Of a stretch of 42,356 nt of DNA, positions 1-42,356 are shown piece by piece. Made by a program: the position numbers and the translations under genes. The DNA comes from an uncultured Coriobacteriaceae bacterium. Lineage in GTDB: Bacteria; Actinomycetota; Coriobacteriia; Coriobacteriales; Atopobiaceae. Location of the stretch: contig CANEFS010000008.1 of the NCBI GenBank assembly GCA_947426865.1, positions 1-42,356 of the forward strand. Reading direction: 5' to 3'. The notes under the pieces are model-generated. The model was given only the letters and a program-made list of their open reading frames with translations, was not told the origin of the DNA and did not search any database. Every line of letters starts with the position of its first letter. Within the stretch, counting starts at the first letter, position 1.

Positions 1-101
1 CTTAAAGACACGCTCTCTTTCGTGCCTTACTCAAGCGACCTTTCTTTGTTTTTAAAAACAGCAAAGAATGCTACCCCTCCCCGCCGCATTTTGTCAATGA
101 A

Positions 102-159
102 GTGGACCCCGTTTTCCGCACACGTCTTCTACTTGATGTGGACCCTGTATTCCGCACAC
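102..159. repeat. Two 22-bp direct repeats, possible IS end
   Basis: Two copies of a 22-bp sequence, GTGGACCC(C/T)GT(T/A)TTCCGCACAC, lie at 102-123 and 138-159, 36 bp apart with two mismatches. A third partial copy (GTGTGGACA) is at about 177-185. Multiple short repeats near one end are typical of IS21-like elements, so 1-159 may be the tip of an insertion sequence running off the left edge. No transposase is visible. I see nothing else in 1-217 and no clear terminator for the gene ending at 218. Confidence 0.35.
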
Positions 160-217
160 TGAATTAAGTTATGGAGGTGTGGACATTTTCTTCAGGAATA
201 AACCAAAATAGTTCCCA

Positions 218-2005
218 TTAAATCGCGGTTTTAATTAAACGTTCCATGTGCGCATTGTCCGGTTCATAGGAGATATCTTCCTGACCGATGCGCATGGTTG
301 TCTCGGCACCTTTTCCTAAAGCACAAAGAACAACCTGTATCGCACTGTTGATCTGAAGGACTTCTTTTGCTCGGCCAAAAGCAAGCTCGAGGGCCTTCTC
401 GCGATCTGCTTCTTTCTCAAAGGATGTACCTGGCCCAAGGGAGAAAGAAATCTCGTTAACGAGCTCCTCCGGATTGATAGGACCTGGATCGTCGGAGGTC
501 AAAATGATGAAGTCGGCAAATTTGGAGGCAACTCTTGGCAGGTCAACATAGCGATTTTTAGCTTTGCCGCCACTGACACCAAACATCGCGATGACGTAGG
601 CTCCCGGATAATCCTTCTTCATTGTTTCGAAAAAAGCTTCGAAGGACTCGGCGGTATGGGCGTAGTCAACAACGCCAATTAGCCGCTCGTCGGCCGAGGC
701 GAAAATCTCCATGCGCCCCGGGACAGTTATCTCTTGAAACGTCTTTTTTGCCGCAGCTACCAAGGCGTCTTTTTTGATGCCGATATTCTCGGCAATGGCA
801 AGGGCTGCGAGCGCATCGAAAACGTTGTGCTTACCGCTCATGGAAAGCACGAGTTTCTCGGTCCACGTTGGGGTATGGGCCACAAACACCATGTCGTGGG
901 TCACGTTTGAAAGAACGCTTATGTTGCTCGCGAAAAAATCCGCCTCATCATTTTCCAGCGAAACGGTCACAGGCACGAGGGATTTCTCGACGAGAAAAGT
1001 TTCAATTTCTGAAAGATGGTCGGAGTCAAGATTTACGATGGCAGTTTTGCTCTGGGAGAAAAGGCGCAGCTTGGAGGCGAAATAATCCTCGAAGGTGGGG
1101 TGCTCAATCTCTGAGATGTGGTCGGGCGCGATGTTGAGGAAGCAACCCACGTCGAACGTGAGGCCAAGCGTGCGGTCGTATTTGAGGCCCTGGCTGGAAA
1201 CCTCCATCACCACGTACTCGCAGCCGGCCGCGTAGGCCTCGTGCAGAATGCGCCAAAGGTCACAGGGCTCGGGCGTTGTATTGGGAGTCTCAAGCGTATC
1301 TTCCCCATTGAAAATCTGGTGCGTTCCCATAAAAGCAACTTTGTTTTTATCCGTTGCCTCGTCGAGAAGGGCCTTGACCATGGAGGTCGTTGTGGACTTA
1401 CCCTTGGTTCCGGTGACGCCAATGACTTTAAGCTCGCGGTTGGGGTAAGCCCAGGCAAGCGCAGCAACCTCGGCGGTGGCGGGGCGAAGGGAGTTGACGA
1501 CGAGAAGAGGAACGGGGGTGGGGGGGGTGGGTGGGTGGTGGGGGGGGGGTGGGTGGGTTGGGGTGGCTGGGGTGGCGGCATCTGTCGAGGTTGCTGGTTC
1601 GAGTGGAGTGCCTGGGGTGGCAGAAGTAGTTGAGTCGATGGAGTGTGCGTCTAGGCTGTTAGAGGGTGCGACCGTTTGTAAAATCTCCTCTATCGATTTT
1701 TGCTCTTCCTGTCCGCACATTATCGCGGAGGCACCTTTTTCTAGGGCGTCTAAGAGAAAGCGCTTCTCGAAGTGGGCGCCTTTGCAAACAAAAAGATTGC
1801 CTTCGCTCACCTCACGGGAATCCGAGGCGGCTCCGCGCACTTTTATGTTGCGTGCGTCAGAAAGAGGGATTGAACTTGAAACGAGGTAGAGCTTCTGCTC
1901 AAGAAGACAGAGAATATCGGAAAGGGATGGAAATGCCGACTCTGAAGAGTGGGGCGCATCGTCTGCGAGGGTAGCGTTTTTGGTATCGACTGAATTTTTA
2001 CTCAT
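218..2005 (-). CDS. murE: UDP-N-acetylmuramyl-tripeptide synthetase (MurE) with Pro/Thr-rich insert
   Basis: Cytoplasmic Mur ligase that adds the third residue to UDP-MurNAc-L-Ala-D-Glu during peptidoglycan synthesis, using ATP. The P-loop GVTGTKGKST is at residues 196-205, followed by the ligase motif TPNTTPEP, the central block EVSSQGLKYDR, NIAPDHISEIEHP, and a C-terminal domain with MFGVSGGKAKNR. The usual meso-DAP signature DNPR is replaced by DDPG, so the added residue is probably not meso-diaminopimelate. This is inference; Lys or Orn would fit. At 595 aa it is about 100 aa longer than usual. Residues about 112-166 are a low-complexity Thr/Pro/His/Ala insert within the N-terminal domain, encoded by G-rich plus-strand DNA. 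The start ATG has a GGTGAAAGAG-like ribosome site. It stands alone, outside any division and cell-wall gene cluster. Confidence 0.9.
   Translation of the reverse strand: MSKNSVDTKNATLADDAPHSSESAFPSLSDILCLLEQKLYLVSSSIPLSDARNIKVRGAASDSREVSEGNLFVCKGAHFEKRFLLDALEKGASAIMCGQEEQKSIEEILQTVAPSNSLDAHSIDSTTSATPGTPLEPATSTDAATPATPTHPPPPHHPPTPPTPVPLLVVNSLRPATAEVAALAWAYPNRELKVIGVTGTKGKSTTTSMVKALLDEATDKNKVAFMGTHQIFNGEDTLETPNTTPEPCDLWRILHEAYAAGCEYVVMEVSSQGLKYDRTLGLTFDVGCFLNIAPDHISEIEHPTFEDYFASKLRLFSQSKTAIVNLDSDHLSEIETFLVEKSLVPVTVSLENDEADFFASNISVLSNVTHDMVFVAHTPTWTEKLVLSMSGKHNVFDALAALAIAENIGIKKDALVAAAKKTFQEITVPGRMEIFASADERLIGVVDYAHTAESFEAFFETMKKDYPGAYVIAMFGVSGGKAKNRYVDLPRVASKFADFIILTSDDPGPINPEELVNEISFSLGPGTSFEKEADREKALELAFGRAKEVLQINSAIQVVLCALGKGAETTMRIGQEDISYEPDNAHMERLIKTAI
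1514..1575 (+). repeat. G-tract array inside murE, G-quadruplex potential
   Basis: The plus strand carries at least eight runs of three or more G separated by one or two bases, including runs of 8 (1520-1527) and 10 (1540-1549). It encodes the poly-Pro/His part of the MurE insert on the minus strand. Such a sequence can fold as a G-quadruplex on the non-coding strand and is prone to slippage. Confidence 0.8.
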
Positions 2006-2174
2006 AGAACTCTTTCACCTTGGTTAAAACTCTTTTATCTTTGTTTTTAGTATTTTAAATTTTGGCCGTTTGATAAATGCATTTTGTTCGAAGCACTCGC
2101 TCCTATCATTTTTGTTTTCGGCGTTTTTGTTTTAACCGATATTTCTTGCTAGAATAGTTGAGCTGTTTTGGACT

Positions 2175-2249
2175 GGGCGATTGGCGCAGCGGTAGCGCAG
2201 AGCCTTTACACGGCTAAGGTCAGGAGTTCAAATCTCTTATCGCCCACCA
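2175..2249 (+). tRNA. tRNA-Val (UAC)
   Basis: A cloverleaf can be drawn. The acceptor stem GGGCGAT pairs with ATCGCCC, followed by A and an encoded CCA. The D stem is GCGC/GCGC. The anticodon loop TTTACAC has anticodon TAC at 2207-2209, reading GUA valine codons. The T arm has loop TTCAAAT. The top anticodon-stem pair is a G-A mismatch. The gene is on the plus strand between two minus-strand genes and ends 4 bp before the pheT stop codon. Confidence 0.95.
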
Positions 2250-2253
2250 TTTT

Positions 2254-4917
2254 TTACTTTCTCACTTCAGCGTTAAGCGACTTTCCAATCTTTTCAATCA
2301 AGTGTTCCATGATGGTGTCGACTTCCTCTTGCGTTAAGGTGCGGTCGTCTCCGTTAAACGTCAGTGCAAAAGCGAGAGATTTCCTATCAGCTCCCAGACG
2401 CTTCTCATCTCGATAGATATCGAAGAGACGAACGTCTTTCAGGAACTTGCCTCCCGCACTTCTCAGGCGCTCGACGCAGGTCTTGTACGTTGTATCTTCC
2501 GGAACCGTAAAAGCAAGGTCAACCTCGATGTCAGGATAGGGTGAGATGGGCTTGAAAGAAACTGACGATTTTGCCGCCGTCAGAAGCTCGTCTTGATTGA
2601 GCTCAAAAGCGATAACGTCTTTTTCAATATCGAACTTCTGAAGCGTTAAGGGATGAATCGCGCCCAGCCATCCAACGGCTTTCTTGTTTACTTGTAGCTC
2701 GGCGCCGCGTCCCGGGAAGATCCAGCTGAAGCGCTCAGCGTCGGTTGGGCGAAAGCGATACTTTGCGATGCGCAAGGTGGCCAATAGTTTCTCGAGGATA
2801 CCTTTCGCGTCGAAGAAGTCGAGGGGAAGCGGGTGCTCGTCCCAGGAATCCTTCTTCCATTGGCCCGAAAGAACGCCTGAAACGTAGGTTGGTTCTTGGG
2901 GCTGTTGGATTTCCTTGTGCGCGAAAAAGACGCGACCCTGCTCGTAGAGAGCAACGTTTTCTGTGCCGTGAGAAAGGTTGTAGGCGACCCCTTGCAAAAG
3001 GCCGGGGATGAGGGACTGGCGCATGAAGGATTGGTCGGAGGAAAGCGGCGCGAGAAGTTCAACGGGCACCGTGTTTTCGTCTTTCTCACCGAAAAGGACG
3101 AGATCAGCTCCGGAGGAAAAATTGAGGGACAATTTTTCCGAGAGACCCTCCCCCTCCAAGCAATCTTTAATTAGATGGATGCGCTTTTGACCTGTTGAGT
3201 AGCCGCCGGTGTGATTTCGTGCAGCAGGAATTGTCGGCGCAATGTTTTCCATGCCCCAAAGACGAATCACTTCTTCAACAAGGTCGATTTCGCGCTCTAG
3301 GTCGGGGCGGCATGCGGGAACTTCGACCGTAAGAAAGGAGGTGAGGCCCGTGTGATAAGCGGGAGCTGAAGCAGCACCTGTTCCCACTCCCTCCAGATAG
3401 GAAGCGTTCACGATGCGCGCATCTTCTTTTTCAGTCTCGCCCAAAATTTTGCAACCCAACTTTTCAAGGCGCGACGCTATAAAGTCCTTCTCGATTTTTG
3501 CGCCGGCCAAATCAGAGACGCGGGCAACCGAGAGCTCAATGCAGCGCGACTCGACGGGGTTGGGATACAAGTCGAGCGGTTTCTCGGCAATCTTGGCATC
3601 GGCATACTCCTCAAAAAGAGCGCAGGCAATATCTGCGGCCTCAAGAGACTGGGTCGCGTCCACTCCGCGCTCATAACGAAGCGAAGCCTCACTGATTAGG
3701 TCCAGGTCTCGAGAAGTGCGGCTCGTGTAAGAGGGGGCAAAAACGGCCGATTCGAGAAAGACGCGCGTGGAGGTCTCGTCAATCTCCGAGTTCTCGCACC
3801 CCATAACGCCAGCGAGGGCAACGGGCAAAAGGCCGTCGTTGGTTTCAACATTTATGAGAGTGTTTTGCGGGGTGAGCGTGCGCTCTTCTCCGTCGAGGGT
3901 GACGATTTTCTCGCCTTGTGTAGCTGCCGAGACGACGACGTTTGCCTTCTTTGTTTGGGCGAGTTGCAAAAGCTTATCGAGGTCGAAAGCGTGCAAAGGC
4001 TGGCCCGTCAAAAACATAACGTAGTTCGTAATGTCGACAACGTTGTTGATGGGGCGCGCGCCCGCAGCGCGAATTCTTTTCTGAAGCCACTCGGGACTCT
4101 CTTTGATTTTGATGTCGGTGAGAACGCGGGCCACGTAGCGCGTGCAACGCGGCTCTTCGTCGTTTGGACTTTCTTCGAAAGAGATGCTTGCATACGTTTC
4201 TGTCGCGGGCGCGGTTTCGTTTTGGATTTTGGGGAAGTTGCAGGGGGCACCTTCGGTTTGAGCGGCGGCCGTTTTGCCGGCTTCGGCGATTTTCTCGGCG
4301 ATGGTTTTCTCGCCAGCACCCGGCGCTTGAAGCGAAGAATCTAGCGTGGCCGCTACCTCCTTTGCAAAGCCTTGCATGTTGAGGCAGTCCGGGCGGTTGG
4401 GGGTTATTTCGCAATCGATAACGGTGTCGCCCGTGCCCAGATACTCACTTGCCGCCATGCCCACGGGCGCATCTTCTGGCAAAACCATGATGCCGTTATG
4501 GTCTTCGCCAAGGCCAAGCTCGCGAGCACTACAAATCATGCCAACGGATTCCACCCCGCGAAGCTTTGCTTTTTTGATTTTGAAATCGCCCGGCAAAACG
4601 GCTCCAACGGTGGCCACAAGCACTTTTTCTCCGGCAGCAACATTGGGGGCTCCGCAGACAATTTGCAAAGGAGTCGGGTTGCCGTCCTCGTCCACGTTGT
4701 GCGCGCCAACGTTTACGGTCGTGACGTGCATGTGGTCTGAGTCGGGATGATCGACGCAAGTCTCAACGTAGCCCACGACAACGTGGTCGAAGTTTTGACC
4801 CTCCGCCTCAATCGCCGCCACTTCCGTTCCTGTGCGAACAAGTTCAGAGGCAAGCTCCTGAGCCGAGAAGCCCTTTACGTCTACCAGAGTTTTTAACCAC
4901 TCAAATGAAATGCGCAT
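2254..4917 (-). CDS. pheT: Phenylalanyl-tRNA synthetase beta subunit
   Basis: Beta chain of the alpha2-beta2 phenylalanyl-tRNA synthetase, which charges tRNA-Phe and edits mischarged Tyr. The N-terminal domain (about 40-160) is the EMAP/YtpR-like tRNA-binding OB fold, with motifs HPDSDHMHVTTVNVG and VCGAPNV. B3/B4 editing and B5 domains follow (RPINNVVDITNYVM, SLRYERGVD), and the C-terminal FDX-ACB anticodon-binding domain ends the protein (SPYPDIEVDLAF). Its 887 aa exceed the usual ~800 mainly because of an Ala/Glu-rich insert of about 45 aa near residues 195-245. GAGGAACC before the ATG serves as ribosome site. It lies downstream of pheS with a 114-bp gap and is probably co-transcribed. Confidence 0.95.
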   Translation of the reverse strand: MRISFEWLKTLVDVKGFSAQELASELVRTGTEVAAIEAEGQNFDHVVVGYVETCVDHPDSDHMHVTTVNVGAHNVDEDGNPTPLQIVCGAPNVAAGEKVLVATVGAVLPGDFKIKKAKLRGVESVGMICSARELGLGEDHNGIMVLPEDAPVGMAASEYLGTGDTVIDCEITPNRPDCLNMQGFAKEVAATLDSSLQAPGAGEKTIAEKIAEAGKTAAAQTEGAPCNFPKIQNETAPATETYASISFEESPNDEEPRCTRYVARVLTDIKIKESPEWLQKRIRAAGARPINNVVDITNYVMFLTGQPLHAFDLDKLLQLAQTKKANVVVSAATQGEKIVTLDGEERTLTPQNTLINVETNDGLLPVALAGVMGCENSEIDETSTRVFLESAVFAPSYTSRTSRDLDLISEASLRYERGVDATQSLEAADIACALFEEYADAKIAEKPLDLYPNPVESRCIELSVARVSDLAGAKIEKDFIASRLEKLGCKILGETEKEDARIVNASYLEGVGTGAASAPAYHTGLTSFLTVEVPACRPDLEREIDLVEEVIRLWGMENIAPTIPAARNHTGGYSTGQKRIHLIKDCLEGEGLSEKLSLNFSSGADLVLFGEKDENTVPVELLAPLSSDQSFMRQSLIPGLLQGVAYNLSHGTENVALYEQGRVFFAHKEIQQPQEPTYVSGVLSGQWKKDSWDEHPLPLDFFDAKGILEKLLATLRIAKYRFRPTDAERFSWIFPGRGAELQVNKKAVGWLGAIHPLTLQKFDIEKDVIAFELNQDELLTAAKSSVSFKPISPYPDIEVDLAFTVPEDTTYKTCVERLRSAGGKFLKDVRLFDIYRDEKRLGADRKSLAFALTFNGDDRTLTQEEVDTIMEHLIEKIGKSLNAEVRK

Positions 4918-4946
4918 GTTGGTTCCTCATTGGTTCTATTTAATAC

Positions 4947-4990
4947 CTTGTTAGTTCTCGTTAATTGCTCGTTAGTCCTCGTTAGTTCCT
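4947..4990. repeat. Short tandem repeats between pheS and pheT
   Basis: Four imperfect copies of a 10-11 bp unit resembling CTCGTTAGTTC fill most of the pheS-pheT gap. No gene or clear terminator lies here. The function is unknown. Confidence 0.6.
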
Positions 4991-5031
4991 GCTATGTAGC
5001 CGACTATCTAATTTCAATTTTTTAGCGAAGC

Positions 5032-6111
5032 CTAAAATTGCTCGAGAAAACGCATGTCCCCTGTCGTCAAAAGGCGGAGGTCTGGCAGGTTGTAACGCAG
5101 AGCCGCAATGCGCTCTGCGCCCATGCCAAAGGCGAATCCGCTGTAGACGTTCGGGTCGATACCGGCGTTTTGCAAAACGTTCGGGTCGACGAGGCCGGCT
5201 CCCAAAATCTCCAGCCAGCCCGCATGATTACAAAAGCGGCAACCCTTCCCCCCGCAAACGCCACATGAAACATCAATCTCACAACTGGGTTCTGTAAAAG
5301 GGAAAAAATGTGGGCGATAACGGGTGCGCCGGTCATTTCCAAAGAGTGCGCGGGTCATGTGATCAAGCGTGCCGCGCAAATCGCCAAACGTGATGCCCTT
5401 ATCAATAACGAGCCCTTCAATCTGCGTAAACTGAGGCAGGTGGTTGGCGTCAGGGGTATCGGGTCGGAAAACGAGACCGGGAGAAATCATGTAAATCGGA
5501 GGGCACTGCTTTTCCATCGTGCGCATCTGCACGGGAGAGGTTTGCGTGCGAAGCAAAACGTCAGAGATGATATTTTTTCTCGTGTCTATTTCTTCTTTGG
5601 GGTGAGCGACGGTGGGATCTACCACATAAAACGTATCGCGAGGAGAGCGCGAAGGGTGATCCTTGGGGGCGTTTAGGGAGGTGAAGTTGTAATACTCCGT
5701 CTCCACGTAGGGGCCGTCTTCGACCGTGTAGCCAAGGCCGATAAAAATCTCTTCAACTTCCTTCACAATCTGAGAAATGACGTGAGCGTGGCCCTGCGGA
5801 CGGCTTCTTCCCGGAAGTGAAATGTCAAGGGCAGAAGCTTCAATACGCTCGCTCAGCTCTTTGGCGGCAAGCTCTTCTTTTTTTGTCAGAAGCGCAGCCT
5901 CAATTTTTTCGCGAACCTCGTTTGCGCGCTTGCCCACGAGCGGCCGCTCCTCTGCGCTCAGCGTCCCCATCGAGCGCAAAATCTGCGTCAGGGAACCCTT
6001 CTTTCCCACTACCGTAATGCGCAGCTGGTCAAGCTCCTCCAGCGTCGCCTTTTTCGAGATGGCGTCCAGTGTTTTTTTCTCAATAATCTCAAGATTTTCT
6101 ATTGCTGACAT
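5032..6111 (-). CDS. pheS: Phenylalanyl-tRNA synthetase alpha subunit
   Basis: Catalytic alpha chain of phenylalanyl-tRNA synthetase. It activates phenylalanine with ATP and transfers it to tRNA-Phe. The N-terminal coiled-coil arm (about 1-100) is followed by the class II core: motif 1 region with GHAHVISQIVKEVEEIF, motif 2 region FRPDTPDANHLPQFTQIEGL, and motif 3 near the C-terminus with FGMGAERIAALRY. At 359 aa the length is normal for bacterial PheS. CGVCGGKGCRFC in the C-terminal third is a small Cys-rich segment seen in many bacterial PheS proteins. The gene starts with ATG after AAGGGAAACG. No T-box or Phe-rich leader peptide is visible upstream. Confidence 0.96.
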   Translation of the reverse strand: MSAIENLEIIEKKTLDAISKKATLEELDQLRITVVGKKGSLTQILRSMGTLSAEERPLVGKRANEVREKIEAALLTKKEELAAKELSERIEASALDISLPGRSRPQGHAHVISQIVKEVEEIFIGLGYTVEDGPYVETEYYNFTSLNAPKDHPSRSPRDTFYVVDPTVAHPKEEIDTRKNIISDVLLRTQTSPVQMRTMEKQCPPIYMISPGLVFRPDTPDANHLPQFTQIEGLVIDKGITFGDLRGTLDHMTRALFGNDRRTRYRPHFFPFTEPSCEIDVSCGVCGGKGCRFCNHAGWLEILGAGLVDPNVLQNAGIDPNVYSGFAFGMGAERIAALRYNLPDLRLLTTGDMRFLEQF

Positions 6112-6197
6112 CGTTTCCCTTAGATGCTTCCTTAAGTGTTTGCTTGGGTTTGGATATTCCCCTAAGTGTTACTTATCGTTTTTCCTGAGAAGCCCTT

Positions 6198-6244
6198 GCG
6201 GCTTCCAGCCGCCTAGAGCCTTTCCGTGCGGCTCACCCAGCCGC
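6198..6244 (-). terminator. Twin GCGGCT/AGCCGC hairpins after the aldolase gene
   Basis: Two hairpins with identical 6-bp stems (GCGGCT/AGCCGC) lie in tandem at 6198-6212 (loop 3) and 6228-6244 (loop 5). The second touches the aldolase stop codon. Neither is followed by a T run, so they are not canonical intrinsic terminators. They could attenuate read-through into pheS or protect the 3' end. Confidence 0.45.
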
Positions 6245-7095
6245 TACGCTTTTCCGTCAGATCCAAGATTTTGCATGTGGGAACGGACAACGTTTTCAAT
6301 CTCTTTCATGCCGCAGGCGGCCGGTTTTTTGGGATCAAAGACGTCGGGGTTCTCGGCCATGAAAGACATGAAGCCGCGCATATAGGCCTGACGAAGCTCG
6401 GTTGCATAGTTCACTTTGCAGACACCGTTTTGAATTGCCTCTTTCACTTGCTCGTCGGGCACGCCACTCGTTCCGTGAAGCACGAGAGGAATATCGACGC
6501 GAGCAGCAATGGCTTTAAGCACGTCTTGCTCGATGTGCGGGGTGCCTTTGTAGACGCCGTGAGCGGTACCAACACCAACAGCCAAACTCGTGCAGCCCGT
6601 CTTTTGTACAAATTCGACGGCCTCATCCGGGTCGGTGAAGGGATTGTCATCGCCTGCGTCTTTTCCGTCGTCCTCTTTGCCGCCGACTTTGCCAAGCTCG
6701 GCCTCGACGGGGATTCCCATCGCCGCACCAACACGCGCTACAGAAGAAGTAATCGCGATGTTTGTCTCGAAAGGATCGTGGGAGCCGTCAATCATAACGG
6801 AGGTGTAGCCAGCATGAATGGCCTCCATGCAAAGCTTGAAGCCGTCGCCGTGGTCTAGGTGAAGCGCCACAGGAACGTGCGTTTTCTTTGCGGCAGCGGA
6901 AACCATACCGTAAAAGTAGTCGAGATCAGCGTATTTCACAGAACCGGGAGTCGTCTGCAGGATGACAGGTGAGCGCATTTCGTCGGCAGCCCGCACAACC
7001 GCTATCACAAACTCGAGGTCCTCGATATTAAACGCGCCAACGGCATAGTGGTTGCGTTGAGCGTCTAAAAGCATATCTTTGGTGGTAACTAGCAT
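6244..7095 (-). CDS. Class II fructose/tagatose-bisphosphate aldolase
   Basis: Zinc-dependent aldolase that cleaves a ketohexose 1,6-bisphosphate to DHAP and glyceraldehyde 3-phosphate. Catalytic and metal residues are visible: HLDHGD (D81, H82), the glycine-rich insert after VEAELG, H179 in GVGTAHGVYKG and H207 in LHGTSG. At 283 aa it is in the short GatY/KbaY/FbaA-like group. Sequence alone does not separate fructose- from tagatose-bisphosphate specificity. The next gene upstream encodes a PfkB sugar-phosphate kinase that could make its substrate, so the pair resembles tagatose- or fructose-1-phosphate routes. AAAGGAG precedes the ATG at good spacing. Confidence 0.9.
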   Translation of the reverse strand: MLVTTKDMLLDAQRNHYAVGAFNIEDLEFVIAVVRAADEMRSPVILQTTPGSVKYADLDYFYGMVSAAAKKTHVPVALHLDHGDGFKLCMEAIHAGYTSVMIDGSHDPFETNIAITSSVARVGAAMGIPVEAELGKVGGKEDDGKDAGDDNPFTDPDEAVEFVQKTGCTSLAVGVGTAHGVYKGTPHIEQDVLKAIAARVDIPLVLHGTSGVPDEQVKEAIQNGVCKVNYATELRQAYMRGFMSFMAENPDVFDPKKPAACGMKEIENVVRSHMQNLGSDGKA

Positions 7096-7145
7096 TCTTT
7101 TCTCCTTTGCTTGGTCAGCTTTTTAGTTTAGCGTTTTATGCCTGC

Positions 7146-8141
7146 TCACGGACACTGAACTTCTTCAATCTGCACGTCTTTTTGGATGGCCTCAAAGTCG
7201 CTTTTCTCAAACGAGCCGGTCTTTTCGGTCAGGCAATTAGCACTGGCTGCCGCTATCGCACAGCCGAGAAGATCTTGCGGATCCAAGCCATGAACGAGCC
7301 CGTGCGCGAAAGCGCCCACCATCGTATCTCCCGAGCCAACCGGGTTCACAGCCTTAATGACAGGAGGTTTTCCGTAATAAGCGGCGTTTTGAGCGCGCAC
7401 AGAGAGAAGGGCGCCATCCTTGCCGAGGGAAAGCGCAACGTATGCAATGCCAAACTTTTCGGAAACGTGAGCAGCAAGTTGAGCGAGCTCCGCCAAGCAA
7501 GTCGCGATGGTTTTCTCGGCTTTAATTTTTTGAATGAGGGCATGGTTCTCGCCGGAGTCCTCCAAAAGAACGGAAATCTCGTCGAGGTTAGGTTTTATGA
7601 AATCGGGTGCGGCAGGCAACGCTTGCAGAAGCGCATCTCCCGAGGTGTCCAACAGCACGGGTGTCTCGTAAAGATGCGCGGTCTGGATGAGCTTCGCATA
7701 AAAATTGACGGGTACACCTTTGGGAAGCGAGCCGTTGAGCGTGATAGCATCCGCTTTTTTGGCAATACTTGCGAATTTTTCTTCAAAAGCGGCAAGTTCC
7801 TCGGTTGAAATCTGGGCACCTGGCTCGAGAAACTCTGTTGAGGCACCGTCGGCGTCTAGGATGTTTATGCAAGAGCGCGTTTCGGCCGCGGCGTGGACGA
7901 AATCGTGCGTAAGACCATCTGCTGCCAAAAGAGAGCAAAGATAGTCACCGTTGAAACCGCCGACAAAGCCCGTGGGCGTGACAGCGTCGCCAAACGCGGC
8001 GATGGCTCGGGTGCAGTTCAGGCCCTTGCCGCCCGCCGTGTTGGTGAGCGAGACGACGCGCTGAACCTCGTAGTCAACGATGCGTCCTGCCAGCTGATAA
8101 CGCTTGTCGATGGAGGTGTTCAAGGTGGTGGTAACAATCAT
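7146..8141 (-). CDS. PfkB-family hexose-phosphate kinase
   Basis: Ribokinase/PfkB-fold kinase of the 1-phosphofructokinase/tagatose-6-phosphate kinase group. The N-terminal signature is NTAGGKGLNCTRAIAAFG, and the C-terminal signature NPVGSGDTMVGAFAHG contains the catalytic Asp and anion-hole glycines. Length (331 aa) is normal. It lies 50 bp upstream of the class II aldolase in the same direction, so the two probably convert a ketohexose monophosphate to triose phosphates. Whether the substrate is fructose 1-phosphate, fructose 6-phosphate or tagatose 6-phosphate cannot be decided. No phosphotransferase genes are adjacent. The ribosome site is weak. Confidence 0.88.
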   Translation of the reverse strand: MIVTTTLNTSIDKRYQLAGRIVDYEVQRVVSLTNTAGGKGLNCTRAIAAFGDAVTPTGFVGGFNGDYLCSLLAADGLTHDFVHAAAETRSCINILDADGASTEFLEPGAQISTEELAAFEEKFASIAKKADAITLNGSLPKGVPVNFYAKLIQTAHLYETPVLLDTSGDALLQALPAAPDFIKPNLDEISVLLEDSGENHALIQKIKAEKTIATCLAELAQLAAHVSEKFGIAYVALSLGKDGALLSVRAQNAAYYGKPPVIKAVNPVGSGDTMVGAFAHGLVHGLDPQDLLGCAIAAASANCLTEKTGSFEKSDFEAIQKDVQIEEVQCP

Positions 8142-8228
8142 AAAAACTGCTTTCTTTTCTCGTATGCAATCCGTCTTAAAGGACCGGACTGCTTTTTTGC
8201 AGCAACAAGATCCTGCTGGCTTTCTTCC

Positions 8229-10730
8229 TTACAGCGACAAATTGGGGTCAGCGTCCAGGGAAAGGTCGCTGAATTTCTTCTCCTTATATTCTTTCAGGCC
8301 AACCAAGGCAATCATCGCTGCATTGTCCGTACAAGCACTCATGGGAGGCACCGTGAGGGTAACGCCGTATTCTGCGAGTTTTTTCTCGTAAGCTTTACGA
8401 AGAGCAGGATTTGCGGCCACCCCTCCCCCAACGCAAAAATGGCCGACGTTGCATTCGCGCACGGCGTCAAGCGCCTTTGCCACAAGCACCTCGATAACGG
8501 CAGCTTGAAAAGAGGCGGCGACATCGTTTTTGTTGATGAGGCGCCCTTCGCGCTCTTCTTTTTCCAGATACGTCACGACCGCCGTCTTCAAACCCGAGAG
8601 CGAGAATCGATAATCGTGGCTGTACAAAAGAGCGCGTGGAAAATCAATCGCCTTTGCATTGCCTTTCTCGGCAAGCTTCGAAATAATCGGACCGCCGGGA
8701 TAGCCCAGGCCAAGCGCCTTTGCCACCTTATCGAAAGCCTCGCCCACCGCGTCGTCAATCGTCTGGCCGAGAATTTCATAGCGACCCCACGACTTTACAA
8801 ACACGAGCATGGTGTGGCCGCCGGAAACCAAGCTTGCCACAAAAGGCGGCTGCAAGCTAGGGTTTTCAAGAAGATTCGCGTAGAGGTGACCCTCAAGATG
8901 GTTCACGCCGATGAGCTTGAAGTTTCCGGCGGCGGCAAGACCTTTCGCAAAAGCGATTCCCACCACGAGCGCGCCGACAAGGCCTGGGCCCTCTGTTACC
9001 GCAACGGCTGCCAGGTCAGAGACGTCCAGGCGCTTCATGCCAAAATGACGCCCTGCCACTTCAAGCGTTTCCTGCAAAACAGCGCAAAGCGCCTCCGTGT
9101 GTTTTCTCGAGGCAATCTCGGGGACGACGCCGCCAAAGCGCGCGTGGAAATCGATTTGGGTGGAGACGACGTTGGCGATGAGGGTGCCGTGGTTGTCGAT
9201 GATGGACATGGCCGTCTCGTCGCAGGAAGTCTCGATGGCAAGCACGAGGTCGCCTGCCGCTTCAAGTTGTGTGCAAACTTCCGCCGTGCGTTCTGCCAAA
9301 AGTGCTGGTTGCGGCCAGACAAGCGCCGAGCGCACCGGCTGGGGGTCGGTGTGACTCTTAGGGATAGCCAAGGGAAGCGCAGCCTCCAAAAGAAGCGCGT
9401 CCTGGTCTTGACCGTAATAGTCGGGCCGGCGCCCAACCTCCTCAAAACCGCGCTCTTTATAAAGGGCAAGCGCCTCTTCATTTTCCGAGAAAACCTCGAG
9501 ACTCGCGCGCTCTACGCCAAACATCTGGCCATCGTAGGTGACGCGCGCCAAAAGCTTCGTCGCAATCCCTTCTCGCCTGTGAGCAGGGGAAACAGCGATG
9601 TCCAAAATTTCAAAGGAAGCGCCTGAAAGCTGAGCGCCGGCAAAGCCTACCACCTCGCCGCCCTTGTGGGCAATCCACCAACTCGTTTTCAAGTCAACAT
9701 TTTGAGGGTGCAGCGATTGCAGGAAAAGCTCGGGGCTCCAGGGAGTGTGCGCATCGTCTGCATACGTCGCCGCTTCCAATTGCGCCACGTCTGACACATC
9801 CGAAGATTTCATCGGACGGTACTGATAGGGCTCAGAGGCACTCTCCTCATCTACGCCCGTCAATGCAAAATTGTGCGGGCGCTTTTTGCCGCGCTCCTCA
9901 AGTTCATGTTCTTCCGCATCGCTTAGCCTCGTGTAAACAGGCAGCACAAGTTGCGGATTTCCAAAGGAGTGTTGAGGGGAAAAGGATTGTTTTAAAGATT
10001 GGTGCTCTTCAGATGGAGCGGCTGCTTCTTGCTCGTTTGCAGAAATCTCTCCGGAAACCCCCGACATCTCCGCCAGACCCTCAACCACGTCGCACCTAGA
10101 GAAAGCAGCATAAAGCAAACCCTCCGAGCTAGGCGCCCACAACTCCTCTTCCAAATAAAGCGAAAAGCCCGCCGCCTTAAAATCAGCGCCGAACTTCTTC
10201 AGGCCATCGCCTGTGAGCTGCAAATCTTCAAGCCCAGCATCTTTCCATTTGAGTATGCAAGCCGCAGTTTTCTCGACCGTCTCAATTTCAAACTCCCGAG
10301 AAACCCCTGTATCTTCCAGCGTATAAATACCGGGATAGACTTCGCCGCGCATTGCATCTTGCACGACCCCAAGGCGCCCGCGCACACCGGAAAGCCACGC
10401 TCGGTAAGCCACCGTATCAAGCGTCGAGGCCCCAATAAGAGGCTTGTTGGCGGCAAAGGCCAGACCCTTTGCCGTTGCGATGCCAATGCGCACGCCCGTA
10501 AACGAACCGGGTCCGCGCCCCACCACAAAAAGGTCGATGTCGGAAAAGGTGAGTCCCTGCTGGTCAAGCAGCTCTTTTGCTTTGGGGAGAAGCTCGACGT
10601 TGGCACGTCGGCGGCAAGAGGTATCCGCCTTTGTCTCAAGCTTAATGAAGGGAAGCTCTGCGAACTCCACGGAGCCCAGACCAACCACCAGCTCATCGGT
10701 TGCCGTATCGAATGCAAGAACTTTTTTCAT
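8229..10730 (-). CDS. tsaD: Three-domain fusion TsaB-RimI-TsaD
   Basis: One 833-aa chain joins three enzymes that are usually separate. Residues 1 to about 270 are TsaB (GRGPGSFTGVRIG at 71-83), the scaffold of the threonylcarbamoyl transferase complex. Residues about 303-450 are a GNAT acetyltransferase like RimI (acetyl-CoA loop RREGIATKLL; YKERGFEEVGRR). Residues about 496-833 are TsaD (AIETSCDETA; metal ligands H611 and H615 in NHLEGH; SGGHTM), which transfers the threonylcarbamoyl group to A37 of ANN-decoding tRNAs. Low-complexity linkers join the domains. The partner ATPase TsaE is at 11461, on the other strand. No strong Shine-Dalgarno is seen before the ATG. Such fusions are known in Coriobacteriia. 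Confidence 0.95.
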   Translation of the reverse strand: MKKVLAFDTATDELVVGLGSVEFAELPFIKLETKADTSCRRRANVELLPKAKELLDQQGLTFSDIDLFVVGRGPGSFTGVRIGIATAKGLAFAANKPLIGASTLDTVAYRAWLSGVRGRLGVVQDAMRGEVYPGIYTLEDTGVSREFEIETVEKTAACILKWKDAGLEDLQLTGDGLKKFGADFKAAGFSLYLEEELWAPSSEGLLYAAFSRCDVVEGLAEMSGVSGEISANEQEAAAPSEEHQSLKQSFSPQHSFGNPQLVLPVYTRLSDAEEHELEERGKKRPHNFALTGVDEESASEPYQYRPMKSSDVSDVAQLEAATYADDAHTPWSPELFLQSLHPQNVDLKTSWWIAHKGGEVVGFAGAQLSGASFEILDIAVSPAHRREGIATKLLARVTYDGQMFGVERASLEVFSENEEALALYKERGFEEVGRRPDYYGQDQDALLLEAALPLAIPKSHTDPQPVRSALVWPQPALLAERTAEVCTQLEAAGDLVLAIETSCDETAMSIIDNHGTLIANVVSTQIDFHARFGGVVPEIASRKHTEALCAVLQETLEVAGRHFGMKRLDVSDLAAVAVTEGPGLVGALVVGIAFAKGLAAAGNFKLIGVNHLEGHLYANLLENPSLQPPFVASLVSGGHTMLVFVKSWGRYEILGQTIDDAVGEAFDKVAKALGLGYPGGPIISKLAEKGNAKAIDFPRALLYSHDYRFSLSGLKTAVVTYLEKEEREGRLINKNDVAASFQAAVIEVLVAKALDAVRECNVGHFCVGGGVAANPALRKAYEKKLAEYGVTLTVPPMSACTDNAAMIALVGLKEYKEKKFSDLSLDADPNLSL

Positions 10731-10886
10731 GATAAAAAATCAAAAATCGCTTCTTATGTGTCGTGGTTTCCACACTCGCCCGATTTTCTCGGCCGTAACT
10801 TTCTCTCAATTATCTCAACAAACTCCCATTATATAGGGGCGATCATCGAGCTGCATGAAAAATGCGAGATATGCTACATTTTGTCC

Positions 10887-11459
10887 ATGGATAAACTTGA
10901 AGAACTGAAACAAACCATTGAGGTGTGCCGACGTTGTCCTCTTTCCGAGACGCGCAACAAAGTTGTATTTGGCGGCTCAAATCCCACCGCTCGCGTTTTG
11001 CTTGCCGGCGAAGCGCCGGGCAAAAATGAGGACCTGAGCGGCGAGCCGTTCGTAGGTGCTGCCGGCAAAAAGCTGCAAGCTCTTTTGGACAAAGCCCAGC
11101 TCACGCGCGATGAAATTTTTATTGCAAATATCGTGAAGTGTCGCCCGCCTAAAAATCGCAACCCCAAGCCAAACGAACTTCGCGCTTGCTCACCCTATCT
11201 CGCCGAGCAAATCAAGATTATCCAACCCAAAATCGTCGTGACCCTCGGAACGTTCGCAAGCCAATTCATCCTGCAAACGAAAGAGCCCATCACTTCTTTG
11301 CGCGGCCGGATTGTCGAAGCTTCTAGTTCTGAGCGCCCCTTTGCCGTCCTTCCCGTTTTCCACCCAGCGGCAGCCATTTATGACCCCTCTAAGCAGCCTT
11401 TTCTCGAGAAGGACTTCGAACTTTTGCGAACATGGCTTGACGAAAGGGAGCAGCAATAA
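10887..11459 (+). CDS. Family 4 uracil-DNA glycosylase (Fe-S)
   Basis: Removes uracil from DNA for base-excision repair. Family 4 hallmarks are present: GEAPGKNEDLSGEPFVGAAG (residues 41-60) and four cysteines (C14, C17, C85, C101) spaced as in [4Fe-4S] UDGs, plus the active-site loop HPAA near the C-terminus. With 190 aa the length is typical. The open frame continues far upstream, but homology begins at MDKLEELKQ, so the ATG at 10887 was chosen. It has little Shine-Dalgarno sequence. The gene is divergent from the tsa fusion and one base ahead of tsaE, which suggests co-transcription. Confidence 0.92.
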   Translation: MDKLEELKQTIEVCRRCPLSETRNKVVFGGSNPTARVLLAGEAPGKNEDLSGEPFVGAAGKKLQALLDKAQLTRDEIFIANIVKCRPPKNRNPKPNELRACSPYLAEQIKIIQPKIVVTLGTFASQFILQTKEPITSLRGRIVEASSSERPFAVLPVFHPAAAIYDPSKQPFLEKDFELLRTWLDEREQQ

Positions 11460-11460
11460 C

Positions 11461-12033
11461 ATGGAATCTTTGGCTTTCACCTCCAAGTCCCTGGGCGACA
11501 CGTTCGCGCTGGCAAAAGCGTTCTCGGAAGTTTTGGGCCCAGAAAGCATCGTTTTTCTTTCTGGAGAGTTGGGAGCGGGAAAAACAGCCTTCGTGCAAGG
11601 CATTGCGCGCGCTTTAGGTTCTGAAAATCCTGTCACGAGCCCCACCTTTAATTTGATGCAGGAATACGATGTGCCTTCCGGCCAAACCATTTTTCACTTC
11701 GATCTTTATCGAATTGAAGATGAGGATGAGCTGGGTGAGACAGGCCTTTTAGATGTGGCAGGAATCGAAGGGCCAACGTTTATCGAATGGGGCGAGCCGT
11801 TCCAAAGTCTTCTTGGCGAGGATTTCTTTGAAATTAAGATTGAGCGCGTGGCCGAAGATGCTAACGCTGAAGCGGTTCCGAAAGATGCTAACGCTGAAAG
11901 CAATGATGCGGCCGCCGATAAAAACAACAATTCGACGGTTGCGAACAGCGACCACTTCAACCGCCTCTTTACGTTCTCCGCACACGGAAAAGAAGCAGAA
12001 AAACTTACGCGGGGATTTACATGTAAACTTTAG
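11461..12033 (+). CDS. tsaE: tRNA t6A modification ATPase TsaE
   Basis: ATPase of the TsaBDE complex needed for threonylcarbamoyladenosine synthesis at tRNA A37. The P-loop GELGAGKT is at 35-42, followed by the family block SPTFNLMQEY and the aromatic motif FHFDLYRIEDEDEL. The core ends near residue 130. A low-complexity tail (DANAE repeats, then Asp/Asn-rich) precedes a short conserved end. The ATG was chosen over upstream in-frame starts because it follows the udg stop by one base with AGGGAG in front. Its last 17 bp overlap the 3' end of alr tail to tail. Confidence 0.93.
   Translation: MESLAFTSKSLGDTFALAKAFSEVLGPESIVFLSGELGAGKTAFVQGIARALGSENPVTSPTFNLMQEYDVPSGQTIFHFDLYRIEDEDELGETGLLDVAGIEGPTFIEWGEPFQSLLGEDFFEIKIERVAEDANAEAVPKDANAESNDAAADKNNNSTVANSDHFNRLFTFSAHGKEAEKLTRGFTCKL
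11855..11898. repeat. Direct repeat within tsaE
   Basis: A 17-bp sequence (AAGATGCTAACGCTGAA) occurs at 11855-11871 and again at 11882-11898, a 27-bp period. It encodes two DANAE units in the variable tail of TsaE. Confidence 0.8.
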
Positions 12034-13219
12034 GCAGGCGCATGCCAAAATCGCAGGTAATCTCGTAGTTAATCGTTCCTGCCATCCGTGCCAGATTCTC
12101 GGCGGTAATCTCGTCGAAACCGTCTTTTCCCATCAAAGTCACGACCTTGCCCACCTTAACCGGATTGGTCGGAGCGTAAGCGCGATTCTGGTTGACCTCG
12201 ACGGCAAACATGCACTGATCCATGCAAATCGATCCCACTTGACGATGGCGCTTGCCTGCCACGAGGACCTCCGCCTGGTTAGAGAAAATCCGATGATAGC
12301 CGTCGGCATACCCCAGAGGAACCGTCGCGATTTGAATGAAGGGGCGCGCGATGCGATAGTTCAGGCCGTAGGAAACACCCTCTCCCACTTCGGGCTGGGT
12401 GACGCGGTTAATCTTGGCGCGCACACTCATAACGGGCTCAAGATGGATTCCCTTGCTATCGAGCATCTTTTTGGTCAAAGGACTCGCATGCAAGCCGTAC
12501 ATTCCAATACCCACACGCACCATGTCAAAATGCGCCTCAGGGTGAAGAATGGTTGCCGGCGTATTGCCGCAATGGACGATGCCAGGGTCGAAACCGGCCG
12601 CTCGCATCTCGGTAATCGTTTCGCCAAATTTCTTTTTCTGGAGCTCAAAGTCCCAATCGTTCAAAAGGTCAGCGGTGGCAAATTGGGTAAAAGTGCCTTC
12701 CAAAACGAGGCCGCGATGAAAATCAAGACGGCGCAAGAGGTCGAGAACATCTTCGGGAGCGACCCCCGTTCTATTCATGCCGGTATCAATAACGAGGTGG
12801 TAAGTGCCAGACTTTCCGGCAGCAGCAGCTGCTTCTCCGTAAGCAAGACCAAACTCGAATTCGAAAAGAGCTGGGGTAAGGTCGTATTCGATGAGATCGG
12901 GAATGGCGGTTTCAGGAGGTTGCGACAGAACGACGATAGGAGACTCACACCCCGAAATACGCAGGTCTTTGCCCTCCTTAACCGTTGCCACGCCAAACAT
13001 CGAGGCACCCGCAATTTTCATGACCTTAGTGCACTCTGCTGCCCCGTGACCGTAAGCATCGGCCTTCACCACAGCCATCATCTTTGTTTTAGGCCCCAGC
13101 AAATCGGAAAGCGCCTGCACGTTTCTGCGAAGCGCTTGCTTATCAATCTCAACCCAAGCCCAGCGGTCTTTGGGAGGAATATCTTTTGGAACAAATCCTC
13201 TGTTTTCGGCTTCTTCCAT
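12017..13219 (-). CDS. alr: Alanine racemase
   Basis: PLP-dependent racemase that makes D-alanine for peptidoglycan. The PLP lysine lies in VVKADAYGHG (K52), and the C-terminal catalytic tyrosine in the EGVSYGLNY block. GMNRTGV and PLGYADGY are also typical. The open frame extends upstream into nnrE/D, but that part is its shadow. The ATG at 13219 gives a 400-aa protein starting 7 bp after the nnrE/D stop, preceded by AAAAGG. An N-terminal extension of about 18 residues precedes the core. It is probably the last gene of the glmM-glmS-acpS-nnr-alr run and is convergent with tsaE. Confidence 0.95.
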   Translation of the reverse strand: MEEAENRGFVPKDIPPKDRWAWVEIDKQALRRNVQALSDLLGPKTKMMAVVKADAYGHGAAECTKVMKIAGASMFGVATVKEGKDLRISGCESPIVVLSQPPETAIPDLIEYDLTPALFEFEFGLAYGEAAAAAGKSGTYHLVIDTGMNRTGVAPEDVLDLLRRLDFHRGLVLEGTFTQFATADLLNDWDFELQKKKFGETITEMRAAGFDPGIVHCGNTPATILHPEAHFDMVRVGIGMYGLHASPLTKKMLDSKGIHLEPVMSVRAKINRVTQPEVGEGVSYGLNYRIARPFIQIATVPLGYADGYHRIFSNQAEVLVAGKRHRQVGSICMDQCMFAVEVNQNRAYAPTNPVKVGKVVTLMGKDGFDEITAENLARMAGTINYEITCDFGMRLPKVYM

Positions 13220-13226
13220 AAACCTT

Positions 13227-14843
13227 TTACTCTTCCATTTCCGAGGCCGCGCGAATCGTCGCCTTCTCTTCAACAGTATCAAGGGCAACGCCGACCTTCT
13301 CGACAATGTCGGAGGAAAGCGCACCGTAGGTTCCAAATTCTTCCGCTGCCAGATGCGCGGCGGTCGCTTGTGTCTCGCACGCCATCGCGCACATAAGCGC
13401 GAGGGAATCGCCCTCATTCATGTGGCGCGCCAAAAACGCGCCCATAATACCTGAGAGAATATCGCCCGTGCCTGCTGTTGCAAGAGCGATGGGACCCGGC
13501 TTGGGAAGGAGCGCGAGCTCCACGTTCACGCAAGCCGTCGCCTCCCCCTTGGCCACGACGCAGATGTCGGAGCCCCCGTCGGCCCAAACAATCCGGCGCG
13601 CCGCCTCCATCGACTCATCCAACGTTTTAAGCGGTTTATCAGCCATCCCCACCAGACAGCTCAGCTCTTTTCTGTGAGGAGTCAATATGAGAGGGGCTTC
13701 TCGGCGAATCAGTTCAGGGAAGTTGTCGATGCTATCAGTCGTCATGCGCGCCATCGAATTCAGCGCGTCCGCGTCGACGACAAGGGGAACTTTCGTTTCG
13801 AGAAGAGCGGTGACGAGTGAGACGGTATCGGCGGAAACGCCAAGACCAGGGCCTACAACAACCGCATCTCTGCTCTTGGCAAGTTGCAAAATGTCTTGCT
13901 TGGCACTCACCGCGAACGTGCCCGCCTCACTTGAGGCGACACCCAGAACGGGAATTGAAGAGAGGTGCGTGCGACACACCGTAGCAATACAGCTGGGAAC
14001 GCAGAGGGTGACGTATCCCGCTCCGGCCCTTGCTGCCGCTTTTGCGGCTAGGACCGCAGCTCCCGGGTACTTTTTGGAGCCGGCCACCACGAGCACGGAG
14101 CCGCGTTTGAACTTATCAACGTCGGCGGTGGGAGATGGAATGACGTCGACGTAGTCTGCCATGTCGACGCGCCAGGCAACAGGGTCTGCATCCATAATGA
14201 GTTTCTCGGTCTGCTCTGCAAGAGGAGCCACCACAATGGCTCCGCAAGCGTCGCGTCCTTTTCCCGAGACAAGCCCCGGCTTCAGAGAAATCATAGTCAC
14301 GGTAACCTCGGCCATGATGTAGGGCTCGGCCGCTTCTCCGGTTTGCGCAGAAAGGCCGCTTGGCACATCCACTGAAATCGTCTTGATGCCAGACTCGTTA
14401 ATCGCATTAATCCATATATCGAAAGGCGCGCGAATGTCGCCATGGAAACCGGTTCCAAAGATGGCATCGATGGCCACGCTTGCGTCTTGAAGGCGGCGGT
14501 CGATGTCGTTTCTCGCAGGAGCAACAACGTAGGGAACGCCTGATTCCTGCGCACTCTTTGCAACCATTGCCTCTAAGGGCGCCTCGATTTCTGCAGGGTC
14601 TTCTATGCAAACAACCTCGACGGAGGCACCTGCGCGGTGCAGAAGCTCGGCTGCAACCCAGCCATCTCCGCCGTTGTTTCCGGGACCGACAAAAATAAGG
14701 ACGTGGTCGACGTCTCCTAAATCGATGACTTCTTGAGCGGTTGCATGGCCAGCACGACGCATGAGCTCAGCTTGACTGACACCCGCCGCTGCTAAGTCGG
14801 CCTCCAAACGACGTACATCTTCAACATTTAAAACTGGTTGCAT
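13227..14843 (-). CDS. nnr: Bifunctional NAD(P)H-hydrate epimerase / ADP-dependent dehydratase
   Basis: Repairs hydrated NAD(P)H. The N-terminal half (to about residue 215) is the NnrE/YjeF_N epimerase with VGPGNNGGDGWVAAELL. The C-terminal half is the ribokinase-like NnrD dehydratase, with VLVVAGSKKYPGAAVLAAKAA, TPHRKE and GTGDILSGIMGAFLA. The total of 538 aa is the usual length for the fused enzyme. The frame could begin with GTG at 14858, but the ATG at 14843, with AGGTG seven bases ahead, is better placed. Linkage to alr and acpS is common in Gram-positive bacteria. Confidence 0.94.
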   Translation of the reverse strand: MQPVLNVEDVRRLEADLAAAGVSQAELMRRAGHATAQEVIDLGDVDHVLIFVGPGNNGGDGWVAAELLHRAGASVEVVCIEDPAEIEAPLEAMVAKSAQESGVPYVVAPARNDIDRRLQDASVAIDAIFGTGFHGDIRAPFDIWINAINESGIKTISVDVPSGLSAQTGEAAEPYIMAEVTVTMISLKPGLVSGKGRDACGAIVVAPLAEQTEKLIMDADPVAWRVDMADYVDVIPSPTADVDKFKRGSVLVVAGSKKYPGAAVLAAKAAARAGAGYVTLCVPSCIATVCRTHLSSIPVLGVASSEAGTFAVSAKQDILQLAKSRDAVVVGPGLGVSADTVSLVTALLETKVPLVVDADALNSMARMTTDSIDNFPELIRREAPLILTPHRKELSCLVGMADKPLKTLDESMEAARRIVWADGGSDICVVAKGEATACVNVELALLPKPGPIALATAGTGDILSGIMGAFLARHMNEGDSLALMCAMACETQATAAHLAAEEFGTYGALSSDIVEKVGVALDTVEEKATIRAASEMEE

Positions 14844-15079
14844 ACGAAAACACCTCACTTATGTTCTTCGTTTTAGCTGCGTTACTTTGTGTGATCTTTC
14901 GTTTGGTGCACGAAAAATTTTCCGCCTCTCATTGTAGCCACAAATTCCGCTCTTAAGAGGCTGGGCTGGCTACATTTTTTCAAATCATGTACCGGGCAGG
15001 CGAGAATTCTTCAATCAAACGTCGCGGCGGAGGTGATACAACGGAGGCGGTGCCTGTTGCGCGGCGGCTGGGTAACCGT

Positions 15080-15619
15080 CTACATCTTTCCAAATTGAGC
15101 TGCAAGTTGAGCCTCCAGCTCGTCCAAAAGCGGGCGCGCGGCCTTAAAATCCTGAAGCATCTCCTCTTCAGGACTTTCCTGCTCGTTTTGTTTCGGGCGC
15201 ACCGAAGGAGTAATAGCAACAGCATTGGCAACCGCAACGTCGGCGGTATGCGAGAGAGAGATGGCGACCTCGGTCACGTTTTGCGCCTCGGCAATCTCTT
15301 TCACACGTCCGAAAAGGTCCGCGTGTGGGCGGCCCTTTTCATCGATTCTGACCGAAATATCCTGCAAGTTATGCAGCCCCATGTCAAGAAACCCAATGCC
15401 AAGAGCTTTGAGGACGGCTTCGCGCGCGGCAAAGCGAGCCGCATAGGATTGCTCGGGATGAGGGCGCGCTTCGCAATAGATTATTTCGTCTTCCGTGAAA
15501 GTGTTGCGCTTGAAGGCGCGGCTCCTTTTAAGGGCGGCTGCCATGCTGGCAATCGGGACGATATCGACGCCGACCGCAGCCGTTTGAAACGCTGGTTCTT
15601 GTCTGTTTTCTGAATCCAC
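15080..15619 (-). CDS. acpS: Holo-[acyl-carrier-protein] synthase
   Basis: Transfers 4'-phosphopantetheine from CoA to the serine of acyl carrier protein. The motifs GVDIVPI (D19, Mg binding), FTEDEIIYCE and RFAAREAVLKAL (E67, K71) identify the family, and the SLSHTADVAVANAV strand ends the core at about residue 134. At 179 aa it is longer than the usual ~125 because of a hydrophilic Glu/Gln-rich tail of about 45 aa. The start is GTG, with AAAGG eight bases before. It sits 40 bp after glmS. The 221 bp up to nnr hold no recognisable feature. Confidence 0.93.
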   Translation of the reverse strand: MDSENRQEPAFQTAAVGVDIVPIASMAAALKRSRAFKRNTFTEDEIIYCEARPHPEQSYAARFAAREAVLKALGIGFLDMGLHNLQDISVRIDEKGRPHADLFGRVKEIAEAQNVTEVAISLSHTADVAVANAVAITPSVRPKQNEQESPEEEMLQDFKAARPLLDELEAQLAAQFGKM

Positions 15620-15659
15620 GAAGTTGCCTTTCTGGCGAGCTTTTTACAAGCGCTCTGCC

Positions 15660-17528
15660 CTACTCAACCGTGACCGACTTCGCGAGGTTTCTCGGCTTGT
15701 CGATATCACACCCACGCGCAAGCGCCACGAAACGGGCGAGCATCTGCAGGTGCACGACGCCAATGATGGGCGTGTAGTATTCGGGAGCGGGCGGAACGAG
15801 AAGAAGATAGTCGCTGAGCTGCGCTATCTTTTGGTCGTTATCGGTGGCAAGCGTGATGACGGTTGCGCCGCGGGCCTTCACTTCTTCGATATTAGAAATT
15901 GTTTTGTAGCGCACATGGTCGTCGGGACAAACCACCACGACAGGAAAGCCGTTGTCGATTAAAGCAATCGGGCCATGCTTCATCTCGCCGGCGGGATAGG
16001 CTTCGGCATGAAGATAGCTTATTTCCTTCAACTTCAGCGCACCTTCTGCCGCTGTTGTTGCCCCAAAACTGCGGCCCAAGAAAAGAGCGGATTGCGCGTC
16101 GGTGAAGGCCGGTGTGGCCGCTTCATCTTGCCAAGCGCGCGTGAGAACTTCTTCGATAAGATCGGGCACGCGCTGAAGCTCTTCAAATTTATTCTCGACC
16201 TCACGAGGTCCCATCATGCCGGTTTTCTCGGCCAGGAAAAGAGCGAGCAAAACACTGGCAACCATCTGAGCAGTATAGGCTTTGGTAGAGGCAACAGAAA
16301 CCTCGGGGCCAGCCTGCACGTAGACGACGGCGTCCGCCTCACGGGCGGCACTGGATCCGATAACGTTGGTGATAGCGAGGACCTTCGCACCGGCCGCATG
16401 CATCTTGCGAGCAGAGGCAAGCGTATCGGCCGTTTCTCCGGACTGCGTGATGATGACGCAGAGAGTATGCTGTGTGACGAGCACCTCTTCGTAGTTGAAC
16501 TCACTTGCCTGCTCCACCACCACAGGAATCTTTGCCCAGGTCTCAATCAACGTGCGCGCGATGAGGCCAACGTGGTAAGAAGTTCCGCAAGCAACGATAT
16601 AAATGCGGTCGATTGCCGCGATTTCTTTAGGCGAGATGTTCAGCTCATCCAGACGAATCCCCTCTTTTGTGAGGCGGTCCTTCAGAAGGCGGCGGATGGC
16701 TTCGGGTTGCTCGGCTATCTCCTTTGCCATGAAGTCGGGGTAGCCCCCCATCGTGGCCGCACTAGCATCCCAATCGATATCGAAGGTGTCGGGCTTCTTG
16801 ACAAGAGCGCCATCAGATTCAAAAACTTCGATGCGTGCTTGCTCGCCTTTGGCACGCGTCGCATCGTAGCTCAGGTGCGCCAACTGGCCGTCTTCAAGAT
16901 TGATAACGTGGCTCGTAATACCGGCCAGGGCGGTGACGTCGGAGGCAGCGTAGGCGCCGGTGTCGGTCGTGGCAAGCACGAGCGGAGATCCCGAGCGCGC
17001 CACGTACAACTCATGCGGGGCGTCCACTTTTATGACGGCAATGGCCCAGGAGCCCACCATGCGAGACGTCGCTAGTTGCAGCGCCAGTAGAAGGTCGCCT
17101 TTCGCTTCACGCTTCAGGTTTTCTTCGACAAGGTGCGCGATGACCTCGGTGTCAGTGGTGCTTTTGAAGTTGTGGCCGGCCGCTTCTAGCTCGGCTCTGA
17201 GCTCTTGATAATTTTCGATGATGCCGTTATGAACAACGGAAAGAGTGCCGAAGCAATCCGCGTGCGGATGGGCATTCGTGTCGCTGGGCTCACCGTGAGT
17301 CGCCCAACGCGTATGCGCGATGCCGGTCGTAGGCGTTGTGTCGAACTTCTTGCAAAGCTCAGCCAGCGCGGCGACGCGCCCCTTGCATTTAATCTGTTCA
17401 ATCTTTCCCTTCTCGCCGAGAAGGGCAACGCCGGCTGAATCGTATCCGCGATACTCCAGCGTCATCAGGCCATCAATTAAGAAAGGAAGCGCTTCATCCT
17501 TCCCGGTATATCCAACGATTCCACACAT
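15660..17528 (-). CDS. glmS: Glutamine-fructose-6-phosphate aminotransferase
   Basis: Makes glucosamine 6-phosphate from fructose 6-phosphate and glutamine, the first step to UDP-GlcNAc. The protein begins MCGIVGYTG, where C2 (after Met removal) is the glutaminase nucleophile. YRGYDSAGVAL and the GATase domain run to about residue 230, followed by two SIS domains (CGTSYHVG, ITQSGETADT, STKAYTAQ) and a C-terminus with MKHGPIALI, ending KSVTVE. At 622 aa the length is normal. The longer upstream frame is a shadow of glmM. The ATG comes one base after the glmM stop, so translation is probably coupled. No glmS ribozyme is seen. Confidence 0.97.
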   Translation of the reverse strand: MCGIVGYTGKDEALPFLIDGLMTLEYRGYDSAGVALLGEKGKIEQIKCKGRVAALAELCKKFDTTPTTGIAHTRWATHGEPSDTNAHPHADCFGTLSVVHNGIIENYQELRAELEAAGHNFKSTTDTEVIAHLVEENLKREAKGDLLLALQLATSRMVGSWAIAVIKVDAPHELYVARSGSPLVLATTDTGAYAASDVTALAGITSHVINLEDGQLAHLSYDATRAKGEQARIEVFESDGALVKKPDTFDIDWDASAATMGGYPDFMAKEIAEQPEAIRRLLKDRLTKEGIRLDELNISPKEIAAIDRIYIVACGTSYHVGLIARTLIETWAKIPVVVEQASEFNYEEVLVTQHTLCVIITQSGETADTLASARKMHAAGAKVLAITNVIGSSAAREADAVVYVQAGPEVSVASTKAYTAQMVASVLLALFLAEKTGMMGPREVENKFEELQRVPDLIEEVLTRAWQDEAATPAFTDAQSALFLGRSFGATTAAEGALKLKEISYLHAEAYPAGEMKHGPIALIDNGFPVVVVCPDDHVRYKTISNIEEVKARGATVITLATDNDQKIAQLSDYLLLVPPAPEYYTPIIGVVHLQMLARFVALARGCDIDKPRNLAKSVTVE

Positions 17529-17529
17529 A

Positions 17530-18867
17530 TTAGCCAGCCACTTTTTCAATCGCAACGGCCACACTTTGCGCAATGCGCTTAGCGTCCTCTTTTTTCTCGG
17601 CCTCAACCATGACGCGCAGCAAAGGCTCGGTGCCGCTGGCGCGCACGAGAAGGCGGCCATTTTCGCCCAAGTCCTTCTCGGCTTGAACAATGGCGGCTTT
17701 TACGTCTGCGTTTTGGAGAGTCGCGTCTTTCTCTACCACCTCGACGTTGATGAGGGCCTGCGGGAAAAGCGTGACGGGACGGGCCAGCTCAGAGAGCGTT
17801 TCTTTCTCCGCACGCATCGCCTCCATCACGCGGAGGCTCGTCATGATACCGTCTCCTGTCTTTTCAATGTCCCCAAAGATGATGTGGCCGGACTGCTCGC
17901 CGCCCAGAGAGAGCGACTTCTCGCGCATCTTGGCGTAGACGTTTTTGTCGCCGACGTCGGTGGTGATGTAGTTGATTTTTGCGAGCTCAAGCGCCTTCAG
18001 AAAACCGAAGTTGCTCATGATGGTCGGCACGACCGTGGCCGCCGTTAAGCGACCGTGTTTGTTGAGATAGCGCCCGCAAATGTAGAGGATAAGGTCGCCG
18101 TCAATGACGTGACCATTCTCATCAACGGCCAGGCAGCGGTCGGCGTCTCCGTCGTAGGCAAACCCTACGTCAAGGCTTTGCTCGACAACGAGACGCTGCA
18201 GATTTTCGATGTGAGTGGATCCGCAATTGACGTTGATGTTGAAGCCGTCGGGTGCGGCATTGATGATGCGAACGTCTGCGCCTAGCGCGTCAAAAACGGG
18301 CTTTGCCACCGAGCTTGCTGCTCCATTTGCGCAATCAAGCCCGACTTTTACCCCTTGCAAGCTAAAGTTGGCGCTTGCAACGAGGTGAGCGATGTAGCGA
18401 TTGCGCCCCTGCATGTAGTCGATGGTGCAACCAATTTCGTCACCCGTGGCCAGCGGAATCTCGAACTTGTCGTCGATGTAGTCCTCAACTTGGCAAAGAA
18501 CATCCTCGTCCATCTTGAAACCCTCGGAATTTACCAGTTTTATGCCGTTATCCGAGAAGGGATTGTGCGAAGCGGTAATCATAATGCCGCAGTCGAACTG
18601 GCCATCCAACACCTCATAGCAGACGCCGGGCGTGGGGATGACGTGGAGCATGTAGACGTCGGCGCCACTGGCAACAAGGCCTGCGACAAGGGCAGACTCG
18701 AACATGTAGGAGGAGCGACGCGTATCTTTTCCAATTACAATGCGGGCCTTCTTACCCTTTTCAAGCCCGTAGTGCCAGCCGACGTACCGGCCAATCTTGA
18801 AGGCCTGCTCGACGTTGAGCGTCTCGTTGGCAGCTCCTCTAAATCCATCAGTTCCAAAATATTTCAT
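17530..18867 (-). CDS. glmM: Phosphoglucosamine mutase
   Basis: Converts glucosamine 6-phosphate to glucosamine 1-phosphate for UDP-GlcNAc synthesis. It shows FGTDGFRG near the N-terminus, the phosphoserine loop TASHNPFSDNGIK, the Mg-binding loop DGDADRC and the C-terminal phosphate-binding motif RASGTEPLLRVM. At 445 aa the length is right. The start ATG follows AGAGGAAAC. It is the first gene of a likely operon glmM-glmS-acpS-nnr-alr. A promoter is expected in 18868-19000, but I could not assign one confidently. Confidence 0.96.
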   Translation of the reverse strand: MKYFGTDGFRGAANETLNVEQAFKIGRYVGWHYGLEKGKKARIVIGKDTRRSSYMFESALVAGLVASGADVYMLHVIPTPGVCYEVLDGQFDCGIMITASHNPFSDNGIKLVNSEGFKMDEDVLCQVEDYIDDKFEIPLATGDEIGCTIDYMQGRNRYIAHLVASANFSLQGVKVGLDCANGAASSVAKPVFDALGADVRIINAAPDGFNINVNCGSTHIENLQRLVVEQSLDVGFAYDGDADRCLAVDENGHVIDGDLILYICGRYLNKHGRLTAATVVPTIMSNFGFLKALELAKINYITTDVGDKNVYAKMREKSLSLGGEQSGHIIFGDIEKTGDGIMTSLRVMEAMRAEKETLSELARPVTLFPQALINVEVVEKDATLQNADVKAAIVQAEKDLGENGRLLVRASGTEPLLRVMVEAEKKEDAKRIAQSVAVAIEKVAG

Positions 18868-19169
18868 GTGCTTGTTTCCTCTTTAAACGATGCTCTGAGC
18901 CGGCCGGCGCCTCGTTGTGCGCGACTCAGTACGAGCAAATTCAACTTTTCTATTTTCTCACACCGAGCGGGCTTTTTGTAGCCTTCCTTTTAAACGGAGC
19001 TGCTCAACTCGCGGCAAATTTTTTCCATGTTCCATTAATTGTGAGAATCAAGCCTCAGTTCGCGGACCTAGCGCGCGAGTTGAGCAGGCAAACAAAAGAA
19101 CGTTTGGAAGTCTCTGATTGAGTCTATGATTCTCTAATCTTAAGAAGGGTTATACAAAAGACGGCAAAC

Positions 19170-19320
19170 ATGATCCCCAAGCAACTGAGGCCTTTTCACT
19201 TCGACTTGTTTTTTGGAAGAGTTTCTGTGTTTCAAGAAAGAACGGTTTATGCTCCCCGACATGGCAACGTAGATGATAAAAAAGCCTTTACGCGTTCAGA
19301 AAAAACTGGAAACGCACAAC
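19170..19320 (+). pseudogene. Possible decayed fourth copy of the secreted paralog, inverted
   Basis: On the plus strand the translation contains RSEKTGN at about 19289-19313, a signature shared by all three minus-strand paralogs. The DNA there (GCGTTCAGAAAAAACTGGAAAC) matches paralog A at 19 of 22 positions. About 33 residues earlier is FHFDLF, spaced roughly as RFEFEF is in the paralogs. The rest is not alignable by eye and the C-terminal block is replaced by the terminator. It may be a degraded, inverted copy; chance similarity is not excluded. Confidence 0.3.
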
Positions 19321-19360
19321 AAAACGGGCCCGAGATTTTCTTCTCGGACCCGTTCTTTTT
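19321..19360 (-). terminator. Hairpin terminator after secreted paralog A
   Basis: Stem AACGGG-CCGAGA pairs with TCTCGG-CCCGTT, with one C/A mismatch and a loop TTTTCT. It lies about 100 bp after the paralog A stop on the minus strand. The plus-strand side has a T-rich tail (TTCTTTTT), so it may act in both directions. The inner stem is an inverted pair of the common TCTCGG motif. Confidence 0.75.
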
Positions 19361-19460
19361 AAAGGAGATTGTTAGAGGCTGCTCGATACTATTTTGCTAT
19401 GTTTCTAAAAAATACTAATAAAAAAATTCGTAGGAAAAGAAGTTAGATTCTTTGCAAAAT

Positions 19461-20198
19461 TTAAAGCGGTCTCATCCATATAACCATATATAACTCTATG
19501 TTATCCCCCGGATTGGCAACGTGCATAGAGGCTCCGTGGTTGACACCATCAGCCGTTATATAGTTTCCTGTTTTTTCAGAGCGCATGGCGACTTTCCAGA
19601 CTTGGGCTCCTACCTGCAAACAATCAATAGAAGAAGGAAAAGAGAAATCATGTTCACCGCAATACTCAAGAAATTGAAATTCAAATCGTTGCCAATCCTT
19701 ATCCCCAGAATAAAATTTGGAAGTGCCACGCAATTTTTTGCCGGCGTCTCCTGATTTGTCGGCCACTTCAAGCATCTTAAAGATGTTCTTGTTGCCTTTT
19801 GAATCATCCATGAGGGTGTAGGCACTATTGCCCCACTTTCCCTGATAACGGTTTGAGTCCTTTGGATGAAAGCGGGGAACCGTAAGCTTTAAATCCGAAA
19901 TTCCATCGCCGCGGAAAGAATGGGTTGAGCACGCGGGTGAGTGGTTTGAAGCACCATTATTATTGATGCCTAATGAATACCAGCCATGTGAGGACAAATC
20001 GTAGTTTACAAGAGCTGGATCACCCGCAATCAGAGCAAAATTACAATTTGATATATCCACTTCGCCTGCATTCGCTTTGTTAACAGGAAAGAACGAGAAA
20101 GCCATGATAAGACCGAGAACGACGCCGAAAAGGCCGCCGACTCTACGGGTAAGTTTCTTCTCTTTTTGCAGTTTCTCTTGGAACTTTTGAAGTTTCAC
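19461..20198 (-). CDS. Secreted protein of unknown family, paralog A
   Basis: I do not recognise this family. The N-terminus is basic (KLQKFQEKLQKEKKLTRR), followed by a hydrophobic segment GGLFGVVLGLIMAFSFF and a likely signal peptidase site after ANA, giving a mature protein of about 205 aa with no anchor or sorting signal. Three blocks are shared with the two paralogs: the N-terminal NNGASNHSPA region; the central VPRFHPK, YTLMDDSKGNKN, RGTSKFYSGDKDWQRFEF region; and the C-terminal RSEKTGNYITADGVNHGASM region. Unlike paralog C it has several Cys in the mature part, so disulfides are possible. The GTG at 20198 was chosen because it aligns with the paralog starts and follows AAAGGAAG. The frame also continues up to an ATG at 20243. 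Confidence 0.8.
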   Translation of the reverse strand: MKLQKFQEKLQKEKKLTRRVGGLFGVVLGLIMAFSFFPVNKANAGEVDISNCNFALIAGDPALVNYDLSSHGWYSLGINNNGASNHSPACSTHSFRGDGISDLKLTVPRFHPKDSNRYQGKWGNSAYTLMDDSKGNKNIFKMLEVADKSGDAGKKLRGTSKFYSGDKDWQRFEFQFLEYCGEHDFSFPSSIDCLQVGAQVWKVAMRSEKTGNYITADGVNHGASMHVANPGDNIELYMVIWMRPL

Positions 20199-20254
20199 TG
20201 TTGCTTCCTTTCTTTTGGTTTTTTTGTTCATTTGCATATCCAAATGATAGAAGA

Positions 20255-20283
20255 AGTTTAGACGTTCTTGGGGTCCATTTCAA
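20255..20283 (-). promoter_or_regulatory. Predicted promoter of paralog A
   Basis: On the minus strand, TTGAAA (20278-20283) and TAAACT (20255-20260) are separated by exactly 17 bp, a near-consensus housekeeping sigma promoter. Transcription would begin about 50 bp before the GTG start. Confidence 0.6.
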
Positions 20284-20323
20284 TAGAAAAAAATGCAAAA
20301 TCGCGCCCAAAGCCGATCGCAAC

Positions 20324-20361
20324 AAAACGGGCCCGAGTTTTTCTTCTCGGACCCGTTGTTT
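20324..20361 (-). terminator. Hairpin terminator after secreted paralog B
   Basis: Nearly the same hairpin as at 19321-19360: AACGGG-CCGAG pairs with CTCGG-CCCGTT, with a C/A mismatch and a T-rich loop. It lies about 65 bp after the paralog B stop. Both copies share the flank CAACAAAACGGGCCCGAG, which suggests the terminator was duplicated with the genes. Confidence 0.75.
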
Positions 20362-20423
20362 TGGAACAGGTCTTGAAATAATTTATGAGCCTTTTCTTCG
20401 CAAATCTTAAGAAAGCAAGAGAA

Positions 20424-21176
20424 TTAATAAATGCAGTGCTCCGACGCCCAAACAATCATCCATAAATCTGTGTTTTCTCCAGAATTGGCAACGTGCATAG
20501 AGGCTCCGTGGTTGACACCATTAGCCGTTATATAGTTTCCTGTTTTTTCAGAGCGCATATGGACCTTATAAAGATGCCCGTCTATATAATGATGTTCATG
20601 CTGACCGTCGGCCGTTACTTCAAAGGTGAGTATTCCTCTATCTTCAGCAAACTCAAACTCAAATCGTTGCCAGTCTTTATCCCCAGAATAAAATTTGGAA
20701 GTGCCTCGCAATTTCTTGCCTGCATCTCCGGATTTATCGGTCACTTCAAGCATTTTAAAGGTGTTTTTGTTGCCAAAGGAATCATCCATCAAGGTGTAGG
20801 CTCTGTTACCATACTTTCCATTGTAGGATTTTCCGCCCTTTGGGTGAAAACGCGGTACACTGAGGTTGTAGCCCCACCCATCGGAAGTTCGAGACATATC
20901 ATGGGTTGCTTCTGCAGGTGAGTGATTAGTAGCGCCATTATTTTTGATGCCCAATGCACAGCCACAGTTGACAAGATTGTAATGTGCAACCGCTGGGTCG
21001 CCAGCAAGAAGAACAAAGTCTTCATTTGACAAATCCACGTCTAAGGCCTGCGCTTGATTAGCAGGAAAGAATGAGAAGGCCATAATAAGACCGAGCACAA
21101 CCCCAAAAAGACCGCCGGCTCTTCGAATAAGCTTCTTTTCATTGCTCAGTTTCTCTTTTAATTTCCGAAATTGCAT
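20424..21176 (-). CDS. Secreted protein of unknown family, paralog B
   Basis: A 250-aa paralog of the genes on either side, family not recognised. It has a basic start (MQFRKLKEKLSNEKKLIRR), the hydrophobic segment GGLFGVVLGLIMAFSFF and a predicted signal peptidase cut after AQA. The mature protein begins LDVDLSNEDF. The conserved blocks NNGATNHSPAEATH, VPRFHPKGGKSYNGKYGN, YTLMDDSFGNKN, KFYSGDKDWQRFEFEF and RSEKTGNYITANG follow. There is a His-rich patch (HEHHYIDGH) near residue 190. The ATG follows GGAAGGGGACTGGA. It starts 33 bp after the paralog C stop and is probably transcribed with it. Part of its 3' end is almost identical to paralog A, and a nearby part to paralog C. Confidence 0.8.
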   Translation of the reverse strand: MQFRKLKEKLSNEKKLIRRAGGLFGVVLGLIMAFSFFPANQAQALDVDLSNEDFVLLAGDPAVAHYNLVNCGCALGIKNNGATNHSPAEATHDMSRTSDGWGYNLSVPRFHPKGGKSYNGKYGNRAYTLMDDSFGNKNTFKMLEVTDKSGDAGKKLRGTSKFYSGDKDWQRFEFEFAEDRGILTFEVTADGQHEHHYIDGHLYKVHMRSEKTGNYITANGVNHGASMHVANSGENTDLWMIVWASEHCIY

Positions 21177-21209
21177 TCCAGTCCCCTTCCTTCAGTTTTT
21201 TTGTTGGAA

Positions 21210-21965
21210 TTAATAAACTTTATGAGGTTTCGACCAAACGACCATCCACAAATCTATATTATCTTCAGGTCGAGCAATCCGCATAGGATTTCCATTTTGA
21301 GTGCCAAGGCTCGCAATATAGTTCCCTGTCTTCTCAGAGCGCATATGGACCTTATAAAGATGCCCGTCTATGGATTTAGCCTGGCCGAATTTGCCTACGT
21401 AAAAAGATTTAACGCCACTGTCTTCAATGAACTCAAACTCAAATCGTTGCCAATCCTTATCTCCAGAATAAAACTTGGAAGTACCACGCAGTCTCTTGCC
21501 TGCATCTCCTGATTTATCGGTCACTTCAAGCATTTTAAAGATGTTTTTGTTGCCATAAGAATCATCCATGAGGGTGTAGGCTCTGTTGCCGTACTTTCCA
21601 TTGTAGGATTTTCCGCCCTTTGGGTGAAAACGGGGAATATCGACACTGTAATCACCGAACATTGTACTCCAGTTGGGCAAGCCATGGGTAGCCTGAGCAG
21701 GAGAATGGTTTGTAGCGCCGTTATTGTGAATACCTAAGGCCTTCCAATCAGAGTGACTTTCAAAGTCATAGTTGATATCCGCGGGGTTGGCACCGAGCAG
21801 AATGAAGTCTTCATCAGAAATATCGACATCTAAAGCATTCGCTTGATTTGCGGGAAAAAACGAAAAGGCCATAACCAGACCGAGAACAACACCAAATAGG
21901 CCACCGATTCTACGGGTAAGTTTCTTCTCATTGTGGAGCTTCTCTTTGAACTTCTGAAATTTCAC
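21210..21965 (-). CDS. Secreted protein of unknown family, paralog C
   Basis: A 251-aa member of the same unrecognised family, first of the C-B pair. It has basic residues 1-19, the signal segment GGLFGVVLGLVMAFSFF and a cut after ANA, giving mature LDVDISDEDFILL. Shared blocks are NNGATNHSPAQATH, IPRFHPKGGKSYNGKYGN, YTLMDDSYGNKN, KFYSGDKDWQRFEFEF and RSEKTGNYI. It has no Cys in the mature part. The start is GTG with AAAGGAAG in front. The GTG overlaps the TGA of a 13-codon upstream frame. A near-consensus promoter lies at 22027-22055. The family has no anchor, so free secretion is inferred; the target is unknown. Confidence 0.8.
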   Translation of the reverse strand: MKFQKFKEKLHNEKKLTRRIGGLFGVVLGLVMAFSFFPANQANALDVDISDEDFILLGANPADINYDFESHSDWKALGIHNNGATNHSPAQATHGLPNWSTMFGDYSVDIPRFHPKGGKSYNGKYGNRAYTLMDDSYGNKNIFKMLEVTDKSGDAGKRLRGTSKFYSGDKDWQRFEFEFIEDSGVKSFYVGKFGQAKSIDGHLYKVHMRSEKTGNYIASLGTQNGNPMRIARPEDNIDLWMVVWSKPHKVY

Positions 21966-22003
21966 CTTTGCTTCCTTTCTTTAAGTTCCTTAGTTTTTTT
22001 CAT
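21962..22003 (-). CDS. Possible 13-codon leader ORF overlapping paralog C start
   Basis: A minus-strand mini-ORF, MKKTKELKERKQR, begins at ATG 22003-22001. Its TGA overlaps the GTG start of paralog C (GTGA overlap). It is very Lys/Arg-rich. In paralog A the matching sequence (MNKKTKRKEAT) is fused in frame. It may couple translation or only be the A-rich leader holding the ribosome site. Confidence 0.3.
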   Translation of the reverse strand: MKKTKELKERKQR

Positions 22004-22026
22004 TTGTTTATTCAAATGAGGCTCTA

Positions 22027-22055
22027 AGTATAAATATTTATGCCGTCTGTTGCAA
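22027..22055 (-). promoter_or_regulatory. Predicted promoter of paralogs C and B
   Basis: On the minus strand, TTGCAA (22050-22055) and TATACT (22027-22032) are separated by 17 bp. It lies just downstream of the rpsI terminator, about 60 bp before the paralog C start, so C-B has its own transcription unit. Confidence 0.65.
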
Positions 22056-22094
22056 TCAACTACACCAAAAAAAGGCCTCTCCTCCAGCTTGACC

Positions 22095-22120
22095 ACAAAA
22101 AACCCCTGCTCTGCAGGGGC
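22095..22120 (-). terminator. Intrinsic terminator of the rplM-rpsI operon
   Basis: The minus strand reads a perfect 7-bp stem (CCCCTGC/GCAGGGG, loop of 3), directly followed by TTTTTTGT. It is a textbook intrinsic terminator, about 105 bp after the rpsI stop. Confidence 0.9.
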
Positions 22121-22224
22121 TTTCCAAACAAATTGGTTTGTTATCTCGCGCGATTTTCTCGGAAAGAAAATGGTGCCCTTCGTAAGATTGGAAAAGCGTC
22201 GCACAGGAAGGCGCTTCGCAAAAC

Positions 22225-22638
22225 CTAGCGCTTCGAGAACTGCGGGCGCTTGCGGGCCTTTTTCAGACCGTACTTCTTACGCTCGACCGCACGAGCGTCA
22301 CGCGTCAAGAATCCGGCATGCTTCAGGTCGTGGCGGTAATCGCCGGCGTCGAGAAGGGCGCGCGAAATACCCAAACGGACAGCTCCGGCTTGGCCGGAAA
22401 TGCCGCCGCCCGTGCAGGTGACGATGACATCGTATTGCTTTTGCGTGTCGGTAACTTTGAAAGGCGCGAGGGCTGTATCGACAAGTTGCTGGCGCCCAAA
22501 ATAGGCAAGAGCATCTTTTCCGTTGACGACAAATGCCCCTTTACCTGGTGCAAGACGCACGCGGGCAATCGCCTCTTTACGACGGCCGGTTCCGTAATAG
22601 AGCGTCCCGTTCTTCTTTTTACTCGTTTTAGCTGGCAT
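22225..22638 (-). CDS. rpsI: 30S ribosomal protein S9
   Basis: Small-subunit protein S9, whose basic C-terminal tail reaches the P-site tRNA. It has the family opening [16 protein letters not shown] and the ending [12 protein letters not shown], with [20 protein letters not shown] in the middle. At 137 aa the length is normal, with a short Lys-rich N-terminal extension. It starts immediately after the rplM stop, the usual rplM-rpsI pair, and is followed by a strong terminator. Confidence 0.98.
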
Positions 22639-23076
22639 TTATGCCTCCAGATTGATTTTCTCGGGATTTTGAGCAGCATGAGGATGCTCAGATCCGGCGT
22701 ACACTTTCAGTTTCGAAAACTGCTTGCGGCCCAGCGTGTTGTGGGGAAGCATTCCCTTGACGGCGTGCTCGATGACGCGCTCCGGGTGCTTTTCCATAGC
22801 CTCCTGGAAGCTTTCCGTCTTGAGTCCGCCCAGGTAACCTGAGTAACGCCAGTATTCCTTTTGTAGCGCTTTGTTGCCGGTAAGCTGGACCTTATCGGCG
22901 TTGATGACTACAACGAAATCCCCCGTATCAGTGTTGGGCGTAAATTGCGGCTTGTTCTTTCCGCGCAAAATGTCAGCAACGCGCGTTGCAAGGCGGCCAA
23001 GAACGGCACCGTCGGCGTCGATAAGCACCCATTTACGTGCTACTTCGCCTGGTTTTGCATATTGAGTCGATTTCAT
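22639..23076 (-). CDS. rplM: 50S ribosomal protein L13
   Basis: Large-subunit protein L13, an early assembly protein binding 23S rRNA. Motifs are [42 protein letters not shown] and [10 protein letters not shown]. The frame extends 21 codons further, but the ATG at 23076 has AAGGAGT in front and gives the usual 145 aa. It heads the rplM-rpsI operon. Its promoter would lie in the 72 bp after the patatin gene, where TACAAT at about 23145 is a possible -10 without a good -35. Confidence 0.97.
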
Positions 23077-23148
23077 GTGGACTCCTTCTTTTCCTACATC
23101 TTTTGTGAGTTTACGGGGCTCTGCAAAAGAAGCACGCACGATTGTACA

Positions 23149-24084
23149 CTAATTTAGGAATTTTTGTATCGACTTCAGCGCCGCATTTGCCTGACGGCGT
23201 CCGTCTATGTAAAGGCGGAGCAAATCTTCTCCGCCTTGGCCGAGAAGAGACAAGTTGACTGGCTTCGACGGTGCGATGACGATAGCTTTTCCTGCTGATT
23301 CGAGCTCGAAGATGAATTTGCGCTGCGCGTTGTAGCGGGCAGGGCGCGTTTTTAAGGCTTCGAGAAAATAGGGGTACGAATGGTAACGTTTGGACGCGAC
23401 CGACATGAGCGAATAACCTTCCGGGCGCACATAGCCTCTATCCTGCGTTAATACGACAACGAGTTTCTTCGCGCCGTCGGCCAAGGCCTTCTCGACAGGA
23501 ATCGAGTCGGTAGTGCCACCGTCCAACAAGCGCTTTCCTTTGTACTCCACGATTTCTGAGAGCGTAGGCAAAGACGAGCTAGCAATAACCGCATCCATGT
23601 CACGCGGGAGCTTCTCGACATTAAGATACACGGGCGTTCCAAACGTCACATCCGAGGCAACGACCGTGTAAGGAATCTTATTTTTGTTGAACGTATCATA
23701 GGAAAAGGGGTCGATGTCGTTGTTGATGTCTTTGAAAATGAACTCGCGCCCCATGACGTTTCCCGTTTTCGCGAGAGAATAAAAGCTGAAAAAGTCGGGG
23801 TTATCACGGAAGGCAAGAACATCTCGGCAGAAGCGGCCGGTGTCGTGGGCGAGAAAATTCGTGCCGTTGATGGCCCCCGCTGAGACGCCGTAGACGTGGG
23901 AGAAGTTCGTGAGTTGGTTCTCGAGAAGAACATCGATGGCTCCTCCCGTGAACATGCCGCGCATGCCGCCGCCCTCAAGCACGAGGGCTACGTCGTTGGA
24001 GCAGAGATTGGCGCTAGGGTTGGCGCTGGCTCCCCCCTTTTGGGTTCGGACACTTCTGTTGCTTTGCGTTTTTCTTCCAGGCAT
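23149..24084 (-). CDS. Patatin-like phospholipase
   Basis: Predicted serine lipid acyl hydrolase of the patatin fold (YjjU/RssA-like group). The oxyanion loop GGGMRG is at 38-43, the nucleophile elbow GVSAG at 66-70 (S68), and the catalytic Asp in DGG at 188-190. There is no signal peptide or membrane segment, so it is probably cytoplasmic or peripheral. The substrate is unknown. Length (311 aa) is normal. The N-terminal ~28 residues are basic and low complexity. The ribosome site GAAGGAAG precedes the ATG. It is upstream of rplM in the same direction but probably a separate unit. Confidence 0.9.
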   Translation of the reverse strand: MPGRKTQSNRSVRTQKGGASANPSANLCSNDVALVLEGGGMRGMFTGGAIDVLLENQLTNFSHVYGVSAGAINGTNFLAHDTGRFCRDVLAFRDNPDFFSFYSLAKTGNVMGREFIFKDINNDIDPFSYDTFNKNKIPYTVVASDVTFGTPVYLNVEKLPRDMDAVIASSSLPTLSEIVEYKGKRLLDGGTTDSIPVEKALADGAKKLVVVLTQDRGYVRPEGYSLMSVASKRYHSYPYFLEALKTRPARYNAQRKFIFELESAGKAIVIAPSKPVNLSLLGQGGEDLLRLYIDGRRQANAALKSIQKFLN

Positions 24085-24249
24085 GAAAAGCTTCCTTCTC
24101 TCTTTTGGTTCGCGCGGGCGGGCGGCTGCGGGCGGTGGCGGTTACGCAGGCCCTTCTCGGCCGGCTAAAAGCGGCGGCTCCGTGAGCCTTTCTCGGCATA
24201 AAAATCCCCATGGACCGAGGCTCGCTTCGTGTGTTGTTTTGTACACGCT

Positions 24250-24278
24250 TTGACATTATAAGGGCGCAACTTTTAACT
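24250..24278 (+). promoter_or_regulatory. Candidate promoter of the LCP gene
   Basis: A perfect -35 TTGACA at 24250-24255 is followed after 17 bp by TTAACT, a poor -10. Upstream, 24085-24249 holds two plus-strand TTCTCGG motifs (24154 and 24191) but no gene. Confidence 0.4.
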
Positions 24279-24351
24279 TGCATCAAAATCCTCTAAAATA
24301 AGGCAGTTTCTCAGAAGCAAAAACGAGGCCGGAACCAAGGAGAAATTTTTT

Positions 24352-25458
24352 ATGTCTTCAAAACTTAAAGAGGGACGCTTTGTCACGAGCTCTTCGAACC
24401 TCTCTCGAGAAAGAGCACAAGGGCGCTACAGCAAAAAGCGGAAAGTGCGCAAGCGCAAAAGCGTCACGAAAATCGTTTTGACCACGGTTGCCGCCTCCTT
24501 CGCCGCCGCGGTTTTGGGACTGGGGGTTTTCCTTTTTGGTGTTCAAGCCCTTCTGGGACAAGGACTTGATACAAATCTTTTTGGTGTTTTGACCGACTCC
24601 TCGATTCATCAACCTTTCTACATGCTGCTTTTGGGCACCGACAAATCCAACGAGCGCGCACAGTCGGCCGACTTTGGCGAGTCTGATTCTGCCTACCGCA
24701 CCGACTCGATGATTTTGGCGCGCCTGGATCCGCCGGAGAAAAAAGTTACGCTGATCTCTATAGAGCGCGACACGCTGGTCGACCTTGGAAAGTACGGAAA
24801 GCAAAAGATTAACGCGGCCTACTCCATTGGCGGAGCGGCAATGGCCGTCAAAGAAGTGAGCGAGCTGGCAGGCGTTCCCATTGCCCACTATGCCGAGATT
24901 AACTTCGACGAGTTCGTCTCTGTCGTCGACACGATTGGCGGTATCGACGTCAATATTAAAGTGGACCTGAAGGACAACTACGCTAACCTTGACATTAAAA
25001 AAGGCGAGCAAACCCTGGACGGCACCACCGCCCTTGCTTTGTGCCGTGCGCGCCACGCCTACGAGGCTTACGGATCCGGCGATTACTACCGGGCCTCGAA
25101 CCAGCGTATGATTTTGGGGGCGATTGTCAAAAAGGTGTTGGCCTCAAATCCCTTCACGCTGGCAGGCTCTGTTACCACCCTTGCCAAGAGCGTAACAACC
25201 GATTTGAACGTTTCCGAGATTCTGGCTCTCGCCTACTCCTATCAGGGCTTCGACCCGGCAACGGATCTGTACTCGGGCCTGGAGCCAACCACCTCTAAAT
25301 ACATCAACGGCGGTTGGTACGATCTTGTTGACGAAAAGGCGTGGAAGACTATGATGCAGCGCGTGAATGCGGGGTTGTCCCCGTACAAAGATGCGAGTGA
25401 GGATTTTACGCTTAACGTCGCTGGCGCCGATTCCGCCTACTCAAATCCTGGGGAATAG
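24352..25458 (+). CDS. LytR-CpsA-Psr family cell-wall glycopolymer ligase
   Basis: LCP proteins attach teichoic acids or other glycopolymers from lipid carriers to peptidoglycan on the outer face of the membrane. The N-terminal ~38 residues are cytoplasmic and very basic, one membrane helix covers about 41-66, and the LCP domain follows. That domain has LLLGTDKSNE, YRTDSMILARLDP, SIERDTLVDL, the NAAYSIGGA motif and RHAYEAYGSGDYYRASNQR, which carry the Arg/Asp residues binding Mg and pyrophosphate. At 368 aa it has no extra LytR_C domain. AAGGAG nine bases before the ATG is a strong ribosome site. It converges with the P-type ATPase, 4 bp apart. Confidence 0.94.
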   Translation: MSSKLKEGRFVTSSSNLSRERAQGRYSKKRKVRKRKSVTKIVLTTVAASFAAAVLGLGVFLFGVQALLGQGLDTNLFGVLTDSSIHQPFYMLLLGTDKSNERAQSADFGESDSAYRTDSMILARLDPPEKKVTLISIERDTLVDLGKYGKQKINAAYSIGGAAMAVKEVSELAGVPIAHYAEINFDEFVSVVDTIGGIDVNIKVDLKDNYANLDIKKGEQTLDGTTALALCRARHAYEAYGSGDYYRASNQRMILGAIVKKVLASNPFTLAGSVTTLAKSVTTDLNVSEILALAYSYQGFDPATDLYSGLEPTTSKYINGGWYDLVDEKAWKTMMQRVNAGLSPYKDASEDFTLNVAGADSAYSNPGE

Positions 25459-25462
25459 AGCT

Positions 25463-28369
25463 CTATTTGCGTTCGATATGGCGCCATATCGCCTTGTAGA
25501 TTTCCATGATGGGCAAGATGAGAAACGCAAGCCCCAACGCAAGCAGATAGTTAATGAGGTCAAGCTCTGCAAAGCCAAAGAGATGAGCCAGCAGCGGCAC
25601 CTCAATGACCACAGTCGTTAAGACAAGCGATAAAGCAAACGCTCCCCAAAGCCATCCGTTTTGTTCTTTCAATTTGAAAAGGGATTCTCGACGTGAGCGC
25701 ATATTGAAAGAGTGGAACATCTCTGTCATGGAAAGGGTCAAAAACGCCATCGTAATTCCCTCTTTGCCAAGGGAGGGCGAAGCGATGACATTTGCCAAGT
25801 CGAACGTGTGGTACTCAACGTAGTGACCAATGAAATAGCTCACGAGGGTGATGAGGGCGATGACGATTCCTTGGAAGGCGATGTCGAAGCCCATGCCGTT
25901 TGCAAAAATTCCATCACTTGCTTTTCTCGGCTTGCGGCGCATGATGTTTGGCTCGGCATTTTCCATGCCGAGCGCCAGGGCCGGAAGTGAGTCGGTGATG
26001 AGGTTAATCCAGAGGAGCTGGACGGGTTCGAGAATGACAAAGCCAATAAGCGTTGCGATGAAGACAACCACGACCTCGGCGATGTTTGAGGAGAGCAAGA
26101 ATTGAATCGCTTTCCTAATGTTGTCGTAGATGCGTCTGCCCTCTTCTGCGGCGGCAACGATAGTCGCAAAGTTGTCGTCTGCTAGCACCATGTCGGCCAC
26201 ATTCTTTGTCACGTCGGTGCCGGTGATGCCCATGCCAATACCGATGTCTGCGCGCTTAATGGAAGGCGCGTCGTTTACACCGTCTCCGGTCATCGCCACG
26301 ATTTGGTCCTGTTTTTTCCAAGCCTCGACGATGCGCACCTTGTGCTCTGGCTGGACACGGGCGTAGACGCCGTAGTTCTTAATGTGGTCGGCGAGCTCCT
26401 CATCCGAAAGTTTGTCAAGGTCTGCGCCGGTAATCGCTTCTTTTTTGCTCTCAATAATGCCGAGCTCTTTCGCGATGGCAATGGCGGTGTCGATGTGGTC
26501 GCCGGTAATCATGACCACGCGGATACCTGCTGCCTTCGCCTCTTCAATCGCCGGACCAACCTCTTTTCGCACAGGATCAATCATGCCGCAAAGACCAATA
26601 TAGGTGAGGTCAGTCTCGAGGGCTGCGGGCATGAAAGCCTCCGGAAGCGTTTGATAGTGTTTCTCAGCAGCGCAGAGGACGCGTAGAGCCTCTTCTGTCA
26701 TGCCTTTGTTTTCGTCGAGAATAGCTTGGCGAACATCGTCAGTGAGAGGCTTTGCCTCATTGCCGTCCAAATAGTGCGTGCACCTTTTGAGGACCTCGTC
26801 GGGGGCGCCTTTCGTGTACTGGACGAAGTCGTCGGCCTCGCCTTTCACAACCACGCTCATCATTTTGCGGTTGGAATCGAAGGGCGCCTCGCCCACGCGG
26901 ACGAACTGCGTATCGAGGTCGCTCTTGAGAAGCCCTTGCTTTGCCGCGTCGGTTACGAGGGCTGCTTCTGTCGGCTCGCCTTGCGCGTGGCCTTGGAGGT
27001 TTTTCTGCGAAGAGGGCTGTTCGGAGGTATCTGGTTTCTGAGAGGCGTTGGCCGCGAGGTTTTTCTTGGAGGAGGCGGGGATTTCGGAGGAGGTTTTCTC
27101 GGAGGGAGCGGCCGTTTCGGAGGAGGTTTTCTCGGCATCTTCTACCCACTGCGCGTCGCTTGCGAGCGCCATCGCTTTTACGAGCTCGGTCTCGTTTTTG
27201 CCCGTATGGCGCACGACCGTCATCTGGTTTTGCGTAAGCGTACCCGTCTTGTCAGAGCAAATGACCTGCGTGCAACCGAGGGTCTCAACCGCTGTCAGCT
27301 TTCTCACAATGGCCGAGCGCTTGCTCATCTTCGTCACCCCAAGCGAGAGCACAATCGTCACGACCGCGACGAGCCCTTCAGGGATGGCGGCGACCGCAAG
27401 TGAGACGGCCACCATAAAAGTGTTCATCATAAGCTCGGGGTTTTGGAGGAACTCTGCGCCGTGGCGGAAGAAATTGATAAGGAAGATGAACGCGCATATT
27501 ACGATGACACCGATGGTGAGAATTTTGGAGAGCTCGGCGAGCTTTTGTTGGAGCGGCGTTTTTTCGTCTTTTGCCGTCGAGATTGAGGTGGCAATCTTTC
27601 CCATCTCGGTACGCATCCCGGTCTCAACCACAACGGCGCGCCCGCGGCCGTAGACCACCGTTGAGCTCATATAAGCCATGTTTTTGCGGTCACCCAGAGG
27701 GATGGGGCTGCCGTCTTTTTCAATCTCGATTTTTTCAACCGCTTTTTCAACCGGCACGGACTCGCCTGTCAGCGACGACTCTTCAACCTTTAGGCTGGCC
27801 GCTTCTAAAAGCCGGCAATCCGCCGGGACAGCGTCTCCCGCTTCGAGAAGAACGATGTCGCCAGGGACGAGCTCGGCGGAGCTGATCTCTTGCGGCTTTC
27901 CATCGCGAATCACGGTCGAGGTGGCCGCCGTCATTTTTTGCAGCGCTTCGAGGGCTTGTTCTGCTTTCGATTCTTGCACCACGCCAAGCACCGAATTGAG
28001 CACGACGACGAAAAGAATGATGATGACCTCCGAAATGTCGTTGTCACCCTGAAGAGCCCCGGTGACCGCCGAAACAATGGCGGCGACAATCAGAAGAATA
28101 ATCATGGGGTCTGCCAGCTGCTTCAAAAAGCGCGAAATGAGCGATTCTCTCTTGCCCTTTTCGAGCTCATTGGGGCCAAATTTCTCCAAGCGCTTTTTTG
28201 CCTCTTCTTTCGTAAGGCCATGCCTCGCGCTGACAGAGAGTTCTTTTAAAACGTCTTCTGCAGATTGGAAATGGGCTTGGTTTTCTGAATGGTTTTCTGA
28301 ATGGCTTTCAGAATGGTTTTCAGGATGGTTTTCTGAAGATGTTTGCTTGGTTTTTTGAAGGTCACTCAT
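25463..28369 (-). CDS. Calcium-transporting P-type ATPase
   Basis: P2A-type cation pump, most likely exporting Ca2+. The actuator TGES is at 201-204, the phosphorylation site DKTGTLT starts at D373, and MTGDGVNDAP marks the P domain. The membrane site residues PEGL (330-333), SSNIAE in TM5 and NLITD in TM6 match the Ca2+ ATPase pattern, including the N and E used for site I in SERCA. At 968 aa it carries two low-complexity additions: an N-terminal array of SENH-like 4-aa repeats (residues about 12-31), possibly metal-binding, and a Ser/Glu/Lys-rich insert in the nucleotide domain (about 411-462). The ribosome site is weak. Confidence 0.93.
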   Translation of the reverse strand: MSDLQKTKQTSSENHPENHSESHSENHSENQAHFQSAEDVLKELSVSARHGLTKEEAKKRLEKFGPNELEKGKRESLISRFLKQLADPMIILLIVAAIVSAVTGALQGDNDISEVIIILFVVVLNSVLGVVQESKAEQALEALQKMTAATSTVIRDGKPQEISSAELVPGDIVLLEAGDAVPADCRLLEAASLKVEESSLTGESVPVEKAVEKIEIEKDGSPIPLGDRKNMAYMSSTVVYGRGRAVVVETGMRTEMGKIATSISTAKDEKTPLQQKLAELSKILTIGVIVICAFIFLINFFRHGAEFLQNPELMMNTFMVAVSLAVAAIPEGLVAVVTIVLSLGVTKMSKRSAIVRKLTAVETLGCTQVICSDKTGTLTQNQMTVVRHTGKNETELVKAMALASDAQWVEDAEKTSSETAAPSEKTSSEIPASSKKNLAANASQKPDTSEQPSSQKNLQGHAQGEPTEAALVTDAAKQGLLKSDLDTQFVRVGEAPFDSNRKMMSVVVKGEADDFVQYTKGAPDEVLKRCTHYLDGNEAKPLTDDVRQAILDENKGMTEEALRVLCAAEKHYQTLPEAFMPAALETDLTYIGLCGMIDPVRKEVGPAIEEAKAAGIRVVMITGDHIDTAIAIAKELGIIESKKEAITGADLDKLSDEELADHIKNYGVYARVQPEHKVRIVEAWKKQDQIVAMTGDGVNDAPSIKRADIGIGMGITGTDVTKNVADMVLADDNFATIVAAAEEGRRIYDNIRKAIQFLLSSNIAEVVVVFIATLIGFVILEPVQLLWINLITDSLPALALGMENAEPNIMRRKPRKASDGIFANGMGFDIAFQGIVIALITLVSYFIGHYVEYHTFDLANVIASPSLGKEGITMAFLTLSMTEMFHSFNMRSRRESLFKLKEQNGWLWGAFALSLVLTTVVIEVPLLAHLFGFAELDLINYLLALGLAFLILPIMEIYKAIWRHIERK
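27082..27135. repeat. 21-bp direct repeat in the ATPase insert
   Basis: The same 21-bp sequence, ending in TTTTCTCGG, occurs at 27082-27102 and 27115-27135, a 33-bp period. It encodes the duplicated EKTSSE units of the nucleotide-domain insert and duplicates the window-wide TCTCGG motif. Confidence 0.8.
28275..28334. repeat. 12-bp tandem repeats encoding SENH units
   Basis: About five copies of a 12-bp unit like GAATGGTTTTCT lie in tandem at the 5' end of the ATPase gene. On the minus strand each unit encodes S-E-N-H or a close variant (SESH, PENH). The copy number probably varies between strains. Confidence 0.85.
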
Positions 28370-28625
28370 TGGTGTAAATCTTTCACTTGTGTGTTCGTTT
28401 TTGTATCTATTTTTATTCCTTTATTGGATTTTGCTTGCGTATAAATTTTTCCCGTTTTTTTAGCGTACATGATTAAAGTTTTTTCCCTTTTTGAAGCGTT
28501 TTGAACGTTCGCTTTAAGTACCTTTTAAGTGTTCGTGCGAAGTGCGCGTCTTTTAATTTTGCGTCACTTTTCTCATTCTAGGGTACAAAGAAATAAACTA
28601 AAAAAAGCGAGGTAAGGAAACGCGC

Positions 28626-29621
28626 ATGAAAATTCTTTTCTACGATACGTACGACTACGATAAAAAATCTTTTGAGGAACAGCTCAAAAACTTTCCTGGC
28701 ATTGAGATTGATTATTTAGAAGCCGATATCAATCCTATGACCGCTCCTTTGGCCAAGGGCTACGATGCGGTCTGTGCCTTCGTGAACTCTAATCTTGGCG
28801 CGATGTCGCTTGAGATTTTGGCAGGTCTTGGCATCAAGCTTATTCTGATGCGTTGCGCTGGCTTTGATGCCGTGAATCTTGAGACGGCAAAGCGCCTTGG
28901 CATGACAGTCCTTCGCGTTCCTGGCTACTCCCCCGAGGCAATCGCCGAGCACGCCATGGGTCTTGCGCTTGCGGCCGACCGTCACATCGTAAAAGGCTAC
29001 AACCGTGTTCGCGAGAATGACTTTGCGCTCTCCGGGCTTCTCGGCACGACCTTACACGGAAAGACGGCAGGCATCGTTGGCACGGGAAAAATTGGTGCCG
29101 CGATGTGCAAGATTGTCCACGGTCTTGGCATGGACGTTCTTGGCTTCGATGTCCATCCCAACCCCGAGCTTGATTTCGTGACCTATGTTGAGCTTGATGA
29201 ACTTCTCGAGAAGTCCGATTTGATTTCTCTGCATTGTCCCCTCCTCGAGTCGAACTATCACATGATTGATAAACGCGCGATTGCGAAGATGAAAGACGGC
29301 GTCATTTTCGTCAACACAGCACGCGGTGGCCTCGTGGATACGAACGATTTGATTGAAGGTATCCGGACGCAAAAAATTGGTTCGTGCGGCATCGATGTTT
29401 ACGAAGAGGAAGAGCCGAACGTCTTTAGGGATCGCTCGAGTGCGGTGTTTGAGTCAGTTATCTCCAGGCTGTGCGCGTTTCCAAACGTCGTCATTACGAG
29501 TCACCAAGCATTCTTTACCAAGGAAGCTCTGGCCTCTATCGCCGATACAACGCTTGAGAACGCTCGGGCTTTTGCCGAGGGAAAAATCGATGAGGTGCCT
29601 GCTCCTAATGTCGTTGTCTAG
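28626..29621 (+). CDS. D-lactate dehydrogenase-like D-2-hydroxyacid dehydrogenase
   Basis: NAD-dependent D-2-hydroxyacid dehydrogenase, most like fermentative D-lactate dehydrogenase, which reduces pyruvate to D-lactate. The Rossmann motif GTGKIG is at 152-157, with D175 as likely NAD discriminator. The catalytic Arg is in NTARGGLVDT (R233), Glu near 262 and His in TSHQAFFT (H293). HCPLLESNYHMI is also typical of LdhA. At 331 aa the length is normal. AAGGAAA precedes the ATG. It is a single gene on the plus strand. Its last 168 bp overlap the antisense DUF192 frame. The 256 bp upstream, shared with the divergent ATPase gene, is AT-rich and holds no gene. Confidence 0.93.
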   Translation: MKILFYDTYDYDKKSFEEQLKNFPGIEIDYLEADINPMTAPLAKGYDAVCAFVNSNLGAMSLEILAGLGIKLILMRCAGFDAVNLETAKRLGMTVLRVPGYSPEAIAEHAMGLALAADRHIVKGYNRVRENDFALSGLLGTTLHGKTAGIVGTGKIGAAMCKIVHGLGMDVLGFDVHPNPELDFVTYVELDELLEKSDLISLHCPLLESNYHMIDKRAIAKMKDGVIFVNTARGGLVDTNDLIEGIRTQKIGSCGIDVYEEEEPNVFRDRSSAVFESVISRLCAFPNVVITSHQAFFTKEALASIADTTLENARAFAEGKIDEVPAPNVVV

Positions 29622-30002
29622 TTCATTTCCGAGAAAAGCTCGTTCTTTTGCAAGGCCATCTGTGCCCTGGCTTATGTCGTAAAACAAGGGTTGCTGATTG
29701 AGAGCAAGCCAAGGCAAAGTATTTGAGAAGCGCTCCAGACACGCCCGCGCTTTTACGCAACTTGCCACGCGACAAGGAGAAAAATTTCTCTTCACTTTTA
29801 TAACGCGTCCCTCCTCATCCAAAAATGCCACGTCAATTTTTCTTCGCATAAAAAACGTATGAATCGAGCGGCAGGGTGAAAAAAGCATCGGTGGCGGGTC
29901 GAATCTTTTCTCGGCTTGAAAAGGAATGAGGCCGAAAAGTTTTTGTAAAAACGTGGCCGCTACGCAAACCTCAAGGACTGGTTTGGACTCCGTCTTATCC
30001 AC
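29454..30002 (-). CDS. DUF192 protein
   Basis: The first ~100 residues match the DUF192 family (small beta-barrel domain, function poorly known): VAATFLQKLFGLIPF, PPPMLFSPCRSIHTFFMRRKIDVAFLDEEGRVIKV and ACLERF. There is no signal peptide in this frame, although many DUF192 proteins are exported. The start is GTG and overlaps the tadE stop by 8 bp, so it is translationally coupled to the pilus operon as its last gene. The C-terminal ~80 residues are unlike the family, and the last 56 are antisense to the end of the D-lactate dehydrogenase gene. The normal stop may have been lost. Confidence 0.75.
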   Translation of the reverse strand: MDKTESKPVLEVCVAATFLQKLFGLIPFQAEKRFDPPPMLFSPCRSIHTFFMRRKIDVAFLDEEGRVIKVKRNFSPCRVASCVKARACLERFSNTLPWLALNQQPLFYDISQGTDGLAKERAFLGNELDNDIRSRHLIDFSLGKSPSVLKRCIGDRGQSFLGKECLVTRNDDVWKRAQPGDN

Positions 30003-30531
30003 TGTCCACTCCTAAACCAGAAGAACCAATGTCGAGAACAAGATCTGTTTCGTGAGTAAGCTCGAAAGGCGTGTTGAGGCCGACGCCCGATATTGAAAAA
30101 GAAGAAGGCTGGGGCTTGTAACGCATCAGGCACTTCATTCTAACCCGGGTGGGATTGAGCGTGAAAATGGCGTCTGTTTTCGAAGCGTCCAAATCCGTAA
30201 TGGAAACCTCCACTTGAACGGCCTCCCCCATTGCCTGCTTCAGTTTCTCCTCAATCTGCGCCTTTGCTGAGGCACTACTTTGCTCAGCGGACGGGGCGAC
30301 GCCGTGAGAGGTAATCATGTCCTGGGACACGCGGTCGAACTTAGCGCAGAGCGACGAGAAATACCCAAGATTGATAATGATGAGGGCTGAAACGATAACG
30401 ACGGGGATAAGAAAAGCAAGTTCCACCGTCATCTGACCTCCCTCGTTTTGAAAGCGGCCGATAAAAGAAGAGTGCTTGTGAAGGGCGGCACGCCCTAAGG
30501 CTCTGTCCTTAGTTACGTGTTCGTTTCGCAT
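29995..30531 (-). CDS. TadE-like pseudopilin
   Basis: Predicted minor pilin of the Tad/Flp pilus. A prepilin-like motif GGQMTVELAFLIPVVIV sits at about residues 31-47, with Glu five residues after the processing Gly, followed by a hydrophobic helix. The extracellular part of about 115 aa shows no known domain. The start ATG is preceded by GAGGTGATG. The gene follows the TadG-like gene by 98 bp and overlaps the DUF192 gene. Confidence 0.85.
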   Translation of the reverse strand: MRNEHVTKDRALGRAALHKHSSFIGRFQNEGGQMTVELAFLIPVVIVSALIIINLGYFSSLCAKFDRVSQDMITSHGVAPSAEQSSASAKAQIEEKLKQAMGEAVQVEVSITDLDASKTDAIFTLNPTRVRMKCLMRYKPQPSSFSISGVGLNTPFELTHETDLVLDIGSSGLGVDSG

Positions 30532-30629
30532 TCGTCTTTCATCACCTCTTTTTTAAAACTCGAAAGATTTTCCACAAGGCCCTTAGGAAACCCCTTGGAA
30601 AAACCCTTCATAAAAACTTCCAAAACCCC

Positions 30630-32852
30630 TCATAAAACCCCGAGCAATTTTTTTACAGAAATAGTAAGCGGGATTTTGATAGAGGTGCCGGGGATGGGAA
30701 GGTCGGCAATAGAAATCTCTTCTTCGCCAAACGACTCGCTCACTTGTCGAGAAAAACTCGCCAAAAGGTCACCCAGACTGCCCGAACTTGGAAGAGCTTG
30801 GACGACATCGGACATGCGACTGATGTCGAATCCATCTTTGCTCAGTATGTCTTGCGTATTGCAAAGAACCGGCTTTCTTAAACGCAAATCTGCGGGCTCT
30901 AACCCCAGTGCCGAGACAATGGAGGACAACTTGTTCGAGAGCCAACCCGCCAACGGACCCGCGGCCGCCGCCCTCAGCCCATCAAAAAGTGAATTGCCCA
31001 CGTCGCTGATCTTCCCGAAACCTGCTTGGTAACCCACGAGAAGACTGGACCAAACGCCGCAAATTCCGTCGAAGATAGAGCCCAATGCCCCACCAAAATC
31101 TTCGTCTTCTGTAGCATCGGCCGCTTTCGTGCCCTCGAAAAAGCGCGCGAGGACGGTGTTCTCGGCAGAGTTCGCATCGACCGCCAGCGTGGCCCCTGCT
31201 ATGGCAACACCTTCAGGAAGCGGCTGCGTTTTCGAAAATGCCGTCTCGAGGGCTTGCGGCAAATCGGTCTCGCCCCTTACCACGACTCCAATCACACCCC
31301 ACGCTCCCGGTGGACAGATGCGGGGCCGCTTGACCCCCAGCGCCTTGATTGCCTTGTCAAAAGCGTCGGCACCTTCCTCTGCAAGCCCCTTCATCTCTTT
31401 CATTTCCTGCTCGTACTTGTTTTTTGCGTCTTGATATTTCTTCGACTCCTCGACGACGATACGCCAATAATGCTCGTAGCCATTGTTTATATTCGTCGAG
31501 GCAGACGCAGTCTTTCCCATCGCGGCCACGTCAAACTGGCAGACCGAACAAAGGCCGAACCCGACGCTTTCCGCCTCACTCAGCGTCGCGCTCCCACTCA
31601 GTCCGTGCGCCCCCGGGCAGGCGCTGTAGGCATGAAGGATGCTTTGGCCTCCTTCGCTACTTTTGGGCCAGGTCGTCTCCGAGAAAAGCTTGCTCGCTTT
31701 GGTTTCCTCCGTATTGTGCGGAAGGTCGGGAAGCGATAAGGAAACGGTGCCATCCGCGTTTTCGATGTAGTAGCCCGCTTGCATTTCTTTGGCTGCAAAC
31801 TGATAGAAGGCCTTTCGCATGGCGGAGTTTGACTGCTCCTCCACCGAACTTGTTGCGGCAGTTTCTAGAGCTGCGCGTGCCTGATAATAGGCGCGGCTTC
31901 TCGAAAGAGCGACCCCAAACGACCAGTTATCAGGAATGGCGTAGTGGGGATTTTGGGCAGGACTTAAATGCGCAAGAGAATCTGCTCTCGAGCGCATGCA
32001 ATACGGGTCGTCGATGCAATCTGCGCGCCAGGCGCGTTCCTGCGCCTCTTTCATCTCCTTCTGGTTCGCTTCGGCCTCTGCCGATTTTTTTGCGAGCGCG
32101 TCACTTTTCTCTTCCAAATCTTTCGTATCGAGAGAATCTCCTAAATCGTATTGTGAGAGCGAGCTTTCCGGGAAGGGTATGCCCGTGCCAAGATAGTTCA
32201 GATTCCCTTCACTGTTTGCTGCGGTGGTCGCAAAGGCATTGATTGCAATTGCTGCTGGCAAGAGTTTCTCGAGTTTTTCAAGTCCGGAAGCGGCACTTTT
32301 TGCAAAGTCAGAGCGACTTTTAAGGATCTTTGCGCCCGCTTTCGTGAGAGAGACGCCGGCTTCCTGGAGACCAGGAACAGCGCTCGTGATAAGGCCTGCC
32401 CCCAAAACGAACATGCCGGTCAGCCCCAGTGTTAAGACGCATGCATCGCTCACCTGAGCCACCGTTGTAAACGCTTTAACGTCCTGCTCGCCTGATAGGG
32501 CGGCCGCATCAGCTACGTTTTGAATATCTGCCGCCTTTGAGGACGACCACTGCACCGCCACGAGACCAAACATCAAAACGAGGCTCACGACAAGAGCCAG
32601 ACCCACCGTAATTGAGGTGTAACCATCCTCTTCTAAAAAGAAATCAAGAGGACCTTGAATGCTGCGAGCCTTTGAAAGAATACGGCGGCTTCTTCGCCTG
32701 ACTCTGAATCCGCGGCGAACCTTGAACTCATTTTTTCGACGAAAACCGCTGTTGGCTCCCCGTGCGCGTTTTTCTAGGAATTTGAAGTTGTTTAATGACT
32801 TGTTTAGTCTCCCCATGCTCCTACCCAACTGTCGTAGTCTCCTGAGACCCAT
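30630..32852 (-). CDS. TadG-like pilus-associated membrane protein
   Basis: Large 740-aa protein. The first ~75 residues are strongly Arg/Lys-rich. The next segment, DGYTSITVGLALVVSLVLMF, is the single N-terminal helix of the TadE/TadG class, but without the Glu at +5 of true pilins, and is followed by VQWSSSKAADIQNVADAAALSG, typical of TadG-like proteins. The long external part has a possible coiled coil (about residues 245-285) and several Cys, and no domain I can name. The start overlaps the preceding TadE-like gene by 49 bp. An internal ATG at 32816 would cut the overlap to 13 bp, but its ribosome site is too close. Confidence 0.82.
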   Translation of the reverse strand: MGLRRLRQLGRSMGRLNKSLNNFKFLEKRARGANSGFRRKNEFKVRRGFRVRRRSRRILSKARSIQGPLDFFLEEDGYTSITVGLALVVSLVLMFGLVAVQWSSSKAADIQNVADAAALSGEQDVKAFTTVAQVSDACVLTLGLTGMFVLGAGLITSAVPGLQEAGVSLTKAGAKILKSRSDFAKSAASGLEKLEKLLPAAIAINAFATTAANSEGNLNYLGTGIPFPESSLSQYDLGDSLDTKDLEEKSDALAKKSAEAEANQKEMKEAQERAWRADCIDDPYCMRSRADSLAHLSPAQNPHYAIPDNWSFGVALSRSRAYYQARAALETAATSSVEEQSNSAMRKAFYQFAAKEMQAGYYIENADGTVSLSLPDLPHNTEETKASKLFSETTWPKSSEGGQSILHAYSACPGAHGLSGSATLSEAESVGFGLCSVCQFDVAAMGKTASASTNINNGYEHYWRIVVEESKKYQDAKNKYEQEMKEMKGLAEEGADAFDKAIKALGVKRPRICPPGAWGVIGVVVRGETDLPQALETAFSKTQPLPEGVAIAGATLAVDANSAENTVLARFFEGTKAADATEDEDFGGALGSIFDGICGVWSSLLVGYQAGFGKISDVGNSLFDGLRAAAAGPLAGWLSNKLSSIVSALGLEPADLRLRKPVLCNTQDILSKDGFDISRMSDVVQALPSSGSLGDLLASFSRQVSESFGEEEISIADLPIPGTSIKIPLTISVKKLLGVL

Positions 32853-33355
32853 TCGGGCCTCAAAATTTCTTCTGCCTTTGCCACAAGCTCCCCTTCGGAA
32901 TTTCCCTCGCCCACGAGAGCGACGCTAAACAATCCAAAAAGAGGAAGTGGCTTAAATTTCCCCTTCACCTCTACCGAGGAAAGCTTCTCCGACTCGTTTG
33001 CATCAACGCTCACTTGCCAGCCATCCTCTCCGCCCTCATGAAAGATTGAGAGGTTAGGCACAGCCCTTAGGCGGCGCTTCACAAATGACTCGATTTCTGC
33101 AGCCGAGGTTCGCGAGCTTTGCGTCGCAACGACGCGTACTCCTTCAGCAGCTGCCGCATTCATCACCGAACGCGTATAAAAAATGCAGGCGGGCTGCGCC
33201 ATCATGCCAATCACAAAAAGAAGAGAGGGTAAAAGGATGGCCGCCTCCACACTTGATTGGCCGGATTCTAGTTCTGCACGGAAAAGGGCTGTTGCCGTTT
33301 TTGCCGCTTGCCGATTGCTTCTTTTAAGCTTCTTCTTTTTAATAAAGCAACGCAT
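32804..33355 (-). CDS. TadE-like pseudopilin
   Basis: A 183-aa protein with a short basic start (MRCFIKKKKLKRSNRQ) and the prepilin-like motif SGQSSVEAAILLPSLLFVIGMM, with Glu at +5, then an external domain of about 120 aa containing FYTRSVMNAAAAEGVRV, a pattern common in TadE proteins. The frame could start 36 codons earlier, but the ATG at 33355 overlaps the preceding gene by only 17 bp, like its neighbours. It is the second of three TadE-like genes. Confidence 0.83.
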   Translation of the reverse strand: MRCFIKKKKLKRSNRQAAKTATALFRAELESGQSSVEAAILLPSLLFVIGMMAQPACIFYTRSVMNAAAAEGVRVVATQSSRTSAAEIESFVKRRLRAVPNLSIFHEGGEDGWQVSVDANESEKLSSVEVKGKFKPLPLFGLFSVALVGEGNSEGELVAKAEEILRPEWVSGDYDSWVGAWGD

Positions 33356-33590
33356 CTTGCACCATTCCCAAAATCGAAATCCCCGAGGTATGCGAAGCAG
33401 CTTCTGTTCCAAGGCGCACGAAGACCCCATCAGCGCCAGCTTGAAAGATGACGATAAGGGCAATCACCATCGCAAGAAGAGCACAAAAGACAAGCACGAA
33501 CTCTGTCGTTGATTGGCCTTTTTCTTCTTGCAAAAATGCCACGACGCAACGTCTGCGCTTCTCCCTTCTCTGATGCTTAGGCTGCCGCAT
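33339..33590 (-). CDS. Small TadE-like pseudopilin
   Basis: An 83-aa protein with a basic N-terminus, the motif KGQSTTEFVLVFCALLAMVIALIVIF (Glu at +5), and only about 35 residues after the helix. It resembles a Flp or TadE prepilin reduced to the helix and a short tail, so it may be a minor pilin. The ATG follows AAGGATTGGG. It overlaps its upstream neighbour by 14 bp and its downstream neighbour by 17 bp, so the genes are probably translationally coupled. Confidence 0.8.
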   Translation of the reverse strand: MRQPKHQRREKRRRCVVAFLQEEKGQSTTEFVLVFCALLAMVIALIVIFQAGADGVFVRLGTEAASHTSGISILGMVQDALLY

Positions 33591-34104
33591 TTTCCCAATC
33601 CTTTTGCAGCAGCCGATAGTTTTCTTGGAGAGTTGCGTTGTCTTTCTCGGAAAATATTGAAAGCGTAACGCCCTGCGGATCTTTTAGAAGGCACCCCCAG
33701 GAATTTCCAAACAGCCCAAAATATCCCTGATAAAGGAGGATGCTCTCGCCTGCGCTTTTCTCGCTCTCAAGATAATTCTCAACACACGTTGTGAGGACCT
33801 CGTCCTTCTTCTCCGTCGAAACCTTTATCTTGCCGTCGCCAAAGGCGTTGGTCAGAAGATCCTCGGCCTCTTTAATCTGTTCTCTATTTGCTCCTTGACT
33901 TGCTTCGAACTCTTTCAGCAACTCCTCTTTCGTTTGCAAAAAAGTTGAATCCTCTGTACTCAGGCTGTCTTCCTCCCCATGACTTGCGTTGACTTGAGAA
34001 AAAATCAAAGCAGCAAAAAGAACGATGAAAGCTGCGAGCACGATAAAGATAGGCAGCTTTTTTGGCTCCCTTTTTTTGAAATGTCTTGCTTTCGAAAAAC
34101 TCAT
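33577..34104 (-). CDS. Membrane-anchored protein of unknown function in tad operon
   Basis: A 175-aa protein with a basic cytoplasmic start, one membrane helix (IFIVLAAFIVLFAALIF, about residues 18-34) and an external Glu/Lys-rich domain with two Cys (TTCVENYL and SWGCLLKDP) that could form a disulfide. No family is recognised. The ATG at 34104 overlaps the flp stop as ATGA, a classic coupled start; an earlier ATG at 34137 lies inside flp. Its place right after flp suggests a role in pilin handling or pilus assembly (inference). Confidence 0.75.
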   Translation of the reverse strand: MSFSKARHFKKREPKKLPIFIVLAAFIVLFAALIFSQVNASHGEEDSLSTEDSTFLQTKEELLKEFEASQGANREQIKEAEDLLTNAFGDGKIKVSTEKKDEVLTTCVENYLESEKSAGESILLYQGYFGLFGNSWGCLLKDPQGVTLSIFSEKDNATLQENYRLLQKDWENAAA

Positions 34105-34367
34105 AGTGAGTTGATTCCATCTGCAATAGAGTTCCAAAGTTCCGAGATTTTGTCTTTGAAGGCAATGACGGCGACGATGGCGATAAGGACCAGGACACCC
34201 ACAAGGATGGCGTATTCGGTCGTGCCTTGGCCCTTCTCTTCTGCAAAGCGTCTCAGGCCGTTGCTCACTTTATCGCGAATCCAGCCTCCGTTTACTCTGC
34301 TGCGGATCCAGCCACTGTTCACTTTGTCGCGGCTCCAGCCCCCCCGTAAAAACTTTTTAATTTTCAT
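34101..34367 (-). CDS. flp: Flp-type major pilin with repeat-containing leader
   Basis: Pilin subunit of the Tad pilus. The prepilin motif EKGQGTTEYAILVGVLVLIAIV has processing between G46 and Q47, with the conserved Glu at +5 and Tyr at +6. The mature peptide of 42 aa ends DKISELWNSIADGINSL. The leader is unusual: 46 residues instead of the usual under 20, made of three imperfect 9-11 residue units (GGWSRDKVNS, GWIRSRVNG, GWIRDKVSNG). AGGAG before the ATG is the best ribosome site of the operon, fitting high expression. Confidence 0.92.
   Translation of the reverse strand: MKIKKFLRGGWSRDKVNSGWIRSRVNGGWIRDKVSNGLRRFAEEKGQGTTEYAILVGVLVLIAIVAVIAFKDKISELWNSIADGINSL
34260..34345. repeat. About 30-bp tandem repeats in the flp leader
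   Basis: Three imperfect copies of a 27-30 bp unit encode the GWIRDKV-like repeats in the Flp prepilin leader. They lie directly after the fourth codon group of flp. Copies differ by several bases. Confidence 0.75.
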
Positions 34368-34416
34368 TCTTTCTCCTCTCTCTACTTACTATTGCTGCTT
34401 TACGTGTCACTACCTG

Positions 34417-35259
34417 CTATTTCACGACCAGTGCTGAAGATAGAAGTGGCCCTAAAATTGCGATGAGCATCGCAGGCACCACGAAGATGCCCATGGGGAT
34501 AAGCATTTTTACGGGGACCTTCTCGATAGCTTCTTCCACCTGAAGACGTTGCTCGCGTCGAATCTCCGAGGCCTGGCGCATCAGCGTTTCCGAGAGAGGC
34601 ATACCGAACTCGAGAGATTCCGTTACTGCAATCGAAAAACGTGTAAACGCCGGAACCTGCACTTTAAGCGCACAGTAATCCAGTGCCTGCGCCCTGTTTT
34701 CCAGGCCAAGTTTCCAAACCATCAAAGAGTACTTGAGCAAGTGCGATAAAACGGACTGATAACGACGTATGTAAAGTTCTAGTGAACTATCAAAACTGAG
34801 ACCAGCGTTCAGGCCTAGCGTCATGATGTCGAGCATCTCGGGAAAATCATTAAGACATCTCTGGCGCAGCTCAGTTCGCTTTTGTTCTGCGTAAAATGTT
34901 TCAAAAATCCACGTCCGAACCGTGAGTAAAGGAGGTGCGATAGCTTGGAGCGAAAAAGGCGCTTCGTGCGAAGGCATAGTAATATTTTCATCTTGAGGCT
35001 TCACCCGAGAAAGGCCCAAAAGAGCCAGTTCATCCCCTGTATTATTTTTTTGAAAATCTTTTTCAGCAACTTCTGGGTCTTTCTCGCTGATGGCCTGTAC
35101 ATCCGGCCTAGCTATGAGAGAACCAGCCTCATAAGGGTTTTTCGAGGTAGCTTCCTCCGAAATTTTTTTCCTGCGAGGAACTGCCTTCTTTTGAAAGACG
35201 ATTCCATACACAAGGAGCAACACGCTTGTACCGATTATGAGTAAAAGAAATGCATCCAC
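34417..35259 (-). CDS. tadC: Tad pilus inner-membrane platform protein TadC
   Basis: Type II secretion F-domain protein that forms the membrane platform with TadB. There is an N-terminal membrane helix (FLLLIIGTSVLLLVYGIVF), a polar region of about 75 aa, then the T2SF domain with DFPEMLDIMTLGLNAGLSFDSSLE and FGMPLSETLMRQASEIR. The C-terminal helix is KMLIPMGIFVVPAMLIAIL. At 280 aa the length is typical. The start is GTG with AAGGAAGAG before it. It follows tadB by 81 bp. Confidence 0.9.
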   Translation of the reverse strand: MDAFLLLIIGTSVLLLVYGIVFQKKAVPRRKKISEEATSKNPYEAGSLIARPDVQAISEKDPEVAEKDFQKNNTGDELALLGLSRVKPQDENITMPSHEAPFSLQAIAPPLLTVRTWIFETFYAEQKRTELRQRCLNDFPEMLDIMTLGLNAGLSFDSSLELYIRRYQSVLSHLLKYSLMVWKLGLENRAQALDYCALKVQVPAFTRFSIAVTESLEFGMPLSETLMRQASEIRREQRLQVEEAIEKVPVKMLIPMGIFVVPAMLIAILGPLLSSALVVK

Positions 35260-35340
35260 TTTTCTCTTCCTTCTTATCTTTGGGGGCTGTCAAGCTCTCA
35301 GCTCTTCACCTCAAGCAGTCCTAAGTTCAAATTCATCTTT

Positions 35341-36261
35341 TTAAAGAGTTACGCTCGCCATAATCTTTCTCATGCTGATAAAGGCAATCCCGTCTAAAAC
35401 AACTGCTATGCAGATAGAGACAATTCCTATAACGCTCATAACGCCTGAGCGAAAATCAGGAGAGATAAGCGTCAAAAACAGGACGAGGAGCACCGGCAAG
35501 ATCATGACAACCTGGGCAGAGAAGCGCACCTGCGCTGTTTTCGTAGAAAGCAGCTGCTTAAGATTCGATTCATCCTCCACCATCTGCGCCCCGTTTTCAA
35601 GGAGGTTAGCAAGAGGAGCACCTGTTCTTTGCGATATTTGAAGAACGCAGCTCAGAAGCGTGAGGGAAGGAATTTGAAAAGACAGGGCAATATTGTCGAG
35701 CGCAACAAAAGGATTCTCTCCGCAGTTAATAGAGAGGGCGGCAGAGGCGAAAGCCTTCGCAATCCTACCTTTTCCCCGCTTTCCCACATAACCTATAGCC
35801 TGCGTTAAAGTCTGGCCAGAAGAAAGGGAGCCGCTCAGCATCCTAAAAATCTGAGGAACTTCTTTTACCAACTCTTCTCTTTGACGCTTCTTAATAACAT
35901 CAGCCAGGAAGGGAATGCTGACAAGCCCAACCGTTATACCAAACAGGAAAAAGAAAGGATTCAACGTAAAGAGAAAAAAGATAGCACCCAAGCCAAATAG
36001 AAGCAGGCTAATAAAACCCGAGATGTCTCCCGGTGTAAATAATTCAAAAAATACAATATCACGCGTTTTTTGCCATACAAATAAATTCAGCGTCTTGAAT
36101 CCTTTAATCTCCTGAAGAAGTGCAATGAAGGATTGCTGCCCCAATTTCCTTGAAATGTGCAAAAGGAACGATTGCGTTTTAGGAAGCGCAAGCGTTTTGC
36201 CGGTCAAAAAGATCAGGGCAAGCGCCGCAAAGAAGGGAATCAGAAAGAAGCTAATTGCCAT
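35341..36261 (-). CDS. tadB: Tad pilus inner-membrane platform protein TadB
   Basis: T2SF-domain membrane protein, partner of TadC and the ATPase CpaF. It has an N-terminal helix, two adjacent central helices (about residues 75-120), the domain signature QIFRMLSGSLSSGQTLTQAIGYVG, and C-terminal helices including VVMILPVLLVLFLTL. At 306 aa the length is normal. The ATG lies inside the cpaF end (22-bp overlap) behind GAGAGAGG. Confidence 0.9.
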   Translation of the reverse strand: MAISFFLIPFFAALALIFLTGKTLALPKTQSFLLHISRKLGQQSFIALLQEIKGFKTLNLFVWQKTRDIVFFELFTPGDISGFISLLLFGLGAIFFLFTLNPFFFLFGITVGLVSIPFLADVIKKRQREELVKEVPQIFRMLSGSLSSGQTLTQAIGYVGKRGKGRIAKAFASAALSINCGENPFVALDNIALSFQIPSLTLLSCVLQISQRTGAPLANLLENGAQMVEDESNLKQLLSTKTAQVRFSAQVVMILPVLLVLFLTLISPDFRSGVMSVIGIVSICIAVVLDGIAFISMRKIMASVTL

Positions 36262-37613
36262 TTTTCAACCTCTCTCCTCGCCAAGCGTTTTTCAAGCACA
36301 GCCTCTTCAATAAAGGCGGGAATGCTTTCTAAGTGCCAGGTTTTCTCGGCTTCCGAAAAAGACACAACAGGCTCTAGCAAAAGCGATCCATCTTTTCCCC
36401 TTGAGACCTGACTCATAGACGTAATAAGGCGCTTTCCATCTCCGTAGCGCTTGCCCATCACCACAAAATCGAGCGCGGTTATTACCTGCTCCTCAATCAA
36501 ATTTGCAGGAAGATCCATGCCAAATCGCGCCATTAAGATAAGGCGAGAGATTGCCTCCTCGGCCGTTCCTGCATGAAGGGTCGTGAGTGAGCCGTCATGC
36601 CCTGTGTTCATAGCTTGGAGCATGTCGATGGCTTCTTCTCCGCGAACCTCCCCCACAACAATACGGTCAGGGCGCATGCGCAAAGCATTTATCACAAGGT
36701 CGCGAATGCTCACGCACCCCTTCCCCTCAATAGAGGCACTCCTCGCCTCAAGCCGAACGACGTGGGGGTGTGTCTCAAACGAGAGCTCAGCCGAGTCTTC
36801 AATCGTAACGATACGCTCGGTTTTAGGAATCTCAAGCGAAAGCGCGTTCAAAAGGGTCGTCTTGCCTGAACCCGTGCCACCCGCTACCGCAATATCTTTT
36901 CTAAAGCGCACGGCCCAGCTTAAAAGTTGCGCAAACCAGGCAGGCAGCGAGTCCAACTCCACCAGGCGTTTAAGAGAGGTGATGCGCCCGGTAAAACGCC
37001 GAATCGTCAAAGCGGGGCCTTCCAGGGCAATAGGAGAGATGACGACGTTCACGCGGTCGCCGGTGGCCAAGCGCGCGTTGACGATAGGGCTCGCCTCGTC
37101 CAGGCGTCTCCCCAAAGGAGCAAGAATACGGTCGATAACCAGCATAATTTGGTCAACCGAATCAAAGACTTTCTCAGATTGATAGAGCTTGCCACCCTTC
37201 TCAAAAAAGAGATTCTGCGGCCCGTTCACCATAATTTCTGTCACCTGGGCATCGTCCATAAAAGGCTGCAAAACTCCAAGGCCCATGATCTCGTTTAAGA
37301 CCTCGGTCACCAACTCCTTTTTTTGCGCGGCCGAGAAATTCGAAAACTCAGCCCCAAGCAACACATCGTTAGCCGCCGCCGTCAGCTCACGCGCGGCGCG
37401 CTTCTGATTCTCAAAATCCAGCAAATCCGCAGTAAGGGTCAAACCGAGCCTCTCAACTGTTTTTTTACGTAGCAGCTCCCTCTTCTCTTTCCACTCCTCT
37501 TTTTCCCGAGAAGAACTCGCCGCAAGAAAGCCATTGGAGGGAGAAGGAGAGGACGCTGCCTTTTCTCCGTTTGTGTTTTGTTCTGCGGCAAGAACCCGCT
37601 CCAAAACTCCCAT
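36240..37613 (-). CDS. cpaF: Tad pilus assembly ATPase CpaF/TadA
   Basis: Hexameric secretion ATPase powering pilin polymerisation. Walker A GGTGSGKT starts at 245, Walker B region RIVVGEVRGEEAIDML at about 318-333, and the His-box NTGHDGSLTTLHAGT follows. The Asp box (VTIEDSAELSF) is present. At 457 aa it has a Ser-rich N-terminal extension of about 40 aa. The start ATG follows directly on the cpaE stop. Confidence 0.96.
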   Translation of the reverse strand: MGVLERVLAAEQNTNGEKAASSPSPSNGFLAASSSREKEEWKEKRELLRKKTVERLGLTLTADLLDFENQKRAARELTAAANDVLLGAEFSNFSAAQKKELVTEVLNEIMGLGVLQPFMDDAQVTEIMVNGPQNLFFEKGGKLYQSEKVFDSVDQIMLVIDRILAPLGRRLDEASPIVNARLATGDRVNVVISPIALEGPALTIRRFTGRITSLKRLVELDSLPAWFAQLLSWAVRFRKDIAVAGGTGSGKTTLLNALSLEIPKTERIVTIEDSAELSFETHPHVVRLEARSASIEGKGCVSIRDLVINALRMRPDRIVVGEVRGEEAIDMLQAMNTGHDGSLTTLHAGTAEEAISRLILMARFGMDLPANLIEEQVITALDFVVMGKRYGDGKRLITSMSQVSRGKDGSLLLEPVVSFSEAEKTWHLESIPAFIEEAVLEKRLARREVEKWQLASF

Positions 37614-39428
37614 TTAACTCGCATCCTTTAGGAAGGTGCGTTGCGCAAATCGCAAGATGCTTCCACTCTTTTTCTTCTCGGCAAAAAACTCTTTTGCCTG
37701 ATCTCCTGCGGGGAGAGCGCCGACCTCTCGCAAGAGTTGCGCCGTCAGTTTTTTGCAGCTTTCGGAAAAGACGTTCTCGATATCCAAAAGCGAAACGGCA
37801 TCTCCTGCACTTAAAAATTCGGAGACAGAAACTCCCCCGTCGAAGATTTTGAGGGTCGGTACTCTTTCAAGTCCTGCGCTCGTGCGGTTGAAAAACTCTG
37901 CATCGCGATTCCTCGCATCTGAGCGATTTATAAGGCGAATAATGTTTGTTCTGGGAACGCCCAGCTTAAAAAGAAGCTCTGCGCCTCTCCCCAGAGAGCT
38001 TATCGCGCCGCAGCGCTCGTCACTCATCAAGCAAACTTTGTTAGCCGTTTGAGCAACCGTTGCAGTCACGTCTCCCCAGCTTGTCGAGGTATCAATCACT
38101 ACCAACTCGAAGGAAGACGAAAGTACCGAGAGAAGCTTTTGAATAGAGGCGTTTAGGAGCTCGGCAAATTCAGGGCGCTCGCAAGGGCCAAACAGCACAA
38201 GGTTGTCGGCCACTTCTGTTCCTGTCTGCTGAAGTTTCTGGTCGTTTTTATTCTCGGCGTAGAAAGTAAGATCAATGGGCTTCCCAAGGCCAAAATAGCC
38301 AAAGAGATTTCCGAAAAGCAGGTCCAGATCAACGAGGGCGACCTTTTTGCCCGCCCGCGCCGCTGCGAGCGCAACCATGGTGGAAACTGCTGATTTTCCC
38401 ACCCCGCCGCGCACGCTGCAGAAGGCAAGGAGGGGGTGCGGATATTGAAGTTCGCTGTTTGCCTCAATCTGCGCTTCTGCTTCTATTGCGCCTGCCGCGC
38501 CTGTCGCACCGACCTCGTCCGATGTCGCTGCCATACCTGACTCGTAAACCTCGCTTAATCCGGCAACCTCATCTTCCATGGACGGCAAGTACTCTTCTTG
38601 CCCATCAAGGGCACTCATATCCGGTTCTTCAATATAAGAACTCTCCCTTTTTGCGGCTTGGCTTTTCAAGTTAGCGGTGTGCGGCTCTTCAAAACGAGAA
38701 CCTCTTCCATATTGCGCCTCGAAATCCTCAGGAGCCAAAACGGAAAGTTTTCTCTCGTCTTCCCTCTCCATTTCTTCTGCGACGCCGCTTTCGAATCCGC
38801 TCATGTCTGAGCGGCCATTCTCGACGGTTTTAAAATGTTGCGGCCCCTTGCGAACCTCAGAAAGAAAATCCAAATCCCCTGGCTCTTCTAACCCGTCTTC
38901 AAAAAACACGTCCGCATCAGAGGCGCCTGTAGCCCCTGAAGCCTTGAAAATTTCAGGGTCGTCCGCAGCATCGAACGCACCTAAAACTACCGGCTCAAAA
39001 TCAGAGGTATCAAGAGCAAAAGATACGGCTGACCCTTCGGTTTCCTGGCTAGAATGGAACGATTTCTCATCAGCCTCGTCTCCCGTTTCTACCAGGTGTA
39101 AGAACTCAACCGTATCCTTTGCGCTTAATACCAATGCTGCACCTAAGCGATAAGCCTCCTTCAAAAAACTCCGCCGAGGCATCTCCTTTAAAACCACAAT
39201 GTTTTTAATGCCGTCTTTAGAAAGGGTCTCGCAAACATCAAGCAAGTTGAAGAAAGTTCCGCTCCCAAGCGCTACCTTCGCGTTTTTCTCGGCACCTTTT
39301 TCTTTTTGCAATGCTTCTCGCAAATCGAACGGATTGAAGAAAAACTGAATCTTCTCCTTCACGCCCGCAAGGTTCAGGAGCCTCGCATAAGTTTCGGCAT
39401 CTTTTTCATGACAATGGAGGTACCACAT
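37614..39428 (-). CDS. cpaE: Tad pilus ParA/MinD-like localisation ATPase CpaE
   Basis: MinD-like ATPase that positions the Tad machine. Residues 1-110 form a receiver-like domain, without a clear phospho-acceptor check possible here. About 112-330 is a long acidic linker rich in Glu, Asp, Ser and Ala. The ATPase domain starts near 333 with a deviant Walker A (RGGVGKSAVS), VDLDLLFGN and the switch VVIDTSTSW. At 604 aa it is longer than usual CpaE/TadZ proteins because of the linker. The start follows AGGAAGG, one base after the cpaB stop. Confidence 0.9.
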   Translation of the reverse strand: MWYLHCHEKDAETYARLLNLAGVKEKIQFFFNPFDLREALQKEKGAEKNAKVALGSGTFFNLLDVCETLSKDGIKNIVVLKEMPRRSFLKEAYRLGAALVLSAKDTVEFLHLVETGDEADEKSFHSSQETEGSAVSFALDTSDFEPVVLGAFDAADDPEIFKASGATGASDADVFFEDGLEEPGDLDFLSEVRKGPQHFKTVENGRSDMSGFESGVAEEMEREDERKLSVLAPEDFEAQYGRGSRFEEPHTANLKSQAAKRESSYIEEPDMSALDGQEEYLPSMEDEVAGLSEVYESGMAATSDEVGATGAAGAIEAEAQIEANSELQYPHPLLAFCSVRGGVGKSAVSTMVALAAARAGKKVALVDLDLLFGNLFGYFGLGKPIDLTFYAENKNDQKLQQTGTEVADNLVLFGPCERPEFAELLNASIQKLLSVLSSSFELVVIDTSTSWGDVTATVAQTANKVCLMSDERCGAISSLGRGAELLFKLGVPRTNIIRLINRSDARNRDAEFFNRTSAGLERVPTLKIFDGGVSVSEFLSAGDAVSLLDIENVFSESCKKLTAQLLREVGALPAGDQAKEFFAEKKKSGSILRFAQRTFLKDAS

Positions 39429-39429
39429 G

Positions 39430-40149
39430 CTATGCGCCTTCCTGTGTTTCGGGCTCTTGATTTTCGGTTTCGCTGGGAACGGAGGTAACGTTTCTTGAGG
39501 CGGCAGGATCGTCTAAGGAGGAGATATCGTCGGCCGGACGCACCAAACGCAACGTGGAATCGCTCGCCGAGCTCATCAAGTCCGCCACCTCTTCAAGAGG
39601 AACAGCTATCGTGATTGATCCTTTGTTGGTCGAAGAAGAGGTTGTAGGAACAGATAGCACAACAACGTTCGAGCTAATCAGATACGTTCTCCCCTCGTTC
39701 ACTTTATATGCAGCCAAATTGGCGCCAATCTCCACAGACGAGGTCACGCCTAGGCGTTCATTCAAAGGAATTGCGATGGCCACTTTTCCGGAAGGGACCT
39801 CCATACCATCATCGTTTCCTCGGATGTTCACGGAGCATATAGGGCTTCCTTTCGAGACGGGCGTGCCGATTGTTTTATTGCCGAGTTCTTGTAAGGATTT
39901 GAAGGCGCCCTCGGGAACAAGCTCTGAGAGCCATTCGCGCTCTTCAGCTTTCGCAGCGGTGATGCTGTCGCCCGGCTCAAGCGTCGTTGTTGCTACGACG
40001 ACTTTTGTCACTTCGCCGCCGTAGCGCGCCATGGCTTCTGTTTTTTCGGCCTGGGCTTCTGCGCGCACAGCGTTTCCGTAAGCAAGCGCGCAAAGAACGG
40101 CCAAGGATGCACAGGCGCAAGCCATTATTATGCGAAACCGTTTGTTCAT
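39430..40149 (-). CDS. cpaB: Tad pilus assembly protein CpaB/RcpC (SAF domain)
   Basis: A 239-aa protein with an N-terminal membrane helix (IIMACACASLAVLCALAYG), then an SAF domain (VVVATTTLEPGDSITAAKAEER, GTPVSKGSPICSVNI) and the RcpC-like C-terminal part (KVAIAIPLNERLGVTSSVEIGANL). The tail is acidic and low complexity. In Gram-negative Tad systems CpaB works at the secretin; here, without one, it probably acts at the wall. The ATG at 40149 was chosen over ones at 40233 and 40185 because the helix follows it directly. It is the first gene of the tad operon. Confidence 0.85.
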   Translation of the reverse strand: MNKRFRIIMACACASLAVLCALAYGNAVRAEAQAEKTEAMARYGGEVTKVVVATTTLEPGDSITAAKAEEREWLSELVPEGAFKSLQELGNKTIGTPVSKGSPICSVNIRGNDDGMEVPSGKVAIAIPLNERLGVTSSVEIGANLAAYKVNEGRTYLISSNVVVLSVPTTSSSTNKGSITIAVPLEEVADLMSSASDSTLRLVRPADDISSLDDPAASRNVTSVPSETENQEPETQEGA

Positions 40150-40242
40150 CTGTTTTAGGTGCCTCTCTTTTTCTGGAGCAAACATCACGCAGAAAATCGC
40201 ATGCGTTTGCTCGTATGAAAATGTGAAGCACATGATTGCAGG

Positions 40243-40306
40243 AGCCCCTCACCGAGGGCTTACCGATCTCGCACCAATTCCTCACAGCGCAAGGAACCTG
40301 CGAGAT
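40243..40306 (-). promoter_or_regulatory. Structured 5' leader of the tad operon
   Basis: Read on the minus strand, two strong hairpins precede cpaB. The first pairs ATCTCGCA with TGCGAGAT (40299-40306 with 40266-40273), with an inner TTCCT/AGGAA helix (40292-40296 with 40278-40282). The second spans 40243-40260 (AGCCC/GGGCT core). There is no T run, so they are not terminators. A cis-acting RNA or protein-binding leader is possible. The sequence does not match a riboswitch class I know. Confidence 0.5.
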
Positions 40307-40393
40307 AATAGAATGTTTTATATCAGAAAACTAAAGAAGCTAAAGAAAGATCAGAGAAATAAGATGAAGGCGTGGCTCGTAAAAGTAGTGAGC

Positions 40394-40486
40394 TAAGGCT
40401 CATAAAAAAGAACGGTGTGAAGGCTCACAAAAAAAGAACAGAGCCGAGGCACATAAAAAACGGGGCCAAGGCTCATAAAAGAAAAC
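40394..40486. repeat. Four imperfect AAGGCTCATAAAAAA repeats
   Basis: Units at about 40394, 40420, 40446 and 40468 share AAGGCTCA(T/C)AAAAAA followed by GAAC or a GC-rich spacer, with periods of 26, 26 and 22 bp. Small inverted repeats (such as TGAGC/GCTCA and GTGA/TCAC) lie in or between them. Read on the minus strand, downstream of the ion channel gene, GAGCC and GGCTC pair ahead of T runs, so the array could be a set of weak tandem terminators. Confidence 0.6.
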
Positions 40487-40532
40487 AATAAAAAGCAGCC
40501 CGAAAAAAACAAGAAAGAATTGCGCGTCCGCT

Positions 40533-40562
40533 TTCTTGCCTCTCTACTTCTTGCCTCTTTAC
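40533..40562. repeat. 15-bp tandem repeat after the ion channel gene
   Basis: Two copies of TTCTTGCCTCTCTAC / TTCTTGCCTCTTTAC, differing by one base, with a partial third (TTCTTGCTGTTAGCC), lie just beyond the ion channel stop codon. Confidence 0.75.
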
Positions 40563-40576
40563 TTCTTGCTGTTAGC

Positions 40577-41119
40577 CTATTTGCCACGCTTCTTTTTACT
40601 CGCAGCCGCCTGGCCCTCCATTATCTCGTAGCGCAGCTCGTCAAGCTCCTCCTGAGAGAGATCCTCAAGATGGGCTAGCTTATCAATAATCTCCGTGATT
40701 TTCTCGGCCGAAGCATCCGGAACATTTTCCTTCAAACCCTCAAGGCGCACAGCATAAGAAGCAAGCGTATTTTTCTGCTGCATTTTAATAGCGTGGTTGA
40801 AAAAGTTGACGATTACGCCGGTAAGAATGGCGATGTAGAAAATGCTGATGACGCTCAGCACCATGGCGACGATGCGAGCAACCACGTGCGTCGTCGTAAT
40901 GTCACCAAAACCAATGGTCGAGACGACCTGAAAGCTAAACCAGATGCCATCGAAAAAGGTTTCTCCGTTTTCGCCGGTAAGCCAAACGATAACGGAGCAC
41001 GTTAAGAAAACGCCGAGAAAGGCCAGCGTAAACTGGCCAAATCTCGTCTCGGATAGAACTTGGCGAAGGACGATGCGCTCCGCTCGCATTAAGCGCTTTT
41101 TCGGCTGCTTCTTCGCCAC
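40577..41119 (-). CDS. Two-TM potassium channel
   Basis: A 180-aa Ion_trans_2-type channel subunit. The first helix is at about 28-48 (FTLAFLGVFLTCSVIVWL), the pore helix at about 56-67, the selectivity filter TIGFGD at 68-73 and the second helix at about 80-108. The cytoplasmic tail (about 110-180) is helical and Glu/Lys-rich, with no RCK domain. It would form tetramers conducting K+. It is 33 bp after the DUF4013-like gene and probably co-transcribed. Confidence 0.9.
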   Translation of the reverse strand: MAKKQPKKRLMRAERIVLRQVLSETRFGQFTLAFLGVFLTCSVIVWLTGENGETFFDGIWFSFQVVSTIGFGDITTTHVVARIVAMVLSVISIFYIAILTGVIVNFFNHAIKMQQKNTLASYAVRLEGLKENVPDASAEKITEIIDKLAHLEDLSQEELDELRYEIMEGQAAASKKKRGK

Positions 41120-41152
41120 TTCGCCAGACTCTTTTTATTGATAGAAATGCCG

Positions 41153-42238
41153 CTATTTTTCGGCAGGTTTTTTGGATGCAGCGGGAGCAGCCTGCGCAGC
41201 GTTTTCAGCCTGTTCGGAAGGAGCTTTGCCAGCAGGCGACGCAGAATTTGCGGGGCCAGCGGGAGGCGCAGGTGGAACAGGCGCTGCGGGAGCGACGGGT
41301 TTCTCGATGTAGGGAACGTCGCGTCCTTCAAACCATTCGGGAGCGGTCTTGCGCAGCCAATGGGCAACCGCACGAACAACCCAAATGTTTCCAAAAGTTC
41401 CAACAATGCCAGCTATCAGGAGAGAAATCAAAAAAGTCACACCGCCAGTGGTAACGATGCCCAATATTATGCTCAGTGGATCAAACGAAGAGTAGCTTGA
41501 GGAACCATATCCACGCGTAGAAGACCCATAAGAGTTAAGAGCGCTCGAACTGTAACCGGAAGCACCTGAAAAAAGTTTAAGAAAGTTCGTCACATTTGAT
41601 GATAAGAAAATCACCCAGATAAGAATGAGAATGATTGCTATCACTGCAGCAACGGCAAGGGTAGGCAGAAAAACGGCGAGGAAGAAATGCCATGGATCTC
41701 TCTTGATAACCTCAAAGATCTGAGAAAGGTCGAAACCGCTTCCAAATTTCTTTTTCATGACCATACGAATACCTGCAAGGTAAATATAGCCTGTAAAGAA
41801 AATGCTGAGCAGCCATGCAAAAATGAAGCCAATAACAGGAATTATATTCAAGAAAATACTAATAAAGATAGTTGCAATAGTAACGATAAACTGTAAAACG
41901 CTAAAGAGGAAACCCCAAACGAAGCATTCTCCATCAAAGGTGTGTCGAGGAAGGCCTTCGGATTGTGTATTAGAGGTCTTGGTTGCCCATTTAAGCAAAT
42001 AGCCTGCTACAAAAAAATTCAAGAAAGGAACAGCGCCCATAAACATAAGGAGCAAAACGCGTGGGAACCAACCGGAGTGACCGGTGATATCGGTCCACGC
42101 TTGTGCAATGGATCCCGGGGGCGTCTGCTGAGCAAGAGGCGGCTGAACCGGGGCTTGCTGGGGCTCTGCAGCGGGGTTAGTTTGCGGGGCTTGTTGATGT
42201 GCGGCGCCCGCCTGATTTTGGTTTTCTTGAGGAGACAT
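41153..42238 (-). CDS. DUF4013-like polytopic membrane protein
   Basis: A 361-aa membrane protein resembling the DUF4013 family. The N-terminal ~45 residues are Gln/Pro/Ala-rich, followed by about five or six hydrophobic helices from residue 58 to about 295. One loop (about 222-250) is Ser/Gly/Tyr-rich. The tail after residue 310 is Pro/Ala-rich. The function is unknown. It is the first gene before the K+ channel and has no signal or enzymatic motif I can identify. AGAAAGGAATCGT upstream provides a ribosome site. Confidence 0.7.
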   Translation of the reverse strand: MSPQENQNQAGAAHQQAPQTNPAAEPQQAPVQPPLAQQTPPGSIAQAWTDITGHSGWFPRVLLLMFMGAVPFLNFFVAGYLLKWATKTSNTQSEGLPRHTFDGECFVWGFLFSVLQFIVTIATIFISIFLNIIPVIGFIFAWLLSIFFTGYIYLAGIRMVMKKKFGSGFDLSQIFEVIKRDPWHFFLAVFLPTLAVAAVIAIILILIWVIFLSSNVTNFLKLFSGASGYSSSALNSYGSSTRGYGSSSYSSFDPLSIILGIVTTGGVTFLISLLIAGIVGTFGNIWVVRAVAHWLRKTAPEWFEGRDVPYIEKPVAPAAPVPPAPPAGPANSASPAGKAPSEQAENAAQAAPAASKKPAEK

Positions 42239-42302
42239 ACGATTCCTTTCTCTTTCTTATTTTTTCTATTCAGTCTCGATTTTGTCGAGAAAAGCATAAC
42301 AC

Positions 42303-42356
42303 AGTAGCGTCCCGAAAAGTGGTGTAAACCTACAATTGGTTTGTCGATTATTCTAA
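42303..42356. mobile_element. Possible IS256-like terminus at right edge
   Basis: The sequence AGTAGCGTCCCGAAAAGTGGTGTAAACC near the edge resembles the ends of mutator-type (IS256 family) elements, which often read GTCCCGAAAA-GTGTAAA. No transposase or matching inverted repeat is inside the window, so the assignment is tentative. Confidence 0.3.

Follow-up and report, generated by a model that had tools for sequence, protein, structure and literature searches.

What kind of protein is encoded by the three closely similar genes that lie between glmM (17530-18867) and rpsI/rplM (22225-23139), and do they form a local triplication or part of a larger set? The window, i.e., the whole stretch of 42,356 nt that was analyzed, is one contig (C8) of a genome of 1,039,461 bases in 29 contigs with a completeness of 94%. 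Its glmM is nearest to that of Atopobiaceae, such as Kribbibacterium absianum (79%) and Olsenella, and most other genomes of this family measure 1.4-3.1 Mb, versus 1.04 Mb here; the organism is a small-genome and probably host-associated member of the Atopobiaceae. The window also contains a Tad/Flp pilus-type locus (30630-40233, minus strand; TadE/G-like, two T2SSF, T2SSE ATPase, and CbiA/ParA-like), which accords with a surface-associated life but is no evidence of linkage to the three genes, and an 833-aa open reading frame (ORF; 8229-10730, minus strand) in which TsaB, RimI-like acetyltransferase, and TsaD regions are fused.

The preliminary description of this locus reported three adjoining minus-strand genes for secreted proteins of about 250 aa, and the lengths of 245, 250, and 251 aa (w1, w2, and w3, respectively; see the table) bear this out. 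Protein identity to w1 is 64% for w2 and 61% for w3, and the motifs described as common to the array, YTLMDDS, KFYSGDKDWQRFEF(E/Q)F, and RSEKTGNYI, are present in all three. The linking regions, said to differ, do so and fall into two separate variable segments, the second of which has a recombination breakpoint at its border. The longest ORF of w1 begins at 20243, i.e., 5' of its GTG start at 20198. Family genes are AT-rich (GC 0.44 versus 0.52 for the window), and cysteines sit outside the conserved core (positions 52, 90, 180, and 193 in w1; 71, 73, and 248 in w2; 185, 197, and 244 in c2, a copy on another contig). A plus-strand ORF adjoining the array (19170-19418) carries RSEKTGN, shows no further likeness to the family by eye, and is probably a chance occurrence.

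Table. Coordinates of family genes and associated features (window positions unless a contig is named)
Feature	Location	Strand	Description
w3	21210..21965	-	251 aa; lead gene of w3-w2 operon
w3 signal peptide	21834..21965	-	44 aa; invariant RR and GG; cleavage expected after ANA
w3 conserved core	21429..21635	-	PRFHPK...WQRFEFEF, residues 111-179; hardly any third-position differences from C15 copies throughout, up to its end
w3 hypervariable V2	21354..21428	-	After FEFEF up to YKVHMRS; pN ~ pS versus other copies
w3 putative sigma-70-type promoter	22027..22055	-	TTGCAA-17-TATACT; layout as before w1, c15a, c15b, c12, and c2
w3 inverted repeat	22001..22018	-	CATTTG-AATAAA-CAAATG; 8 nt past -10 hexamer
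w2	20424..21176	-	250 aa; start 33 nt past w3 stop
w2 signal peptide	21045-21176	-	Same type, from sequence
Hairpin and T-run after w2	20320..20362	-	43 nt, terminator-like; repeat family D4
w1	19461..20198	-	245 aa from GTG aligned with other copies' starts
w1 signal peptide	20067-20198	-	Same type, from sequence
w1 putative sigma-70-type promoter	20255..20283	-	TTGAAA-17-TAAACT
w1 inverted repeat	20229..20246	-	CATTTG-GATATG-CAAATG
Hairpin and T-run after w1	19317..19359	-	43 nt, terminator-like; 95% identical to that after w2; D4
c15a	C15:298-1059		Family profile
c15b	C15:1299-2060		Family profile; open past usual stop
c12	C12 at 12869		Family profile
c2	C2:629-1360		Family profile
Degenerate copy	C15, about 2153-2620		Family profile

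A search of the genome with the family profile retrieved seven intact copies, spread over four loci, as well as a degenerate one, and the intact copies all have profile E-values of 1e-139 or below, far beyond chance. The triplication first proposed holds for the window, where three genes stand in tandem, but four further intact copies occur at three other loci, plus the degenerate one; what is repeated is a promoter-gene-terminator cassette dispersed over the genome, with mosaic recombination between copies, rather than a triplicated locus. Three contig ends coincide with flanks of family cassettes over exactly 55 nt: the left end of C15 with the 5' flank of w3, and one end each of C17 and C5 with the 3' flank of c2. 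Overlaps of this exact size between a contig end and another contig are a mark of de Bruijn short-read assembly and would be expected where a k=55 assembly graph branches, so that further cassettes are probably missing and the family likely comprises more copies than were assembled. Two peculiarities were also observed at contig level: c15b (C15 1152-2060, minus strand) lacks the usual stop and gains ~46 aa through its own terminator hairpin region, and the end of contig C2 (1-382, minus strand), adjoining c2, carries a reading frame with one internal stop and no Pfam match.

All family copies begin with a 44-aa N-terminus of signal-peptide type, featuring an invariant RR and GG, a hydrophobic stretch, and an A-x-A end, which precedes a mature protein of ~205 aa. 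The shared signal peptide claimed for the array genes is thus plain from the sequence in seven of seven intact copies, and the N-terminus was not found elsewhere in the genome at E<0.2. Judging from this feature, the proteins are probably secreted. The genome encodes TatC; a role as Tat substrates was rejected, as the S/T-R-R-x-F-L-K motif is not matched (the invariant RR is followed by x-G-G), and Sec export appears more likely. The family sequences have no visible cell-wall anchor or lipobox, which argues for proteins that are freely secreted rather than held at the surface.

Searches for relatives yielded a consistent picture. Pfam, NCBIfam, PHROGs, PADLOC, and PDB sequences gave no credible match to single sequences or to the alignment, in agreement with the initial view of an unrecognized family, and nothing credible from a characterized secreted family emerged from the profile search. 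Pumilio matches were rejected because only a 22-residue word is in common, and DUF4425 (PDB 2lrg and 3u6g) gave a weak profile match over 68 positions (E 0.2, not significant) with no motif in common. No relatives were detected in 139 other genomes of the family Atopobiaceae, 396 other genomes of the order, or 395 other genomes of the phylum sample (overlapping sets of 140, 397, and 396 genomes, each including the source genome), and a pattern scan of 84,980 GTDB species found no other genome with the family. IMG/VR and the phage and plasmid collections likewise held no relative; as none lies on a phage, plasmid, or viral contig, an identity as known phage or plasmid cargo was rejected. Among all collections searched, only the source genome carries the family, one genome rather than the few related hosts envisaged at first, which supports the lineage-specific distribution suggested earlier, with the proviso that such collections may omit very near genomes, that the genome searches covered about half of GTDB species, and that a sister species may carry the family. 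Literature searches, one topic being genome reduction in Atopobiaceae and the other gene conversion among secreted paralogs, brought up nothing about it. At the corresponding locus, the distance between rpsI and glmM was measurable in 47 relatives; it stays within 500 bp in 41 of them, and in the other six the gap holds 1.1-6.5 kb of unrelated genes, which points to a recurrent insertion site. The six long gaps contain no family member by tblastn, and their ORFs are unrelated by eye.

Lead genes, which account for six of the seven intact copies, each have a putative sigma-70-type promoter consisting of TTG---, a 17-nt spacer, and then TATACT, TAAACT, or TACAAT, and no family-type promoter precedes w2. 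Although the promoter scan count (8 versus 5.2 expected) is by itself not above chance, the family promoters are credible because they recur at the same place and spacing at six genes. An inverted repeat, CATTTG-N6-CAAATG, is situated at the lead genes 8-9 nt past the second hexamer, at the expected transcript start. The exact repeat occurs at five sites in the genome, all before family genes; it has one mismatch at C12 and two at C2. Matches with two mismatches are mostly background (58/54 against 71/67, reversed-pattern control), so that only the exact repeat is informative. This element could act as an operator or as an mRNA 5' hairpin. Hairpins with T-runs also follow the C15 copies and C12, in addition to those after w2 and w1. 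A consensus terminator scan does not list the two window hairpins, and Rfam gave only a weak match on the array (E 0.31, below the gathering score), located at the terminator hairpin after w1.

The mature protein is organized in the order V1, core, V2, and C-terminal block, and these segments differ in the substitutions they have accumulated. In the core, pN is 0.02-0.16 and pS mostly 0.24-0.62 (about 0.5), with lower values among w3, c15a, and c15b. In V1 (61-66 codons compared per pair), pN reaches 0.26-0.39 and pS 0.51-0.85, with synonymous sites near saturation; these figures leave out the comparisons among w3, c15a, and c15b, which are identical to each other there. In V2 (21-27 codons), pN is 0.38-0.68 and pS of similar size, and length changes occur as well. 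The contrast, drawn from few copies of which three have a common 5' half, indicates that the core is under purifying selection and that the variable stretches are under none such, consistent with the division into conserved blocks and variable stretches initially drawn. Change in V2 fits relaxed or diversifying evolution, pN ~ pS alone being no proof of positive selection; its dN/dS is near 1 and not clearly above 1, as an unconstrained linker would give likewise.

Mosaicism is evident from the distribution of identical stretches. A run of 396 nt, reaching from within the signal peptide (most of which it includes) through V1 into the core, is identical in w3 (21938-21543), c15a, and c15b; past the core/V2 border, these three are as different as other copies, with a V2 DNA identity of 32-44% in a 20-codon window at its start. 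Third-position differences rise from 4/178 to 33/66 after codon 179 between w3 and c15a, from 5/182 to 33/62 at codon 183 between w3 and c15b, and from 1/168 to 32/79 at codon 169 between c15a and c15b. These three main breakpoints have permutation p<=0.003 (the limit of 300 shuffles; chi-squared 74-90). Further signals come from other pairs, such as the breakpoint between w2 and w1 at codon 212, where differences fall from 98/202 to 6/37 (p<=0.007), all values being per pair and uncorrected over 21 pairs. In part of the C block, the latter two genes reach 98% identity, far more than upstream of it. On C15, an exact 853-nt tandem repeat runs from the C-terminal block of one copy across terminator and promoter into the N-terminal half of the following copy, as expected of unequal crossing-over; the order degenerate copy, c15b, c15a would be the only path through the repeat loop if each branch is used once. 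Because the assembly appears to be built from short reads, neighbors across shared stretches could be swapped, and the partners of w3 are exchangeable at the 396-nt stretch; under both joinings, the same V1 occurs with several V2s, and the mosaicism itself is independent of how the assembly joined neighbors. Mosaic exchange between copies, a feature of gene-conversion repertoires, was thus found (codons 169-183; exact stretches of 396 and 853 nt), and the alignments indicate that recombination has paired one V1 with different V2s. A RecA gene is present in the genome, and its product may be the recombinase.

The explanation judged to have about an even chance of being correct is that the family consists of lineage-restricted secreted binding proteins diversified by homologous recombination between cassettes. 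A constant core would carry V1 and V2, which most likely would form the binding surface and determine specificity; each lead gene has a promoter-gene-terminator cassette of its own; and crossovers in the conserved core and C-terminal block would pair existing V1s with different V2s. Homologous recombination between cassettes would also duplicate units in tandem, and the repertoire of binding proteins would thereby diversify in a small-genome, probably host-associated bacterium. Selection on the core, V1/V2 reassortment, the presence of RecA, and a dedicated control element all fit a binding repertoire, and no homologue, confident structure, or functional neighbor favors any specific role, including the host contact, competition, or ligand capture mentioned at the outset. 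A more specific form of this explanation, whose probability is not to be added to those of the other readings, proposes beta-trefoil lectin-like proteins of the fascin/MIR/ricin-B shape that would bind mucus or cell glycans via V1 and V2. Two AlphaFold runs on the sequences of w1, w2, and w3 gave beta-rich models of low confidence (mean pLDDT 48.3 and 45.8; pTM 0.56 and 0.58) that are best in the C-terminal third. The C-terminal block YKVHMRSEKTGNYITANGVNHGASMHVANSGENTDLWMIVW, inspected by eye, looks like a single beta-trefoil repeat, and a MIR domain has the highest TM-score for both models among the 50 PDB matches listed (6zqq, 0.28; 6zqp, 0.30), which also include IL-1 beta, Kunitz inhibitors, clitocypin, and fascin. 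Nevertheless, neither model has a significant Foldseek match in the PDB (best E 0.29 and 0.74), the matches listed also include B30.2 and further beta folds, two putative repeats score 6.6 in hhalign against a shuffled mean of 7.9 (thin alignment), and lectin families give no sequence match. Compared with MIR, fascin, and ricin-B proteins, the family offers one motif-like block and a weak, non-significant structural likeness, with no sequence match or detected internal repeat, and a trefoil fold remains rather doubtful.

Other readings account for part of the same evidence. Antigenic variation, in which exposed antigens recombine for immune escape and copies are silent or alternately expressed, would account for a constant frame with variable segments, for mosaic gene conversion, and for a degenerate copy. 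Yet every intact transcription unit has its own promoter, the predicted layout being the same at six of six lead genes, and no single expression locus fed by silent donors was found; together with the lack of a visible anchor or lipobox, this makes antigenic variation unlikely. The low GC content, single-genome distribution, tandem repeat, and degenerate copy could also reflect a selfish or neutral expansion of AT-rich orphan cassettes that were duplicated by unequal crossing-over and have little function. Such an origin is considered very unlikely because the core is under strong purifying selection even between copies that have diverged widely at synonymous sites, seven reading frames are intact, and all lead genes have kept the promoter architecture. 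Least probable is a toxin role, in which the secreted proteins would be antibacterial toxins or bacteriocins of polymorphic specificity. Fast diversification among secreted paralogs, in a member of a gut-dwelling family, would suit this role, but neither w1-w3 nor the C12, C15, and C2 loci have a visible small immunity gene next to them, and toxin or defense models gave no match.

Should the binding-repertoire explanation hold, a small-genome lineage of Actinomycetota keeps a dedicated, recombining set of secreted orphan proteins, which would be a place to seek new proteins that bind host glycans, mucus, or competitors and would test how combinatorial diversity arises outside the well-known pathogen examples. 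The dedicated control element also makes co-regulation of all copies directly testable. A bolder proposal, more speculative still than the trefoil fold, is a combinatorial system in which pools of V1 and V2 on a fixed scaffold are reassorted in the core under a common dedicated inverted repeat; if true, it would represent an undescribed kind of bacterial secreted-protein repertoire.

Several known systems invite comparison. Neisseria pilE/pilS, Mycoplasma vlhA, and Treponema TprK are gene-conversion repertoires with variable segments in a constant frame, and, as in the present family, segments are exchanged between copies by homologous recombination. Unlike them, the family has lead copies with their own promoters, no single expression site, and no visible anchor, and no kinship to any known family was found. 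The staphylococcal superantigen-like (SSL) cluster is a secreted paralog array with one scaffold and varied ligand sites. It has no sequence relation to the family in Pfam, NCBIfam, or PDB, and the copies described here are mosaic within one genome; what the two have in common is an arrangement of small secreted proteins, both tandem and dispersed, that would present diversified surfaces on one scaffold.
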